This document shows, piece after piece, positions 1 through 64,000 of a DNA stretch of 64,000 bases. The notes below the pieces were generated by a model. That model saw only the letters and a program-made list of their open reading frames with translations, was not told where the DNA came from and did not search any database. This stretch comes from Ensifer aridi. GTDB taxonomy: Bacteria; Pseudomonadota; Alphaproteobacteria; Rhizobiales; Rhizobiaceae. The position numbers and the translations under genes were made by a program. Where the stretch lies: assembly GCF_002078505.1 (NCBI RefSeq), contig NZ_LUAV01000032.1:248001-312000 (forward strand). The letters run 5' to 3'. Every line of letters begins with the position of its first letter. Position 1 is the stretch's first letter.

Positions 1-939
1 TTCGCACAGGCCTGGGGCGCCGAAATCCCCTCAGAACCCGGCGCTGATCTCGACGCCATGCTGCAACTTTGCGTCAACGGGCGGATGGGCGCGCTCTATG
101 TCGTCGGAACTGATCCGCTTCTGTCCTATCCCGACCGGGAATTTGTCGAGCGGGCGCTGAAGGCTGCCGATCTCCTGATCGTGCAGGACGCGTTCCTCAC
201 GGACACGGCGGGCTTGGCCGATGTTGTGTTGCCTGCGGCCGGTTACGGCGAGGAAACCGGCATCTTCACCAACAACGAGGGCCGGGCCCAGAAGGTCCGC
301 AAATTCCGCGAGCCCGTCTTCGAGGCGCGGGGCAATCTGGCGATCTTCGACTTCGTCGCAGCGCTCTGCGGCGAGGCGCAGCAGCCATCCACTCAAGGCG
401 AGATTTTCGACGAGATTGCCCGGCTGATTCCCGCTTACCAAGGATTGAAGCAGGAAGAGCTTGGTCCCGACGGCGCATTCACCACGGCGGCCCTTTCGCC
501 ACCGGCCGGCGAGTTCTTCGCTGCTCCGCCTGTTGCCAGTGCAACAAATGCGCTCCTGTTGGTCACAGGCAACTGTCTTTTCCACAACGGGTATCTGTCC
601 GAACACTCGGAGATACTGAATACCGTCGCAGAAGACCCTTATGTCGAGATGAGCATGCAGGATGCCGCCAGGCTTGGTGTTTCAGACAGCGAGCACGTCG
701 TCGTGCGATCCGCTCAGGGCGAGCTGACGGCGAAGCTCAAGGTCAACAGGCGCTTTCCCAAGGGCCTCGTTTTCGTTCCCGAAAACTACAAAGCGCTCCG
801 CCTCAACAGCCTGATGCGGCGGGGTGAATATCCATGTCCGGTGGAGGTTCACAAAGCCAGAGCGACCGACGAAGTCGGCCCGTTCAACGGTTCCGCGGCG
901 AGAGCTGATGGCCTCGGCCAAGGCATGCCGCCGGCGTGA
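1..939 (+). CDS. nuoG: NADH-quinone oxidoreductase subunit G, C-terminal part (5' end outside window)
   Basis: The reading frame is open from base 1 and ends in TGA at 937-939, so only the last 312 residues or so are present. The visible part resembles the molybdopterin-oxidoreductase-fold C-terminal region of NuoG, the large peripheral-arm subunit of complex I. It has the family-like stretch GTDPLLSYPDREF and then ADVVLPAAGYGEETGIFTNN, typical of NuoG and other molybdopterin-fold proteins, and ends in a dinucleotide-binding-like domain (PYVEMSMQDAARLGV). It converges on the CBS gene 11 bp downstream. The nuoH and nuoI genes lie on the opposite strand, so the usual nuoG-H-I order is broken. 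A formate dehydrogenase-type paralogue is the main alternative, because the N-terminal Fe-S domains cannot be seen. Confidence 0.8.
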   Translation, partial: FAQAWGAEIPSEPGADLDAMLQLCVNGRMGALYVVGTDPLLSYPDREFVERALKAADLLIVQDAFLTDTAGLADVVLPAAGYGEETGIFTNNEGRAQKVRKFREPVFEARGNLAIFDFVAALCGEAQQPSTQGEIFDEIARLIPAYQGLKQEELGPDGAFTTAALSPPAGEFFAAPPVASATNALLLVTGNCLFHNGYLSEHSEILNTVAEDPYVEMSMQDAARLGVSDSEHVVVRSAQGELTAKLKVNRRFPKGLVFVPENYKALRLNSLMRRGEYPCPVEVHKARATDEVGPFNGSAARADGLGQGMPPA

Positions 940-950
940 TCTCGTTCGGC

Positions 951-1391
951 TTAGTGATAATGGGTCCCGCAAATGTAATCGTGCAAATCCTGCTCCGTGC
1001 GTTGTGCCTCCTCGAGCCTGTGCTTGACGACGTCGCCGATGCTGACCACGCCGATAACGGAATCGCCATCCTTGACAAGCACATGGCGCGTGCGCCGCTC
1101 CGTCATGATCGCCATCGCCACTGGCAGCAGATCCTCGGTCGAACAGGTGGGCACACCGCGGTTCATGATATCGGAAGCTCGCATCGCCGCCGCCTCGGCC
1201 CCATATTCCGCCACCGCATTGCAGCAGTCCCGCTCCGACAGAGTGCCCAGATACATGCCTGGCGAACCACTGACGACCACGAAGCCGATATTGTTCTCAC
1301 GAAACAGCCGCAGGACTTCCACCATTGTCAGATCGGGACTGACCGCGATGACTCCGACACCTTTGTTCTTCACGATTTCGCCGACAAACAT
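951..1391 (-). CDS. Two-CBS-domain protein
   Basis: This 146-residue cytosolic protein consists almost entirely of a CBS pair, at about residues 8-62 and 73-128. Typical motifs are VSGSPGMYLGTLSERD in the first and VKDGDSVIGVVSIGDVV in the second. CBS pairs bind adenine nucleotides or related ligands and regulate partner proteins, but no catalytic domain is fused here. A strong AGGAGG lies 5 nt before the ATG. It is the last gene of a leftward group after nuoH and nuoI, 45 bp from nuoI, so it may sense energy charge or NAD(H) for that complex. That role is inferred from position only. Confidence 0.88.
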   Translation of the reverse strand: MFVGEIVKNKGVGVIAVSPDLTMVEVLRLFRENNIGFVVVSGSPGMYLGTLSERDCCNAVAEYGAEAAAMRASDIMNRGVPTCSTEDLLPVAMAIMTERRTRHVLVKDGDSVIGVVSIGDVVKHRLEEAQRTEQDLHDYICGTHYH

Positions 1392-1436
1392 CTAAGCCTC
1401 CTATCCCGAGCGCTCGGTTTGACAGCTGGCGCGCGT

Positions 1437-2003
1437 TCACGTTCGCCGAATATTGCGCCACCAGTTATAGCCCTGCGGCTCGTTCGTCTCGACCAGCACG
1501 TCTTTCTTCGTGTTGAGGCGCGCGGCCACCACGCCGCCGCCGGTTGTCGCCTTGCCCGGCTTACCAAGCAGGTCGTCCCGCCCGATCACCAGATCGCGGG
1601 AGGAAAAACTCGAGAACTCGTACTGCTGGCCAAGCGCAATGGCATCCGCCGGGCAGGCGTCCTCGCATAGGCCGCAGAACAGGCATCGGGCCGTGTCGAT
1701 CTCGAATTTGGCTGGGCGACGGTTGCCCTTCTCGTCCTCGTAGGGGACGACCTCGATACAGTCGCAGGGACAAATCCGCGCGCAGAGTTCGCAGGCCACG
1801 CACTTGATCTCGCCCTCTGCGTCGCGCTTCAGGAAGTGATGCCCGCGGTAGCGCGAATAGGGCAGCCATTTCTCCTTGTCCGGATACTCCATGGTCACGG
1901 GTCTGGAGAACATGTAACCGAAGGTCAGAGTCAAGCCACTCGCCAGATCGGCGAAGAACGCCCAACCGATCCATGTTCCGATTCTATCAAATGCGCGCGA
2001 CAT
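1437..2003 (-). CDS. nuoI: NADH-quinone oxidoreductase subunit I (2x[4Fe-4S] ferredoxin-type)
   Basis: This 188-residue protein carries the two [4Fe-4S] clusters that pass electrons within the hydrophilic arm of complex I. Both ferredoxin motifs are intact: Cys68/71/74/78 (CVACELCARICP) and Cys107/110/113/117 (CLFCGLCEDACP). An amphipathic N-terminal stretch precedes them, as in the family. I chose the ATG at 2003 (MSRAFDR) because it gives the normal family N-terminus. An upstream in-frame ATG at 2069 would overlap the end of nuoH and add 22 unrelated residues. It lies 52 bp after nuoH, in the same leftward unit. The C-terminal tail of about 60 residues after the second cluster (GKATTGGGVVAARLN) is of the extended type. 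Confidence 0.92.
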   Translation of the reverse strand: MSRAFDRIGTWIGWAFFADLASGLTLTFGYMFSRPVTMEYPDKEKWLPYSRYRGHHFLKRDAEGEIKCVACELCARICPCDCIEVVPYEDEKGNRRPAKFEIDTARCLFCGLCEDACPADAIALGQQYEFSSFSSRDLVIGRDDLLGKPGKATTGGGVVAARLNTKKDVLVETNEPQGYNWWRNIRRT

Positions 2004-2055
2004 CGCCGCCCCGCTTTCCACGCACGTCGTTCTCCACACTTTTGGGCGACATGCA

Positions 2056-3042
2056 CTAGGAGAAAGCAATTCCGGTTATGATTATGTTCGCCAGCGACAG
2101 AGGAAGCAAGACTTTCCATCCGATTGCCATCAGCTGATCGTAGCGGTAGCGGGGGAAAGTGAAGCGGAACCACATGAACAAATAGACGAAGAAGGCGACC
2201 TTGAGCAGGAACCAGAGGACCGGCGGCAGGGGGATCAGCACGCCGTTCCAGCCGCCGAAGAAAAGGATCACCGTGAGGACCGACACCAGCACCATGATGA
2301 CATATTCGCTGACCATGAAGAACGCGAAGCGGATGCCGCTGTATTCGGTATGGAACCCGGCCCCCAAATCGCCTTCCGCTTCCGCCAGATCGAAGGGAAT
2401 GCGCTGGGCCTCGGCCAGCCCGGCGACGAAGAACACGAAGAAGCCGACGGGCTGGTAGACAATGTTCCAGACATCGGCCTGCGCCCGCACGATGTCGAGC
2501 AGGCTCATGGATTGCGCCAATATGACCACGCCGATGACCGCGAAACCCATCGGGATCTCGTAGCTGATCATCTGCGCGCAGGTCCTAAGGCTGCCGAGCA
2601 GAGAGTATTTGCTGTTGGCGGCCCAGCCGCCAAAGATGACGCCATAAACCTCGATCCCGATCACCGCGAAGACGAAAAGGAGCGCCACATTCATATCGGA
2701 GACGTAGAGCGTGATCTCGTTCCCGAGGACCGAAACGGACTCGCCGAAGGGGATCGCGACGAACACCACAAAGGGCGGCGCGAGCGCCAGAATAGGCGCC
2801 AGTTTGAACAGGAAGCGATCGGCGTCGGCCGGGATGTGGTCCTCTTTGGTCAAGAGCTTGATGCCATCCGCCACCGGCTGCAGCAGCCCGTGCCAGCCCA
2901 CACGCATCGGCCCCATCCGCTGCTGCATGTGCCCGGCGATCTTGCGTTCCAGCCAGGTTAGCGGCAACGGCAGCAGCAGCAAGATCGCGATCAGCAACGC
3001 GACCTTGAAGACGATGAGGCCGAGGGCGACGATAAGTTCCAT
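2056..3042 (-). CDS. nuoH: NADH-quinone oxidoreductase subunit H
   Basis: This 328-residue polytopic membrane protein is the NuoH/ND1 subunit, which forms part of the quinone-binding chamber of complex I. Family signatures are visible: LTWLERKIAGHMQQRMGPMRVGWHGLLQPVADGIKLL split across residues 28-65, YEIPMGFAVIGVV, and the acidic loop FDLAEAEGDLGAGFHTEYSGI. About eight hydrophobic segments can be picked out. It is the first gene of the leftward nuoH-nuoI-CBS group. No nuoA-F or nuoJ-N gene is next to it, so the rest of this complex I must be encoded outside the window. Confidence 0.95.
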   Translation of the reverse strand: MELIVALGLIVFKVALLIAILLLLPLPLTWLERKIAGHMQQRMGPMRVGWHGLLQPVADGIKLLTKEDHIPADADRFLFKLAPILALAPPFVVFVAIPFGESVSVLGNEITLYVSDMNVALLFVFAVIGIEVYGVIFGGWAANSKYSLLGSLRTCAQMISYEIPMGFAVIGVVILAQSMSLLDIVRAQADVWNIVYQPVGFFVFFVAGLAEAQRIPFDLAEAEGDLGAGFHTEYSGIRFAFFMVSEYVIMVLVSVLTVILFFGGWNGVLIPLPPVLWFLLKVAFFVYLFMWFRFTFPRYRYDQLMAIGWKVLLPLSLANIIITGIAFS

Positions 3043-3075
3043 GATCCACGCTGCTTATGCAACGGTTTGAAACCA

Positions 3076-3128
3076 TTAGAGCGGGATGAGGAAGAGTGTG
3101 CGCGTTTTCCGCCCGCATCCCGCTCTAA
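3076..3128. repeat. Palindromic intergenic repeat (rhizobial RIME-like)
   Basis: A perfect 13-bp inverted repeat, TTAGAGCGGGATG at 3076-3088 and its complement at 3116-3128, encloses a 27-base loop. It sits in the non-coding stretch between the protease end and the nuoH start. The arm sequence and layout match what I remember of dispersed palindromes in Sinorhizobium intergenic regions. The family name is recollection, not a search. It can fold into a stable hairpin in the transcribed 5' region of nuoH or the 3' region of the protease mRNA. Confidence 0.75.
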
Positions 3129-3230
3129 CTTCTTATGATCTAGGCACTTCGTGTGCTTAGTCGATGTTTCACGGTACAGCGGTGACGCGCCGCTTGCAAT
3201 GCCGCGTGAAGTTCGGGCGGTCCCTGCGCT

Positions 3231-4610
3231 TCACGGTTCGGTCTTGCAGATCGATCGCGCGTTCAAGAGGCCCCAGCCGAATATCGGGTCCTTGCCTGGA
3301 TCGCCGAGGTCTTCCGCATTTCCGGTCAGCGCATTGCGGATCTGCTCGGGCGCGAGCGCCGGTTCCGACGCTTTCATCAGCGCCACTGCCGCGGTCACGA
3401 AAGGCGCGGCGAACGATGTGCCCGTCTTCGGACGCGCGCCGCTGATCGAGGCCGCGGTCCAGACCGCGACGCCCGGCGCCGCGAAATCGATGTGCTCGCC
3501 GCGCCCGGCGCGTCGGTAGGGCCGCTTGCGCTTGTCGGTCGCGGTGACGGCGATCACCTCTTCATAGGCCGCCGGATAGACCGGCTCGGCCTTGGGTCCG
3601 TCATTGCCGGCGGCTGCAACCATGATGATGCCGCCTCCGCCGAGCTTCTTGACGGTCTCTTCGAGGAGCAGATTGGGCGGGCCGGCAAGACTGAGATTGA
3701 TGACCTGTACCTGACGGTTGGAGAGGAGGTCGAGCGCGCGCACGAGATCAAAGGCACCGGAGCGGTCGTCTTGCCGGCCGGCGCGGTGAAACGTGTCGAC
3801 GGCGATCAGTTTGCCGCCGGGGATCAGGCCCGGCGTGCGGCTAGTCGCGGAGCCCACGAGCAGGGCCGCGACGGCAGTGCCGTGCTGCTTGCCGGATTCG
3901 GGCAATTTTCTATCGCTGAGGCGGATGATCTCGATGCTGCTGCCTTCGAAGGCATCGTGTTCGGGGTTGATCGCCGTATCGACGAGACCGATCGTCGTGC
4001 CGCCGGTGCAGGCGCCCGCCCAGTCTTGCGCGGCGGGCCAGCCGATCACGCTGCGGGCCAGGCAGTCGGTCCCGGGGCAGGGCGTCTCAGCGCGTTGTTC
4101 CGGCCGGAAATAATGATTGAAGTCGATGGTTGCCTCAGGTGCGACAGTTCTTGCCTGCTCCCTCGCAGCGTCGAGTGTCACTCCCGCGGGGATGCGGAGC
4201 TTGACGACTTCGGAATTGAAGGTCGCCATCGTGGCGCGTTCGAGGACTTCGAAGCCCGACGCCGTGAGTTGCTCGATCTGTGCCGGGCCGAGGCCCAGTC
4301 CAACGATCTCGTCGCGTGCCCGGATCGGCGCGGGCGCGACGGCCTGTGAGCGCCGCGGAGTGCTTCGACGCGGCAGCAGCGCCCGGAACGGGAACAGGCT
4401 CCTGCCGCCGCGCCATCCCGCTCCGGCGCCGTAGGAGCCGGAGCGCCCGGAGGAGGAGCCGCCGCCATCATCGTCGTCATCGTCGGCGAAAGCTTCGCTC
4501 GCGCCCAGCAGTTCAGGCGAGATCGTGTTTCGGGGGACAAGGATGTCGCCCGCCACGAGCGCGATTGCAGCAAGGGGTCCAATCAGGGCAAGTCTGAGCG
4601 TGGTCGCCAT
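3231..4610 (-). CDS. Secreted subtilisin-like (S8) serine protease
   Basis: From the ATG at 4610 (GAGG 7 nt upstream) the product is 459 residues; an in-frame ATG at 4712 would add 34 residues ahead of the signal peptide. Residues 1-22 are a signal peptide-like hydrophobic stretch. A low-complexity linker follows (six Asp at 43-48, then Gly/Ser and Arg-rich), then a propeptide-like region at about 95-165. The catalytic domain covers about 190-455, with Asp211 (GLVDTAINPEH), His243 (GKQHGTAVAALL), oxyanion Asn336 (AAAGNDGP) and Ser399 (GTSFAAPFVTAAVAL), so all triad residues are intact. It is divergent from an ECF sigma factor 139 bp away, suggesting it belongs to the same envelope-response module. 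Its substrate is unknown. Confidence 0.92.
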   Translation of the reverse strand: MATTLRLALIGPLAAIALVAGDILVPRNTISPELLGASEAFADDDDDDGGGSSSGRSGSYGAGAGWRGGRSLFPFRALLPRRSTPRRSQAVAPAPIRARDEIVGLGLGPAQIEQLTASGFEVLERATMATFNSEVVKLRIPAGVTLDAAREQARTVAPEATIDFNHYFRPEQRAETPCPGTDCLARSVIGWPAAQDWAGACTGGTTIGLVDTAINPEHDAFEGSSIEIIRLSDRKLPESGKQHGTAVAALLVGSATSRTPGLIPGGKLIAVDTFHRAGRQDDRSGAFDLVRALDLLSNRQVQVINLSLAGPPNLLLEETVKKLGGGGIIMVAAAGNDGPKAEPVYPAAYEEVIAVTATDKRKRPYRRAGRGEHIDFAAPGVAVWTAASISGARPKTGTSFAAPFVTAAVALMKASEPALAPEQIRNALTGNAEDLGDPGKDPIFGWGLLNARSICKTEP

Positions 4611-4749
4611 CTGAGAACCTCGATCGGCTTGGCCGTGCCAGGGACCGCGGAGCATTCCTTGGACGCACTGGCGAGTGCCTGTAGACTGGACGGAAACGGT
4701 CGAGTCGTCCACTTATTCATTTCTAGCTCAAATTGCGGAGTTTTGGGGC

Positions 4750-5292
4750 ATGAGCGATGCGGTAAAAGAGGTCGGCGAACGCCTGATAGCGTTCCTGCCC
4801 AATCTTCGCCGCTTCGCCATCTCGCTGTGCCGCACGCGCGACATCGCCGACGATCTCGTGCAGGCGGCTTGCGAACGGGCGCTCGCCAGTGCCGAGCGCT
4901 TCGAGCCGGGCACGCGCTTCGATGCATGGATGTTCCGCATTCTCCGCAACCTCTGGATCGACCAGGTGCGCAGGCAGAAGACCGCGGGCGTGCAGGACGA
5001 CATTTCCGAACGTCACGACATCGCCGGCGCATCCGGCGACCGCGAAGCCGAAGCGCGGTTGACCCTCAAGACCGTGGCCGACGCGATCGACCATTTGCCG
5101 GACGAGCAGCGTGAGGTGCTGCTTCTCGTTTGCGTCGAGGAGCTGTCCTATCGCGAGGCGGCCGATGTGCTCGACGTGCCTATCGGAACGGTCATGAGCC
5201 GGCTGGCGCGGGCGCGCAAGAGCCTGGCCGAGGCCACGGGAATAACGGGGGCGACGGGACGTTCTCAGGTGATGAAGGGCGTGAATGAATGA
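4750..5292 (+). CDS. ECF-type RNA polymerase sigma factor
   Basis: This 180-residue protein has the two ECF domains: sigma region 2 at about 15-80 (DIADDLVQAACERALA, then FDAWMFRILRNLWIDQVRR) and region 4 at about 115-172 (LPDEQREVLLLVCVEELSYREAADVLDVPIGTVMSRL split over the HTH). I chose the ATG at 4750, 11 nt after GGAG; an in-frame ATG at 4675 adds 25 residues of no family character. Its stop overlaps the anti-sigma start by ATGA, which indicates translational coupling. It is divergent from the protease. By analogy with other ECF pairs it would be held inactive by the downstream membrane protein until a signal arrives. The signal and regulon cannot be read from the sequence. Confidence 0.93.
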   Translation: MSDAVKEVGERLIAFLPNLRRFAISLCRTRDIADDLVQAACERALASAERFEPGTRFDAWMFRILRNLWIDQVRRQKTAGVQDDISERHDIAGASGDREAEARLTLKTVADAIDHLPDEQREVLLLVCVEELSYREAADVLDVPIGTVMSRLARARKSLAEATGITGATGRSQVMKGVNE

Positions 5293-6071
5293 CCAGAGCG
5301 GATTTCTCCGACGACATACTGATGCGCTTCGCCGACGGCGAGCTCGATGCCGAGACCTCCGCCGAGATCGAGCGGGCAATGGAGACGGACGACGAGCTGG
5401 TCTCGCGCGTGGGGCTCTTCATTGAAACGCGTCAGGCCGCGAAGGCGGCCATGCAGTCGCTTCTCGATGAACCGCTGCCGGCGGAGCTCGAGGCGGCCGT
5501 CGGAAGAATGGTCGCCGAGAAGACGTCTGCCCAGAGTGCGCCCAGCGCCAGCGTTCTGGCCTTCCCGCGGCGCGCCGCGAACGATCGACGGGCAAGCCGC
5601 TGGCTCGTTGCCGCCGCCTCGCTTGCGGCCGTCTTCGCCGGCCTCGGCGGGTATTGGTTGGGCGGACGCGGAGAGCCGCCGTCCGGGGGCGCCTTGCCGC
5701 TCGCGGCCGTCAGCAGCCCTGCGCTTGCCGAGGCGCTAGCGACCGTTGCCTCCGGCGAGGAAAGACAATTGCTGGCTTCCAACCAGCGCTTTCGGGCGAT
5801 CGCGACTTTTCGGGACAGTGCGCAGGCGCTCTGCCGTGAATTCGAACTGGACTCGGCCGACCGCTCGACCGTCGTTTCGGTTGCCTGCCGTGCCGGATCC
5901 GAATGGCGCGTGACCTTCGCTGTCGCTGCGCCCGGCGGCAGCGGCGGCTATGCCCCAGCGTCCTCGACCGAAACGCTCGACGCTTACCTGACGGCGATCG
6001 ACGCCGGGCCGCCGCTCGAGGCCGGGGAAGAGGCGAAGGCCCTGGCCGATCTCCGCGAAGTCAGGCAATGA
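5289..6071 (+). CDS. Membrane anti-sigma factor
   Basis: This 260-residue protein starts within the sigma factor stop codon. The N-terminal 65 residues or so are acidic and helical, of the sigma-binding type (DDILMRFADGELDAETSAEIE). A basic/Ser-rich stretch follows, then a single TM segment at about 106-127 (WLVAAASLAAVFAGLGGYWLGG) and a periplasmic domain of about 130 residues. Gene order, coupling and architecture fit a one-pass anti-sigma factor that holds the cognate ECF factor at the membrane. There is no canonical zinc-finger HXXXCXXC motif, so it belongs to a non-ZAS type. The C-terminal domain, with one Cys pair (ALCREFE and VACRAG), is presumably the sensor; that is inference. Confidence 0.8.
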   Translation: MTRADFSDDILMRFADGELDAETSAEIERAMETDDELVSRVGLFIETRQAAKAAMQSLLDEPLPAELEAAVGRMVAEKTSAQSAPSASVLAFPRRAANDRRASRWLVAAASLAAVFAGLGGYWLGGRGEPPSGGALPLAAVSSPALAEALATVASGEERQLLASNQRFRAIATFRDSAQALCREFELDSADRSTVVSVACRAGSEWRVTFAVAAPGGSGGYAPASSTETLDAYLTAIDAGPPLEAGEEAKALADLREVRQ

Positions 6072-6123
6072 CGCTGACGCAATCCTCATGATGGAATAGA
6101 GTCGCGCATCGTCCGTTACTCCA

Positions 6124-6149
6124 CCGGACCGAAGAACAGGTCCGGTTTT
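6124..6149 (+). terminator. Short hairpin with T-tract between anti-sigma and repeat-protein genes
   Basis: CCGGACC (6124-6130) and GGTCCGG (6139-6145) form a 7-bp stem with an 8-base loop, followed by TTTT. This looks like a weak intrinsic terminator or attenuator. It lies 18 bases before the NSSS-repeat start codon, whose SD (GAGGAG) follows the T-tract. It could reduce read-through from the sigma operon. Confidence 0.45.
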
Positions 6150-6166
6150 GAAGAGGAGTAATTGGC

Positions 6167-6538
6167 ATGACGAAGAAGTGGATGACTACAGCCCTTGCAG
6201 CGGGTCTCGCGGCATTCGTAGGCTCCGCCGCCGAGGCAAGGGAACACCCCTCGTTAGCTGATGGGGAGAGATTGTCCAAACAATCGGTCCGGACGACCGG
6301 GCGCAGCGATGGCGAGATCATCGTGGCCGGGAACAGTTCGTCTAACTCGAGCTCCAACTCGTCGAGTAATTCCAGTTCCAATTCGTCTTCGAACAGTTCC
6401 TCGAATTCGAGCTCGAACTCATCTTCCAACAGCTCTTCGAACTCGAGCTCGAACTCGTCCTCGAACAGTTCATCCAACTCGAGCTCGAACGGCTCCGACC
6501 GGAGCTATCGTGCCGGCAGCCTGTGGCGCACACGCTGA
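6167..6538 (+). CDS. Exported Asn-Ser-Ser-Ser tetrapeptide-repeat protein
   Basis: This 123-residue protein has a clear signal peptide (residues 1-24, cleavage expected near AEA). About 30 mixed residues follow, then 13 uninterrupted NSSS tetrapeptides (56-107) and a short basic tail (NGSDRSYRAGSLWRTR). The SD GAGGAG lies 9 nt before the ATG. No domain is recognisable. The repeat would be disordered and hydrophilic, and could act as a spacer, a surface-associated linker or a substrate of the nearby subtilisin-like protease. It follows the sigma/anti-sigma pair, so it may belong to that regulon. The opposite strand shows a long acidic reading frame, which is only a by-product of the repeat. 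Confidence 0.7.
   Translation: MTKKWMTTALAAGLAAFVGSAAEAREHPSLADGERLSKQSVRTTGRSDGEIIVAGNSSSNSSSNSSSNSSSNSSSNSSSNSSSNSSSNSSSNSSSNSSSNSSSNSSSNGSDRSYRAGSLWRTR
6332..6487 (+). repeat. Thirteen 12-bp coding repeats (NSSS)
   Basis: Thirteen consecutive 12-base units each encode Asn-Ser-Ser-Ser. The DNA units differ from each other: serine is written as TCG, TCC, TCT, TCA, AGC and AGT, and asparagine as AAC and AAT. The amino-acid pattern is exact while the nucleotide pattern has decayed. That points to an old repeat maintained by selection on the protein rather than recent slippage. Confidence 0.9.
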
Positions 6539-6578
6539 GGCCGTTTCAATGATATAATGAAATGATCTAGCGAAATGA

Positions 6579-6616
6579 AGCGGGGGCCGGACGTCGATCC
6601 GGCCCCCGCTCTTTTT
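6579..6616 (+). terminator. Rho-independent terminator after the NSSS-repeat gene
   Basis: A 13-bp GC-rich perfect stem (AGCGGGGGCCGGA at 6579-6591 with its complement at 6598-6610) with a 6-base loop is followed by CTTTTT. It lies 40 bases after the repeat-protein stop and 16 bases before the end of the convergent gene. Confidence 0.88.
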
Positions 6617-6631
6617 GCGCCTTGCGGAGCT

Positions 6632-7345
6632 TCAGCGAGAAGCGCGTGCCACCTTGCGGTACCAGCCCTGGCCGGCAATCGTGTTGCGATGGACCGCCTC
6701 GCGTTCCGTGGCTTCCATGCGCGTCTCGGCGCGAATCTCCGCGGTGACGGCCGCAGCATCGCGGCGGAACGGTATGACCTGCACGAGCGGCGTGCCCTTC
6801 TCGACGCTATAGAGGCCATCCGGCGCCGTCGCGAAAAATGGAAAATGGATATGCGCGGCATAGGTATCGGTATCGACGATGCCTGCAACGCATTCAAACG
6901 GCTGCCCCGGACGGTTGAGCGGCGGCAGAAACAGGCAGCTCCAGCCTGGCGGCGTGCGGATCGACCAATAGTTATGAAACTTGCAGGGCGGGGCGGGCTC
7001 CCTCGGATTTCCAGCCACCTGGTGGGCGCCGTGGTTGCTGACCATGACCCTGTCGAACTCCCAGCCCGCCTCGACACTGCGGCCGTTGTCCTTGATTTCC
7101 AGCCTCACGGTTGCGGCGATCGGCAGGATCCAGCCGGTCGTCATTGCGTCGAGAAAGGGCATGCAGCGTTTGACCGTCAGGCCGTTGTTGGTGGTAGACA
7201 GGTGCGCTTGATCGACAGCGGGCAGCTTGCGGAACCAGTCCGGCAGGACCGCCTTCGCCGGGACCGGCGGCGCGATGACGCCGCTATCCTCCGGCTGGCA
7301 GAGAAAGCGGATCGCCCGCGGTTCTTTCTGCAGAAAATGAAACAT
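6632..7345 (-). CDS. Conserved hypothetical protein (DUF6065-like)
   Basis: This is a 237-residue soluble protein with no signal peptide. The start at 7345 (MFHFLQK) is supported by AGGAG 8 nt upstream. The sequence opens with a short segment followed by ALPDWFRKLP-type residues, and contains MVSNHGAHQ, KFHNYWSI, PPGWSCLFLPPLNRP and AHIHFPFFA. The many His and aromatic residues in a beta-rich context suggest a cupin-like or jelly-roll fold. I recall similar proteins under the label DUF6065, found in bacteria and phages, but this is memory only and no function is known. It stands alone, convergent with the NSSS-repeat gene and divergent from the arginine antiporter. Confidence 0.65.
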   Translation of the reverse strand: MFHFLQKEPRAIRFLCQPEDSGVIAPPVPAKAVLPDWFRKLPAVDQAHLSTTNNGLTVKRCMPFLDAMTTGWILPIAATVRLEIKDNGRSVEAGWEFDRVMVSNHGAHQVAGNPREPAPPCKFHNYWSIRTPPGWSCLFLPPLNRPGQPFECVAGIVDTDTYAAHIHFPFFATAPDGLYSVEKGTPLVQVIPFRRDAAAVTAEIRAETRMEATEREAVHRNTIAGQGWYRKVARASR

Positions 7346-7472
7346 CCCGGTTCTCCTCTTGAATGGCACGGGAGAAACGGGCCGGCGCGACTTCTATTCC
7401 GTCCGCGACTGCGATTGCGAGGGATTCGGTAGAGGCGCGCAGGACCGGGGGCCGGGGTTGTCACAGCCCCTA

Positions 7473-7487
7473 CAAGCTTACAGCTTG
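7473..7487. promoter_or_regulatory. Inverted repeat upstream of the arginine deiminase operon
   Basis: CAAGCT-TAC-AGCTTG forms a 15-base inverted repeat in the 247-bp non-coding region before the antiporter gene, about 105 bases ahead of its start. It has the size of a dimeric regulator site. No FNR/FixK-type TTGAT-N4-ATCAA box is visible in this region. Confidence 0.3.
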
Positions 7488-7592
7488 AAGTTTTAATACA
7501 AAGGGTGCAAGGTTTCCGCGCCACTACTCAAGGTGGGCTAATCAGTAAGTGCTTTTCGATCGCCGAGGCAACCGTTCCCAGTCGGAGGCCGC

Positions 7593-9020
7593 ATGACCAG
7601 CACTGCTCAGAAACTTTCGCTCGTTTCGCTCTCCGCGCTAGTGGTCGGCTCCATGGTCGGAGCGGGCATATTTTCGCTTCCCCGGACCTTTGGTGCCGCC
7701 ACAGGCCCCTTCGGGGCCATTATCGCGTGGTGTGTCGCCGGCGGGGGGATGTATGCGCTCGCCCGCGTCTTCCAGGCGCTCGCCGAACGCAAGCCCGATC
7801 TCGACGCAGGCGTCTATGCCTATGCCAAGGCGGGCTTCGGCAACTACCCCGGCTTTCTTTCCGCCTTTGGTTATTGGATCGGCAGTTGCATCGGCAATGT
7901 CTCCTACTGGGTGCTCATCAAATCGACGCTCGGAGCCTTCTTTCCGGTTTTCGGCGACGGCAATACGGTGGTGGCGATTGCCGTCGCATCCGTGGGCATC
8001 TGGCTCTTCCATTTCATGATCCTCAGGGGCATCCAGCAGGCCGCGGGGGTCAACACCATCGTCACGATTGCGAAGATCGTTCCGATTATCGTCTTCATCC
8101 TCATCCTGATCTTCACCTTCGAGCTGTCACAGTTCCAGGAGAACTTCTGGGGCGGCACAGGGATGCCGGAGACGAGCCTCGTCGAACAGGTGCGGGCAAC
8201 CATGCTGGTTACGGTCTTCGTCTTTCTCGGGATCGAGGGAGCGAGCGTCTACTCCCGCTATGCCGAAAGGCGCTCAGACGTCGGCAGGGCGACCATCCTG
8301 GGTTTCACTGGCGTCACAGGACTGATGGTGCTCGTGACGCTGCTCCCCTTCGCGGGCCTGCCGCGCGCTGAGATTGCCGGTATGCGACAGCCTTCCATGG
8401 CTTCCGTGCTCGAGGCGGTCGTCGGACCGTGGGGATCGGTCTTCGTCAGCCTCGGCCTGCTCATATCGGTGCTTGGCGCCTATCTCGCCTGGCAACTCAT
8501 CTGCGCGGAAGTGCTCTTCACCGCGGCGAAGACGGACGACATGCCGCGCGTATTCGCCCAGGAGAACGCCAACCGCGTTCCGGTCGCCGCGCTTTGGCTC
8601 ACCAATATCATCGTCCAGCTCTTCGTTATTTCCACCTACTGGTCGCAGGACGCCTTCGCGTTGATGATCAATCTGACCAGCTCGATGTCGCTTATCCCGT
8701 ATCTCCTCGTCGCAGCTTTCGCCGTGCTGATCGCGAGGCGGGGCGAGAGCTACGAGGTGCGGCCGAAAGAAAGGCGGCGCGATCTGGTGATGGCCGGGAT
8801 TGCGACCGCCTACACGCTCTTCATGATCATCGCCGGAGGGCTGAAGTTCGTCCTCCTCTCGGCGATTCTCTATGCGCCGGGGACAATCCTCTACATCTGG
8901 GCCCGCCGCGAGCGCGGGGAAAAACTCTTCACACCCGTGGAGCTCGTGATTTTTGTCGCCGCGGTCGCCGGTTGCATCTTCGGCATATACGGATTGGCAT
9001 CCGGCAGCATTGTCATCTGA
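7593..9020 (+). CDS. arcD: Arginine/ornithine antiporter (basic amino acid APC family)
   Basis: This 475-residue protein has about 12-13 hydrophobic segments and the APC-family opening LSALVVGSMVGAGIFSLPRTF, where the GAGIF-type loop binds the substrate carboxylate. It resembles ArcD/YdgI-type antiporters, which exchange arginine for ornithine (or related basic amino acids). GGAGG precedes the ATG by 5 nt. The arginine deiminase gene follows after 21 bp, giving an arcD-arcA unit that would import arginine and hydrolyse it to citrulline and ammonia. Because arcB and arcC are absent here, the exchanged product could be citrulline rather than ornithine; that is inference. Confidence 0.88.
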   Translation: MTSTAQKLSLVSLSALVVGSMVGAGIFSLPRTFGAATGPFGAIIAWCVAGGGMYALARVFQALAERKPDLDAGVYAYAKAGFGNYPGFLSAFGYWIGSCIGNVSYWVLIKSTLGAFFPVFGDGNTVVAIAVASVGIWLFHFMILRGIQQAAGVNTIVTIAKIVPIIVFILILIFTFELSQFQENFWGGTGMPETSLVEQVRATMLVTVFVFLGIEGASVYSRYAERRSDVGRATILGFTGVTGLMVLVTLLPFAGLPRAEIAGMRQPSMASVLEAVVGPWGSVFVSLGLLISVLGAYLAWQLICAEVLFTAAKTDDMPRVFAQENANRVPVAALWLTNIIVQLFVISTYWSQDAFALMINLTSSMSLIPYLLVAAFAVLIARRGESYEVRPKERRRDLVMAGIATAYTLFMIIAGGLKFVLLSAILYAPGTILYIWARRERGEKLFTPVELVIFVAAVAGCIFGIYGLASGSIVI

Positions 9021-9041
9021 ACCGTGAAAAGGGGGTACACC

Positions 9042-10289
9042 ATGTCGTCCTCACAAGAACTCGGTGTTCATTCTGAAGTCGGTCAGTTGCGAAAGGTGAT
9101 GGTGTGCGCGCCCGGCCGCGCCCATCAGCGTCTGACACCAAGCAATTGCGACGCTCTTCTCTTCGACGATGTCCTGTGGGTGGACAACGCGAAGCGCGAT
9201 CACTTCGATTTCATGAACAAGATGCGTGATCGCGGCATCGAGGTCCTCGAGATGCACAACCTGCTTGCCCAGACCGTGGCCATTCCGGAAGCGAGGGCAT
9301 GGATTCTCGATCAGCAGGTCGTTCCCAACCAGGTCGGTCTCGAACTCGTCGCGGAGATCCGAAGCTATCTCGAAGGGCTGCCCGACCGGGAGCTTGCCGA
9401 GACGCTCATTGGCGGCCTTTCCACGCTCGAGTTCCCCGACGCCATCGGCGGAGAGACGCTCAGGCTGATAAGGGAGGCGGCTGGAGTCGCGGAATATCTG
9501 CTACCGCCCCTGCCAAACACGCTCTATACGCGCGACACCACCTGCTGGATTTACGGTGGCGTCACGCTGAACCCGCTCTACTGGCCGGCGCGACACGAAG
9601 AGACATTGCTCGCCAGCGCGATCTATCGCTTTCACCCGGACTTCGCGGGAAAGGTCAAGGTCTGGTGGGGGGACCCCACCCAGGACTGGGGCCTTGCCAC
9701 GCTGGAGGGCGGAGACGTCATGCCGATCGGCAAGGGCGTCGTTCTGATCGGCATGAGCGAGCGAACGTCCCGGCAGGCGATCAGCCAGCTCGCCGCCCGG
9801 CTCTTCGCGCAGGGTGCCGCCGAACGGGTCATCGTCGCGGCCATGCCGAAGCTGCGCGCCGCCATGCATCTCGATACGATCTTCACCTTTGCCGACCGGG
9901 ACTGCGTGTTGATCTATCCCGATATCGTCAACGCCATTTCAGCCTTCTCCTACCGCCCCGGATCAAAGCCGGGAACGGTGGACCTACACAAGGACGAAGG
10001 CAGCTTCGTTGAAACCGTTCGAGATGCGCTCGGCCTCAAAGAGATGCGCGTGGTCGAGACGGGAGGTACCGACTACATGCGCGAGAGAACGCAATGGGAC
10101 AGCGGTGCGAATCTCGTCTGCGCTTCGCCCGGCGTCGTCTTCGCCTATGATCGCAACACCTATGCAAACACGCTGTTGCGAAAGCAGGGCATCGAAGTGA
10201 TCACCATATCCGGTGCGGAACTGGGGCGTGGCCGCGGCGGTGGCCATTGCATGACCTGCCCCATCGTGCGGGACGCCGTCGACTACTGA
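9042..10289 (+). CDS. arcA: Arginine deiminase
   Basis: This 415-residue cytosolic enzyme hydrolyses L-arginine to L-citrulline and ammonia. The guanidino-modifying-enzyme signature is complete: the N-terminal [17 protein letters not shown], the [10 protein letters not shown] region, [21 protein letters not shown], and the C-terminal [13 protein letters not shown], whose first Cys (about residue 403) is the nucleophile. I chose the ATG at 9042 (MSSSQELG), 7 nt after AGGGGG; an in-frame ATG at 9024 adds six residues. Length matches the family (about 410-420). Directly downstream there is no ornithine carbamoyltransferase or carbamate kinase, so ATP generation from citrulline would need genes elsewhere. 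The pair may instead serve acid resistance or nitrogen supply. Confidence 0.96.
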
Positions 10290-10357
10290 TGAAGCGGACG
10301 CGCTGTTCTCGTTGCATTGTCACCCGAAGCAAGCCTCCACGAGGCGCTGTCGTTTCC

Positions 10358-10810
10358 TCAGGCTGTGTCTCGTCGTGGTATGATGCTTATTCCGCCATCA
10401 GCCTCGAGAACCGCAAACTTGATCTCTTCAAGGCGGGCGAGACCCTGTTGCTCTCTCGCGGCGACCAATATGTCGTCTATGCTCACCCTCGCTCTTCTTA
10501 GCGCCTGATCATCGATTTCGCCGTCCGCAATGAGAACGGTCGGTGTGCCGTCGAGGAGCAGTGCGACCTTGGGCGACCGTTGTTTGAAGTAGGAAAGCAC
10601 GATATCGACGCTGAACAAGGTGAGGATGAGCAGTGTGGCGTTGACGATCGAAAAATCGTCGCCGAGCAGCGCTTGCTGGGTCGTTTCGGCGATGATCAGC
10701 AACAGCACGAAATCGAAAGGCGTCATCTGCCCGACCGTCCGCCTTCCGGAGAGGCGCAGAACGATCAGCAGGACGAAGTAGACGGCGATGCCGCGAGCTA
10801 CGGATTCCAT
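10358..10810 (-). CDS. YetF/DUF421-family membrane protein
   Basis: This 150-residue protein has three N-terminal hydrophobic segments (within residues 5-80), then a cytosolic alpha/beta domain. Motifs match the DUF421/YetF family: VLRLSGRRTVGQMTPFDFVLLLIIAE split at residues 18-42, and LLDGTPTVLIADGEIDDQALRRARVS in the soluble part. The SD GGGAGG lies 7 nt upstream of the ATG. It is the last gene of a leftward set that also contains the one-TM protein and the sugar dehydrogenase. The molecular function of the family is unsettled. Confidence 0.85.
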   Translation of the reverse strand: MESVARGIAVYFVLLIVLRLSGRRTVGQMTPFDFVLLLIIAETTQQALLGDDFSIVNATLLILTLFSVDIVLSYFKQRSPKVALLLDGTPTVLIADGEIDDQALRRARVSIDDILVAAREQQGLARLEEIKFAVLEADGGISIIPRRDTA

Positions 10811-10878
10811 CGAATTCCTCCCTCAGTCATGATGATTTCGGGCCGGAAGGCAGCGCGCATGTCCTTTCCTCAACTCGG

Positions 10879-11379
10879 CTAGGGCCAGACGATCGTTCGC
10901 ACTGATCGCATTGGCTCCCCGTTGACGCTGACCTTGTAGACAACGCTGCCGGGCCGTTGGGAGCGCACGTGAACGGTCAGAGCGAGGGGTTGCGGCGTAG
11001 GGGACTTGAAGTGGTAAACGGTCCCGTCGCCCTCTCCTTCGGTAAAGAGTGGCGGCGGCTCGATGTCTTCCACTTGGAAGGTCTGGAAGAACGCGGAGGT
11101 CAAAGCAAGACGTTTGTCTCCATCGCCTGCCGCCAGCGACACGTGCAGCGTGTCCGATGCTTGCCAGCGGCTGAATCGAGGAATCTCGACGAGGCCGCCT
11201 TCAAAGGCGAGCGCCTGTCGGGCGAAGTAACCACTGGAGCCGGTCAGGCCGAGAACTGCCAGAAGGAGAATACAGCCGAAGCCGATCCAGGCGATCCGTT
11301 CCACCCTCCAGAACGACTCCTGGAACTCTCGATGCTCCTCAAGTTGCAGTCCATCGTCGCGAACCGGCGGTTGATCCAA
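10879..11379 (-). CDS. One-TM hypothetical protein, TTG start
   Basis: No ATG fits this gene. I place the start at a TTG (11379) because GGAGG lies 6 nt upstream and the coding signal begins there; the longer in-frame ATG at 11484 would run over the end of the neighbouring dehydrogenase. The 166-residue product has an N-terminal cytosolic segment (LEEHREFQESFWRVERIAW), one TM segment at about residues 24-46, and an extracytoplasmic beta-rich domain. I do not recognise a family. It lies 101 bp downstream of the PQQ-type dehydrogenase and 68 bp upstream of the YetF gene, on the same strand, so co-transcription is likely. Confidence 0.7.
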   Translation of the reverse strand: MDQPPVRDDGLQLEEHREFQESFWRVERIAWIGFGCILLLAVLGLTGSSGYFARQALAFEGGLVEIPRFSRWQASDTLHVSLAAGDGDKRLALTSAFFQTFQVEDIEPPPLFTEGEGDGTVYHFKSPTPQPLALTVHVRSQRPGSVVYKVSVNGEPMRSVRTIVWP

Positions 11380-11480
11380 GGCGTACCTCCATGAAGCATG
11401 GTTCAACGTTTCGGATCGGAGGAATGTTCCAGTTCGTACGGAGGCTCGACGACTCCGGCCGGGCCGCTCGCGCGCTCCCC

Positions 11481-13016
11481 TCACTGCGGCGCGTCACCGG
11501 GTCCGACTACCGGTGCGATCTCCATCTGCGATGGCCTCGGAGGCTGCGAGCCGCCGGCGGGGGAGGGGGCCGGCTCACCGGCCACGGCTCCGGCCGGACG
11601 TGGCGCTTGGCCGGCATCGCTGGTGATCGCCGGACTTCTCTGTCCGTCCGTGCCGATCGGGCCTGGCGTCACCGAACCATCGGCGGCCGCGACGCGCCAT
11701 ACGGTGTTGCCGGCGTCGTCGGCAATGAGGAGTGCGCCGGTGCCGTCGATCGCAACGCCGACCGGTCGGCCACGCGCCTGGTCACCCTCGATGAAGCCGG
11801 TCACCACGTCTTGAGCCTTTCCGGCTGGCCTGCCGTTCTCGAACGGCACATAGACAACCTTGTAGCCATTGAATTCATCGCGGTTCCAACTGCCGTGCTC
11901 GCCGATAAAGGCGCCGTTGGCATAGGGCGCCGGCAGGGCGGAGCCGTTCGAGAAGACGAGGCCGAGTGCGGCGACATGGCTCGAAAGCGCGTAGTCGGGG
12001 GCGATCGCCTTCTCCACCATGTCCGGGCGGGGCGGGTGGACCCGTTCGTCCACATGATCGCCAAAGTAGCTCCACGGCCAGCCGTAGAAACCGCCTTCCT
12101 GCACCGAGGTCATGTAGTCCGGCACGAGGTTTGGCCCAAGTTCGTCCCGCTCGTTGACGACGGTCCAGAGGGCGCCGCTCTCGGGATGGAAGATCAGACC
12201 GTTCGGATTGCGCAGGCCCGATGCAAAGACGCGGGCAGCGCCCGTTTCCCGGTCCACCTGCCATATGGCCGCGCGGCCCTTTTCGGCTTCGAGTCCATGT
12301 TCTGCGACATTGGAGTTGGAGCCGACCGAGGCGTAGAGATATCGCCCGTCGGGGCTGAGCGCGAGGTCCTTGGTCCAATGATGGTTGATCGGACCGCCGG
12401 GAAGCGGCGTCAGCACGGTCGGTTGCGCCGTGATCTCCGTTTGCCCGAGCGGATAAGGATAGGCAAGGATCGCGTCGGCGGCCGCCACGTAGAGCGTTCC
12501 GCCGTACCACGCGACTCCGAAGGGCGAGTTGAGACCGGTCAGAAGATCACGGCGTTCGTCGACCTGCCCGTCACGATTGGTGTCGCGCAACAGCGTAATG
12601 AGATTGCTCTCCTTCTCCGGTTCGTCGCCGCCGCTACGGGCCATCGACATGATCCAGCCGCGGATCAAGTCCTTGGGCCGCGAGATCGGCTTGCCCGGAG
12701 GCTCGCGCGACTGGACGACGAGCACGTCGCCGTTCGGCAGCGTATGGACCGTGCGTGGATTGGCGAGGTCCGTCGCATAGGCGGTAACGGTGAGGTCTTC
12801 GGGCACGGTTGGCGTCTCGCCGTCCCTCCAGCCGACGACCTCGGCGACTTTCATGTCGGGCAAAAGCTCCGAGATGGGCTCCGGCAAGACCGGATCGGGG
12901 CCGATCTGCTGGGAGATGTCGAAATCGGTGCCGTCGTCGCTGCAGGCGGCAAGCGCCAGGAGAAGGAGGCAGCTTCCGGCGAGGGCGGCTGCACGAAACA
13001 AGGCGGAGCTGCTCAT
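11481..13016 (-). CDS. Lipoprotein PQQ-type sugar/sorbosone dehydrogenase
   Basis: This 511-residue protein has a lipoprotein signal (residues 1-25, lipobox LALAAC), so it should be anchored on the periplasmic side. The body is a beta-propeller of the soluble glucose/sorbosone dehydrogenase family. Recognisable strands and loops are LTGLNSPFGVAWYGGTLYVA, SPDGRYLYASVGSNSNVAEHG, GLRNPNGLIFHPESGALW, YGWPWSYFGDH and GEHGSWNRDEFNGYKVVYVPF. These enzymes usually oxidise aldoses or sugar aldehydes with PQQ. Substrate and PQQ use are inferred. The C-terminal 40 residues are Pro/Gly-rich. Its start overlaps the DUF2231 stop by ATGA, so the two are coupled; the partner may help anchor it or transfer electrons. 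Confidence 0.87.
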   Translation of the reverse strand: MSSSALFRAAALAGSCLLLLALAACSDDGTDFDISQQIGPDPVLPEPISELLPDMKVAEVVGWRDGETPTVPEDLTVTAYATDLANPRTVHTLPNGDVLVVQSREPPGKPISRPKDLIRGWIMSMARSGGDEPEKESNLITLLRDTNRDGQVDERRDLLTGLNSPFGVAWYGGTLYVAAADAILAYPYPLGQTEITAQPTVLTPLPGGPINHHWTKDLALSPDGRYLYASVGSNSNVAEHGLEAEKGRAAIWQVDRETGAARVFASGLRNPNGLIFHPESGALWTVVNERDELGPNLVPDYMTSVQEGGFYGWPWSYFGDHVDERVHPPRPDMVEKAIAPDYALSSHVAALGLVFSNGSALPAPYANGAFIGEHGSWNRDEFNGYKVVYVPFENGRPAGKAQDVVTGFIEGDQARGRPVGVAIDGTGALLIADDAGNTVWRVAAADGSVTPGPIGTDGQRSPAITSDAGQAPRPAGAVAGEPAPSPAGGSQPPRPSQMEIAPVVGPGDAPQ

Positions 13017-13462
13017 AAGTATCCCCCTCCGACATGCGTTCGATGGAGCATCGCGCGGTCAAGCAAAGCGATGAGGATGATGAGAAGCACCGTCGCCGCG
13101 GAGAGGATCAGCCCGTAGGGGACGACTGCCCTCCAGCCGTCGGCGGCATGGACGAGATTGTTGACGAAGGCGAGGCCAAGGACGACCACATAGCCGACCG
13201 TGTGGAGCCAAATCGCCGCCGGCGCGCGACGCTTCGATCGAAACAGGAATTCCGCCACGCCGGCCAGGGCCGCTACGACGCCGAAAACCATTCCGGCGAA
13301 GAGCAGCCAGGCAGAGAAGTTCTGCCACATGCCATATCCGGTCTGCCAAAAGGCGATGTCGGTCAGAAGGGCGAGCGTGAAGCAGACGACTGGGAACGGC
13401 GCGAACAACGAATGGATCGGGCTGGTGACGGTCGCGGCAGTCGACGGAGAGTTCAGGCTCAT
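13013..13462 (-). CDS. DUF2231-family membrane protein
   Basis: This 149-residue protein has four hydrophobic segments and the typical DUF2231 opening SPIHSLFAPFPVVCFTLALLTD, followed by NFSAWLLFAGMVFGVVAALAG and a conserved WLHTVGYVV. DUF2231 proteins often sit next to secreted quinoprotein sugar dehydrogenases or c-type cytochromes and may carry heme or act as an anchor; biochemical function is not established. AGGAGG lies 6 nt before the ATG. It is the first gene of the leftward operon and shares its 261-bp upstream region with the rightward oxidase operon. Confidence 0.85.
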   Translation of the reverse strand: MSLNSPSTAATVTSPIHSLFAPFPVVCFTLALLTDIAFWQTGYGMWQNFSAWLLFAGMVFGVVAALAGVAEFLFRSKRRAPAAIWLHTVGYVVVLGLAFVNNLVHAADGWRAVVPYGLILSAATVLLIILIALLDRAMLHRTHVGGGYL

Positions 13463-13723
13463 CGGTGCCTCCTATTCGGTCGCGGCTTGAAACCTCGGGC
13501 TCGCGCATTTGTTCCTTCACCGAATTCTCCGGCGAGACGAGGGGCCCCGCAACCCAGAGGAGGTGGCGGACTGGAACCATGGGGCGTCCAATCAGTTTCA
13601 GGTTCGACGCAGCAGGTTGATGCCGAGCACCGTATAGATCGTTGCGCCGGCCGGAACCGCTCGCGGCCGCGACCATGGGATCATAACGGAGCAGCTCCGC
13701 CGCTCAGAGGGTAGGGAGGAACG

Positions 13724-14311
13724 ATGGGGCCGTTGGCGATGCACATGGGCGTGCACATCCTGCTGATGAACCTCGTCGCGCCGCTGACGGCACTCGGAAC
13801 ATCGCGAATTCGGCAGGAGGGGCAGGAGGTCGCTGCATCCATGCTGTGGCTTGCGACCCTTGCGCAGCTCCTCGCCCTCTGGACCTGGCATGCACCGCCC
13901 CTCCTTAACCGGGCGCTCGAATTCCCTTCGGTCCATTTGCTGATGTATGGCAGCCTGTTTCTCACTGCTGTCCTGTTCTGGTGGACGGTCTTCCGCTTCC
14001 GTCGGGAGCGCTGCTGGCAGCCGATCGTTGCTCTCCTCATCACCAGCAAGCTTTATTGCTTGCTGGCCGTGCTTTTCGTCTTCGCGCCGAGAGCGCTTTA
14101 TCCGAACATCGCCCACGCCCATCCGAGCGACGGCGCTCCGGTTTTGAACGCAATCTTGGCTGACCAGCAGCTCGCGGGGCTCATCATGCTGGCCGCCTGC
14201 CCGGCAACTTACGTCCTGGCCGCTATCGCCATCGGCGCGCGATGGCTCTTTGCGATGGAAACCGGCAAGCCCCAGCCGGACGTCAACCCGGGTGAAGAAG
14301 CGTGGAGTTGA
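13724..14311 (+). CDS. CtaG-type cytochrome c oxidase assembly membrane protein
   Basis: This 195-residue polytopic protein has about five hydrophobic segments. The opening MGPLAMHMGVHILLMNLVAPL, then LWTWHAPPLL and HLLMYGSLFLTAVLFWW, are characteristic of the caa3_CtaG family, which supports assembly of heme-copper oxidases. It is shorter than many members, which begin with an extra TM segment. GGAGG lies 5 nt upstream of the ATG, and no better upstream start is visible. It is the first gene of the oxidase operon and overlaps the triheme cytochrome gene by 10 bases. Confidence 0.8.
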   Translation: MGPLAMHMGVHILLMNLVAPLTALGTSRIRQEGQEVAASMLWLATLAQLLALWTWHAPPLLNRALEFPSVHLLMYGSLFLTAVLFWWTVFRFRRERCWQPIVALLITSKLYCLLAVLFVFAPRALYPNIAHAHPSDGAPVLNAILADQQLAGLIMLAACPATYVLAAIAIGARWLFAMETGKPQPDVNPGEEAWS

Positions 14312-15429
14312 AGAAGCTGCACTGGACGACGGTTGCGGCGGTGCTCGGCATGGGTGCCGCGGGGCTCGTACTCGCCGGCACCATTTTCGTGTCGTCCGGC
14401 ATCTACAATGTCGCTGCCTCCAGCGGCCATTTTCGGATCACGACCTGGCTCCTCGCCATGGTCCGCGAGCGTTCGATCGACATGCGGAGCTTTCCGATCG
14501 AGGTTCCGCCGATCGACGATGATGGGATGATCCGCCTCGGCGCCGCCCATTACGAAGGCGGCTGCGTGCCCTGTCACGGCCGGCCGGGCGAGGAAATGAA
14601 CCCGATCGTGAGCGGCATGCTGCCCCCGCCGCCGAATTTGACCGAGGTCGGCAAGCGGCGCCCTCCGGAGGAAATCTTCTGGATCGTCATGCATGGCCTC
14701 AAATATACCGGGATGCCGGCATGGCCGAATACCGGGCGCGACGACGAGGTTTGGGCGGTCACGGCATTCCTCGCCACCCTTCCGGGCGCGGTAAGCGGTT
14801 ACCCGGACTTTGCGGGCCTCGCCCGGGGCGGCGGCGACAAGCACGAAGGGCTGGCGAACGGCCGCACCTTCACCCGTTGTGGCCGCTGTCATGAAAGCGA
14901 GGGCACAGGCACCAATGGCAATCGCATCCCCCGACTTGCGGGACTACCTGAAGCCTATCTGCTTCGCAGTCTGCGGGAATATGCCGAGCGAACCCGCGCG
15001 AGCGGCGCCATGGAGCCGGTCGCCGACCTCTTGGATGACGGCCGGATGCGGGAGCTCGCGGCGTACTATTCGGCGCTTCGGCCGGTTGCGCCCAAAACGA
15101 CCGTCGCGCCCGACCCGGAGCGGCTTCGGCGCGGAGAAGCCATCGCCATACGCGGTATTCCGCGACATGGGGTGCCGGCCTGCCTGACTTGTCATTCCGG
15201 GCGGCAGTCATCCTATTTTCCGACGCTCGCTGGCCAGCATGCCGCCTATATCGCCGAGCAATTGCGGCTCTGGCAGCGAGGAGGTCGCGTCGGCACGGCT
15301 TACGGAAGAATCATGGCGGTAGTCGCCGGGGCTCTGAGCGCCGAGCAGATCGAGGACGTCGCCGCCTATCTGGCGTCCCTGCCTCCGGGTGCTGCGCCTC
15401 CGGAACCGATGGCGGAGGTGAGCCGATGA
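14302..15429 (+). CDS. Membrane-anchored triheme cytochrome c
   Basis: The start is GTG at 14302, overlapping the end of the CtaG-like gene. The 375-residue product has one N-terminal TM anchor (about 10-34), then three c-type heme sites: CVPCH (88-92), CGRCH (193-197) and CLTCH (294-298). Met residues after each heme are possible sixth ligands (for example GMPAW at about 137). The first domain is of the mono-heme class I type; the second and third resemble the tandem c4/c553 type. It overlaps the subunit II gene by ATGA. The likely role is electron delivery from periplasmic dehydrogenases or a quinol-oxidising complex to the adjacent caa3 oxidase. Confidence 0.9.
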   Translation: MELKKLHWTTVAAVLGMGAAGLVLAGTIFVSSGIYNVAASSGHFRITTWLLAMVRERSIDMRSFPIEVPPIDDDGMIRLGAAHYEGGCVPCHGRPGEEMNPIVSGMLPPPPNLTEVGKRRPPEEIFWIVMHGLKYTGMPAWPNTGRDDEVWAVTAFLATLPGAVSGYPDFAGLARGGGDKHEGLANGRTFTRCGRCHESEGTGTNGNRIPRLAGLPEAYLLRSLREYAERTRASGAMEPVADLLDDGRMRELAAYYSALRPVAPKTTVAPDPERLRRGEAIAIRGIPRHGVPACLTCHSGRQSSYFPTLAGQHAAYIAEQLRLWQRGGRVGTAYGRIMAVVAGALSAEQIEDVAAYLASLPPGAAPPEPMAEVSR

Positions 15430-16412
15430 GGTGCGCCAGGCCGTTCGCCCCGCTCGCCCTTCTCACGCTCCAAGATTGCGCCGGCGTCCAGTCGGCCTTC
15501 GATCCATCCGGCGCGGAGGCCGAGCGCATCAACGTCTTAAGCTGGCTGTTGATCCTGTCGTCGGTCGCGGTTCTCGTTGCGGTCTGCCTCATCACGGCCG
15601 GTGCGCTTTTCGGCAGCGAGCGCTGGCGCGCCCGCATTTCCGGCGAAAGGCTGGTGATCGGAGGCGGTCTGGTTCTTCCGATCCTGGTCCTCAGCATTCT
15701 CCTCAGCTACGGCTTCTACCTGATGGGACCCGGCTCGCCGGCGGGACGGGCGGACGGGCGATTGCGGGTCGAGGTCGTGGGCGAACGCTGGTGGTGGCGC
15801 GTGACCTATGTCGACGAGAGCGGTCGACGGGTAGAAAGCGCCAACGAGATCCGCCTGCCCGTTGGGCGGCCGGTAGGAGTCGAACTGACCTCGGCCGATG
15901 TGATCCACAGCTTCTGGGTCCCGCGCCTCGCCGGCAAGCTCGACATGATCCCGGGCCGAACCAACAGCCTGACGCTTCAAGCGACGAAGGCGGGAATCAG
16001 CCGTGGCCAATGCGCCGAGTATTGCGGCGGGGCGCATGCCTTCATGTCCTTCTATGTGATCGCAATGCCCGAAGACCAATTCGCCGCCTGGCTCGAGCAG
16101 GAGGCAGGCGACGCACAGATTCCGACCGGCGCGGACGAGACCGCGGGGCAGACGTTGTTCCTGTCGTCGGGCTGCATCGCATGCCACAGCGTGCGCGGAA
16201 CCGAGGCGCGGGGCACGATAGGCCCGGACCTGACGCATGTCGGCAGCCGGCATTCACTGGCCGCCGCAACACTGGAGAACGACGTCTCGGCCTTTGCCCG
16301 CTGGATCCGCGACGGTGAGCACGTGAAGCCGGAAAACCTCATGCCGCCATACGACATCTTCACGGAAGCCGAGCTGGCGCAGCTCTCTTCCTATCTGGAC
16401 CAACTGAGGTGA
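15426..16412 (+). CDS. coxB: Cytochrome c oxidase subunit II with C-terminal heme c (caa3 type)
   Basis: This 328-residue protein starts at the ATG overlapping the preceding stop. An N-terminal signal-like segment, possibly lipidated at Cys18 although the lipobox is not canonical, is followed by two TM helices (about 38-62 and 76-100). The CuA domain follows with ligands H161, C196, C200, H204 and M207 (HSFWVPRLAGKLD, then QCAEYCGGAHAFM). A fused class I cytochrome c domain carries CIACH at 250-254. This fusion defines caa3-type oxidases. The acidic/aromatic patch ERWWWRVTY is the usual electron entry region. Confidence 0.95.
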   Translation: MRCARPFAPLALLTLQDCAGVQSAFDPSGAEAERINVLSWLLILSSVAVLVAVCLITAGALFGSERWRARISGERLVIGGGLVLPILVLSILLSYGFYLMGPGSPAGRADGRLRVEVVGERWWWRVTYVDESGRRVESANEIRLPVGRPVGVELTSADVIHSFWVPRLAGKLDMIPGRTNSLTLQATKAGISRGQCAEYCGGAHAFMSFYVIAMPEDQFAAWLEQEAGDAQIPTGADETAGQTLFLSSGCIACHSVRGTEARGTIGPDLTHVGSRHSLAAATLENDVSAFARWIRDGEHVKPENLMPPYDIFTEAELAQLSSYLDQLR

Positions 16413-16418
16413 CAGCCG

Positions 16419-17492
16419 ATGCTTGATTTCACCGGCCTTGGCCTGTGGCTGAACCTGCCGATTTTCGCCGGAGCGGCTGTCTCGGTCTGGATGGCGGGCG
16501 TCCGTATCACGGGTCATGCCAATGTCATCAGCGAGAAGACAGGCGTCGGGCAGGCATTCATCGGCGTCGCGCTTCTGGGCGGCATCACGTCTTTGCCGGA
16601 ACTGGCGGTGGCGGTGACTTCCTCGCTCAGCGGCGACGCCAGCCTCGCCGTCAACAGCATCCTCGGCGGCATCGCCATGCAGGTGGCGATCCTTGCACTC
16701 GCCGACGCCCTGATCGGCCGGAAGGCTCTGACGTCCGTCATTCCCGATCCGGTCGTGATGCTGCAGGGCGGTTTCAAGATCCTGCTCCTGTCGATCGTCA
16801 CCGCCTCGATCGTGGTCGGCGATGTTGCGGTTCTGTCCACCGGCCTTTGGATGTGGCTGCTCGCCACGGTGACCGGCCTCGCGCTATGGGTCCTGTCGCG
16901 GGCGCAGCACGGCAGGCCCTGGATCGCCAATGACGAGGAGGTGACGCGGGAAAACGAGGAGGAGCGAGCGCGGCAGGAGGCCAAGGAGAGCAAGACGCAA
17001 TCCCTGAGCACGGCGGCTTCGGCCGCGGTCGTCTGCGGCGGCGTCATCGTGGTCGCAGGCTACCTGCTGTCGCGCACGGGCGACGCGATCGCCGAAGTGA
17101 GCGGCCTCGGCCAGAGCTTCGTCGGCGCGGTGCTCGTGGCGATCGCAACGTCGCTTCCCGAAGTGAGCACAGTCTTCGCCGCCACGCGGGCGGGCCTCTA
17201 CACCATGGCGATGTCCGACATTTTCGGCACGAACCTCATCGATCTCTCCTTCCTTTTCGTTATCGATATCACCGGCGGCGCCGATGCGGTCATGAACGGC
17301 GCAGGTCGCTTCGAGGCTTTCGCCGCGCTGATCGCAATCACCGTGACGGCGATCTTCTTCATCGGCTTGGTCGAGCGGCGGGACCGCACGGTTTTGAGGA
17401 TGGGCTACGATTCTTTCGCGGTCCTCATCATCTATCTGGCCGGCCTGGTGGCCCTCTATTTCCTGCGTGACACGAGCGGCGGAGGCGGATGA
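16419..17492 (+). CDS. Sodium/calcium exchanger-family (CaCA) membrane protein
   Basis: This 357-residue protein has 10-11 hydrophobic segments and two alpha-repeats in the CaCA style: GGITSLPELAVAVTSSLSGD with NSILGGIA in the first half, and VAIATSLPEVSTVFAATRAG with DIFGTNLID in the second. A charged cytosolic loop (NDEEVTRENEEERARQEAKE) separates the halves. Such proteins exchange Ca2+ or other cations for Na+ or H+. It lies 6 bp after subunit II and overlaps the subunit I/III start, so it is fully embedded in the oxidase operon, an unusual place for an exchanger. Cation specificity cannot be read from the sequence. Confidence 0.87.
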   Translation: MLDFTGLGLWLNLPIFAGAAVSVWMAGVRITGHANVISEKTGVGQAFIGVALLGGITSLPELAVAVTSSLSGDASLAVNSILGGIAMQVAILALADALIGRKALTSVIPDPVVMLQGGFKILLLSIVTASIVVGDVAVLSTGLWMWLLATVTGLALWVLSRAQHGRPWIANDEEVTRENEEERARQEAKESKTQSLSTAASAAVVCGGVIVVAGYLLSRTGDAIAEVSGLGQSFVGAVLVAIATSLPEVSTVFAATRAGLYTMAMSDIFGTNLIDLSFLFVIDITGGADAVMNGAGRFEAFAALIAITVTAIFFIGLVERRDRTVLRMGYDSFAVLIIYLAGLVALYFLRDTSGGGG

Positions 17493-20014
17493 TGGAGCTT
17501 CCCAACCCCGATCCCCGGCCTGAGGGAGAGGTCCGCGAGCTCGAGCGCATATGGGCGACGCCGCGCGGCTGGCGGTTGGTCACGGCCGTGAACAACACGA
17601 TCATCGGCCTCCTCTATCTCGGCGTGGCGTTCCTCTTCTTCCTGATGGCGGGCGTGCTGGCGCTTATCATGCGCACGCAATTGGCGGTCGGCGACAATCG
17701 CCTCATCGGCCAAGACCTCTACAATCAGATGTTCACCGTTCACGGAACGACGATGATGTTCCTGTTCGCGGTGCCGGCGATGGAGGCGCTCGGCGTCATG
17801 TTGCTGCCGCAGATGCTCGCCGCTCGCGACCTGCCCTTTCCGCGTCTCAGCGCCTTTGCGATCTGGGCCTATGTGGTCGGTGGCCTGGTCTTCTTCTCGA
17901 CCATTTTCTACGATCTTGCGCCGAAAGGCGGCTGGTTCATGTATCCGCCGCTGACGCTCACGGAATATTCCCCGGGCGACAACGCCGATTTCTGGTTGCT
18001 CGGTATCGGCTTCATCGAGATATCGGCCATTGCCGGTGCGATCGAGATCGTCGTCGGCGCGCTCAGAACCCGGCCGCCGGGCATGTCGCTTTCCAAGATG
18101 CCGATCTTCGCCTGGACGATGCTGATCTTCGCCAGCATGATCATGTTCGCCTTTCCCGCGGTGATCCTCGCGACGATGATGCTCGAGATGGAGCGGGCGT
18201 TCGGCTGGCCCTTCTTCACCGCCGCGCTCGGCGGCGATCCGCTGCTCTGGCAGCACCTCTTCTGGTTCTTCGGGCATCCGGAGGTCTATATCATCTTCCT
18301 TCCGGCCGCGGGGCTCGTCTCGATGATCGTGCCGACCATGGCGCGCACGCCTCTGGTCGGCTATCGGCTGATTGTCGTGGCGCTGATCGGCATCGGATTT
18401 TTCAGCTTCGGGCTGTGGGTGCATCACATGTTCACGACCGGCATTCCGGCGCTGAGCCTTGCCTTCTTTTCGGCGGCCAGCATGACGGTCGCCATTCCCT
18501 CGGGGATTCAGGTCTTCGCCTGGATCGCGACGATCGCAGCCGGCCGAGAGGGGCTCCGCATGACGACGGCGTCGCTGTTTGTTCTCGGCTTTCTGTTCAT
18601 CTTCACGCTCGGCGGGCTCACCGGCGTCATGGTGGCGATGGTGCCGTTCGACTATCAGGTGCACGACACCTATTTCGTCGTCGCGCATTTCCACTATGTG
18701 CTGATCGGCGGGTTCGTGTTCCCGCTGTTCGCCACCTTCTACTACTGGGCGCCGCTCTTCAGCCGGAGGCCCCTCTCCGAGAGGCTCGGCCGGTGGGTCT
18801 TCTGGCTGATGTTCATCGGCTTCAACCTCGCCTTCCTGCCGATGCACCTGACGGGGCTCAGGGGCATGCCGCGGCGCGTCTGGACTTATCCGGGTGAATT
18901 AGGCTGGGATCTGTTGAACGCCGTTTCCACCGCAGGGAGCTTCGTGCTGGGGGCGGGAGTCCTGCTTTTCCTGATCGACCTGGCCGCGAACTTCCGCATC
19001 GGGAAAGGCGGCGTCGAAAATCCGTGGGGGGCGGGGACGCTGGAATGGCTCCCGAACGACGTCTACTCCACCCGCAGCATTCCCTATGTCACCAGTCGTG
19101 AGCCCCTCTGGGACAGGCCGAGCCTGCCCCAGGAGGTGCAGGAGGGGCATCATTACCTGCCCAATGCTCCGACCGGCGGGCGAGAGACCATCGTCACCTC
19201 GCCGATCCATGCCCGCCCGCAATATGTCATCCAGATGCCGGGACCGGGCTGGCCGCCCTTCCTCGCCGCAATCTTCACGGCCGCCTGTTTCCTGCTGCTG
19301 ACCGTGAAGCTAGTCACGATCGCGACGATTTGCGGGGTGATTGCCGTCGTGTTCTGTCTCGTCTGGGCCTGGGGCCTGGACCCCGGGCCCTCAAAGGGCG
19401 TGATCCAGGTCGCCAAAGGCGTACGCCTGCCAACCTATATGAGTGGACCGACATCGCATTCCTGGTGGGCCATGGTCGTTCTGATGTTCGTGGCAGGGTC
19501 CCTCTATATTGCCTACATCTTCTCCTACCTGTTCCTCTGGGTCGTGTCGCCGGAGGTCTGGGCACCGGCCGGGTCTCCGTCGCCGCCATCTAGTCGATGG
19601 CCGCTTTCTGCGGGCGCTCTGCTGCTCGCGGGATCGGGGATCGTATGGCTCGTCAGCCAAAAGCTGGAGAAGGTCGCCGCCTCGCGCGTTTTGGTCGCGG
19701 CTGTGCTCCTTCTGTCGCTCGCCTGCCTGGTTGCTTCGCTTGCGCTCGAGGTCGAGGGGCATCTGACGACGGGCCTGCGCCCCGGTGACAATGCCTATGG
19801 CGCGATGGTCTACCTCGGCGTCGTCCTTTTCGGACAGCTCGTCCTCGCTCTGGTGGTCATGGGGCCGTTCACCATAGCACGGCATGTGGCCGGCAAGCTC
19901 GATGCGGTACGCCGCGTGACCTTCGACAACTACATGCTGCTTTATCACTACACCGTCGCCCAGTCTTTGCTGGGGCTTGGGCTGATCCATGGTTTTCCGC
20001 GGCTGATCGGATAG
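17489..20014 (+). CDS. Cytochrome c oxidase, fused subunits I and III
   Basis: This 841-residue polytopic protein carries the heme-copper oxidase subunit I at about residues 20-560: FTVHGTTMMFLFAVPAME with the low-spin heme ligand, FFGHPEVYIIFLPAAG with the CuB/Tyr motif, LWVHHMFTTG, and VAHFHYVLIGG. A linker of about 60 residues and a subunit III-like domain follow from about 585 (TSHSWWAMVVLMFVAGSLYIAYIFSYLFLW). The fusion is known for caa3/ba-type oxidases. The start at 17489 overlaps the exchanger stop; a second ATG at 17492 is equally possible. The YIIFLP context supports an A-type enzyme. It would reduce O2 to water while pumping protons, with electrons coming from subunit II. Confidence 0.95.
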   Translation: MMELPNPDPRPEGEVRELERIWATPRGWRLVTAVNNTIIGLLYLGVAFLFFLMAGVLALIMRTQLAVGDNRLIGQDLYNQMFTVHGTTMMFLFAVPAMEALGVMLLPQMLAARDLPFPRLSAFAIWAYVVGGLVFFSTIFYDLAPKGGWFMYPPLTLTEYSPGDNADFWLLGIGFIEISAIAGAIEIVVGALRTRPPGMSLSKMPIFAWTMLIFASMIMFAFPAVILATMMLEMERAFGWPFFTAALGGDPLLWQHLFWFFGHPEVYIIFLPAAGLVSMIVPTMARTPLVGYRLIVVALIGIGFFSFGLWVHHMFTTGIPALSLAFFSAASMTVAIPSGIQVFAWIATIAAGREGLRMTTASLFVLGFLFIFTLGGLTGVMVAMVPFDYQVHDTYFVVAHFHYVLIGGFVFPLFATFYYWAPLFSRRPLSERLGRWVFWLMFIGFNLAFLPMHLTGLRGMPRRVWTYPGELGWDLLNAVSTAGSFVLGAGVLLFLIDLAANFRIGKGGVENPWGAGTLEWLPNDVYSTRSIPYVTSREPLWDRPSLPQEVQEGHHYLPNAPTGGRETIVTSPIHARPQYVIQMPGPGWPPFLAAIFTAACFLLLTVKLVTIATICGVIAVVFCLVWAWGLDPGPSKGVIQVAKGVRLPTYMSGPTSHSWWAMVVLMFVAGSLYIAYIFSYLFLWVVSPEVWAPAGSPSPPSSRWPLSAGALLLAGSGIVWLVSQKLEKVAASRVLVAAVLLLSLACLVASLALEVEGHLTTGLRPGDNAYGAMVYLGVVLFGQLVLALVVMGPFTIARHVAGKLDAVRRVTFDNYMLLYHYTVAQSLLGLGLIHGFPRLIG

Positions 20015-20021
20015 GTGCATC

Positions 20022-20402
20022 ATGAAGGAACCCGCCCCACAGCCTGTCAGGGAACCGCCGGTCGCCAGCGCCATTCTGTTCCTGCTGACCGGACCGATTC
20101 TTTGGGCGGGACATCTGACGCTCGTCTATGCGTTTCAGTCGGTGACATGCGCCATCGGCGCGTTCCCGTCGGCGGCAACGGTCATTCCGGCATTTGTTGC
20201 CCTGGCGACGCTTGTCGCGGCGATGGTCCTCCTCGTCGCCATATGGGCTCCCGGGAGGCTCACGCGGTATCGATCCGAAAGAGGCGAGAACCAGACCTTC
20301 TTGAGAGCCGTCTCGCGGCTGCTGAGCGTCCTGTCGCTCACGGGTGTCCTGTGGACCGGCTCGGCGGCATTTGCGCTCGACGCATGCGGCCGGCTGCGAT
20401 GA
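20022..20402 (+). CDS. Small membrane protein at the end of the oxidase operon
   Basis: This 126-residue protein has three hydrophobic segments (about 16-40, 47-73 and 97-116) and is 7 bp from the subunit I/III stop. It is not a standard subunit IV. The motif GPILWAGHLTLVYAFQSVTCA near the N-terminus is similar to small proteins I recall at the ends of rhizobial oxidase operons. A structural or assembly role for the oxidase is inferred from position. The second residue block is Pro-rich (KEPAPQPVREPP). Confidence 0.7.
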   Translation: MKEPAPQPVREPPVASAILFLLTGPILWAGHLTLVYAFQSVTCAIGAFPSAATVIPAFVALATLVAAMVLLVAIWAPGRLTRYRSERGENQTFLRAVSRLLSVLSLTGVLWTGSAAFALDACGRLR

Positions 20403-20437
20403 AGAATTGAGCGGCTTCTCCGGCGCCCGCCATCGGG

Positions 20438-21238
20438 TCAGGGAACGATCCCCCGGCAAGCCCAGGCGACATTCGCAAAGGATCTCGGGCCGTCGGGCTG
20501 GCCGGCCTCGTACGCGTCGCGCATGGCAGCGTCGACGCGGGCGCGCCCGGCGGCATCGAGCGTCGCCACATATTTGCCGAGCGGCCCTTCGCCGGCGGCA
20601 ATCGGCGCCCAGTAGTCGTCGAAGTTCCGGTAGTCCATGCGGATCATCAACTGCGTCTCCGTGACGTCCGCGAGACCCTCTTCGACAAAAGTCCGCTTCA
20701 TTTCGCCCGGTCGCATCATCGGTTGAAAACAATAGCGGGCGCGCAGTTGCCGCCCTCCTTCGCTGAGTGCCGCCACCGTGTCGACCATCATGCGCATGCC
20801 GGGCATGCCGCCGAGATGATCCCACACGGCCGCGGCGACCACGCCGCCCGGCCGCACGACGCGGCGCATTTCGGCCACGGCCTTGCCCGCCTCCGGCACG
20901 AAGTGCAGCACCAGCAGCGCCAAGGCGCGGTCGAACGCGCCGTCCGCGAAGGGCAAGGCGCAGGCATCCGCCTGGCGGATGTTAATGCGCGGATCGGTGT
21001 TGCGCCGGGTCGCCTCCTCGACAAAGACGGGCGAATAGTCGATCGCGGCGACCTCGCTGAGATCGGCGGCCTTGGCGAGCGCGAAGGTCAGGCTGCCGGT
21101 ACCGCAGCCGACGTCGAGGATCTTCTCGCCATCGGCAAGCCCGGCGAAGTCGATGAACGGGGTTGCTAACCTTTGACTCCAGCGGCCCATCAGCTGCTCA
21201 TAGCCTGCCGCATTGTGGACGTTGAAGCTTGACGTCAT
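20438..21238 (-). CDS. SAM-dependent methyltransferase (class I)
   Basis: This 266-residue cytosolic protein starts at 21238 (MTSSFNVHN), 6 nt after GGGAGG; an in-frame ATG 57 bases upstream lacks an SD. Motif I is ILDVGCGTGSLTFALA, motif II/III is QADACALPFADGAFDRAL, and motif IV is LALLVLHFVPEAGKAVAEM, all of the Methyltransf_11/25 (UbiE/MenG-like) type. The substrate is unknown. It is convergent with the oxidase operon and divergent from the molybdenum-hydroxylase operon, with 198 bp between the two starts. Confidence 0.88.
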   Translation of the reverse strand: MTSSFNVHNAAGYEQLMGRWSQRLATPFIDFAGLADGEKILDVGCGTGSLTFALAKAADLSEVAAIDYSPVFVEEATRRNTDPRINIRQADACALPFADGAFDRALALLVLHFVPEAGKAVAEMRRVVRPGGVVAAAVWDHLGGMPGMRMMVDTVAALSEGGRQLRARYCFQPMMRPGEMKRTFVEEGLADVTETQLMIRMDYRNFDDYWAPIAAGEGPLGKYVATLDAAGRARVDAAMRDAYEAGQPDGPRSFANVAWACRGIVP

Positions 21239-21436
21239 CGAAGCCTCCCTGAGCTCAGCGCATCCTAGAGTAGATCGCGTGGTGGTTCTTGCCAAGGCAC
21301 GAGAACGGACGCGATCGCCGGATCAGCCTTGCCGGACGGAGGCCCAACTTTCGGACCGTGCGCATAATGCGACGTCGCTCCCAGCTTGGAACAGATCGGC
21401 AATTGCGGCGTTTTGCGTGACGGGCGGAGATCTGCG

Positions 21437-22825
21437 ATGTGGGCCTTGAAGGCGGCGATCGTTTTCGTGGCGGCCATTTTTCTGGCCGCGGGCGCTTTCT
21501 TGGTCTTCGCCTGGAGATCAGAAATTCCCGAAGATGCTACGGCTGGAGAAGCGAGTTTCGCTCCTGAGCTTGTCGCGAGGGGCGCGCAGTTGGCGGCGGT
21601 CGGCAATTGCATAGCCTGCCATACCGTGCCCGGCAAACCCGCGTTTTCCGGAGGCCTCGCAGTGCCGACGCCCTTCGGCACCATATACTCCACCAACATT
21701 ACCCCCGATCGGGACACCGGCATTGGCGGCTGGAACGAGGCTGCATTCGAGCGGGCAATGCGCGAAGGGGTGGACCGGGCGGGAAACCACCTCTATCCGG
21801 CCTTTCCCTATGATCACTTCACCCGCGTCACCGCGCAGGACAATCGCGCACTTTACGCATTCCTGATGACCCGCGCAGCCGTCAAGGCGGAGGCTACGGA
21901 AAACGAGCTGCCATTCCCGTTAGAATTTCGTCCTCTCCTCGCAGGGTGGAAACTGCTTTTCCTTCGCCAGGGCGAGGTGGAGCCGGAAGCGGCTCGGAGC
22001 GAGGAATGGAACCGCGGGCGCTATCTCGTCGAGGGTCTCGGCCATTGCGGCGCGTGTCATACGCCGCGCAATGCGTTCGGTGCCGAAGACCGGGATCGGC
22101 ACTTCGGCGGCGGCGAGGCCGAAGGCTGGCAAGCCTATGCGATCAATCCGGATTCCAAGGCTCCGATACCGTGGGATGAGCAGAGCCTCGCCTTCTATCT
22201 TCGCAACGGCTGGCACGAGTTCCACGGCGTTTCCCGCGGACCGATGGCCGAGGTAACCGGCAATCTTTCGCTCCTTCCGGACAGCGACATCGCGGCGATC
22301 GCCACCTACGTCGTTTCGGTCATGGGAGATCCGACGCCCGAGCGGGCGCAAAGAGCAGCAGAATTGCGCGAGCAGTTCGAAGCGGATCGGCTGGAGCAGA
22401 CAGCCGACAGCCAGAGTTCCGTTGCGCTTGCCTCCGGCGGCCAGGCCGGAGAGACGCTCTATCTGGCCGCCTGTGCAAATTGCCACCAGGGCGCGCGGCG
22501 GCAGCCATTCGGAGGCCTTAACTTCGAGCTCAGCACTGCCGTCAATGCGCCGAACCCGCAGAACATCGTGAATGTCGTGCTGTTCGGGCTGCCGCCTGCC
22601 GACGGCGAGGCGAGCGCGGTGATGCCTGCGTTCCGGCATATCCTCAGCGACCAGCAGTTGGCCGACCTGCTCGCTTACATGCGCGAAAGTTTTTCCGATG
22701 AGCCGGCCTGGAGCGGGCTCGTCGAGCAGGTCGCGAACACCCGTTCCGGCGCGTACAAGGTAACAATCCGGCCGTCGGACGGCATAGAGAGGGCGCCGCA
22801 CAATGTCGGCGCCGAGGAGGAGTGA
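21437..22825 (+). CDS. Membrane-anchored triheme cytochrome c, dehydrogenase electron-acceptor subunit
   Basis: This 462-residue protein has an N-terminal TM/signal anchor (3-25) and three heme c sites: CIACH (58-62), then CGACH and CANCH. This is the architecture of the cytochrome subunit of membrane-bound alcohol/aldehyde dehydrogenases. The start at 21437 has GGCGGAG upstream and opens with the hydrophobic anchor. Its stop overlaps the start of the 2Fe-2S subunit gene, so it forms a coupled three-gene unit with it and the molybdenum subunit. It should pass electrons from the periplasmic dehydrogenase to quinone or to the terminal oxidase encoded just upstream. Confidence 0.92.
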   Translation: MWALKAAIVFVAAIFLAAGAFLVFAWRSEIPEDATAGEASFAPELVARGAQLAAVGNCIACHTVPGKPAFSGGLAVPTPFGTIYSTNITPDRDTGIGGWNEAAFERAMREGVDRAGNHLYPAFPYDHFTRVTAQDNRALYAFLMTRAAVKAEATENELPFPLEFRPLLAGWKLLFLRQGEVEPEAARSEEWNRGRYLVEGLGHCGACHTPRNAFGAEDRDRHFGGGEAEGWQAYAINPDSKAPIPWDEQSLAFYLRNGWHEFHGVSRGPMAEVTGNLSLLPDSDIAAIATYVVSVMGDPTPERAQRAAELREQFEADRLEQTADSQSSVALASGGQAGETLYLAACANCHQGARRQPFGGLNFELSTAVNAPNPQNIVNVVLFGLPPADGEASAVMPAFRHILSDQQLADLLAYMRESFSDEPAWSGLVEQVANTRSGAYKVTIRPSDGIERAPHNVGAEEE

Positions 22826-23325
22826 TGACCATATCGCTGACGGTCAACGGCAGCTCGCATGCGATCGACGCGGATCCGGCGACACCTCTGCTCTACGTCT
22901 TGCGCGATGACCTGGGCTTGAACGGCGCCAAATACGGGTGCGGCCTCGGGCAGTGCGGCTCCTGCACAGTCGTGGTCGATGGCGAAGCCGTGCTTTCCTG
23001 CATGGTGCCGATCATGCTCCTTGAAGGGCGCGAGGTCACCACGGTCGAGGGTCTGGGCACCATCGACGAGCCCGGCCCGTTACAGCAGGCGTTTATCGAG
23101 CTGCAGGCGGCGCAATGCGGCTACTGCATTCCAGGCATGATGATGAGCGCCCATGCCCTGTTGCGCAGAAAGGCGCAGCCGAGCGAGGAAGAGATCCGGG
23201 AAGCGCTGACGACCAATCTCTGTCGATGCGGAACCCATATGCGGATCCTGGCGGCCATCCGCCGAGCTGGAGAGCTGATGCGGGCCGCCTCTTTGCCCGG
23301 TCCCGATGAAGGGAGGACAGGCTGA
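22825..23325 (+). CDS. Isoquinoline 1-oxidoreductase-type small subunit, 2x[2Fe-2S]
   Basis: This 166-residue protein has the plant-type [2Fe-2S] N-terminal domain (GCGLGQCGSCTVVVDGEAVLSC, shown here across about residues 38-60) and the alpha-helical second cluster domain (CGYCIPGMM and LCRCGTHMRI). This is the IorA/XdhC-like small subunit of molybdenum hydroxylases. The ATG at 22825 follows GAGGAGG and overlaps the cytochrome stop; a GTG at 22822 is less likely. With no signal of its own, it would be exported in complex with the Tat-signal-bearing large subunit. Confidence 0.93.
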   Translation: MTISLTVNGSSHAIDADPATPLLYVLRDDLGLNGAKYGCGLGQCGSCTVVVDGEAVLSCMVPIMLLEGREVTTVEGLGTIDEPGPLQQAFIELQAAQCGYCIPGMMMSAHALLRRKAQPSEEEIREALTTNLCRCGTHMRILAAIRRAGELMRAASLPGPDEGRTG

Positions 23326-25565
23326 TGAGCATTCTTCAAGAAGAGGTCACCCGTCGTGGTGTGATCGCCGGTACCGGGGCGCTCGTCGTCAGCTTCTCAC
23401 TCGCCCGCGCATTTGCTCAGGACCTGCCGCCGGCGACACCTTTGACGCCACCCGTGACCTTGCCGGGAAGCCTGGACGATGAACGTTTCCTCGATTCCTG
23501 GATCCGGATCGATGCCGACAATTCGATAACCGTCTTCACCGGCAAGGCGGAGCTCGGCCAGGGCATCCGCACGGCACTTCTGCAAGTCGCTGCCGAAGAG
23601 CTGGACGTGAAGCCCGAGGATATCGTGCTCGTCACGGCCGATACCGGCCGTACGCCGAACGAAGGCTTCACCGCCGGCAGCCAATCCATGCAGAACAGTG
23701 GCACTGCCATCAGGAACGCCGCCGCGCAGGTTCGCGCGCTGCTGCTTTCGGAAGCGGCGAAGCGCTTCGCCGTGGCTCCCGCGGAGCTCAAGAGCGAAAA
23801 CAGGACCGTGCTGGCAAAGGACGGGAGAAGCCTGACCTATGGCGAGCTCGTCTCGGAATTGATGCTGCACGTGGAAGCTCAGCCGCAATCGACGCTGAAA
23901 GATCCTGGTGCGTTGCGGGTCATGGGCAAGTCCCTGCCTCGCGTCGACATACCGGCGAAGGTGACGGGCGGTCAGGCTTATGTGCACGATCTGCGCCTCG
24001 ACGGCATGCTGCATGCGCGTGTCGTGCTGCCGCCGAGCCCGGCGGCGGAGCTCAGCGAAGTCGATGCGAGTGCTGCCGAGGCGATGCCGGGTGTCGTCTC
24101 GGTCGTGCGCGACGGCAATTTCCTCGCCGTCGTTGCGGAGAAGGAATTTCAGACGGTGAACGCCATGCGCACTCTGGCGGCGACGGCAAGATGGCAGGAA
24201 AGGGAGTCGCTTCCGGACCAGACCGATCTGCCGGCGGAGCTGCAAAGGCTGGAACGCGAGGTCGGGACCGTAGCGGAAGCCGGCGTGCTCTCGTCCGGGG
24301 ACAATCAATTCGAGGCGACCTTTATGCGGCCCTATCAGATCCACGGCTCGATCGGGCCCTCCTGCGCGGTCGCTCAGATGAAAGCCGATGGAAGCTTGGA
24401 CGTCTGGTCCCACACGCAGGGCGTTTATCCCGACCGCGCCGCGATCGCCGAGATGCTGGCGATGCCGGAAGAGAAGGTCCATGTCATCCACATGGAGGGA
24501 TCGGGATGCTACGGACACAACGGCGCCGACGATGCGGCGGCGGATGCCGCCCTCATTGCGACCAAGGTTCCGGGCAGACCCATTCGCGTCCAATGGATGC
24601 GGGAGCAAGAGCATAGCTGGGAGCCCTATGGCCCGGCGATGCTCATGAAGGTCAATGCGTCGCTCGACCGTGCGGGCAGGATAGCGAGCTGGGCCTACGA
24701 CGTCTGGAGCAATACCCACTCGACCCGCCCCGGCGGTGCCGGCGCGCTTCTCGCCGCACGCCACAAGTCGCAGCCTTTCCAGCCGAAGCCGCCCGAGCTC
24801 AACATCACCCCGTCGGGCAACGGTGACCGGAACGCCAATCCGCTCTACGCCATCGCGAACAAGCGTGTGCTCTGGCATTTCCTGCCCGACATGCCGCTCC
24901 GCGTCTCGGCCTTGAGGGCGCTGGGCGCCTATGCGAATGTCTTCGCCATCGAGAGCACGATCGATGAATTGGCGTTGATGGCGGCGGTCGATCCGGTCGA
25001 GTTCCGGCTGCACCACATGGAGGATCCGCGCGCGCGTGCCGTCATCGAACTGGCTGCCGAGCGCTTCGGCTGGAACGGCCCGCAAATGCCGAAGAATCGC
25101 GGGCGTGGCTTCGGTTTTGCCCGCTACAAGAATCTCGCCGCCTATCTGGCGGTGGCGATGGAAGTGGAAGTCGAGCGGGAAACCGGACGTGTGCGCGTGG
25201 TGCGCGCCGTCTCGGCCATCGACAGCGGCGAGATCGTCAACCCGGACGGAATCCGCAACCAGACGGAAGGCGGCATCCTGCAATCGATAAGCTGGACGCT
25301 TTACGAGGCGGTGGCCTTCGACAGGACGAGGATCACCAGCACCGATTGGTCGAGCTATCCGATCCTTCGTTTCGCGAGTGTTCCCGACAGTGTCGAAGTG
25401 CATATCATCGAGCGCCCCGGTGAACCTTTCCTCGGCACCGGCGAGGCGGCCCAAGGCCCTGCGGCCGCGGCTGTCGCCAATGGGATCCGAAACGCTATCG
25501 GCAAACGGCTCTACGATTTGCCGTTTACCAGAGATCGAGTGCGAAGCGCCGTCGGACACGCTTGA
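23325..25565 (+). CDS. Isoquinoline 1-oxidoreductase-type molybdopterin subunit, Tat-exported
   Basis: This 746-residue protein begins with a twin-arginine signal (TRRGVIAGTGALVVSFSLA at about 9-27, cleavage near AFAQ). It then shows xanthine-oxidase-family Mo-cofactor binding features: TGKAELGQGIRTALLQVAAEEL, GFTAGSQSMQNSG, GSGCYGHNGADDAAADAAL and the final GTGEAAQGPAAAAVANGI with the conserved active-site Glu (GEA). It is IorB-like, and the substrate may be an aldehyde or N-heterocycle. FAD is not part of this family type, so the upstream cytochrome replaces it as acceptor. Its start overlaps the small-subunit stop by one base. No XdhC-type maturation gene is adjacent. Confidence 0.93.
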   Translation: MSILQEEVTRRGVIAGTGALVVSFSLARAFAQDLPPATPLTPPVTLPGSLDDERFLDSWIRIDADNSITVFTGKAELGQGIRTALLQVAAEELDVKPEDIVLVTADTGRTPNEGFTAGSQSMQNSGTAIRNAAAQVRALLLSEAAKRFAVAPAELKSENRTVLAKDGRSLTYGELVSELMLHVEAQPQSTLKDPGALRVMGKSLPRVDIPAKVTGGQAYVHDLRLDGMLHARVVLPPSPAAELSEVDASAAEAMPGVVSVVRDGNFLAVVAEKEFQTVNAMRTLAATARWQERESLPDQTDLPAELQRLEREVGTVAEAGVLSSGDNQFEATFMRPYQIHGSIGPSCAVAQMKADGSLDVWSHTQGVYPDRAAIAEMLAMPEEKVHVIHMEGSGCYGHNGADDAAADAALIATKVPGRPIRVQWMREQEHSWEPYGPAMLMKVNASLDRAGRIASWAYDVWSNTHSTRPGGAGALLAARHKSQPFQPKPPELNITPSGNGDRNANPLYAIANKRVLWHFLPDMPLRVSALRALGAYANVFAIESTIDELALMAAVDPVEFRLHHMEDPRARAVIELAAERFGWNGPQMPKNRGRGFGFARYKNLAAYLAVAMEVEVERETGRVRVVRAVSAIDSGEIVNPDGIRNQTEGGILQSISWTLYEAVAFDRTRITSTDWSSYPILRFASVPDSVEVHIIERPGEPFLGTGEAAQGPAAAAVANGIRNAIGKRLYDLPFTRDRVRSAVGHA

Positions 25566-25704
25566 TCGCGGCTAGCCGACGGGAACACGCCGGTATGCTC
25601 GGGCGCAGTTTTCCGGCGGGGGTCTATAGCGCGATTAATCGAAACCATCGAGACATGGGAAATACGCCCCGGGGCTCGCTCGTGGCGCCGAGCTTGAGTG
25701 TGCG

Positions 25705-25911
25705 TCAAAGCCGTTTCGCCACTGCGGCTAAGCCTGCGGCGTCGCGCGTTCCAGACTGGTAGGCGCTAATCAACTTTGCGGCCAGCGCTTCAGCTTCTTC
25801 ACACTTCGACGACAAGGCGCGTATTCGCAACTCGCTCTGGAAGACCCGTTGGATCATCTCCAGTTCGTCGGGACCGATTGGATCCCATTTGAAGTCTTTG
25901 ACGGGGCTCAT
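25705..25911 (-). CDS. Small hypothetical protein (68 aa)
   Basis: This short acidic-helical protein begins MSPVKDFKWDPIGPDELEMIQRVF split over residues 1-24. A good SD, AAGGAAGGA, lies upstream. The rest is predicted helical (LRIRALSSKCEEAEALAAKLISAYQ) with a Leu/Ala heptad-like pattern. I do not recognise a family. It is convergent with the molybdenum subunit gene and divergent from the Crp/Fnr regulator. The coding potential is moderate: the SD, codon use and absence of a competing frame support it. Confidence 0.55.
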   Translation of the reverse strand: MSPVKDFKWDPIGPDELEMIQRVFQSELRIRALSSKCEEAEALAAKLISAYQSGTRDAAGLAAVAKRL

Positions 25912-26216
25912 GAGGTTCCTTCCTTGCCGGACAGCGCCAGGTCCAGCTCCACGGAGAGAAATCTACGCTGCTTGATGGAGATGGCGAGTCATTACAGCGG
26001 CGAAGGGACTGTGGGTCTGATACCGTACGAAGCATGTCCGCGACAGCGGTGATCTTCCGAGCACGACAATCTCCTTCGTCGCAAGCGGGTTCGGATCACT
26101 CATATTAGAACGACCTGAATTGTTGCTTGTGCTATTGTGACTGGCTGGCCGCACATGCCGGAGCGGTCGGAGAGAGGGTCGAGGGGTCCTCTTGCTCATT
26201 TCGCAGGAGGAAGCCT
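25912..26216. other. 305-bp intergenic region between divergent genes
   Basis: This stretch lies between the small hypothetical gene and the Crp/Fnr regulator. Short open frames here overlap or oppose the neighbours and lack SD sequences. No clear FNR-type box or strong hairpin is visible. It must hold the promoters of both flanking genes. Confidence 0.5.
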
Positions 26217-26933
26217 GTGGCCGTTTCTTTTCCGAGCTCCGTGCGCAATCAGTTGCTGGCGATCCTCCCTGAGGCCGACTATCGGCAGATCGCGCCTGAC
26301 CTCGAATATGTCGAGCTGCCAAGGGGATTGCTCCTGGCCAAAGCCGATGAAGCGATAGAGCATGTCTACTACCTCACGTCCGGCATAGGCTCCCTTGTCG
26401 CCTCCACACCCGAGGGCAACAAAGCCGAGGCTGGCATCTTCGGGAATGAAGGTTACGTCCCGACGTCCGCTGCAATGGGTGTCGAGCTCAGCGTCTACGA
26501 CGTTATCATGCAGATCGACGGAGACGCTTACCGGATGGCATTCGGTGCATTCCGGAAGTGGATGGATGAGAACAGGAGTTTTGGAAGGGTGATGATCCGA
26601 TGCATCGAGGCCTTCTCGATTCAGCTCACCTACACCGCGGTTTCGAATGCGGTGCACGGGGTGGACGAGAGACTCGCCCGTTGGTTGCTGATGTGCCACG
26701 ACCGGGTAGAAGGCAACCACATTCCTCTGACGCACGAGTTCATTTCCCTGATGCTCGCCGTTCGCCGCCCAAGTGTCACGACATCGCTGCATGTTCTCGA
26801 AGGAAACGGGTTCATCCGCTCGGTAAGGGGGCACATCACCATCCGCAACAGGGAGGCTCTCGAGGAATTCGCTCGGGATGCTTACGGCAAGCCCGAGCAG
26901 GAATACCGGCGGCTGATGACTGGGCTCTTCTGA
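26217..26933 (+). CDS. Crp/Fnr-family transcriptional regulator
   Basis: I place the start at GTG 26217 because AGGAGG lies 6 nt upstream and the regulator fold begins there; an in-frame ATG at 26127 has no SD. The 238-residue product has a cNMP-binding-type beta-roll (about 10-120; LPRGLLLAKADEAIEHVYYLTSG in part) and a C-terminal winged HTH of Crp_2 type (about 150-215; LTHEFISLMLAVRRPSVTTSLHVLE in part). It lacks the FNR N-terminal cysteine cluster, so it is not a direct Fe-S oxygen sensor. It resembles the many rhizobial Crp-like regulators. Its targets are unknown. Confidence 0.88.
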   Translation: MAVSFPSSVRNQLLAILPEADYRQIAPDLEYVELPRGLLLAKADEAIEHVYYLTSGIGSLVASTPEGNKAEAGIFGNEGYVPTSAAMGVELSVYDVIMQIDGDAYRMAFGAFRKWMDENRSFGRVMIRCIEAFSIQLTYTAVSNAVHGVDERLARWLLMCHDRVEGNHIPLTHEFISLMLAVRRPSVTTSLHVLEGNGFIRSVRGHITIRNREALEEFARDAYGKPEQEYRRLMTGLF

Positions 26934-27121
26934 GCGTGAGGTCTCGCTCTCGCAAAAAAAGAAGGCCCCTCCAGGCGATTGCAAGAGGAGGAGCCAAGCC
27001 TTGATGTGCAAGCCACGTAAGTGCGGGGTTGCGAGGATAGGGCGGCCGTGCCGATTGATCCAGCCGCCTCACATTTGCGTACGATAGCGGACGAAACGCT
27101 CCTAGCTCTCGCTTGTCCTTT

Positions 27122-27143
27122 GCCCGCCGTCAGTGCGGCGGGC
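27122..27143 (-). terminator. Hairpin after the SPW-repeat gene
   Basis: GCCCGCCG (27122-27129) and CGGCGGGC (27136-27143) form an 8-bp GC stem with a 6-base loop, starting 11 bases beyond the SPW-repeat stop. No T-tract follows on either strand, so it may act as a 3' stabiliser rather than a classical intrinsic terminator. Confidence 0.45.
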
Positions 27144-27153
27144 ATCGGTCCCG

Positions 27154-27516
27154 TCAGGCCTGGACATGAGGATTTTGTCGTTCGTCCCACAAGGCCCAAG
27201 CGGATATCGCTGCAACCAGCAGACCCAGGACGACATGTGTCCATCGGGCGTTGACATTGGTGGCGAAATCAAGCAGCCAAGGCGCAACGACAAGCCACAT
27301 CCCGAACACCATGTTCGCCCATTCCTCCCACTCCGAGAACACGGTCAGCGTCGCGAGTGCCAAGGCACCCAGGACAACGGCGCCAATCCACGCGCTCCAG
27401 GCGGGCACGGACTCCGTCGCAAAGCCCAGAAGCCAAGGCGAGACGAAAAGAGCGACGGCGAGGATGAGGTTCATCCAGTCTTGCGGTTTCTTGTTTTCCA
27501 TCAGCGCATTTGCCAT
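27154..27516 (-). CDS. SPW-repeat membrane protein
   Basis: This 120-residue protein has four hydrophobic segments arranged as two repeats, each with the SPW-type motif (FVSPWLLGFATES and VVAPWLLDFATNV). The start at 27516 has GGAGG 5 nt upstream. SPW-repeat proteins are small bacterial membrane proteins of unknown function. It lies 167 bp downstream of ftsH on the same strand and could be co-transcribed, although the gap contains its own SD and possibly a promoter. Confidence 0.85.
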   Translation of the reverse strand: MANALMENKKPQDWMNLILAVALFVSPWLLGFATESVPAWSAWIGAVVLGALALATLTVFSEWEEWANMVFGMWLVVAPWLLDFATNVNARWTHVVLGLLVAAISAWALWDERQNPHVQA

Positions 27517-27683
27517 GACAACCTCCACGGATGAAGCTTGAACAAAGCATGCGCGCGATGCGCGCCAGATTCAGATAATTAAAGCATAGTGACGTTCAAT
27601 ACCCGGGCGCAAACGCATAGAGGCTCCTTTAGTGAAAAGGGGGACGGCTTTCGTCAGTGGAGGAGTGGATAGGGCGCGGCCGC

Positions 27684-29528
27684 TCAGGTCCGACGCGCGG
27701 CGGTCTTGGGGGTGTCGCGCTCGCGGTCTTCGACTATGGCGCGCAACTCGGCTTCGGTGATCGTCTCCCGCTCCAGAAGAAGCTTCGCCGATTGCTCGAG
27801 GATGGGCCGGCGGTCCTTGAGCAGGGCGACGGTACGCTCGAACGCGTCGTCGACGATCCGGCGCACTTCCTCATCGAGGATCGCGGCGGTGTCTTCGGAA
27901 TAGTCGCGCTCGCTCGGCCCATAGTAGAGCGGATCGGGCGTCAGCATCGATCGGCGATCCCGCTCGAGTGCGACATGGCCGAGCTTCTCGGTCATTCCGT
28001 AACGCGCGACGATCGCACGCGCGATGTCGGTGACCTTGACGAGGTCGTCGGCGGCTCCCGTCGAAAGATGGCCGAAGACGATCCATTCGGCGGCGCGCCC
28101 GCCGAGCAGCACGGCCATTTTGCTCTCCAGTTCCTCCTTCGTCATCAGGAACCGGTCCTCCGTCGGCCGTTGGATCGTATAACCGAGCGAGCCGATGCCG
28201 CGCGGGATAATCGAGACCTTGTGCACCGCGTCGGCCCCCGGCAGCGCCATCGCCACGAGCGCATGGCCCATTTCGTGATAGGCGACGATCTCGCGCTCCC
28301 GCGGATTGAGCAGCCGGTTGCGCTTCTCCAATCCCGCAATGATGCGCTCGATGGCGTTGTTGAAGTCGTCCATGGTCACGGCATCGGCCCTGCGCCTCGT
28401 CGCAAGCAGCGCCGCCTCATTGACGAGATTGGCGAGATCCGCTCCGGTGAAGCCGGGGGTGAGCGCTGCGATCTGCTCCGGCTGCACATCGTGCGCGAGC
28501 TTGGCCCTTCTAAGATGCACGTTCAGGATCTGGACGCGTCCCTGCTTGTCGGGGCGGTCGACAAGGACCTGGCGATCGAAGCGTCCGGCGCGCAACAGCG
28601 CCGGATCGAGGATCTCCGGCCGGTTGGTGGCGGCAATGAGCACAAGCCCGGTCGAGGGGTCGAACCCGTCGAGCTCGACCAGCAACTGGTTGAGCGTCTG
28701 CTCCTTCTCGTCGTGTCCGCCCGCCATCGGACCGATGCCGCGGGCGCGACCGAGCGCGTCGAGTTCATCGATGAAGATGATCGCGGGTGCTTTCGCCCGA
28801 GCCTGTTCGAAGAGATCGCGCACGCGCGCGGCGCCGACGCCGACGAACATCTCGACGAACTCCGAACCGGAGATGGAGAAGAACGGCACTCCGGCTTCAC
28901 CGGCGACGGCTCTCGCAAGCAGGGTCTTGCCGGTGCCGGGCGGCCCCACGAGCAGCACGCCCTTCGGCATGCGGCCGCCGAGCCGGCCATAGCTTTTCGG
29001 CTCCTTCAGGAAGTCGACGATCTCCTTCAGTTCGTCCTTGGCCTCGTCAACCCCGGCCACATCCTTGAACGTCACGCCGGTATCGATCTGGACATAGATT
29101 CTCGCCTTCGACTTGCCGATCTGCATCAGGCCGCCGCCCATCCCGCCCGCCATGCGCCGCAGCATGAACATCCAGAGGCCAATGAAGATGATCGCCGGAA
29201 GCACCCAGGAGAGGAGGTCGCGCAGTAAGGTGTTCTCGATCTGCCCCGTGACGACGACGCCGCGCTCCTGCAATTGCCGGGCAAGGTCCGGCTCGACGCG
29301 GGTGGTGATGAACATCGGCTTGCCGTCCTGCGGGCTCTTGAAGGTGCCCTGGATGAAGCGGTCGGAGACCGCGACCTCCGCGATCTTGCCTTCGGCGAGG
29401 TAGGTTTCGAACTGGCTGTAAGGTATTTGCGCGACCTGGGTTGCGGTCGTAAAGATATATTGGAACAGCATCAGGACGAAAAAGGCCGCGACCCAGTACC
29501 AGATGTTGAACTTCGTCAGCTTGTTCAT
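27684..29528 (-). CDS. ftsH: ATP-dependent zinc metalloprotease FtsH
   Basis: This 614-residue protein has two N-terminal TM helices (about 8-28 and 109-128) flanking a periplasmic domain. An AAA+ module follows with Walker A GPPGTGKT, Walker [12 protein letters not shown] and the second region of homology ([20 protein letters not shown]). The M41 protease domain carries the zinc motif AYHEMGHAL. The pore motif FVG ([13 protein letters not shown]) is present. FtsH degrades membrane and regulatory proteins. The core housekeeping ftsH of rhizobia usually sits beside tilS and glmM; this one does not, so it is probably a second, accessory copy. It also carries extra [10 protein letters not shown]-type family features and a short C-terminus. 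Confidence 0.96.
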
Positions 29529-29656
29529 CGTAACGACCGTGTCTGGCTGGCGGCGGCCGCCGTCTCAGCGGTTCCAGTCCCAAAAAGCCATCTGCTTCCC
29601 CACGGAAGAACGCCGCCGGCTCCAGGCAGTTCCCTTAAGTGATGTCGTGTTCTGCC

Positions 29657-29689
29657 GGCGAAGGGCGCGAGCGATGCGGGCCCTTCGCC
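29657..29689 (-). terminator. Hairpin after the PPOX-type gene
   Basis: GGCGAAGGGC (29657-29666) and GCCCTTCGCC (29680-29689) form a perfect 10-bp stem with a 13-base loop, just past the end of the leftward PPOX-type gene and ahead of ftsH. On the + strand it is followed by a weak T-rich stretch (CTCTTTCT). It is likely a transcription barrier between the two leftward units. Confidence 0.5.
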
Positions 29690-29707
29690 GACGCTCTTTC
29701 TAGTGAC

Positions 29708-30652
29708 TTACCGCCAAGTGCCGGTCGCGAGTGCAAAGGGTGACCACTCGGTGAAATCGTAGCGGATCGGCAGCGCGTCGGAGCGCCAGACGATCCGGTG
29801 CGGGCGGAAGCGCCAGTAGCGTTCGGCGCCTTCGAGGTGCTTGCCTTCCGGTCGATCGGACAGGAGTTCGACCTCTCCGGTCATTTGCAGAAGGCCACCC
29901 GTCGAGAAGTCTGGGAAGACAAGCCCGGCGCGTGGATTGAGTGCGATATTGCCGAGCGTGTTGAAGAAGCGGTTGCCAAGGAAATCCGGGATCGTCAGCC
30001 AGCCGTCTTCGCCGACATGCACGAATCCCGCGCGGCCACCGCGGTGGGAGACGTCCACCTGTCGCCCACCGGGGAGGTCGGCATAGGTGGCGACGAAGAA
30101 CGTGTCCGCCTGTTCGATGAGCGCGCGCTGGGCGTCGTCGAGTCCCCTGCTCACGATCGGAGGCATCGCCGGCGGCTCCGACGGATCGCGCACGACACGG
30201 ACCTGCCGGAGCTGGATATATTTCGGACAGTTGCCGAAGCTCTGGTGCACTTCGAGATCGAAACCGCGCGCATGGCGGCTGAGCGTGCCGTTCAGCCGAT
30301 TGCGGCGACGCGTGCCGAGATCGATGCCGAGGAGGGCGAGGGAGGCGCCATCCTCCATACCCGCCTCGGCAGGATCTGACGGTTCCCGCGCTAGCTCGAC
30401 GGTGAGCCTCAGAGCATCCGGCGCATGGAGGAAGCCGGGACGTCCCGCCCTTAGCGTCGCCCAGACATCGCCCTCCCGGTCCACCGCCCCCAGCACCACC
30501 ATCGGCAGAAGGGGATAGAACTCCCGATGCTGATCGATCAGGTGATCGCGCAGGACTCGGCGCCCGACCTCGTCCATGCGAACATCGACACCGAGCAGCC
30601 TTTGCAGGGCAATCTCGCCCTGATGCCAGGGCGAAGGAGCGGGAGCGTCCAT
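29708..30652 (-). CDS. Pyridoxamine 5'-phosphate oxidase-like flavin-binding protein
   Basis: This 314-residue soluble protein has two split-barrel halves. The C-terminal half shows the clearest PPOX pattern: ADTFFVATYADLPGGRQVDVSHRGGRAGFVHV in pieces, LTIPDFLGNRFFNTLGNIALNPRAGLVFPDF, and LQMTGEVEL. A middle motif SFGNCPKYIQLRQV fits members that carry an extra N-terminal domain. Such proteins bind FMN or F420-like cofactors and may reduce electrophiles. The gene follows a glutathione transferase by 12 bp, so a joint detoxification role is likely but inferred. Confidence 0.85.
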   Translation of the reverse strand: MDAPAPSPWHQGEIALQRLLGVDVRMDEVGRRVLRDHLIDQHREFYPLLPMVVLGAVDREGDVWATLRAGRPGFLHAPDALRLTVELAREPSDPAEAGMEDGASLALLGIDLGTRRRNRLNGTLSRHARGFDLEVHQSFGNCPKYIQLRQVRVVRDPSEPPAMPPIVSRGLDDAQRALIEQADTFFVATYADLPGGRQVDVSHRGGRAGFVHVGEDGWLTIPDFLGNRFFNTLGNIALNPRAGLVFPDFSTGGLLQMTGEVELLSDRPEGKHLEGAERYWRFRPHRIVWRSDALPIRYDFTEWSPFALATGTWR

Positions 30653-30664
30653 GACAATGCCTCC

Positions 30665-31276
30665 TCAGGCTGCCAAACCGACCGCGGTCTTCTGGAAATC
30701 GACAAAGCCCGGCAGCGCCTCGATGCGCTCGAGCCAGCCGCGAATATTCGGATAACGCTGAAGATCGACGTCGCCTTCGGGGGCACGCGCGACGTAGCTA
30801 TAAAGCGCGACGTCGGCGATCGTGGGCCGGTCGGCGGCGATCCAGCTTCGGTTTTCCAGCGCCGCCTCGATCAGCTCCAGGATCGCATGGGAACGCGGAA
30901 TGACCTCTTCCGGCCGGTAGGGCGCCTTGAACACGTTGATGAGGCGCGCCTGCGCCGGGCCATGGGCAATCTGGCCCGCGGCAACCGACAGCCAGCGCTG
31001 AACAGCCGCCGCGCCTTCGGCGTCTTCCGGCAGCCAGTCCGTGCGGCCCGTCTTCTTCGCGAGATAGACGAGAATGGCGTTGGAATCGCAGATGATCGTG
31101 CCGGCGTCATCGAGCACGGGAACCTGGCCGAAGGGGTTAAGCTTGAGGAACGTCGCTTGCTTGTGCTCTCTCTTGGCAAGATCGACGAGTACGAGCTCAT
31201 GCTCGATCGCGAGCAGCGAGAGAAAGAGCCGGGCGCGATGCGCATGGCCGGACAGGGGATGATAGTAGAGCTTCAT
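30665..31276 (-). CDS. Glutathione S-transferase
   Basis: This 203-residue cytosolic protein has the thioredoxin-fold GST N-domain (about 1-77; [19 protein letters not shown] split at 1-19, [23 protein letters not shown]) and the all-helical C-domain (about 90-195; [12 protein letters not shown]). The SD GGAGG is 5 nt upstream of the ATG. It is the first gene of a two-gene leftward operon and is divergent from a LysR regulator, the classical arrangement for a regulated target. The physiological substrate is unknown. Confidence 0.93.
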
Positions 31277-31321
31277 TCTTGCCTCCTGCAGAAGATTGGA
31301 ACAGCCGCAAGAATGATTATT

Positions 31322-31340
31322 GCTTCAGCGCTTGATAAGC
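31322..31340. promoter_or_regulatory. Candidate LysR-type binding box between GST and lysR genes
   Basis: GCTT (31322-31325), 11 bases, and AAGC (31337-31340) give the T-N11-A dyad expected for LysR-family regulators. It lies in the 123-bp divergent intergenic region between the glutathione transferase start and the LysR start. Confidence 0.4.
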
Positions 31341-31399
31341 CTCTCTGGATACACTAGACCATTTCACATGACGCAATAATGCTTCCATCGGAGGGCTCG

Positions 31400-32317
31400 A
31401 TGGATCGCTGGCAGGCGATGCGGATCTTCGTGCAGGTGGTGGAAAGCGGCGGGTTTGCATCTGCCGCCAAGGTGCTGCATATGAGCCCTCCATCGGTCAC
31501 GCGGGCGATCGCAAAGCTGGAGGAGATGATCGGCACGCGGCTCCTCGTTCGCACCACCCGTTCGCTGAAAATGACGGCGGCGGGCGAAGGCTACGTGGCC
31601 GATTGCCGGCGCATTCTCGCGGAGATCGCGGAGGCGGAGGACAACGCGGCGGGCAGCTTCACCAAGCCCGCGGGCTTGCTCACGGTCACGGCGCCTGCGC
31701 TCTTCGGGCGCATCCATGTGCTTCCGGTCGTTCTCGACTTTCTTCACCACTACCCGGAGATGCAGGTGAAGACCGTCTTCCTCGATCGTGTGACGAACCT
31801 GGTCGAGGAAGGCCTCGACGTGGCGATACGTATCGCGGCGCTCCCCGCGTCCGGTCTCATTGCCCGCCGTGTCGGCTCGATAAGGCAGGTGCTCTGCGGT
31901 TCGCCGGATTATTTCGCCCGTTTCGGCGAGCCTGAGGCTCCCGAGGATCTCGTCCATCACCGCATGATCGGACGTGAAGGTCTCTACGGCCATTCGGAAT
32001 GGCTCTTCGGGCGCGACAGCAGTATTCGCGTCCCGATCAGCGCCCGTCTCATCTGCAATACCAATGACGCGGCCATCGCCGCCGCGGTTGCCGGCTGGGG
32101 CCTTTCCCGTTTCCAATCCTATCAGGTAGCACCGGACATCGAGGCCGGGCGGCTGAAGATCGTGCTTGCAGACTACGAGCGTGAGCCGGTGCCGATCCAC
32201 ATCGTGCACGCGGAAGGTCGCATGGTTTCGGCCCGGGTGCGCGCCTTCGTCGATTTCGCCGCCGAGCGCCTTCGGCGCCGCGCGGGTGTGAATGCGCAGC
32301 TTTGGCAAGGCGCGTGA
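31400..32317 (+). CDS. LysR-family transcriptional regulator
   Basis: This 305-residue protein starts at the ATG at 31400, 5 nt after CGGAGGG; an upstream in-frame ATG at 31379 is not preceded by an SD. The winged HTH is at about 1-60 (VESGGFASAAKVLHMSPPSVTRAIAKLEEMIG in pieces, then LLVRTTRSLKMT). The LysR substrate-binding domain follows (about 88-290; GLLTVTAPALFGRIHVLPVV). It is divergent from the glutathione transferase/PPOX operon and most likely controls it. The effector is unknown. Confidence 0.93.
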   Translation: MDRWQAMRIFVQVVESGGFASAAKVLHMSPPSVTRAIAKLEEMIGTRLLVRTTRSLKMTAAGEGYVADCRRILAEIAEAEDNAAGSFTKPAGLLTVTAPALFGRIHVLPVVLDFLHHYPEMQVKTVFLDRVTNLVEEGLDVAIRIAALPASGLIARRVGSIRQVLCGSPDYFARFGEPEAPEDLVHHRMIGREGLYGHSEWLFGRDSSIRVPISARLICNTNDAAIAAAVAGWGLSRFQSYQVAPDIEAGRLKIVLADYEREPVPIHIVHAEGRMVSARVRAFVDFAAERLRRRAGVNAQLWQGA

Positions 32318-32408
32318 ACGCGATCATCAGGAACCTGTGGCCACCCGTTGCCGTTTCGGACGAGGTCGGGTCGACGCCCAAGAGGCCGACAGCGTTGGCG
32401 AGGTGCTC

Positions 32409-32990
32409 ATGCAGGAAGATCTGTTCGGAAAACCGGCGGGTAATCTGCCTCAGGGTTTTCGCTACGCGCCGGATATCGTACCGCTTAAGCTTCAAGAGGC
32501 ACTTCTTGAGGCGATACCGCAGCTTCCCTTCAAGGCCTTCGATTTCCACGGCTTCCAAGGCAAGAGACGGGTGATCTCCTTCGGCTGGAAGTATGACTTC
32601 AGCACCGAGTCGCTTCGCAAGGGGGACGCCATTCCGCCGATGCTCCTGCCTCTGCGCGAGCTTGCGGCCGATTTCGCCGGCTTGCCGACGGAGAGGCTCG
32701 AACAGGCGCTGGTCACCGAATATGAAAAGGGCGCGCCGATCGGTTGGCACAGGGATAAAGCGGTTTTCGGCGCCGTCATCGGAGTCTCGCTTCTTTCCTC
32801 TTGTACGTTCCGGCTGCGCCGAAAGGTCGCCGCAAAATGGGAGCGCGCCTCGATCGTGCTTCAGCCTGGCTCGGCATATCTCCTCTCCGGTCCTGCCAGA
32901 ACCGAATGGGAACATTCCATTCCGCCGGTGGATCGGCTGAGATATTCAATTACATTTCGGGAGTTGCGCACAAAAGAGGGCAGGCGATGA
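32409..32990 (+). CDS. alkB: AlkB-type Fe(II)/2-oxoglutarate-dependent dioxygenase
   Basis: This is a 193-residue protein. The ATG at 32409 (MQEDLFGKP) gives the usual short form; a longer frame from 32292 would overlap the LysR end. The jelly-roll core has the iron ligands in GWHRDKAVFG (His-X-Asp) and the distal His in WEHSIPPV, followed by the 2-oxoglutarate-binding Arg pair in RLRYSITFRELR. Members repair alkylated bases by oxidative demethylation; some act on proteins or RNA. No ada-type gene is adjacent, so damage-inducible control is not evident. Confidence 0.9.
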   Translation: MQEDLFGKPAGNLPQGFRYAPDIVPLKLQEALLEAIPQLPFKAFDFHGFQGKRRVISFGWKYDFSTESLRKGDAIPPMLLPLRELAADFAGLPTERLEQALVTEYEKGAPIGWHRDKAVFGAVIGVSLLSSCTFRLRRKVAAKWERASIVLQPGSAYLLSGPARTEWEHSIPPVDRLRYSITFRELRTKEGRR

Positions 32991-33066
32991 CTTGCGTCGG
33001 CTTTTCCGCGCTCTGACGCGACGGGTTTCGGGAAACTGTTGATCCGATTAGCGGGGGGAAGTATTT

Positions 33067-33082
33067 CTCTTGTCGACAAGAG
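33067..33082. promoter_or_regulatory. GntR-type operator palindrome upstream of gntR
   Basis: CTCTTGTCGACAAGAG is a perfect 16-bp palindrome located 9 bases before the gntR start codon and overlapping its SD (AAGAGG). Core TTGTCGACAA recurs 15 bases after the gntR stop, ahead of the DapA-family gene. The spacing and symmetry fit an FCD-type GntR dimer site, so autoregulation by steric block is likely. Confidence 0.65.
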
Positions 33083-33091
33083 GATTGCCAG

Positions 33092-33796
33092 ATGACCGAT
33101 ACCGACAACAGTTCCATTCCAGAACGCAAGCGAGGCTCCGGCGTGAAGATGGTCTACGACCTTCTGCGCGACGAGATCCTCGATCTGGTCCTGCCTCCCG
33201 GCAGCCCGATCGACGAGGCGCAACTAGCCGAACGTTTCAAGATGTCGCGCACGCCGATCCGCGAGGCGCTGGTGCGGCTTGCGGGCGAGGGGCTGATCGA
33301 CACGCTGCCGAACCGATCGACCATGGTGTCGAATATCGATTTCATCAACATGAACACTTATTTCGACGCACTGGTGCTCATGTATCGAGTCACCACGCGG
33401 CTCGCGGCTCAACATCACCGCACTGAGGATCTGCAGGTGATCCGGGCCCGTCAGGCCGAGTTCGCCGCCGCGGTCCAGGCGCAGGATGCGCTGGCGATGA
33501 TCGCCACCAATGCGGCGCTGCACCTGGCGATCGCCGAAGCGGGCCGCAATTCCTATTTCACGGGCCTGTTCAAGCGGCTTCTCGACGAGGGTCGGCGGAT
33601 TCTCCGGCTCTATTACCAGTCCTATGACGACCGGTTGCCGCAGCGCTTCGTCGATGAGCACGAGGATATGATTGCCGCCATTGCGGCTCGCGATGCCGAA
33701 GAAGCGGATCGCCTGGCAAGGGTGCATGCCGAGCAGATCGTGCATCAGATTCAGATGCTTTTCTCCCGCGACAGGCGGCTGGATATCGCCCTGTGA
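33092..33796 (+). CDS. GntR-family (FCD) transcriptional regulator
   Basis: This 234-residue protein has an N-terminal winged HTH (about 15-80; MVYDLLRDEILDLVLPPG then LAERFKMSRTPIREALVRLAG in pieces) and the all-helical FCD effector domain (about 95-225) with the metal-binding His residues in NAALHLAIAEA, and in DEHEDMIAAI near the C-terminus. The operator palindrome overlaps its SD. Placed ahead of the DapA-family gene and a hydroxyproline-type pathway, it is probably the pathway repressor, comparable in position to HypR-type GntR regulators known in S. meliloti. The specific effector is inferred to be a hydroxyproline or a pathway imine. Confidence 0.9.
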   Translation: MTDTDNSSIPERKRGSGVKMVYDLLRDEILDLVLPPGSPIDEAQLAERFKMSRTPIREALVRLAGEGLIDTLPNRSTMVSNIDFINMNTYFDALVLMYRVTTRLAAQHHRTEDLQVIRARQAEFAAAVQAQDALAMIATNAALHLAIAEAGRNSYFTGLFKRLLDEGRRILRLYYQSYDDRLPQRFVDEHEDMIAAIAARDAEEADRLARVHAEQIVHQIQMLFSRDRRLDIAL

Positions 33797-33810
33797 TTTG
33801 CTGTCGATTA

Positions 33811-33820
33811 TTGTCGACAA
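33811..33820. promoter_or_regulatory. Second TTGTCGACAA operator, upstream of the DapA-family gene
   Basis: The 10-bp palindrome TTGTCGACAA matches the core of the site in front of gntR. It lies 15 bases past the gntR stop and 90 bases before the DapA-family start, in an AT-rich stretch that could hold the promoter. This placement suggests the GntR protein controls both genes. Confidence 0.6.
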
Positions 33821-33910
33821 ATAAAATACAACGAGTATTATAGGTCGAGATCAGAGACTCGGCGATGGCGCGGCGTCTCTGTCCGACCCACAGGCCAACA
33901 GGAGTTTGAC

Positions 33911-34873
33911 ATGAAGGCCAAGATTTTCTCCGGCGTGATCCCCGCGCTGATGACCCCTTGCAAGGAAGACCGCAGCCCCGACTTCGATGCTCTTGTCCGC
34001 AAAGGCAAGGAGCTGATCGCCGACGGTATGTCGGCAGTCGTTTATTGCGGCTCCATGGGCGACTGGCCGCTCCTGACCGACGCGCAGCGCATGGAAGGAG
34101 TGGAGCGCCTGGTGAAGGCCGGCGTGCCGGTCATCGTCGGCACTGGCGCTATCAACAGCGCTTCAGCCGTCGCCCATGCGGCGCATGCCCACAAAGTCGG
34201 CGCTCAGGGCCTCATGGTGATTCCGCGGGTCTTGTCGCGCGGACCTTCCCTCATTGCGCAGAAGGCGCATTTCAAGGCGATCCTGTCGGCCGCGCCGGAT
34301 CTTCCGGCAGTGATCTACAACAGCCCCTACTATGGCTTCGCCACCCGCGCCGATCTGTTTTTCGCGCTGCGCGCCGAGCATCCGAACCTCGTAGGCTTCA
34401 AGGAATTCGGCGGCCCGGCCGACATGCGCTACGCGGCCGAGAACATTACGAGCCGTGACGACGGCGTGTCGCTAATGATCGGCGTCGACACCGCCGTCTT
34501 CCACGGCTTCGTCAACTGCGGCGCGACCGGCGCAATCACCGGCATCGGCAATGTGCTGCCGAAGGAGGTGATCCACCTCTGCAATCTGTCGCAGGCTGCC
34601 GCCCGCGGCGATGTCGATGCGCGCCAGCGCGCCCAGGAGCTGGAACAGGCCCTTGCCGTCCTCTCCTCCTTCGACGAGGGTCCGGACCTCGTTCTCTACT
34701 TCAAGCACATGATGGTGCTGAAGGGAGACAAGGAATACACGCTCCATTTCAACGAAACCGATGCGCTCACCGAAAGCCAGCGCGGCTATGTCGAGGCGCA
34801 GTTCAAGCTCTTCAACACCTGGTATGCTGAGTGGAGCAAGCTCCCCGGCGCCGTTGAGAAGTATAAGGCCTAA
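33911..34873 (+). CDS. DapA/NAL-family lyase, probable hydroxy-pyrroline-carboxylate deaminase
   Basis: This 320-residue TIM-barrel protein of the dihydrodipicolinate synthase superfamily has the Schiff-base Lys in LVGFKEFGGPADMRYA and the Tyr motif AVIYNSPYYGFATR; YCGSMGDWPLL replaces the usual GTTGE loop. The family includes lyases and deaminases; in hydroxyproline catabolism a member (HypD/LhpC type) converts 4-hydroxy-pyrroline-2-carboxylate to 2-oxoglutarate semialdehyde. Position in this cluster and the downstream semialdehyde-type dehydrogenase favour that role. It is about 20-25 residues longer than E. coli DapA. The SD CAGGAG is 6 nt upstream. Confidence 0.82.
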   Translation: MKAKIFSGVIPALMTPCKEDRSPDFDALVRKGKELIADGMSAVVYCGSMGDWPLLTDAQRMEGVERLVKAGVPVIVGTGAINSASAVAHAAHAHKVGAQGLMVIPRVLSRGPSLIAQKAHFKAILSAAPDLPAVIYNSPYYGFATRADLFFALRAEHPNLVGFKEFGGPADMRYAAENITSRDDGVSLMIGVDTAVFHGFVNCGATGAITGIGNVLPKEVIHLCNLSQAAARGDVDARQRAQELEQALAVLSSFDEGPDLVLYFKHMMVLKGDKEYTLHFNETDALTESQRGYVEAQFKLFNTWYAEWSKLPGAVEKYKA

Positions 34874-34881
34874 TCACGTCG

Positions 34882-34917
34882 AAGTAGAAGGCCCTCCCGC
34901 CGGAGGGCCTTCTGCTT
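34882..34917. terminator. Bidirectional terminator between the DapA-family and Lrp genes
   Basis: A 16-bp stem with one G-T wobble, arms 34882-34897 and 34902-34917 around the loop CGCC, lies 9 bases after the DapA-family stop and 56 bases from the convergent Lrp stop. Its core AGAAGGCCCTCC and complement are perfect. A short T/A tract flanks it on both sides. Confidence 0.85.
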
Positions 34918-34972
34918 AATAGGCCCCAGTCTCGAAATCTGATGTCGGGTCCAGGGAGCCGCTTTTGTGGCT

Positions 34973-35503
34973 TCATTCATGACCCTTCACCAGGGTCGGC
35001 CATTCGCTCGTCGTGCCCGGCTGCACCGGTCGTTCCAGGTAGGTCGACAATACGACGTAGCTGCGCGTCGCCTTGACGCCGGGCGTATCATAAAGGCGCG
35101 CCAACAGCCCTTCGAGTGCATGGGTGCTTTCAGTGCGGACCTTGAGTAGCATGCAGGTGTCGCCCGCGACCGAGTGGATCTCCTCCACTTCCGGGTACTC
35201 CTCGACCGCAAGCAGAGCCGGCGTCTTGCCCCAGCCGGTGGTGTCGACGTGAACGAAGGCGAGGAGCGTTTTCCCGAGGATATCGGGATCGACCAGCGCC
35301 GCTACGCGACGGATCGCGCCGGAGCGCCTGAGGCGCTTCACGCGCTCGTGCGCGGCCGGCGGCGAAAGCCCGACCCGTTCGCCGAGTTCGGCATAGCTCG
35401 TGGTTGCATCCTCTACCAAGACGCCTAATAGCTTTCGGTCCATCGCGTCTAGGTCACGGTCGGACGGGCGCTTCCGCCGAACGTCATCTGTATTTTGATC
35501 CAT
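34973..35503 (-). CDS. Lrp/AsnC-family transcriptional regulator
   Basis: This 176-residue protein starts at the ATG at 35503 (MDQNTDDVRRK), with AGAGGAAAT upstream; an in-frame ATG nearly 300 bases earlier would run into the divergent transporter. The HTH is at about 20-75 (LDAMDRKLLGVLVEDATTSYAELGERVGLS in pieces, then AHERVKRLRRSGAI). The ligand-binding RAM domain follows (about 85-160; AGDTCMLLKVRTEST). It is divergent from an MFS transporter with only 48 bp between starts. The ligand is expected to be an amino acid. Confidence 0.92.
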   Translation of the reverse strand: MDQNTDDVRRKRPSDRDLDAMDRKLLGVLVEDATTSYAELGERVGLSPPAAHERVKRLRRSGAIRRVAALVDPDILGKTLLAFVHVDTTGWGKTPALLAVEEYPEVEEIHSVAGDTCMLLKVRTESTHALEGLLARLYDTPGVKATRSYVVLSTYLERPVQPGTTSEWPTLVKGHE

Positions 35504-35533
35504 TCCGATATTTCCTCTTGTTGCCGAATGTAA

Positions 35534-35551
35534 TTCTGCAATTATGCAGAA
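35534..35551. promoter_or_regulatory. 18-bp palindrome abutting the MFS transporter start
   Basis: TTCTGCAATTATGCAGAA (7-bp arms, ATTA spacer) ends at the base before the MFS ATG and lies 31 bases from the Lrp start codon. In size and AT-rich centre it is like an Lrp-family site. It also covers the position where the transporter SD should be, so binding or a folded RNA could block translation. Confidence 0.55.
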
Positions 35552-36724
35552 ATGACGAACATAGATCAATCCATTCCGACCGTATCTGCCAAGAGGGCAC
35601 GCATCCCGGCCTTTGCCTTCGTGCTTACTACCTGCGTCGGCGTCATCGGCTCCAACTCGCTGGCGCTTGGGCCGATCGCGCCGGACGTGGCACGGAGCCT
35701 CGGCGCCGATGTTCCTGCCGTGATGACGGCTTCGGCCGCGTTCGGGCTTGGCACGGCTGCAAGCGCCGCTTTCCTCGGCCGGCTCATCGACCGTCACGGC
35801 CCGCGCCGGATGCTCGCGACGGCACTGTTGCTCCTCGCCGCCGGGCTTGGCGGCAGCGCGGTCGCGCCGGCGCTCCCGTTTTTGGTCGTCGCCCAGCTCC
35901 TCGTCGGCATGGCCGCAGGCATCGCCCTTCCCGCCATCTATACGCTGGCCTCGGTCATCGCGCCTGCCGGGCGCGAGAGCGAGACGGTCGGCCTGGTGCT
36001 GACCGGCTGGACTCTAAGCATGGTGGCCGGTGTTCCCCTCTCGGCAGCTATCGCCGATTTCGCCGGCTGGCGGACGGTCTATGTCGTCGTTGCCGCCGCG
36101 ACGCTGATCGCCTGCGCCGCCGTCCGCCTTGCGGCAGTGCGGGAGGATTCTGGCGGCAAAGCGACGTCGCCGCTTGCGGCGCTCGGCGTTCGTGGCGTCG
36201 CGCCGCTTCTGGCCGCCTGCGCTGCCTTCATGGCTGCCTTCTATGGCGTTTATGCCTATATCGGCGACCATCTTCATGCCGTTCTTGGCCTGCCGGTCAG
36301 CGCCAACGGCCTCGTTGCGGTCTCCTATGGCTTCGGCTTCGGCGGCGCGGTCTTTCTCGACCGGCTGATCGATCGCTTCGACTCGGGCAGGCTATTGCCG
36401 CTCATTTTCCTCGCCGTCGCCGGTATCTATGTTTCGATGGCGGCAGCGAGCGGGTCCTATGCCGCCATGCTGGCGGTCGTCTTTCTCTGGGGCCTTGCCA
36501 ACCATTTCGGGCTGAACGTGCTCATCCTGCGTCTGACCGCACTCGATCCGGCCAGACGTGGCGCGATCATGGGCCTCAACAGCGGCGTCACCTACTTTTC
36601 CCTCTTCGCCGGCACGATCGGTTTCGGGGCGGCTTATGCCAGCACTGGCTTTTTCATTCTTCCGCTCGCTGCGGCAGTGCTGATGTTGGCGGCGGCCTTC
36701 TCTGCGGCACTCGCGCCGCGCTGA
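35552..36724 (+). CDS. MFS transporter, drug/amino-acid exporter type
   Basis: This 390-residue protein has 12 predicted hydrophobic segments and MFS motif A in the loop 2-3 region (GRLIDRHGPRRMLATALLLLAAG in pieces). The repeated Ala/Gly-rich helices resemble the AraJ/YdhP-type exporters. It has no recognisable SD because the palindrome occupies that position; a leaderless transcript is possible. It is divergent from the Lrp regulator, which often controls a neighbouring exporter of amino acids or toxic analogues. The substrate is not deducible. Confidence 0.88.
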   Translation: MTNIDQSIPTVSAKRARIPAFAFVLTTCVGVIGSNSLALGPIAPDVARSLGADVPAVMTASAAFGLGTAASAAFLGRLIDRHGPRRMLATALLLLAAGLGGSAVAPALPFLVVAQLLVGMAAGIALPAIYTLASVIAPAGRESETVGLVLTGWTLSMVAGVPLSAAIADFAGWRTVYVVVAAATLIACAAVRLAAVREDSGGKATSPLAALGVRGVAPLLAACAAFMAAFYGVYAYIGDHLHAVLGLPVSANGLVAVSYGFGFGGAVFLDRLIDRFDSGRLLPLIFLAVAGIYVSMAAASGSYAAMLAVVFLWGLANHFGLNVLILRLTALDPARRGAIMGLNSGVTYFSLFAGTIGFGAAYASTGFFILPLAAAVLMLAAAFSAALAPR

Positions 36725-36744
36725 ACCGGTTTTCTCGCAGCCGC

Positions 36745-37782
36745 TTAAGCCACGGCGTCGAGCCCGAGCGCAAGCAGGCGGTCGAGCTGCTCGATTTCCG
36801 CGGCGGTCAAGGTGATGCCCTCCGCCTCCGACTTGGCGCGGGCGACGTAGCGGCGCTGCGAGGGCAGGCGGGCGCCCTGGCCGACGATAGCTTCGAACAA
36901 GACCTCCGCCCGGGCAAAGGGATTGCCGGGGCGGCCGGCGGCGAAGGCCTCGGGCGAGAAGGCGATGATGAGCTCGCCGTGGAAGGGCGCGAGCGTCGTG
37001 GTGCCGAGATAGGCGAGCACCTCGGGGCTGGTGAGGTCGCCGATCATGATGCCCGCCAGCAGCTCGATCATCGTGCCGATCGCCGAGCCCTTGTGTCCGC
37101 CGAAGGGCAGCATCGCGCCGGCGAGCGCGGCCTCGGGATCTGTCGTCGGATTGCCTTCAGCATCGATCGCCCAGCCTTCCGGCAACGGCTTGCCCGCCCG
37201 GCGGTGGAGCTCGATTTCGCCGCGCGCGGCGACGGAGGTCGCAAAGTCGAAGACATAGGGCGGCTTGCCAGGGCGCGGCCAGCCGAAGGCGAAGGGATTG
37301 GTGCCGAGCAGAGGCTTGTTGCCGCCGGTCGGCGCGACCGTCGCATAACTCGGGCACATGACCAGCGCGGCAAGACCTTCAGCCGTGAGCGCCTCCACCT
37401 CTGGCCAGAGAGCGGAAAAATGCGTGCAGTCGTTGATGACGAGCGCGGCGAGGCCGGATGAGCGGGCGCGCTCCGTGAGCTTCGGCAGAGCAAGCTCGAA
37501 GGCGGCGTTGGCAAAGCCGTCCGCGGCGTTCACCTTCACGATCGCCGAGCCTTCCTCAAGCGCGAGCTCCGGCACCGCATCCGGCTTCACCTTGCCTGCC
37601 TTCACGGTGCGCAGCGCGCCCTCGATGCGGTAAACGCCGTGCGATTTGCAGGCATCGCGCTCGCCCGCGACGATCACCCGGGCGAGCGCGCCTGCCTGGA
37701 TCACATTGAGCCCGGCCTTGCGGAAGATCGCCTCGACGCGCTCCTGAAGCGCGGTCGTTGTCAGGATCGTGGTCTCGCTCAT
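36745..37782 (-). CDS. Ldh2/malate-lactate dehydrogenase family, probable pyrroline-2-carboxylate reductase
   Basis: This 345-residue NAD(P)H-dependent enzyme belongs to the MdH/Ldh2 (YlbC/DpkA) family. Conserved features are SHGVYRI near residue 48, INDCTHFSALWPEVEALT, the nucleotide region GGNKPLLGTNPFAFGWPRPG and PFGGHKGSAIGTMIELLAG. I chose the ATG at 37782; the in-frame ATG at 37869 would add 29 residues across the operator. In clusters with aconitase X, such reductases convert pyrroline-2-carboxylate (the product of 3-hydroxyproline dehydration) to L-proline. This role is inferred from the neighbourhood and family; a ureidoglycolate or sulfolactate dehydrogenase is the alternative. It is divergent from the aldehyde dehydrogenase gene. 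Confidence 0.8.
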   Translation of the reverse strand: MSETTILTTTALQERVEAIFRKAGLNVIQAGALARVIVAGERDACKSHGVYRIEGALRTVKAGKVKPDAVPELALEEGSAIVKVNAADGFANAAFELALPKLTERARSSGLAALVINDCTHFSALWPEVEALTAEGLAALVMCPSYATVAPTGGNKPLLGTNPFAFGWPRPGKPPYVFDFATSVAARGEIELHRRAGKPLPEGWAIDAEGNPTTDPEAALAGAMLPFGGHKGSAIGTMIELLAGIMIGDLTSPEVLAYLGTTTLAPFHGELIIAFSPEAFAAGRPGNPFARAEVLFEAIVGQGARLPSQRRYVARAKSEAEGITLTAAEIEQLDRLLALGLDAVA

Positions 37783-37841
37783 CGTCGTCTCTCGTGGCTG
37801 GCCCGACTGGGGAGGCAGGCGGTTGATGTTCTGCATACGTA

Positions 37842-37857
37842 GAGTATACAAATACTC
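37842..37857. promoter_or_regulatory. Operator-like inverted repeat between Ldh2 and ALDH genes
   Basis: GAGTAT-ACAA-ATACTC is a 16-bp inverted repeat 60 bases upstream of the reductase start and 69 bases upstream of the aldehyde dehydrogenase start. Its first 11 bases, GAGTATACAAA, recur in inverted orientation at 39530-39540 before the ABC transporter genes. This is a good candidate for a shared regulator site. Confidence 0.6.
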
Positions 37858-37925
37858 GACAAGCGGCAATTCGCTTCAGCCGACCTCACCGAGCGCACAG
37901 CCGGTTCTAAGGAAAGGAACGTCAG

Positions 37926-39443
37926 ATGGTCTTCACTCCCAAAGGAAAACACCTCGTCGCGGGCGAGTGGCTCGACGGCGCAGTCACCTTCGCTTCCGCC
38001 CCCGCGCATGGGCCGGTGCACCACTTCGCCGCCGGCACCGTGGAACTGGTGAATCGAGCCTGCGAGGCTGCCGAGGTTGCCTTCTGGAGCTATGGCTATT
38101 CGTCGCGCGCGTCCCGTGCGGCGTTCCTCCGCACCATCGCCGACGAGATCGAGGCGCGGGCCGAGGCGATCACCCAGATCGGCAGCCAGGAAACGGGCCT
38201 GCCGGAGGCGCGGCTAAACGGCGAGCGAGGGCGCACGACCGGGCAACTGCGGCTCTTTGCCGACCACATCGAGAAGGGCGATTATCTCGATCGCCGCTTC
38301 GACGCGGCGCTGCCGGACCGCCAGCCGGCACCCCGTCCGGAGATCCAGCTGGTCCAGCGGCCGATCGGCCCCGTCGCCGTCTTCGGCGCCTCGAATTTCC
38401 CGCTCGCCTTCTCGACCGCGGGCGGCGACACGGCCGCGGCGCTGGCAGCAGGTTGCCCGGTTGTGGTGAAGGGCCATTCGGCCCATCCCGGCACCGGCGA
38501 GATCGTGGCAGAGGCGATCGAGGCCGCCATTCGCAAGGCGGGCGTCCATCCTGGTGTCTTCTCGCTGATCCAGGGCGGCAGCCGCGAGGTCGGCCATGCA
38601 CTGGTCCAGCATCCGCGGATCAAGGCCGTGGGCTTCACCGGCTCGCTCGCCGGCGGGCGTGCGCTCTTCGATCTCTGCGCCGCGCGGCCGGAGCCGATCC
38701 CGTTCTTCGGCGAACTCGGTTCGGTGAACCCGATGTTCCTGCTGCCCGGTGCGCTGAAGGCGCGCGCCGAAGCGCTGGGGCAGGGTTGGGCCGGTTCGCT
38801 CACCATGGGCGCCGGACAGTTCTGCACCAATCCCGGCATTGCCGTGGTGATCGCAGGTGCCGATGCCGACCGCTTCACCGCTGCCGCAGTCGAAGCGCTC
38901 GGCAAGGTGGCGCCGCAGACCATGCTGACGGACGGCATCGCCAAGGCCTATCGCGACGGGCAGGCGCGGTTTGCCAGTCGCAATACGGTCAAGCCGCTGC
39001 TTGCGACCGAGTCCTCCGATCGCGCCGCCTCGCCCAACCTCTTCGAGACGACGGGCGAAGAGTTCCTGGCCGATCATGCGCTCGGCGAAGAGGTCTTCGG
39101 TCCGCTCGGCCTCGTCGTCCGCGTGGGTTCCGTCAGCGAGATGGAAGAGCTCGCGCGCGGGTTCCAAGGCCAGCTGACCGCGACGATCCACATGGACGCA
39201 GCCGATCTAGAAGCCGCACGGCGTCTTCGCCCGGTGCTGGAGCGCAAGGCCGGCCGCGTGCTCGTCAACGGCTTCCCTACGGGGGTAGAAGTCGTCGACT
39301 CGATGGTGCATGGCGGCCCCTATCCGGCCTCGACCAATTTCGGCGCAACCAGCGTCGGCACCATGTCGATCAGACGTTTCCTGCGTCCGGTGGCCTACCA
39401 GAACATGCCGGAGGAGCTGCTGCCGGAGGATTTCCTCGGCTGA
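37926..39443 (+). CDS. Aldehyde dehydrogenase, probable 2-oxoglutarate semialdehyde dehydrogenase
   Basis: This 505-residue protein of the ALDH superfamily has QRPIGPVAVFGASNFPLAFS at the Rossmann entry, VVKGHSAHPGTGE, KAVGFTGSLAGGRALFD, the catalytic Glu in FGELGSVNPMF and the nucleophile Cys in GAGQFCTNPGIAVV. The pattern (GELGSVNP, GQFCTNPG) is that of the KGSADH-III branch of ketoglutarate-semialdehyde dehydrogenases. It would oxidise 2-oxoglutarate semialdehyde, made by the DapA-family enzyme, to 2-oxoglutarate. The SD AAGGAA is 6 nt upstream. A strong hairpin terminator follows. Confidence 0.9.
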   Translation: MVFTPKGKHLVAGEWLDGAVTFASAPAHGPVHHFAAGTVELVNRACEAAEVAFWSYGYSSRASRAAFLRTIADEIEARAEAITQIGSQETGLPEARLNGERGRTTGQLRLFADHIEKGDYLDRRFDAALPDRQPAPRPEIQLVQRPIGPVAVFGASNFPLAFSTAGGDTAAALAAGCPVVVKGHSAHPGTGEIVAEAIEAAIRKAGVHPGVFSLIQGGSREVGHALVQHPRIKAVGFTGSLAGGRALFDLCAARPEPIPFFGELGSVNPMFLLPGALKARAEALGQGWAGSLTMGAGQFCTNPGIAVVIAGADADRFTAAAVEALGKVAPQTMLTDGIAKAYRDGQARFASRNTVKPLLATESSDRAASPNLFETTGEEFLADHALGEEVFGPLGLVVRVGSVSEMEELARGFQGQLTATIHMDAADLEAARRLRPVLERKAGRVLVNGFPTGVEVVDSMVHGGPYPASTNFGATSVGTMSIRRFLRPVAYQNMPEELLPEDFLG

Positions 39444-39465
39444 GCCTTGCCGTCGCCTGGGTAAC

Positions 39466-39499
39466 AAAAGGGGCTTTTCCACAAGGGAAAGCCTCTTTT
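39466..39499 (+). terminator. Terminator after the aldehyde dehydrogenase gene
   Basis: AAAAGGGGCTTTTCC (39466-39480) pairs with the sequence at 39485-39499 through a 15-bp stem with three wobble or mismatched positions and the loop ACAA. The 3' arm ends in CTTTTGATT. It starts 22 bases after the aldehyde dehydrogenase stop. Confidence 0.85.
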
Positions 39500-39529
39500 G
39501 ATTGCGAAAAGTCGCTGTCCTATATACGT

Positions 39530-39547
39530 TTTGTATACTCTTTGTAT
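39530..39547. promoter_or_regulatory. Operator-like motif upstream of the ABC transporter operon
   Basis: TTTGTATACTC (39530-39540) is the exact reverse complement of GAGTATACAAA at 37842-37852, and a second TTTGTAT follows directly. It lies about 85 bases before the substrate-binding protein start, in an AT-rich segment suitable for a promoter. The shared 11-mer suggests one regulator for both promoters. Confidence 0.6.
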
Positions 39548-39626
39548 TTTTGAATTGATTTGTGCCCTCTGACGCGGAATAGTGCGCGCGCCGTCAAACC
39601 GACAGACCAACTCAGGGAGAGAGAAA

Positions 39627-40433
39627 ATGAAGACTTCGGTCCTCGCCTTCGGCCTCATCGCCGCCACCGCTCTGACGAGCCCCGCTCACGCCGACAAGCT
39701 CGATGACATCATCTCCTCGGGCACGCTGCGCTGCGCAGTGGTGCTCGACTTCCCGCCAATGGGCTCGCGCGACGAGAGCAACACTCCGATCGGCTTCGAC
39801 GTGGACTACTGCAACGATCTCGCCAAAGCGCTCGGCGTAACGGCCGAAATCGTCGAGACTCCTTTCCCCGAGCGCATTCCGGCGCTGATGTCCGGCCGCG
39901 TCGATGTGGGCGTCGCCTCCACCTCCGACACGCTGGAACGCGCCAAGACCGTCGGCATGACGGTGCCTTACTTCGCCTTCGAGATGGCGGTGACCGCCAA
40001 TGATAAGTCGGGCATCAAGTCCTTCGAGGACATGAAGGGTAAGGTCGTGGGAGCCACCGCCGGCACCTACGAGGCGATCGCGCTGGAAAACCAGGTCAAG
40101 GCCTGGGGTCCGGGAGAGTTCCGTCCCTATCAGACTCAGGCGGACGTGTTCCTTGCGCTGAGCCAGGGACAGATCGATGCCACCGTCTCCACCTCGACCG
40201 TGGCGCAGGCCAATGTGAAGACCGGCAAGTTCCCCGGGATCTCGGTGGTCGGCAAGGCGCCCTTCGACATCGATTACGTGGCTCTCTTCACCAATCGCGA
40301 GGAATACGGCCTCATCAACTACCTCAACCTGTTCATCAATCAGCAGGTCCGCACCGGCCGCTATGCCGAACTCTACGAGAAGTGGGTCGGCGGCGAGGCA
40401 CCGGTCCTGTCGGTGAACGGCGTCTATCGCTGA
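39627..40433 (+). CDS. ABC transporter substrate-binding protein (polar amino acid, SBP family 3)
   Basis: This 268-residue periplasmic protein has a signal peptide (1-22; cleavage near AHA). The SBP_bac_3 features are present: SSGTLRCAVVLDFPPMGSRDE split over residues 29-49, GFDVDYCNDLAKALGV, and GRVDVGVASTSDTLERAKTV. The SD GGGAGAGAG lies 4-12 nt upstream of the ATG at 39627. The fold binds polar or charged amino acids; in this cluster hydroxyproline or a related imino acid is likely. It starts an operon with two permeases and an ATPase. Confidence 0.92.
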   Translation: MKTSVLAFGLIAATALTSPAHADKLDDIISSGTLRCAVVLDFPPMGSRDESNTPIGFDVDYCNDLAKALGVTAEIVETPFPERIPALMSGRVDVGVASTSDTLERAKTVGMTVPYFAFEMAVTANDKSGIKSFEDMKGKVVGATAGTYEAIALENQVKAWGPGEFRPYQTQADVFLALSQGQIDATVSTSTVAQANVKTGKFPGISVVGKAPFDIDYVALFTNREEYGLINYLNLFINQQVRTGRYAELYEKWVGGEAPVLSVNGVYR

Positions 40434-40450
40434 TCTGACCTCCTTTGGGC

Positions 40451-40474
40451 GGTGCGGGACGATCGTCTCGCGCC
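40451..40474 (+). other. Stem-loop between binding-protein and permease genes
   Basis: GGTGCGGGAC (40451-40460) pairs with GTCTCGCGCC (40465-40474) across the loop GATC, with G-T wobbles. Hairpins at this position in ABC operons commonly stabilise the upstream binding-protein mRNA and limit read-through, giving more binding protein than permease. No T-tract follows. Confidence 0.55.
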
Positions 40475-40503
40475 GTCGCTCACTTCCGATAGGTGAGACG
40501 GCA

Positions 40504-41169
40504 ATGTTCAACTACACCTTCCACTGGAACCAGGCGCTGAAGGCATTGCCGCAGATGCTCGACGGCGCGCTGGTGACGCTCGAGATCGCGCTCGTCTCGA
40601 TGGCGATCGGTCTCGCCTGTGCGATCGGCTTGACGCTGTTCCGCCTCTCCGGAAACCGCCTCCTCGGCAGTTTCGCCTCGGCCTGGGTCGAGATCGCGCG
40701 AAACACGCCGGCGCTGTTCCAGATCTACATGGCCCATTTCGGGCTCGGCAATTTCGGGCTTCATCTGAGCCCCTATGCCGCTCTTCTAGTCGGGATCGCC
40801 TTCAATAATGCCGGCTATCTCGCCGAGAACTTCCGCGGTGCGTTGAAAGCCATTCCGGACACCCAGACCCGTGCCGGCCGCTCTCTCGGCATGACCTCGT
40901 TGCAGGCCTTCCGGCTGGTCGTCCTGCCGCAGATGCTGCGCGTCGCCTTTCTGCCTGCCAGCAACCAGATGGTTTGGGCGATCCTGATGACGTCGCTCGG
41001 CGTCACCGTCGGCATGAATGCCGACCTTGCCGGGGTTACGCAGGAGCTGAATGCCCGCTCCTTCCGCACCTTTGAATTCTTCGCGCTGGCCGCGGTGATC
41101 TATTACGTGATCGCCAAGGCCGTCACGCTGGCTGCCCGCGCCCTTGCCTGGCGCATGTTCCGCTACTGA
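40504..41169 (+). CDS. ABC transporter permease (polar amino acid type)
   Basis: This 221-residue inner-membrane protein has about five hydrophobic segments and the HisM/GlnP-type EAA loop (ENFRGALKAIPDTQTRAGRSLGMTSLQAF in pieces) that docks on the ATPase. The start MFNYTFHWNQAL is typical of the family. It pairs with the next permease to form a heterodimer channel. It lies 70 bp after the binding-protein gene, across a stem-loop. Confidence 0.93.
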   Translation: MFNYTFHWNQALKALPQMLDGALVTLEIALVSMAIGLACAIGLTLFRLSGNRLLGSFASAWVEIARNTPALFQIYMAHFGLGNFGLHLSPYAALLVGIAFNNAGYLAENFRGALKAIPDTQTRAGRSLGMTSLQAFRLVVLPQMLRVAFLPASNQMVWAILMTSLGVTVGMNADLAGVTQELNARSFRTFEFFALAAVIYYVIAKAVTLAARALAWRMFRY

Positions 41170-41180
41170 GGAGGTGAGAG

Positions 41181-41834
41181 ATGTTTGATACGACCCTCAC
41201 CTTGAACGATCTCGCCTTCCTGGCGCAGGGCGCGGCGATGACGCTCGCGGTCACCGCCGTCTCGGTCGCGGCCGGCACCGTGCTCGGCATTCTCTTCGGC
41301 GTGATCCGCGTCCAGATCGGACCCTATTGGTCCGCTCCACTGACCTTTGCACTCGACGTGTTCCGCTCGGTGCCGCTCCTGATCCAGCTCGTGCTCGGCA
41401 ATGCCTTCCAGTCCATCGCGAAGCTCGGATGGGGCCCGTTTGCCACCTCCTGCGTGGTGCTGTCGCTCTATACGGCGGCGTTTTGCGCGGAGATCGTCCG
41501 CGGCGGCATCTCTTCGGTGCCGGTGACCACGCGCCGCGCGGCCCGTTCGCTCGGGATGACCTGGTGGCAGGACATGCGCCATATCGTGGCACCACTCGCC
41601 ACGCGCGTTTCGCTTCCATCCTGGATCGGACTGACGCTCGGCGTCATGAAAGACTCCGCGCTGGTGCTCTGGCTCGGCCTCATCGAACTCCTGCGCGCCT
41701 CGCAGGTGCTCGTGACCCGTCTGCAGGAGCCATTATTCATCCTGCTGATCTGCGGCGCCATCTACTTCATCCTCAGCTTCCCCATCGCCCGGCTCGGCGG
41801 GTATCTCGAAAAACGGTGGTCCCCCAATGATTGA
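41181..41834 (+). CDS. ABC transporter permease (polar amino acid type)
   Basis: This 217-residue protein has five hydrophobic segments and the EAA motif (CAEIVRGGISSVPVTTRRAARSLGMT in pieces). GGAGG precedes the ATG by 6 nt. It overlaps the ATPase gene by 8 bases. Together with the upstream permease it forms the transmembrane part of a PAAT-family importer. Confidence 0.93.
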   Translation: MFDTTLTLNDLAFLAQGAAMTLAVTAVSVAAGTVLGILFGVIRVQIGPYWSAPLTFALDVFRSVPLLIQLVLGNAFQSIAKLGWGPFATSCVVLSLYTAAFCAEIVRGGISSVPVTTRRAARSLGMTWWQDMRHIVAPLATRVSLPSWIGLTLGVMKDSALVLWLGLIELLRASQVLVTRLQEPLFILLICGAIYFILSFPIARLGGYLEKRWSPND

Positions 41835-42549
41835 GATCGAAAACGTCCGCAAATCCTTCGGCCCGCTGGAGGTACTGAAAGGAATCGACCTCACCGTCGA
41901 GAAGGGCGAGGTGGTCACCATCATCGGGGGCTCCGGCTCGGGAAAATCGACGCTGCTTACCTGCATCAACGGCCTGGAGCCGATCGACTCCGGCCGGATC
42001 GTCATCGATGGGACCGATGTCCATGCCAAGGGCACCGATCTCAACAGGCTGCGCCGAAAGGTGGGCATCGTCTTTCAGCAGTGGAACGCCTTTCCGCACC
42101 TGACGGTGCTCGAGAACGTCATGCTTGCTCCGCGCAAGGTTCTGGGCCTGACGAAGGACAAGGCAGAGCAGATTGCGGTGAAGCAATTGACGCATGTCGG
42201 TCTCGGCGAGAAGCTCAAGGTCTATCCGGCCCGCATGTCGGGCGGCCAGCAGCAGCGCATGGCGATTGCACGAGCGCTTGCCATGTCGCCCGAATACATG
42301 CTGTTCGACGAGGTGACCTCGGCGCTCGATCCGATGCTGGTTGGCGAGGTGCTCGATACGCTGAAGATGCTGGCAGAAGAGGGTATGACGATGATCTGCG
42401 TTACCCATGAGATGGCTTTTGCCCGTGACGTGTCCGACCGTGTGGCCTTCTTCCATCAGGGGGTCATGGCCGAAATCGGCGCGCCGGACCAGATTTTCGG
42501 CGCGCCGCAGCACGCCGAGACGCAGAAGTTCCTGGCGAGCGTACGGTGA
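41827..42549 (+). CDS. ABC transporter ATP-binding protein (polar amino acid type)
   Basis: This 240-residue ATPase has Walker A GGSGSGKST, Q-loop VFQQWNAF, signature MSGGQQQRMAIARAL, Walker B YMLFDEVTSALDP and H-loop CVTHEMAFA. The sequence is of the GlnQ/HisP type used in PAAT importers. It overlaps the second permease by 8 bases and the DadA-type gene by one base, so the transporter and the oxidase are translated from the same message. Confidence 0.95.
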   Translation: MIEIENVRKSFGPLEVLKGIDLTVEKGEVVTIIGGSGSGKSTLLTCINGLEPIDSGRIVIDGTDVHAKGTDLNRLRRKVGIVFQQWNAFPHLTVLENVMLAPRKVLGLTKDKAEQIAVKQLTHVGLGEKLKVYPARMSGGQQQRMAIARALAMSPEYMLFDEVTSALDPMLVGEVLDTLKMLAEEGMTMICVTHEMAFARDVSDRVAFFHQGVMAEIGAPDQIFGAPQHAETQKFLASVR

Positions 42550-43790
42550 TGGCCGGGTCCGATGTCATCGTGATCGGCGCGGGGGTGGTAGGGCTTTCCG
42601 CGGCGATCGCTGCCCAGGCGCGAGGGCTTTCGGTCACGGTGCTGGACCGCGAGGGGCCCGCCGCGGGGGCGTCGGCGGGCAATGCCGGGGCCTTCGCCTT
42701 CACCGATATCCTTCCGCTCGCCTCGCCGGGCATCCTCAAGAAGGCGCCGAAATGGCTCGTCGATCCGCTGGGGCCGCTGACGGTACCGCCCGCCTATGCG
42801 CTCAAGATCGCGCCCTGGATGTTCCGCTTCTGGCGCGCTTGCTCGCCGAAGCGCGTTGCGCATTCGACCGCGGCGCAAACGGCGCTGATGGATCTGTCGA
42901 AGGCAGAACTGGAGCCTTTCCTGGATCAGACCGGCACGATGCCCATGCTGCGCAAGGAGGGCAACCTCCAGGTCTATGAGGGCGAGGGGGAGTTCAAAGC
43001 CTCGCTCGCCGGCTGGAAGGCGCGGGAGGAGCACAGGATCGAGTTCCATCACCTCGATGCTGCCGAGATGGCCGAAATCCAGCCGGGGCTTTCGGTCCGC
43101 TTCACCCATGGCACCTTCACTCCCGGCTGGTACTCCATTGCCGATCCGAAGCTTTACACGCTGGCGCTTGCGGACCACTTCCGCCTCAAGGGCGGTGTGA
43201 TCGAGCGTGCGGAGGTGCTTGCGCTCAAACCCGCCGAGGGCGTCGTCGAGGTGATGGCGACAGATGGCAGAGTGCGGCGCGCGGCGCAGGTGGTGCTTTC
43301 GGCGGGAGCCTTCTCGCACCGGATCGCCCGGTCGATCGGCGAGAGCATTCCGCTCGAAACCGAGCGCGGCTACAACACCACGCTTCCCTCCGATGCCTTC
43401 GATCTGCGCACGCAGGTCACCTTCGGCGGCCACGGCTTCGTCATCACTCGTCTTTCGAGCGGGATTCGCGTCGGCGGCGCGGTGGAGCTTGGGGGACTCG
43501 AGCTGCCGCCAAATTTTCGCCGCTCAGAGGCGATGCTCAAGAAAGCGCAGGCCTTCCTGCCCGGGCTGAAGCCGGAAGGCGGGGTGCAGTGGATGGGTTT
43601 CCGCCCATCGCTCCCCGACAGTCTGCCCGCCATCGGCCGCGCCCGCGCCACGTCGCGGGTGATCTACGCTTTCGGTCACGGCCATCTCGGGCTCACCCAA
43701 TCGGCGGGCACGGCGCGCATCGTCGCCGATCTCCTGACCGGCCAGACGCCCGCGATCGACATCGCTCCCTTCTCGCCGCAACGATTCTGA
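42549..43790 (+). CDS. DadA-family FAD-dependent D-amino acid (hydroxyproline) dehydrogenase
   Basis: This 413-residue flavoprotein has the N-terminal FAD-binding motif [18 protein letters not shown] and a conserved C-terminal flavin motif ([18 protein letters not shown]). The middle matches the D-amino-acid/glycine oxidase fold ([32 protein letters not shown] in pieces). In 4-hydroxyproline catabolism a homologue oxidises cis-4-hydroxy-D-proline to the hydroxy-imine that a DapA-family deaminase then uses. The ATG at 42549 overlaps the ATPase stop. Other D-amino acids remain possible substrates. Confidence 0.87.
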
Positions 43791-43803
43791 TGGAGGTTCG
43801 ACC

Positions 43804-43872
43804 TTGGCAACGCGTCCTTTCTTCGCCACGACGGGAATGGTGCCGATCCCGCTCCCTGCGGCTTCGTCGTAA
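43804..43872 (+). other. Possible 22-codon leader ORF ahead of aconitase X
   Basis: A TTG with GGAGG 7 nt upstream opens a 22-codon frame ([20 protein letters not shown], then SS) that ends with TAA at 43870-43872; TAAAATG then places the aconitase X ATG one base after that stop. The long gene itself has no visible SD, so it may be translated by coupling to this leader. The leader could also be a relic of a frameshifted longer N-terminus. Confidence 0.4.
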
Positions 43873-43873
43873 A

Positions 43874-45565
43874 ATGAAGCAGCCGCCACCCGCTCGCAGC
43901 ATCCTCTCGGGCTCGGCCGAAGGCCCCGTCATCGTCACGGGGGAGGCGCTGAGCTTCTGGGGCGGGGTCGATCCCGCGACCGGTCGCGTCATCGACGTGC
44001 ACCACCCGCTCAATGGCGTCTGCCTCACCTGCTCCATTCTCATGATGCCGTCGAGCCGCGGCTCCTGCACCGGCTCCGGGGTGCTCCTCGATCTCGTGGT
44101 TTCGGGACGCGCTCCGGCCGCACTCGTGTTCTCGGAGCCCGAGGACGTGCTCACGCTGGGCGCGCTGGTCGCGTCCGAGATGTTCGGCAAACCGCTGCCG
44201 GTCCTGCGCCTCGCGCCGGAGATGTTTTCCGAGCTGGCGCGCGTCAAGAGGGCGCGCATCAGCAGCAGCGCAATAGAAGCCGAGGGCCTGGCGATCCCGG
44301 TCGTCCCGCCGGCGACCGCCACACTCGATCTTACCGACACTGACCGCGCCATGCTGGATGGAGAAAAGGGCGTCGCGGCGCAGCAGGCGATGCGCATCAT
44401 CTCAGCCATGGCGGCGCAGCAGGGGGCGCGGAGCCTCGTGGACGTCACCCAGGGCCATATCGACGGCTGTATCTACGCCAGCCCGGCGAACCTGACCTTT
44501 GCCGAGAGGATGGCCGAGCTGGGGGCGAAGGTCGCGGTGCCGACGACGATGAACGCCATTTCCGTTGATTACGCCAATTGGCAGGTCCAGGGCGTGCCGC
44601 CTTCGTTCGGCGACCCGGCAGCGCGGCTCGCCGATGCCTATGTCCGCATGGGGTGCCGCCCGACCTTCACCTGCTCGCCCTATCTGCTCGACAGCGCGCC
44701 TCAGGCAGGCGAGGCGATCGCCTGGGCGGAGTCCAATGCCGTTATCTTCGCCAACAGTGTGCTCGGTGCGCGCACGGCGAAGCACCCGGATTTCCTCGAT
44801 CTCTGCATTGCGCTCACCGGGCGCGCGCCGCTTTCCGGTGTCTATCTCGACGAACATCGTAAGGCCCTGCGCATCATCGAGGTGGAACTGCCCGAGCGCG
44901 TGGACGATGCCTTCTGGCCGTTGATTGGCTATCTCGCCGGCGGTGCGGCGCCGGACCGCATACCGCTCCTCAAGGGGCTTGCCGCGGCTAGGCCCTCGCG
45001 CGACGACCTCAAGGCGCTCTGCGCTGCCTTCGGCACGACCTCCGCCGCGCCGATGCTGCATGTGGCGGGTGTGACGCCCGAGGCCGACGGCACAGCGGCG
45101 GACGAGGCCGACCACGCGGCGATCACTCGCGCCGACATGGCCGCGGCCTGGTCGCTCCTGAACGAGGGGCCGGAGGAGGTGGAACTCGTTGCCATCGGCA
45201 GTCCCCACGCTTCCCTTGCCGAATGTCGGAAACTGGCAGAGGCGTTCGGCGGCCGCGAGCGGCACCCGGATGTCGCAGTGATCGTCACGGCCGGGCGTGA
45301 GGTCATCGAGGAGGCACGACGCGAGGGCACGCTCGCGCGGCTCGAAGCCAGCGGCGTGCAGGTGTTGCCGGACCTCTGCTGGTGCTCGATCTCTGAACCG
45401 GTTTTCCCGACACGGACCCGCGCCGTAATGACCAATTCCGGCAAATACGCCCATTACGGCCCGGGTCTATCCGGCCGGGCCGTGCGCTTCGGCAGCCTTG
45501 CCGATTGCGTCACGGCCGCCCTGAGGGGCCGCGCGCCGGCACGGCTGCCGGACTGGCTTTCCTGA
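43874..45565 (+). CDS. Aconitase X (single-chain), probable cis-3-hydroxy-L-proline dehydratase
   Basis: This is a 563-residue protein from the ATG at 43874. The DUF126-type small domain is at the N-terminus (about 8-130; [20 protein letters not shown] and the [10 protein letters not shown] loop). The DUF521/aconitase X large domain follows (about 150-560; [21 protein letters not shown] in pieces, [45 protein letters not shown] in pieces). Small-then-large fusion is the single-polypeptide (type I) form; others use two genes. Bacterial aconitase X enzymes have been shown to dehydrate cis-3-hydroxy-L-proline to pyrroline-2-carboxylate, which fits the Ldh2-type reductase in this locus. An in-frame ATG at 43790 adds 28 basic residues of no family character. 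Confidence 0.88.
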
Positions 45566-45577
45566 GAGGAGTACCCG

Positions 45578-46606
45578 ATGCGCAGCACGAAAACTATTCA
45601 TGTGATCTCCGCTCACGCCGAGGGCGAGGTGGGCGATGTGATCGTCGGCGGCGTCGCGCCTCCGCCGGGTGACACCATCTGGGAACAGAGCCGCTGGATC
45701 GCCCGCGACCAGACGCTGCGCAACTTCGTGCTGAACGAGCCGCGCGGCGGCGTCTTCCGCCATGTCAACCTCCTGGTGCCGCCGAAGCACCCGGAGGCCG
45801 ATGCCGCCTTCATCATCATGGAGCCGGAAGATACGCCGCCCATGTCGGGTTCGAACTCGATCTGCGTCTCCACGGTGCTGCTCGACAGCGGCATTCTGCC
45901 GATGACGGAGCCGGTGACGGAAATCACGCTAGAAGCCCCGGGCGGTCTCGTCCGCGTGCGGGCGGAATGCCGCAACGGCAAGGCCGAACGCATCTTCGTC
46001 CAGAACCTGCCGAGCTTTGCCGAGCGGCTGGATGCGAAGCTCGAGGTCGAGGGGCTTGGCACGCTCACCGTCGACACTGCCTATGGCGGTGACAGTTTCG
46101 TTATCGTGGATGCGGCGGCAATGGGCTTCGGCCTGAAGCCGGACGAGGCGCATGATATTGCCAGCCTCGGTGTCCGGATCACCAATGCGGCCAATGCACA
46201 GCTCGGTTTCCACCACCCGGAAAACCCCGAGTGGCGGCATTTCTCCTTCTGCCTTTTCGCAGGTCCCGTGGAGCGCACGGCGGAGGGTCTGCGCGCCGGC
46301 GCGGCCGTCGCGATCCAGCCGGGCAAGGTCGACCGCTCGCCGACCGGCACGGCGCTCTCGGCCCGCATGGCCGTTCTGCATGCCCGCGGTGAAATGAGAC
46401 CGGAGGACCGGCTGACGGCGGTTTCACTGATCGGCTCGACCTTCTCCGGCCGCATCGTCGGCACTATTCGGGTCGGAGACCGGCCGGGGATCCTGCCGGA
46501 AATCTCGGGCCGCGGCTGGATCACGGGCATTCATCAGCACATGCTCGACCCTTCCGATCCCTGGCCGGAGGGTTATCGGCTGACCGATACCTGGGGTGCG
46601 CGTTGA
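45578..46606 (+). CDS. Proline racemase-family protein with Ser90/Thr256 in place of catalytic cysteines
   Basis: This 342-residue cytosolic protein has the two-lobed proline racemase fold. The first catalytic site, normally MCGHG, reads MSGSNSIC, so the acid/base Cys is Ser90. The second, normally DRSPCGTG, reads [20 protein letters not shown], so Cys is Thr256. Known members of the family include proline racemases and 4-hydroxyproline 2-epimerases (Cys/Cys) and trans-3-hydroxy-L-proline dehydratases (Cys/Thr). The Ser/Thr pair fits neither group, so its reaction is uncertain: a dehydratase-like elimination or an altered epimerisation are both possible. The SD GAGAGGAG is 6 nt upstream. It is the last gene of the hydroxyproline-type operon. 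Confidence 0.87.
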
Positions 46607-46628
46607 GCGTCTGAGCGCGGAGCTTGCG

Positions 46629-47651
46629 TCAGCGCCAGCCGAGCGCGGGGGCGACGTGGGTCAGGATCGCCTCGATGACGTGCGCGTTATAGGCCACGCC
46701 GAGCTGGTTGGGGACGGTCAGGAGCAGCGTGTCGGCCTCAGCTATGGCCTCGTCCTTCACCAATTGCTCCACGAGCACGTCCGGTTCGGCGGCGTAGCTG
46801 CGGCCGAAAATCGCCCGCGTCTTCTCGTCGATGAAGCCGATTTTGTCTTCGCTCTGGTTTCCGCGTCCGAAGTAGGCGCGGTCCCGGTCGTCCACCAATG
46901 CGAAGATGCTCCGGCTGACCGACACGCGCGGCTCGCGCCCGTGACCGGCTGCCTTCCAGGCCTCCCGGAACACCCGGATCTGCTCGGCCTGCTGGACATG
47001 GAACGGAAGCCCGCTCTCATCATCCTTGAGCGTCGAGCTCTGCAGGTTCATCCCGAGCTTGGCCGCCCAGGCCGCCGTGGCGTTCGAGCTGGCGCCCCAC
47101 CAGATCCGATCGCGCAGGCCTTCGGAGTGCGGCTCGATGCGCAGCAGCCCTGGAGGATTGGGAAACATCGGCCGTGGGTTGGGTTGAGCAAACCCTTCTC
47201 CGCGTAGCACGTCCAGCAGAACCTCCGCGTGGCGCCTGGCCATGTCCGCGTCGCTCTCGCCCTCGGCCGGCGCATAACCGAAGTGGCGCCAGCCGTCGAT
47301 CACCTGCTCGGGAGAGCCGCGGCTTATGCCCAGTTGCAGCCGCCCGCCGGCGATGATGTCGGCCGCGCCTGCGTCCTCGGCCATGTACAACGGGTTCTCG
47401 TATCGCATGTCGATAACCGCGGTGCCGATCTCGATGCGGCTGGTTTTCGCGCCAATGGCCGAAAGCAGCGGAAACGGTGAGCCGAGCTGCCGGGCGAAGT
47501 GATGCACGCGGAAATACGCACCATCGGCTCCCAACTCCTCGGCAGCAACGGCCAGGTCGATGGACTGCAGGAGAGCGTCGGAGGCCGACCGCGTCTGCGA
47601 TTGGGGCGAAGGGGTCCAATGCCCGAACGAAAGGAAGCCGATCTTCTTCAT
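46629..47651 (-). CDS. LLM-class flavin-dependent oxidoreductase (luciferase-like)
   Basis: This 340-residue protein has the bacterial luciferase-like TIM barrel: KIGFLSFGHW at the start, AVAAEELGADGAYFRVHHFARQ, IEIGTAVIDMRYENPLYMAEDAGAADIIAGGRLQLGISRGSPEQVIDGW in pieces, and RIWWGASSNATAAWAAKLG. Such enzymes are FMN- or F420-dependent monooxygenases or reductases with many substrates. No flavin reductase gene is adjacent. It is convergent with the hydroxyproline operon and 17 bp downstream of a tiny membrane-protein gene. Confidence 0.88.
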   Translation of the reverse strand: MKKIGFLSFGHWTPSPQSQTRSASDALLQSIDLAVAAEELGADGAYFRVHHFARQLGSPFPLLSAIGAKTSRIEIGTAVIDMRYENPLYMAEDAGAADIIAGGRLQLGISRGSPEQVIDGWRHFGYAPAEGESDADMARRHAEVLLDVLRGEGFAQPNPRPMFPNPPGLLRIEPHSEGLRDRIWWGASSNATAAWAAKLGMNLQSSTLKDDESGLPFHVQQAEQIRVFREAWKAAGHGREPRVSVSRSIFALVDDRDRAYFGRGNQSEDKIGFIDEKTRAIFGRSYAAEPDVLVEQLVKDEAIAEADTLLLTVPNQLGVAYNAHVIEAILTHVAPALGWR

Positions 47652-47668
47652 GATTATGCTGTCCGAAT

Positions 47669-47830
47669 TCAGAACACCGCCAGGTATCTCAGCAACGCCA
47701 GGATACCAATGATGATCACGATTGCCTGCACGATCTGTTTGGTGCGTCCGTCGATGGGAAGGCGATTGACGAGATAGAGCACAAGAATGACGACGAGAAA
47801 GGTAATCAGGATACTGATGAGTATGGACAT
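47669..47830 (-). CDS. Thivi_2564-type small membrane protein (53 aa)
   Basis: The 53-residue product begins MSILISILITFLVVILVLYL, then NRLPIDGRTKQIVQAIVIII and ends LLRYLAVF. It has two hydrophobic helices separated by the short loop NRLPIDGRTKQ, the pattern I recall for the Thivi_2564 family of tiny bacterial membrane proteins. GGGGG lies 8-12 nt before the ATG. It is in the same direction as, and just upstream of, the LLM-class oxidoreductase. Function is unknown. Confidence 0.75.
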   Translation of the reverse strand: MSILISILITFLVVILVLYLVNRLPIDGRTKQIVQAIVIIIGILALLRYLAVF

Positions 47831-47929
47831 GTTTCGTGCCCCCGTTGAGCTTGCTTCATCAATCCTTCAACTATGGGAGGTCCGAGGGAAGGCAAGCGGT
47901 TGCATGTTCCGCCGGCGCAAAATTGCTTC

Positions 47930-47979
47930 GTGCTACAGCGACGCGCGTCTTAACAGACCCGCAAAGATCGCTGTAGCAC
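47930..47979. repeat. Palindromic repeat near selC (copy 1)
   Basis: GTGCTACAGCGA (47930-47941) and its perfect complement TCGCTGTAGCAC (47968-47979) enclose a 26-base loop that has its own GCG-rich partial complementarity (GCGCGTCT/AGACCCGC). The 12-base arm recurs at 48211-48222 on the other side of the tRNA. I recall this GTGCTACAGCG palindrome as a common Sinorhizobium intergenic element; the name is not searched. Confidence 0.75.
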
Positions 47980-48056
47980 TTTGAGTTGCTGCAGGTTTTT
48001 TTATCCTTAATCGGTCACGATTTAGGAAACATGGAGTAATCAGGGCTGCGTGCTGA

Positions 48057-48152
48057 TGGCGGAAGAGAGTGGGAGTCGAACCCACCAAAGACCGTCTCTC
48101 GGCCCCTCCCGGATTTGAAGTCCGGACGCCCCACCGGGGACGCATCTCCTCC
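48057..48152 (-). tRNA. selC: tRNA-Sec (anticodon UCA)
   Basis: Read on the minus strand, the 96-base gene begins GGAGGAGATGCG and ends CTCTCTTCCGCCA with CCA encoded. The acceptor stem pairs over 8 bp (one G-U), which is typical of tRNA-Sec. The anticodon arm reads CCGGACTTCAAATCCGG, giving the anticodon TCA that reads UGA. A long variable arm (GGCCGAGAGACGG region) and the T arm with GGTTCGACTCC follow. It lies 61 bases from selB, on the same strand as selA/selB and fdoGHI. It would be charged with Ser and converted to Sec-tRNA by SelA. Confidence 0.95.
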
Positions 48153-48210
48153 TGAAACTCGATCCAGCTACTGCATGATTCCTGAGGACAAAATCACGCA
48201 ACAATTGAAA

Positions 48211-48247
48211 GTGCTACAGCGACCTTTGCGCGTCCGATAAGACGCGC
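48211..48247. repeat. Palindromic repeat overlapping the selB 3' end (copy 2)
   Basis: The arm GTGCTACAGCGA (48211-48222) matches copy 1, and GCGCGTC-CGATAA-GACGCGC (48228-48247) forms the inner hairpin. The right-hand outer arm is missing. The selB stop codon (48214-48216) and its last residues, reading [10 protein letters not shown], are encoded inside the element, so the repeat has supplied the end of the protein. Confidence 0.8.
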
Positions 48248-50196
48248 GCCGCCGCAGTGACAGCATTCGACAAATTGCCGAAGAAATCCAGACGGTTCCG
48301 GTTGAGGCGGCGCAGGTCCCCGCGTCTGAGCGTGACGCTGTGACGATCGAAGAAGTCGAGGATCTGGATGGCGACCTTGCGGCCGTTTTCGAGGCGATCG
48401 CGAAACTGCATGGCGGTAAACCAGCCTTGTTCGGCAGCGGCGCTGATCTCGTCCATGACAGCCACCATCTCCGCGACCACGTCGCGCAGAAAGAAATGAT
48501 CGTGCGCCACCTCATGCACCCTGCCCATGCGGCTGCTGAGTTTCAGGAGCCGGCGCACCTCGCCTTCCGGAACCGCCAGCAGTCCGGCAATATCGCGCAC
48601 GCGTGGCGGGCGAAACCGTTCGCTCCCCCCGAGCAGGGGCTCGATGTCTTTCCAGAGCCGCTCGTCGGCCGGGGTCATGGTGACCCGATGCTCGGCGAGC
48701 CGGACCCACGCTCCATCGAGCACAGTCTCTCCCTCTCGGACGAGCGCATGCAAAGCTGCGCGGAATGCGGGCGCCGGTAGGCGAAATTCGAGCTGCGCGC
48801 GCAATCGTTCGACGCCCATGCCAAGCAGGTCCGGATTGTCCGCATGGAAAGATCGAAGCCGTGCGAGAATGTCACGCCGCAGCCTCTGCCAGCTCTCCAT
48901 GGACATGGCGAGCGTTGCGGCATCGGATTTAAGTTGCACGACATTCAAGGACTCTGACAGTGCCTCGGCTTCGCCCGCGGCCATTGCCCAGTCGCGCGCA
49001 AAGGCGCCGATGTCGACCAGATAGGGGGGAACGGCAAGCAGTGCCTCGATCGTCTGTCTCGGCTCGCTCGACGACAGTGCGGCGAGTTGGGCCATCCGCT
49101 CTTGAGTGCGGCGCTTGCGCGCGGGGGCGCGCAGGTCCAGAAAGCTGCCGCCGCCGATCGTGCGCCGGGCAGACGTGTCGCGAACGACATAGCGGTCTCC
49201 GGCTGCCGCCGCGATCGGCCGTTCCAGCACGAGCTGGACGAGCGTGCGCGCTCCTGGCGTGACCGGCTCGTCCGCCAAGAGGACGATGCGGGCTCCGACC
49301 TCCGCCGACGCATGATGGAGCCTGACCGGAAACCAATGGCCGATCGGTTTGGGCTCCGAACCGAGCACACGCAACGTCGCGTCAATTCGGCTGGTCGGCG
49401 CATGCAGGCTATGGTCGCAGACCACGTCGCCGCGGCCGATTGCCGTTTTCGTGATCCCCGGACCGACGAGGTTGAGTGCGCAGCGATCACCCGCGCGGCC
49501 AATCTCACTCGGCCTGTTCTGCGCATGGATCGATCGCACGCGCGCCTCAAGGCCCGAAGGGCTGATGGTGAGCCGGTCCTCTACCGACACTTGTCCCGAA
49601 AGAACGGTTCCGGTGACCACTGTGCCCGCGCCCTGAATGGTGAATGAGCGATCGACGGCAAGCCGGAATCGCCCGCTTGTCTGCCGCCGCTTGAGATTGT
49701 GCGCGGCGGCGACGATTTCGTCGCGCAGCAGCGCCACGCCGCTGCCCGACACGGTCGAAACCGGGATCATGATTGCCTCGGCAAGTGCCGTGCCCGAAAG
49801 CGCGTCCCGCATCGCCTTTTCGACTTCCGCAAGGCGGCCGTCCGTCACGAGATCGGCTTTGGTGATGGCGACGACCCCTTGTTCGGTGCCGAGTAGATCG
49901 ACGATCGCCAGATGCTCTCGCGTCTGCGGCATGACGCCGTCATCGGCCGCGACAACGAGCAGAACGAAATCGATGCCGCTGGCGCCCGCCAGCATGGTGT
50001 GGATGAACTTCTCGTGGCCGGGGACGTCGACGAAACCGATCGTCTCCAGGCCCTCGACCGGCATATAGGCAAAGCCGAGATCGATCGATATGCCGCGATC
50101 CTTCTCCTCCTTCAGGCGATCGGTGTCGACGCCGGTCAGCGCCCGCACGAGCGACGTCTTGCCGTGATCGATATGGCCGGCGGTCCCGACGATCAC
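48214..50196 (-). CDS. selB: Selenocysteine-specific elongation factor SelB
   Basis: This is a 660-residue protein with a GTG start at 50196, overlapping the Sel1-gene stop (GTGA); AGGAGG lies just upstream. The GTPase domain shows G1 [20 protein letters not shown]3 [13 protein letters not shown] and G4 TKAD. EF-Tu-like domains II and III follow, then a long C-terminal tail of winged helices (about 400-655) for SECIS RNA binding. This protein is about 45 residues longer than the E. coli factor. The C-terminus is derived from a palindromic repeat. SelB delivers Sec-tRNA to the UGA codon of fdoG. Confidence 0.95.
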
Positions 50197-51020
50197 CTGC
50201 GATCCTCCTCCTTTGCGCGCTGAAGCGGCACCGATGTTTCGGTGAGCGGAAGCGCGGCGCGGCGCTCGGCCTCCTGCAACTGCTCGGCATCGAGTGTCGC
50301 GCGCACGACGTCGAAGAATGGCGCGGCCAGCGCGCTGCCGCCTCGACGCGCCCTTATCAGCCAGGCGAAGGCTTCGACCGGATCGCGCGCGACGCCACTT
50401 CCGAGATGATAGGCCGCACCGAGCATCGCCTGTCCGTCAGCGTCGCCGGCTCGCGCGCCGCGGCCCCACCAGTAGGCCGCCTCGACCGGATCGCGCGTGA
50501 CCCCGATAGCATTGTGGTAGAGCATCCCGAGCCGCGTCATCGACGAGGCGGAGCCGTTCTTCGCGGCGGCGAGCGCCCAGCGGCGCGCTTCCGCGAAATC
50601 GGGTTCGATGAGATCGCCCTCCAGGAGCATCCAGCTCAGCATGTCCTGAGCTTCGGCGTCGTTCTGTTCTGCGGCCTGGTGATAAAGCGCGGCCGCCCTT
50701 GGATAGTCCGGCGCTATTCCCTCTCCCCTGAGGAGAAGCGAGGCGAGGTTGCGCTGACCGACGGGATCGCCGGCCTCGGCGGAAAGGCCCAGCCAATGGT
50801 AGGCAAGATCGGTATCTCGGGCGACGCCCAACCCTCCCGCAAAGCAAGCGCCGATATTGTTCTGGGCCCTTGCATTTCCCGCCCGGGCGAGGGGCTCCCA
50901 TACGGAAAGAGCGGTTTCGTAGTCGCCGTCGCGGGCGGCTGCGAGCGCCTTTGCCATGGCCGCCTCAGGGGATGCATCGCCCTCGCCCGGTCTTTGCAGC
51001 AAGCGGCTGAGAAGGCTCAC
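50193..51020 (-). CDS. Sel1-repeat protein coupled between selA and selB
   Basis: This 275-residue protein has at least five Sel1-like (TPR-type) repeats in residues 30-235, with the typical glycine spacing ([108 protein letters not shown], in pieces). No signal peptide is visible. The GTG start at 51020 overlaps the selA stop, and its stop overlaps the selB start, so the three genes are tightly coupled. Sel1 repeats form protein-interaction solenoids; a scaffolding or chaperone role in selenoprotein synthesis or formate dehydrogenase assembly is inferred from position only. Confidence 0.9.
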
Positions 51021-52429
51021 GACGAGGATCCTCCAGCCGATGGACCGAGACGCGCGAGATTGGCGATGAAGCCTTCCTCATCCTCGAGGCAACGCAAATC
51101 GAGCACAAGCGATCCGTGTTCGATGCGGCCGATGACTGGCATCGGCAGGCTTCTGAGCGCCGCCGCCAATTCGGCAAGCATGCGACCGCTGCCGGAAGGT
51201 GGCGCGAGCGCCAGTCCGGCGCTCGGCACGGTGGCGAGCGGCAAGGCGCCTGAGCCGATCTGGCTGCCGCAGTCGATCACCGAAACGTCGAATGCGCCGT
51301 CCACCGCCCGCTCCACCACGGAAGCCAGCTGCTCGGCCTGCCGACGGATGTCGGCCTGCGGACGGGCGAGCAGACGCATCGTCGGCAGGCGTTCGCTCAG
51401 GCGGTCCGGGTCGCGATAGAGCCTGAGCGTTGCCGCGAGCGCCGCAAGGCGGATCTTGTCGACGCGCAGCGCACGCTTCATCGGATTCCTGTTGATCCTG
51501 TCGAGAAGGTCGCCACGGCCGACGATAAAGCCGGCCTGAGGTCCGCCAAGCAGCTTGTCGCCGGAAAAGGTGACGATATCGGCGCCGTCGGCGATCGCTT
51601 CGGCGACGGTCGGCTCATGCGCGAGCCCGAAGCGGTCGAGATCGGTAAGCGTACCCGAACCGAGATCGTTGACGAGCGGCAGCCCGTGTTCATGGGCGAT
51701 TGCCGCGAGCTCGCGTGCCCCGACCTCCTTGGTGAAGCCTTCGATGCGATAGTTGGAGGTATGGACCTTCAAGATAAGGCCGGTATCGGGGCCGATAGCA
51801 TCCCGGTAATCCCGGGCATGGGTGCGGTTCGTGGTACCGACCTCGACGAGGCGGACGCCGGAGCGCAGCATGATATCCGGCATGCGGAATGCTCCGCCGA
51901 TTTCAATGAGCTCGCCACGCGAGACGATCGCTTGCCTGCCGGCCGACAGACTGTTCAATGTCAGCATGACGGCTGCAGCATTGTTGTTGACGACGGTTGC
52001 ATCCTCAGCGCCGGTCAGCTCCACGATGAGCGCCCGCAGGTGGTCGTCCCTTTCGCCGCGTTTGCCGCTCTCGAGGTCGAATTCGAGCGCCACCGCCTCG
52101 CGCATCGCCTCCGTCGCGGCATCGATCGCCGCTTCCGCCAGCAAGGCGCGACCGAGATTGGTGTGGAGCACGGTTCCCGTCAGATTGAACAGGGGGCGGA
52201 GTGACGATCGGTCATTTGCCTCGAGTGCCGCGATGGCGGCTATTGCGATCGCCTCCAAGGAGGGGACTTCTGCGCCGTCGCGCACCGCATTCCGGATCGT
52301 AGTCAGCACGCGCCGCAGGGCCTCGGCAACAGCCGGTCGCCCGAAACATTCGATCGCCTCGACGGCAGCGGCCGATCGCAGCAGCTCGTCCACCGACGGG
52401 ATGTCACGCAACCTGATATTGGCGTCCAT
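51017..52429 (-). CDS. selA: L-seryl-tRNA(Sec) selenium transferase
   Basis: This 470-residue PLP enzyme converts Ser-tRNA-Sec to Sec-tRNA-Sec using selenophosphate. Family features are clear: [21 protein letters not shown] near residue 80, [29 protein letters not shown], the PLP Lys in [21 protein letters not shown], and [20 protein letters not shown]. The SD AGGAG is 7 nt before the ATG. It is downstream of fdhE by 36 bp and coupled to the Sel1-repeat gene, inside the fdo operon. Confidence 0.96.
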
Positions 52430-52465
52430 TCCAGCTCTCCTGGGGTGCGCCTCTTTCGATCCAAT

Positions 52466-53383
52466 CTAGAAGCCGGCCAGAAGCGGCGCAAAACCGCCAC
52501 GGCGATAGGAGCCTTCGCGCATCAGCAGGTCGAGGCTGATACTCGCGACGTCGTCGGCAATCGGCTCGGTCGCCGGCGCCTTGTTCTGGTAGAAAATCTT
52601 CGTCCAGCCATGGCATTCGTCGCAGGTCTCGGCCTTGACGGTGCCGCCGTGATCCTCGATCTCGATATAGGCGATCCCTTTGGTGGAGCCGCAAAGCACG
52701 CATTTGATGCGGACATAGTGCCAGAGCGTCGAGCAAAGCGAGCAGCAGCAGAACCGCGCGCCGTGCGAACCCGGCCAGCCGACGACCATGGACGATGCCG
52801 GCATGCCGCCGCAGGCGGGGCAAATGCCGTCGGCGACGGGCCTCAGCTTGGCGGCGTCAAGCACCGACGCCAGCCGTGCGAAGTGCACCTGAAGTGCGGC
52901 CCAGACGAAAATATGCTCGGCGATTGCGTCTGCGGGCAATGCGCCAGAGAGGACGGTTTCGGCCATGGCGAGCCGCGCTTCGCGATCGGCGGCGGTGACC
53001 CGGCGGAGCGCTTCGGCGGCTGCGGCCGGCTTGTTGATTGCGTCAGCGGCCGCGAACAGCCGGTCGAATACGGCATGGATCGCTTCGCCGTCGCCGATAC
53101 CATTGCGGTGGAGCGGCGGCATTTCGAACTCGCGGGCGCGCATCAGCGTCTGGGTGTCGGGGCCCTCGGGAGGCGGAAGGTCGGCCTGGATAAGGTGTTG
53201 CGCGGTCGCCAGACCTGAAAGGAAGTTAAGATAGGGTGCCAAGCCGCTCGCGTCCGCCAATTGACTGAGGCGCGCGGCCCTTGCGGCGAAGAGGGAAGCG
53301 GGGTCGGGAAGGCGCGCAAAGGGCGGTGACGAGATCTCTCCAATGGCGGTCGGATCGGGCGCTGCGGCGTCTTTGCTTTTCAT
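52466..53383 (-). CDS. fdhE: Formate dehydrogenase accessory protein FdhE
   Basis: This 305-residue cytosolic protein has an N-terminal helical half and a C-terminal zinc-ribbon-rich half with repeated Cys pairs (GICPACGGMPA, FCCCSLCSTLW, IKCVLCGST, TCDECHGW). The ATG at 53383 follows GGGAG; a GTG one codon upstream is too close to the SD. FdhE is required for activation of exported formate dehydrogenases and may bind iron between its Cys motifs. It sits between fdoI and selA in the same leftward operon. Confidence 0.93.
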   Translation of the reverse strand: MKSKDAAAPDPTAIGEISSPPFARLPDPASLFAARAARLSQLADASGLAPYLNFLSGLATAQHLIQADLPPPEGPDTQTLMRAREFEMPPLHRNGIGDGEAIHAVFDRLFAAADAINKPAAAAEALRRVTAADREARLAMAETVLSGALPADAIAEHIFVWAALQVHFARLASVLDAAKLRPVADGICPACGGMPASSMVVGWPGSHGARFCCCSLCSTLWHYVRIKCVLCGSTKGIAYIEIEDHGGTVKAETCDECHGWTKIFYQNKAPATEPIADDVASISLDLLMREGSYRRGGFAPLLAGF

Positions 53384-53433
53384 CACACTCCCTCACGAAC
53401 CCGACGGGTCACGTGATGCGAACCCAGAAACAA

Positions 53434-54159
53434 CTACTCTGCTGCGGTCCTCTTCTTGTCTTCCGTCGGCACTCCCGCAGGCGGTTTGGCGACCAGCTCG
53501 CGCAGCCACTTGCGGTGATAGCGCCACGCCCAGCCGCCGGTCACCGAACCGCGTACCATTCCCCGTATCGTACCCTTTACCCAGATCGCTGCATAGACAT
53601 GGGTGATCCAGACGCTGATCGCGAGGATGGCGGCGATCGAGTGCACGAGAAGGGCCCATCGCTTCTGCTCGATCGTGGTGTATGCCGCGAAATACTGGTC
53701 CCAAATGACCAGGCCCGAGGTTATCAGCACGATGATCAGGATCGACATGGACCAGAAGACGAGCTTCTGCCCGGCATTGTACTTGCCGACCTCGGGCAGG
53801 CGTTCGTCATGGGCGGTCAGGACGTCGCGCACACGCGCGAGCCAGGTGCCATCCTCACGCTTCCAGAGATTGAGCTTCCAGAAGCGCAGGAATAGGCCGA
53901 GAAAGCTGAAAAACAGGATGACGCCGATCCAGGGGTGAATGGCGCGCACCGCCTGACCGCCGCCGAACAGCGCCGACAGGAAGAAAAGCCGGGGGTGGAA
54001 CAGGGACAGACCGGACAACGCGAGCAGCACGAGACTCGTGGCGGTGATCCAGTGATTGATCCGCGCGCCGCCGGTATAACGATCGACCATGACGGGTTTG
54101 CCGGGGTGAACGCTGTCGCCCTTCGCCACGTCATAATCCGTGTCCGTGTCGGTACTCAT
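53434..54159 (-). CDS. fdoI: Formate dehydrogenase gamma subunit, cytochrome b556
   Basis: This 241-residue inner-membrane protein has four hydrophobic helices with heme-ligating His residues ([21 protein letters not shown] in pieces, [45 protein letters not shown] in pieces). It anchors the FdoGH dimer on the periplasmic side and passes electrons to the quinone pool. Its ATG overlaps the fdoH stop. The C-terminus is basic and lies in the cytosol. Confidence 0.95.
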
Positions 54160-55097
54160 GACGAACGATCTCCAGTGAGCCTCTCAGCGGCCTCCTCGTC
54201 CTCTTCGGAAACGCGGTTGGGGCCGTTGACCATGTAATGCAGGAAGCCGGTGACGGCCGCGACGCCCATGACGGCGAGCCCGGCATATTTCGTGACGCCC
54301 TTCCAAGCCTCGACGATCGGGCTGATCGTCGGGTTGTTGGGCAGACCGGCGTAAATCTCCGGCTTGTCGGCGTGGTGCAGCACGTACATGACGTGCGTGC
54401 CGCCGACGCCCGGCGGGTCGTAAAGCCCGGCATTGGCAAAACCGCGCGATTTCAGGTCGGTGATCCGCCCTTCCGCGTGTTTCTTCATCTCCTCCTTGGT
54501 GCCGAAGACGATGGCTTGCGTCGGGCATGCTTTCGCGCAGGCCGGGCCCTGGCCGACTGCAATGCGGTCGGAGCAGAGCGTGCATTTGTAGGCGGTATGA
54601 TCGACCGGAGAAATCCGGGGAATATTGAACGGGCACCCCTTGATGCAATAGCCGCAGCCGATGCAGTTCTCGTGCACGAAATCGACGATACCGTTCGAAT
54701 ACTGCACGATGGCGCCGGGCGCGGGGCACGCCTTGAGACAGCCCGGATCCTCGCAATGCATGCAGCCATCCTTGCGGATCAGCCACTCGAGATTGTCCGT
54801 CTCCGGATTCTCCCATTCGGTAAAGCGCATCAGCGTGAACATCTCCGACGTCAGATCGTGCGGATTTTCAAAGACGCCGGTGTTCTCCTCGATTTCGGGA
54901 TGAGTGTCGTTCCATTCGATGCAGGCCGATTGACAGGCCTTGCAACCGATGCATTTCGAGACATCGATGAGCTTGGCCACCTCGGTCTGCCGCTCGGCCG
55001 GCGGCCTCACGGTCGACGCCGAGCGCCGCATCAGATCCTTTTCGCCGAATTTCGGGCTCTGGGGTCCGGTGGTCGGATTTGGGACGGGCGGGAACAT
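54156..55097 (-). CDS. fdoH: Formate dehydrogenase beta subunit, 4x[4Fe-4S]
   Basis: This 313-residue protein holds four [4Fe-4S] clusters in ferredoxin-type pairs: [45 protein letters not shown], and [21 protein letters not shown] in pieces. A single C-terminal TM helix ([20 protein letters not shown]) fixes it to the gamma subunit. GGAGG lies 8 nt before the ATG, 13 bp after the fdoG stop. It conducts electrons from the fdoG Mo/W site to cytochrome b556. Confidence 0.96.
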
Positions 55098-55110
55098 GGT
55101 TCAAGCCTCC

Positions 55111-58100
55111 TCAAGCCACCGGCCCGGCAATGGGCTCGATATTGACCAGGAACGCCTTGTATTCCGGCGTCTCGATATTGGCGTCGCCGACGAAGGGCGT
55201 CAGCGAGTTCGGACCGAAGCCCTTCCTGGCCGCGCCGGTGAAGCCCCAGTGCAACGGAATGCCCACGACATGGACGGGTTTGCCGTCGCAGATCAGCGGC
55301 TTGATCCGTTTGGTGACCATGGCCTTGGCCCTGATCGATCCGCGCTTGGACCATACGCGGACCCAGCCGCCGCCGGTGATGCCTTTCTCTGCGGCGAGTT
55401 CCTCGGATATCTCCACGAAGAATTCCGGCTGCAGCACAGCGTTCACCCGGACGTGCTTGGTCCAGTAATGGAAGTGCTCCGTCAGGCGGTAGGACGTCGC
55501 CGCATAGGGGAACTCCGCCGAGGCAGGTTCGGCGAACTGCTTGAAGTCATCGGCAAAGACCCGCGCCGCGGGATTGCCGCGCACATTCGGGGCGACGAGG
55601 TTGCCGACAGGGGACTCGAACGGCTCGTAATGCGCCGGGAACGGCCCGTCACGCATCATTGCCCTGGAGAAGAGGCGCGAGACGCCTTCGGGATTCATGA
55701 TGAACGGCCCGACATCCCTGGGCTTTGCCGTCGGCGCAATATCGGGCACGTCGTAGCCCGCCCACTTGGCGCCGTCCCACTCGATCAATTTTCGGCTCGG
55801 GTCCCAGGCCTTGCCGTTGAGGTCCGCCGAGGCTCTGTTGTAGAGGATGCGGCGGTTGGCCGGCCAGGAGAACGCCCATTTCGAATAGGCGCCGGTCTCG
55901 TCCGGGTCCGACGTGTCGCGCCGGGCCATGTTGTTGCCGTTCTCGTTGAAGCAGCCGGCATAGATCCAGCAACCGCTCGATGTAGAGCCGTCGTCGCGCA
56001 GCGCCGCGAAGCCGGGCACGAGCTTGCCGGCCTCCGCCAAGACCTTTGTCGGATCGGCGGTATCGTAGACGGTCGCAAGCGCCTTGCCGTTGATCTCCTT
56101 GGCAAGCTCTTCGGCGGTCGGCTCGTTCGCATCCGCATAGGCCCAGTCGAGGTTGACGATCGGGTCGGGGAACTTTCCGCCCTCCCTGCGATAGAGCTCC
56201 TTCAGCCGCACATGGATCTGCGCCATGATCCAGTTGTCGGTCTTCGCTTCACCCGGAGGCGTGCCGCCCGGCCAATGCCACTGCAGCCAGCGGCTGGAAT
56301 TGGTGAGCGAACCTTCGTCTTCGGCGAAACAGGTGGAGGGTAGCTGGATGACCTCCGTCTGGATCTGCGCGGTGTCGACCTCGTTGTACTCGCCATGGTT
56401 CTCCCAGAATCGCGCCGTCTCGGTGTCGAGCGGATCCATGGTGACGAGATATTTGAGCTTCGACAGCGCGTCCGTGAGCTTCTTCCGGTTGGGTGCGGCC
56501 AGCAGCGGATTGAAGCCCTGGCACATATAGCCGGTCATCTTGCCCTGATTCATGAGCTCGAAGGCGCGCAGGACGTCGTAGCCGGGCAAGTCGAGCTTCG
56601 GCAGCCAATCATAGGCGAAGTCGTTTTCCGGCGTCGCCGCCGGGCCCCACATCGCTTTCTGGAAGCTGACGAAGAACTTCCGGTAGTTTTGCCAATAGCT
56701 CATCTGGTTGGGTCTGAGCGGCTTGAAGCCGCGCGTCGACATATAGGTTTCGAGATCGACCTCCTTCTCGATCGGCAGCGTCAGATAACCGGGGAGCAGG
56801 TTCGACATCAGCCCGACATCGGTGAGGCCTTGGATGTTGGAATGGCCGCGCAGCGCATTCATGCCGCCGCCGCGCATGCCGATATTGCCGAGGATCAGCT
56901 GCAGCATCGCCATGGCGCGGATGTTCTGCGAGCCCTTCGAATGCTGCGTCCAGCCAAGCGCATACATCGAGGTCATCACCTTGGTCGGCGATGAGCATTC
57001 CGCGATCATTTCGGCGACCTTCAGGAACTTGTCCTTCGGCGTGCCGCAGATTCGCTCGACCATGTCGGGCGTGTAAACCGAGACATGGTCCTTCAGGAGG
57101 TTCCAGACGCAGCGCGGATTGGTCAAAGTGTCGTCCACGACCGCATAGCCGTCGAGGCCGATGACATAGTCCCATGTCGATTTGTCGTAGTCGCGCTTGG
57201 CCTCGTCATAGCCCGTAAACAGCCCGTCCTTGAATGCGAAGCCATCCTTGACGATGTAGGCGGCGTTGGTGAAGGCCTTGACATAGTCCCACTGCACCTT
57301 GTCGTTTTGGATGCAGTGATTGATGACGCCGAGCAGGAAGGCGATGTCGGTGCCCTGGCGGATCGGCGCGTAGAGGTCGGCTACCGAGGCGGAGCGGGTG
57401 AAGCGCGGATCGACGACGATCAGCTTCGCGCCGCGGTTGGCCTTTGCCTCAGTCACCCATTTGAAGCCGCAGGGGTGCGCTTCGGCGGCATTACCGCCCA
57501 TGATGATCACGAGGTCGGTATTCTTGATGTCCGTCCAGGAGTTGGTCATTGCGCCGCGGCCGAAAGTTGGAGCCAAACTGGCCACCGTGGGGCCGTGTCA
57601 GACACGCGCTTGATTGTCGAAGACCAGCATCCCCGTGCTGCGGACGACCTTGTAGGTCTCCCATGCCGTTTCGTTCGTCGTCGCCGAGGCCGCGAGGAAA
57701 CCGGTCGTCGTCCACCGGTTCACCGTGACCCCATCCTTGTTCTTCTCGACGAAATTGGCGTCGCGGTCGTCCTTCATCAGCCGGACGATCCGATCGAGGG
57801 CCTCGTCCCAGCTGACCCGCTCGAACTTGTCCGAGCCGGGCTTGCGGATCATCGGATATTTGAGGCGTGTCTCGGACTTGACGAAGTCGAGCAGCGCCGA
57901 GCCCTTCGGACAGAGCGTGCCGCGATTGGTCGGATGGTCGGTATCACCCTCGATATGGATGATCTCCGCCTGCTCGCCCTTCTTCCGGTCGCCCTTCGAA
58001 TACAGGATGACTCCGCAGGCGACGGAGCAATAGGGACAGGTGTTGCGGGTTTCGGTGGTGCTCACGAGCTTGAAGGCGCGGATTGCTTCCGCATGCGCCG

Positions 58101-58197
58101 CCTCGATGTCACCAAAGCCCAGGGCACCAAGCGTCGTGGCCGCTACACCAGCACCGGCCGCGCCCAAGAATTGGCGCCGCGAGAGTTCCATGTTCAT
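55111..58197 (-). CDS. fdoG: Formate dehydrogenase alpha subunit, selenocysteine-containing (reads through in-frame TGA)
   Basis: This is a 1028-residue periplasmic formate dehydrogenase if the in-frame TGA at 57600-57598 is read as Sec200. It is preceded by VFDNQARV and followed by HGPTVASLAPTFG, the exact catalytic context of formate dehydrogenases. A Tat signal is at residues 6-37 (LSRRQFLGAAGAGVAATTLG). The N-terminal [4Fe-4S] site is C54/C57/C61/C96. The Mo-bis-MGD domains continue downstream (DLVIIMGGNAAEAHPCGFKWV, GMRGGGMNALRGHSNIQG in pieces). Annotation pipelines will call it as two ORFs or a pseudogene. The start at 58197 has GGAGG 9 nt upstream. It oxidises formate to CO2 outside the membrane. 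The fdhD sulfur-transfer gene is not in the window. Confidence 0.96.
57569..57600 (-). promoter_or_regulatory. Selenocysteine UGA codon and SECIS hairpin of fdoG
   Basis: Directly after the TGA (57600-57598) the minus strand reads CACGGCCCCAC and then GGTGGCCAGTTTGGCTCC (57586-57569). This folds as GG-(bulged U)-GGCC, loop AGUUU, GGCU-CC. A short hairpin about 11 bases from the UGA, with a bulged U and a GU-containing loop, is the signature of bacterial SECIS elements recognised by SelB. Confidence 0.85.
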
Positions 58198-58673
58198 AGC
58201 ATGACACCTCCCCTAGATTCCGGCTTGGCCGAAGAGGACGTGCCGGAAAAATTGTAACGTCTTTCAGAAGCTCAGACGTAAACTCGGCGTTTGAAACTAA
58301 AATCTTAGCTGTCCTTGCTGCGTTGTCAATTTAATAAGAACAGCGAACTTAAGGCCTGCTCCGACTAAACCTGAGCTGGCAACGCATTTTATTTGAAGCT
58401 CGCTTTGTCTGTATTATTCGAAACATATCAGGGGGCAGCCACCGCCCAAATTGACGCTCGCGTCGCGAGCAACGATAATGCCTTTCATGAGCTTGAACGC
58501 CGCTCCCGAGTTTCGGGGCACCGCGCATCCAACCGATTTTGCGCCGCCGGGCGCAGTGGCCATTTCGAACTGTGCCTATCTCATTCTTGCAACCTCCGAC
58601 GTTTCTGATGCGGTGGGCTCGGAAGGACCGCCCTTCGCGTCCCTCAGCACTTGCCGAGCAATGGGAGGCAATC
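58198..58673. other. 476-bp intergenic region between divergent fdoG and selD
   Basis: This AT-richer stretch holds the promoters of the fdo-sel operon and of selD. Short frames in it lack SD sequences or overlap each other on opposite strands, and I support none as a gene. A sigma70-like promoter for the fdo operon is described separately; no clear FNR or NarL-type box is visible. Confidence 0.55.
58302..58329 (-). promoter_or_regulatory. Sigma70-like promoter for the fdo-sel operon
   Basis: On the minus strand TTGACA (58329-58324), a 16-base spacer and TAAGAT (58307-58302) form a near-consensus promoter. Transcription would start about 100 bases before the fdoG ATG. The -35 box is perfect; the -10 has two differences from TATAAT. 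Confidence 0.5.
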
Positions 58674-59723
58674 ATGGATAATTCGACTCTCCGCCTGACG
58701 GCGCTCGCCCACGGGGGCGGGTGCGGCTGCAAGCTGGCGCCATCGGTGCTGCAGCAACTGCTCGCGGACCAGCCCATGAGCCGCCCCTTTGCGCGGCTTC
58801 TCGTCGGCACGGAAACGGGCGACGATGCCGCCGTCTGGCAGCTCGATGAAGAAACCTGCGTGATCGCGACTACAGACTTCTTCATGCCGATGGTCGACGA
58901 TCCCTTCGATTTCGGCCGGATCGCCGCCACCAACGCCATCTCCGATGTTTATGCCATGGGCGGAAAGCCGATCTTGGCGCTCGCCATTGTCGGCATGCCG
59001 ATCGACAAGATGCCGACCGGCATGGTGCGGGAGATATTGAGGGGCGGCAGCGCGATCTGCGCGGAGGCCGGGATACCGGTTGCCGGAGGTCATTCCATCG
59101 ATTCACCCGAGCCGATCTATGGCTTGGCGGTCGTCGGCACATGCCCGCTCTCCAGCATTCGGCGCAACAGCGGCGCCCGGGCCGGTGACGCCCTGATCCT
59201 GACCAAGGCGCTGGGCGTTGGAATCTATTCAGCGGCCTTCAAGAAGGGCGCATTGCCGTCGGACGCCTATGCCGAACTGATCGCGTCGACGACGCTCCTC
59301 AACCGCATCGGCGCCGAACTCGGCAGGAATGCCGACGTGCATGCCGTCACCGACGTCACCGGCTTCGGCATTCTCGGCCATGCGCTCGAGATGGCCAAGG
59401 GCTCGAACAAGAGGCTGACGCTCAAGGCCGGCGAGATCGCGCTTTTCAACAGCTGCGCCGAACTCGCGGAACAGGGTTGCGTCACCGGCGCTTCCCATCG
59501 CAACTGGGCGAGCTATGGCGAGAGTGTGTTCCTGGCGGAAGATGTCCCGCCATGGCGGCGCCATATCCTTACCGATCCTCAGACCTCCGGTGGCCTTCTT
59601 ATCGCTTGCAGTGCGGAGCGCGCGGAAGAGTTGCTACGGGAGATCGTGGCGGCAGGCTATCCGGCAGCGCGCATCATCGGTGCGGTCGAGGAAGGTGAAC
59701 CGGGGCTGCACGTCACTGCCTGA
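58674..59723 (+). CDS. selD: Selenophosphate synthase
   Basis: This 349-residue enzyme makes selenophosphate from selenide and ATP, the selenium donor for SelA. The start at 58674 (MDNSTLRL) has GGGAGG 6 nt upstream; the longer in-frame start at 58539 gives no family sequence. The catalytic loop is [11 protein letters not shown], so the residue that is Sec in some organisms is Cys here. AIR-synthase-fold motifs follow ([32 protein letters not shown] in pieces, [31 protein letters not shown]). It is divergent from fdoG. Confidence 0.96.
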
Positions 59724-59849
59724 GTGTGCGGCCCCTTCCGAAGGAATATCGCCCTGCCGGAGACCGGCGCGCCGCGCTCGGTCCGCGTTGCAGCCATTAC
59801 CAGATATCGGTGCACGGAGCTCTCGCGAAACTTGCAAAGGAAATCGCGG

Positions 59850-62036
59850 ATGTCTACTGCATCGGTTCTCGAGGTGGGCACGTGTGGTGAAAGGGCGAGC
59901 ATCGTGGAGCAGGCAGAGAGGGGAACCGGCAAGGGCCGGCGCAGGGCGCTTTGGGCGGCGGTGGCGGTGGTCGCAATCGCTGCGGCCGGCATGACCGGCT
60001 ACGAGATCGTGGTGGAAAAGAGCGTTGGCAAGCTGATTGCCGATCGCGGCGGCAAAGTGGGCGCTGTCGAAGCGGATTTCCTCGGGCGCATTCACCTGCG
60101 TGAAGTCACGCTGCCGCTTAAGGATGGCTTCGATATCAGCATCGCGGCGGTTGACGGGCGGCCCAAGATCCTCTTCCTGGACGGCAGCCTCGAGCTGAGC
60201 GGCCTCGACGTCAAGACGGCGTTGGGTGAAGTGGCCGTGCCGCACGCAGCCATCGAAGGGGCCAACCTCGACCACAGTACGCTCACGGAGATATTCAGCG
60301 GCCGCAACGATCTCTCGCTGTCGAAGCGGATAGAGCTCTTTGCCGCAAAGCGTTTTTCGGCAGCGGAGGTCACGGTCACGCAAGCGGTGGCCGGTACCGA
60401 ACAGAAGCTGGTCTACAAGAACGTGGCTTCGGAAGACATCGCCAATGGGCGTATCGCGCGCTCTTCGGCGAGCGGCGCCACGATCGAATTCGGGGTGGAC
60501 GTTCCGGACGGCAATGGCGGTAAGAAGCGCCTGGCCGGCTCAATCGGAACCATGACGGCGCAGGATATCGATGCTGCCTACCTGGCGCGGCTATATACCG
60601 AGAAGGCCGGGCCTGACGACAAGGAGGCAAAGCCTGTCTATGGGCCTATCTCCGTCAAGGACATTGCCTTCGCCGATGGCGAGGCGAGTTTCGGCTATGA
60701 CGAGATGCGCAGCAATGGCATCAGCATGCGGATGCCCGCCGAGCCGCTGCTCGAGATATTGGAAGAGCTGCAATCGGTGTCGACGCCCGGCGCTCTCCCT
60801 CCGGCAGAACTCCAGGCCTACTTCAAGCGAATCCTGTCGATCGTCGATATGACGGCCAAGGCCGATTTCGAGGTGCTCGGCATGAAGATCGACGCTCCCG
60901 CGAAGAGCGGAAAGGACGGCGAGAGGATAAAGCTCGCCATAGATCGCCTCGCGCTTCAGGTAGATGGCCGAAAGCTCGATGGCGCGCTGCATGGCCTGTC
61001 GATCGGAGAGGGCGCGAACTACTTCAAACTCGCCGACGCGAGCATCTCGGGCTTTTCCTGGGACTCGACTTTGGAAGGCCTGAGGAAATTTGCCGCGCTG
61101 GACGAACAGCAGCAGGAGCTTTTCCCCTTCACGACGCTGCTGCCGGAATTCGGAACGATCCGGTTAGCGGGTCTCGATGCCGATCTGCCCAATTCCAACA
61201 GGGATGCCGACGCGACGGATGTTGAAGGCAGCGATGACGAACAAAGCGCTGCGGGAGAAGCCGACGTACCGGCAGGTGACGCTTCATCGAACCCGAGCGA
61301 CGGATCGGCGGATGCGGCGAATGAGCCGACGGCGGAGCCTTCAGCTTCCGCGCCGGAACGCATCCGCTTTGCGCTTAAGGACTATGAGGTGGCGCTTACG
61401 AAACCGCGCAACGGCATTCCGACCGATGTCCGCGTCAGATATCAGGATCTGACTTTCCCGATCCCGGAGAACATGCAGGACGAGCCCTTCGCGCAGCTTC
61501 GCCAGCTGGGTTTCAACGAGGTGGTCCTTTCCTCGAGCCTCGAAGCCGCCTGGGACGAGTCGAACCAGAATCTTGTGATCAACGATATCTCCATGAGCGG
61601 AAGAGATATTGGCAGCATTTCCCTTTCCGGCCTGATGGGAGGCTTCAGCGACGCATTCTTCTCCGGCGACCCGGCTAAGGCCCAGGTGGCGCTGTTCGGC
61701 CTCACCGCTCGGGAAGCGAGGCTGAAGATCGAGGACCATGGGATTATCGCCAAGGGGATAAAGGCCTACGCCGAGCAAAACGGCATGACCGAGAACGAGG
61801 TGCGCGGCATGCTCACGATGACGGCGACGGCGCTGCTGCAGCAATTTGCGGCCGACGAGCCGCGGCTGCAGAACGTGGTGGACGCGGTTTCGCGCTTCAT
61901 TGCCAAGCCCGGAACATTCACGCTGACCGCCAAGTCCAAAGCCTCGACTGGCGTCGGCGCATTCGAATTCGTGGCAGCATCGCAAAACCCGGTTCTGCTC
62001 CTTGACCGGGTTGATCTCGAAGCCACGGCGGAATGA
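59850..62036 (+). CDS. Large membrane-anchored periplasmic protein of unknown function
   Basis: This is a 728-residue protein from the ATG at 59850 (MSTASVLEV; AAAGGAAA upstream). An in-frame ATG at 59724 directly after the selD stop would add 42 residues. There is one N-terminal TM segment at about 33-52 after a basic stretch (GTGKGRRRALW), then a large extracytoplasmic body rich in beta-strand-like repeats of AsmA/DUF945-like appearance (VEADFLGRIHLREVTLPLKDGFDISIAAVDG in pieces). A disordered acidic linker (about 455-510; DATDVEGSDDEQSAAGEADV) divides it in two. I recognise no catalytic motif. Its position after selD may be coincidental; the 126-bp gap allows a separate promoter. Confidence 0.8.
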   Translation: MSTASVLEVGTCGERASIVEQAERGTGKGRRRALWAAVAVVAIAAAGMTGYEIVVEKSVGKLIADRGGKVGAVEADFLGRIHLREVTLPLKDGFDISIAAVDGRPKILFLDGSLELSGLDVKTALGEVAVPHAAIEGANLDHSTLTEIFSGRNDLSLSKRIELFAAKRFSAAEVTVTQAVAGTEQKLVYKNVASEDIANGRIARSSASGATIEFGVDVPDGNGGKKRLAGSIGTMTAQDIDAAYLARLYTEKAGPDDKEAKPVYGPISVKDIAFADGEASFGYDEMRSNGISMRMPAEPLLEILEELQSVSTPGALPPAELQAYFKRILSIVDMTAKADFEVLGMKIDAPAKSGKDGERIKLAIDRLALQVDGRKLDGALHGLSIGEGANYFKLADASISGFSWDSTLEGLRKFAALDEQQQELFPFTTLLPEFGTIRLAGLDADLPNSNRDADATDVEGSDDEQSAAGEADVPAGDASSNPSDGSADAANEPTAEPSASAPERIRFALKDYEVALTKPRNGIPTDVRVRYQDLTFPIPENMQDEPFAQLRQLGFNEVVLSSSLEAAWDESNQNLVINDISMSGRDIGSISLSGLMGGFSDAFFSGDPAKAQVALFGLTAREARLKIEDHGIIAKGIKAYAEQNGMTENEVRGMLTMTATALLQQFAADEPRLQNVVDAVSRFIAKPGTFTLTAKSKASTGVGAFEFVAASQNPVLLLDRVDLEATAE

Positions 62037-62094
62037 TGCGCCTCGTCCAAACGCTGCGGCTGGTTTTGGACACGCATGTGTGAAAAAGCGTATG

Positions 62095-62135
62095 AAGCGC
62101 GTCGCGTGAATTCATCCGAAGGCGACGCGCTTTCT
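62095..62135. terminator. Terminator between the large periplasmic-protein gene and dctD
   Basis: AAGCGCGTCGC (62095-62105) and GCGACGCGCTT (62122-62132) form a perfect 11-bp stem with a 16-base loop, followed by TCTC on the + strand. It lies between convergent genes and can serve both directions. Confidence 0.75.
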
Positions 62136-62137
62136 CG

Positions 62138-63502
62138 TCACCCCTCCTCCCGGCCCCGCCCGACATAATCCGCGCGATTGATGCCGTGACGTGCCAGCTT
62201 ATCGTAGAAGGTCTTGCGGGGAATGCCGAGTGCCTGGAGCGTTTCCTTGACGTCGCCGCGATGCGTTGTCAGGGCCTCCTTGAGGATGTCGGCCTCGTAG
62301 CGCTCCAGCCGTTCCGGCAGCGTGCCGGTGCTCGCTGTCGCCGGTGCCACGGGAGCCTTGCCCGGATTGCCCTCGACCCCGAGCGCGACCCGCTCGGCAA
62401 AGTGTGAAAGCTCGCGCACGTTGCCGGGCCAGGGATGCGACATCAGGTGATCGCGGACGGCCGCTGAAATTTCCGGCACGTCGCGCCCGAACCGCTCCGA
62501 TGCGCGCTTCAGGAAGTGCGAGAAGAGCAGCGGGATGTCCTCGCGCCGTTCGCGCAGGGGCGGGATCTGTAGCGTGACGACGTTCAGCCGGTAGTAGAGG
62601 TCCTCGCGGAAGTCTCCGCGCTGAGCCGGATCGCCGAGATCGATCTTTGCCGCAGCGACGACGCGGATGTCGACGGGGCGGACGGTGTTGGTGCCGAGCG
62701 GCGTGATCTCGCGCGCTTCGAGCACGCGCAGCATCTTGACCTGGGTCGCCGGCGGCATCGCCTCGATCTCGTCGAGGAAGAGCGTGCCGCCGCTCGCGTG
62801 CTCGATCCGGCCGATGCGCTTCTTGACGGCGCCGGTGAAGGCACCCGGCTCGTGGCCGAAGAGCTCGCTCTCGATGACCGTTTCGGGCAGCGCGCCGCAA
62901 TTGAGGGCGACGAAATTGCCGTTCCGGCGCCGGCTCCATTGATGCAGGAGCGTGGCCACGACCTCCTTGCCGCTGCCGGTTTCACCCGCGACCAGCACGT
63001 CGACGTCGGTATCGGCGATATGTTTCAGCGTCTGGCGCAGCCGCTCCATCGCCGGGGTCTGGCCGATCAGCGGCAGGCTGTCGGAGGCGGCCTCCGCGGC
63101 GCGCTTGAGCGCGCGGTTCTCCATGATGAGGCGCCGCTTCTCCTCGGCGCGCCGCGCACTCTGGACGAGCCGGTCGGCGGCGAAGGGTTTGGCGATGAAG
63201 TCGTAGACGCCATCCTGCATGGCTTGAACTGCCATCGGTATGTCGCCATGGCCGGTCATCAGGATCACCGGAAGATCCGGGTCGAGCTCCGCGATCTTGC
63301 GGAAGAGGGCAAGCCCGTCCATGCCGGGCATGCGGATATCGCTGACGACGACGCCGCCAAAGTCGGAAGTCAGTGCGGCCAGCACCTCCGTCGCGCTGGC
63401 GAAGGGCGAGACCGCGAAACCCGCGAGCTCCAATGTCTGCCGCATCGCCTTGCGCAGGTCGTGATCGTCGTCGACCAGGAACACGGAGGGGGTGCCGCTC
63501 AT
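62138..63502 (-). CDS. dctD: C4-dicarboxylate transport response regulator, sigma54-dependent
   Basis: This is a 454-residue activator. The N-terminal receiver domain (about 5-118) has the phospho-Asp in [13 protein letters not shown]. The AAA+ sigma54-interaction domain (about 145-380) has Walker A GETGSGKE, the GAFTGA loop ([13 protein letters not shown]), and Walker B-type [13 protein letters not shown]. The C-terminal Fis-type HTH (about 405-445; [24 protein letters not shown] in pieces) binds the enhancer. The sequence is of the DctD type that activates dctA (C4-dicarboxylate permease) in rhizobia. Its start overlaps the dctB stop by 4 bases. Confidence 0.93.
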
Positions 63503-64000
63503 TGCGCGTCAGCCTTCTGCAAATGGACGGTGAATGTCGTGCCGGACGGGCCGCTGTCGACGTCGATCGTGCCGCCATAGTCTGAGACGATCTCCTTGGA
63601 GATCGCGAGACCGAGGCCGAGCCCTTCTTCCTTGGAGGTGTTGAAGGGAGTGAACAGCTCGTCAAGGATATCGGCCGGAATGCCGGGGCCGTTGTCGGTA
63701 ACCGTGAGCGCGATGCCTCTCGCCGTCTCATCGCAGCGCACCCGTATCTCGCCGCCGTCACGGTCATCGATCGCCTCCAGCGCGTTCTGCAAGAGGTTGA
63801 TCAACACTTGTTCCAGCCGGATGCGGTTGCCGAGCGCCTTCAAGCCGTCGGGCGGCAACTCGATGCGGATCGCGTCCATTCGCCCGGCGAAACGGCTGCG
63901 CAAAAGCATGAGCGCGCCCTCGACAACGTCCTTCATCGCCGTCGGTTCGGCGGCGAAATGGCCCTTGCGGGCAAAGCGGCGCAGCTCGTCGGTGATGGCG
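63499..64000 (-). CDS. dctB: C4-dicarboxylate sensor histidine kinase, C-terminal part (5' end outside window)
   Basis: The frame is open to the window edge, reading back from the stop at 63499; about 167 residues are visible. They cover the end of the dimerisation region ([14 protein letters not shown]) and the HATPase domain, with N box [18 protein letters not shown]1 [12 protein letters not shown] and G2 [20 protein letters not shown]. The upstream part, with the periplasmic sensor and the His-box, is missing. Gene overlap with dctD and sequence type identify DctB, which senses succinate/fumarate/malate with the permease DctA. dctA itself is not visible. Confidence 0.9.

Follow-up and report, generated by a model that had tools for sequence, protein, structure and literature searches.

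What does a proline racemase homologue do once both of its canonical cysteines have been replaced? This question is raised by an open reading frame in a 64,000-nucleotide stretch of the Ensifer aridi genome (contig NZ_LUAV01000032.1, positions 248,001 to 312,000), to which we refer as the window:

45578..46606, plus strand: proline-racemase-family open reading frame of 342 amino acids, with an ATG start and the stop codon within the coordinates

The product matched the complete Pfam profile PF05544 Pro_racemase (positions 1-325 of 325; 440.3 bits against a cut-off of 27). As an earlier note on this DNA had read it, the protein carries a Ser/Thr pair: residue 90 is serine, since the motif MSGSN begins at residue 89, and residue 256 is threonine, since DRSPTGT begins at residue 252. 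The same note had judged decay unlikely, had held that no Ser/Thr member of the family was characterised and had suggested that the protein may catalyse a distinct dehydration or epimerisation.

The Ser/Thr pair was found in all 82 other loci encoding a protein at least 80% identical to the window protein, namely the best 80 of 573 relatives (genome loci) and two S. meliloti plasmid records, in a survey that omitted matches both below 40% identity and shorter than 300 residues; the pair, whose conservation among homologues the earlier note had left as a question, is conserved at this level. Comparison of the window gene with its S. meliloti 1021 orthologue gave dN = 0.031 and dS = 0.570 (dN/dS ~0.055), with 108 of the 129 differences at third codon positions. 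Replacement of both canonical cysteines could be taken as the mark of a decaying, inactive paralogue. We rejected this explanation, which has a negligible probability, given the low dN/dS and the 82/82 conservation, and the conserved position of the gene in its cluster also argues against it. The Ser/Thr gene is real and under constraint, reflecting neither chance nor decay, and on this point the earlier judgement stands.

The window protein passed the NCBIfam equivalog model for trans-3-hydroxyproline dehydratase (NF047722; 638.4 bits, cut-off 550). It failed the proline racemase equivalog NF010576 (234.3 of 556 bits), its pair being Ser/Thr and not Cys/Cys, as well as the 4-hydroxyproline 2-epimerase equivalogs NF010578 (202.2 of 376 bits), NF052296 (130.4 of 450) and NF010577 (67 of 442), and with Ser/Thr it lacks the two acid/base residues of these epimerases (Cys/Cys or Ser/Cys). 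The other trans-3-hydroxyproline dehydratase model, NF045511, which we assume to represent the Cys/Thr type I dehydratases, was also failed (201.7 of 540 bits), residue 90 being serine. The best solved relatives were 4K8L, 1TM0 and 4K7G, the last of which aligned without gaps over 341 residues at 67% identity and shares Ser90, Asn93 and Thr256 under identical numbering. The protein of this structure, B9K4G4 (cluster 3), was found by NMR to dehydrate trans-3-hydroxyproline (Zhao et al. 2014, PMC4113996), and that paper describes an active-site structure in which Ser90 is catalytic and the orientation of Thr256 is non-catalytic. A single sentence of the paper attaches the name B9K4G4 to a Ser/Cys epimerase, contrary to its legend and other passages; following these, together with the Ser/Thr sequence of 4K7G, we take B9K4G4 to be the Ser/Thr dehydratase. 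In addition, Ser-Thr members are annotated as T3LHypD type II in Watanabe et al. 2015 (PMC4364671), while the portion of the review PMC8142540 that was considered mentions only a Cys-to-Thr change.

The Ser/Thr pair is already known, and the window protein is ordinary, since both its enzyme type and its gene cluster have been described before. We infer with high confidence, from its sequence, that it is the known Ser/Thr-type trans-3-hydroxyproline dehydratase and would have that activity. Because Ser/Thr members have been characterised, the expectation of a distinct reaction falls, and so does the premise that none of them had been studied; published activity for such members, which the earlier note had itself named as evidence against its proposal, is given in PMC4113996 and PMC4364671. 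On the same grounds we rejected a new Ser/Thr enzyme class.

Known relatives bracket the protein on several sides. Like the Cys/Thr trans-3-hydroxy-L-proline dehydratases of type I, it has threonine at the second position and would catalyse the same reaction, whereas the base is cysteine in type I and serine here. Four of the ligand-binding sites are described as completely different between type I and the Ser-Thr type (PMC4364671). B9JQV3 (PDB 4LB0, cluster 9) belongs to the same superfamily and shares serine at the first position, but has cysteine at the second and is a 4-hydroxyproline 2-epimerase; its nearest kin in the E. aridi genome are two paralogues on C2 and C22. A further comparison is the S. 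meliloti 1021 orthologue (pSymB 275434-276459), with 94% identity, the same gene order and an adjoining aconitase X gene. We take Q92WR9 and Q92WS1 to be S. meliloti proteins, and Q92WR9 to be this orthologue. Both are listed as characterised in PMC4113996, Table 3 of which gives slow growth ('+') of S. meliloti 1021 on trans-3-hydroxyproline.

The target gene ends a cluster in the order GntR regulator, DHDPS family, Ldh2 family (on the opposite strand), aldehyde dehydrogenase, ABC transporter, FAD enzyme, aconitase X and the target gene itself. The hyp names (hypO and so on) and roles applied below are those that we presume from hydroxyproline catabolism in S. meliloti:

33092..33796, plus strand: GntR/FCD-family regulator, HypR type (Pfam GntR and FCD, synteny)
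33911..34873, plus strand: DHDPS-family gene, HypD type (Pfam DHDPS, synteny; presumed function)
36745..37794, minus strand: putative Ldh2/MLD2-family delta1-pyrroline-2-carboxylate reductase, HypS type (Pfam Ldh_2)
37926..39443, plus strand: aldehyde dehydrogenase, probably alpha-ketoglutarate semialdehyde dehydrogenase, HypH type (Pfam Aldedh, synteny; presumed exact function)
39627..42549, plus strand: ABC transporter, probably for hydroxyproline, HypMNPQ type, with binding protein, two permeases and ATPase (open reading frames, synteny with CP090105)
42546..43790, plus strand: FAD-dependent D-amino acid or cis-4-hydroxy-D-proline dehydrogenase, HypO type (Pfam DAO, synteny with S. meliloti; presumed substrate)
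43804..43877, plus strand: probable hypRE deletion scar, its head at 43804 weaker than its tail
43874..45565, plus strand: aconitase X, AcnX (Pfam AcnX and AcnX_swivel_put; NF051439 953.9 bits, cut-off 700)

The transporter comprises open reading frames at 39582-40433 (with the inner ATG at 39627 taken as the start), 40504-41169, 41181-41834 and 41827-42549. No NCBIfam cut-off was passed by the aldehyde dehydrogenase among its 25 best matches listed, and no NCBIfam equivalog by the Ldh2-family gene. The start codon of aconitase X was set at 43874 by choice, and 12 bases separate the end of that gene from the target gene. Elsewhere in the window, minus-strand open reading frames at 48214-50196 and 51017-52429 read to us like SelB and SelA, the selenocysteine translation factor and Sec synthase.

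When primers from PMC4113996 were mapped on nine Agrobacterium-type loci, allowing up to two mismatches, those for Atu4684, a gene studied in that paper, matched the orthologue of the target gene in eight loci. Primers for Atu4675 and Atu4676 likewise matched the DHDPS-family and Ldh2-family orthologues in eight of the nine loci each, and primers for Atu4682 matched the FAD gene orthologue in seven; at one locus, L031, none of the four sets matched. According to PMC4113996, the Atu4676 product converts delta1-pyrroline-2-carboxylate to L-proline, and PMC5144071 reports that P. aeruginosa AcnX dehydrates cis-3-hydroxyproline to delta1-pyrroline-2-carboxylate. Given these two reactions, two dehydratases and a reductase can form a single route from both 3-hydroxyproline isomers to proline. 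The earlier view that the gene closes a hydroxyproline cluster and has an activity matched to aconitase X and the Ldh2-type reductase agrees with these findings. For the cis isomer the picture is not clean: PMC5144071 states that bacteria with an aconitase X gene can use cis-3-hydroxy-L-proline, in contrast to Table 3 of PMC4113996, which gives no growth of S. meliloti 1021 or P. aeruginosa PAO1 on this compound, and S. meliloti 1021 has an aconitase X gene despite this lack of growth.

We then consider how tightly the target gene is linked to aconitase X. Aconitase X lay directly upstream in 64 of the 80 close orthologues (the best 80 of 573 relatives) and elsewhere within the examined stretch in one; it was not found within that stretch in the remaining 15, three of which had less than 3.5 kb upstream. 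At 50-79% identity it was seen in none of 40 loci, whose flanks were mostly ~6 kb; these loci came from searching 297 genomes of the order, at least 147 of which had a match at E 1e-20. Constant linkage, with the Ser/Thr gene always beside aconitase X, a point that the earlier note had proposed to check, was rejected. The 64/80 association among close orthologues does fit an unreported reaction, a distinct dehydration or epimerisation suited to aconitase X as the earlier note proposed, and so does residue 259, which is alanine in the AcnX-linked clade and, together with residue 260, sets that clade apart from 4K7G. Near the active-site motif, the window protein and its clade have Ala259-Leu260, unlike the Gly-Cys of 4K7G, a difference that also tells against a simple analogy with B9K4G4. 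However, the published Ser/Thr activity fits without such a reaction, and because AcnX converts cis-3-hydroxyproline to delta1-pyrroline-2-carboxylate (PMC5144071), a trans-3 dehydratase completes the set, leaving a distinct reaction very improbable.

A further rival arises from what the cluster has lost. In S. meliloti the genes for the FAD enzyme and for aconitase X flank a Cys/Cys 4-hydroxyproline epimerase gene, hypRE, whereas comparison of neighbourhoods with a HypRE query found no intact hypRE in the window cluster. Positions 43860-43877 read GFVVK-stop, the C-terminal codons of HypRE, and since this match spans 18 bases we regard 43804-43877 as a probable deletion scar. At another locus, L005, a clear internal deletion has kept 37 N-terminal hypRE codons and the tail. 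With hypRE missing while HypO-, HypD- and HypH-type genes are still present, the Ser/Thr protein could be a promiscuous or mainly 4-hydroxyproline 2-epimerase that substitutes for the deleted gene. Cluster 3 is indeed described in PMC4113996 as functionally heterogeneous, with some members promiscuous for 4-hydroxyproline epimerase and trans-3-hydroxyproline dehydratase activity and one, D0B556, that epimerised 3-hydroxyproline. In contrast, the 4-hydroxyproline epimerase equivalogs were far below cut-off, and of the 74 close loci with at least 3.5 kb upstream, 40 hold both hypRE and the Ser/Thr gene (counting a 37-codon fragment at L005 and a match in two pieces at L051), so the Ser/Thr gene is not merely a substitute for hypRE.

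The genome also offers a better candidate. It encodes three proline-racemase-family members, the window Ser/Thr protein and Ser/Cys proteins on C2 and C22. The C2 paralogue (L161:9878-10912) has 4Q2H and 4LB0 as its closest PDB matches, the latter being the A. vitis 4-hydroxyproline epimerase solved with trans-4-hydroxyproline (PMC4113996), and probably serves as this genome's functional 4-hydroxyproline epimerase. The close loci led to 50 genomes, which are of unstated completeness and, being mostly Rhizobium and Agrobacterium, non-independent. Each of the 20 that lack an intact hypRE orthologue carries a C2-type Ser/Cys gene (75-97% identity), compared with 3 of the remaining 30, two of these 30 having hypRE on another contig. 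Some of the 20 genomes speak against a clean replacement, two also having a Cys/Cys gene with 59% identity to HypRE (L188, L197) and one a Cys/Cys gene at 33% (L194). The epimerase step has likely passed to the Ser/Cys paralogue and not to the Ser/Thr enzyme, whose role as the hypRE replacement we rejected as the poorer fit; that it acts mainly or promiscuously as an epimerase is improbable.

Several other features of these paralogues were observed. Near the C2 Ser/Cys gene, on the other strand, lies a putA gene (proline dehydrogenase/aldehyde dehydrogenase; L161:4546-8538). On C22, L162:2927-11995 holds a second cluster resembling a hydroxyproline operon, with an ABC ATPase, a DHDPS-family gene, an FAD enzyme, short-chain dehydrogenases, an aldehyde dehydrogenase and the Ser/Cys proline-racemase homologue; a TIR-domain protein is encoded further downstream (13007-15364). 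Paralogues with a Cys/Gly pair, an active site more unusual than Ser/Thr, occur in L189, L190, L191, L192, L193, L198, L199 and L200, where DRSPGGTG replaces DRSPCGTG and, in all but one of these eight, MCGAGT replaces MCGHGT; the stretches read (329-331 residues) contain no stops. Two more paralogues in the genome of L019 (L195, L196) have a Cys/Ser pair.

In the wider subfamily the second position is less constant. Ser/Thr was found in 33 of 37 sequences at 65-80% identity, 11 of 12 at 58-65% and 7 of 13 at 45-58%, with Ser/Cys in the other 4, 1 and 6; for these counts, matches shorter than 300 residues and copies of own-genome genes were excluded, and 214 matches gave 203 different sequences. 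A quick 91-row tree, which has SH-aLRT support only and several long branches, requires at least six changes at residue 256, against two at residue 259 and one at residue 90. Its rows include about one quarter of those at 80% identity or more and three Cys/Cys rows; rows with a stop were excluded, as was one Ser/Thr row below 35% identity, an artefact that ran past a stop codon and on into the neighbouring gene. Across the wider Ser90 subfamily, Thr and Cys have replaced each other repeatedly at position 256. It is a doubtful but conceivable reading that residue 256 is a natural switch between one-base dehydratases and two-base epimerases, and that the AcnX-linked Ala259 clade, window protein included, has shifted in specificity. 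Equally tentative, as part of the same reading, is that this shift would be, for example, towards a second 3-hydroxylated proline or towards back-up epimerisation after the deletion of hypRE.

For the trans-3-hydroxyproline dehydratase that we favour, a mechanism can be proposed. Ser90, held by Asn93, would take the alpha proton and the 3-hydroxyl would depart from the same face (syn elimination), after which the enamine would tautomerise to delta1-pyrroline-2-carboxylate. Thr256 would not serve as a second acid/base, so the intermediate would not be reprotonated on the opposite face and dehydration would result instead of epimerisation; Thr256 is presumably what blocks the latter. Aconitase X, encoded by the adjoining gene, would dehydrate cis-3-hydroxyproline, and the product shared by both dehydratases would be turned into L-proline by the Ldh2-type reductase.

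Taken together, our results indicate that the double cysteine loss seen here marks a dehydratase type that has already been described and is not a sign of new chemistry. In addition, the local pathway can be read as a set of two dehydratases and one reductase able to bring both 3-hydroxyproline isomers to proline, and the loss of hypRE, accompanied by a Ser/Cys paralogue in all 20 sampled genomes that lack it, is a neat example of a probable gene replacement.
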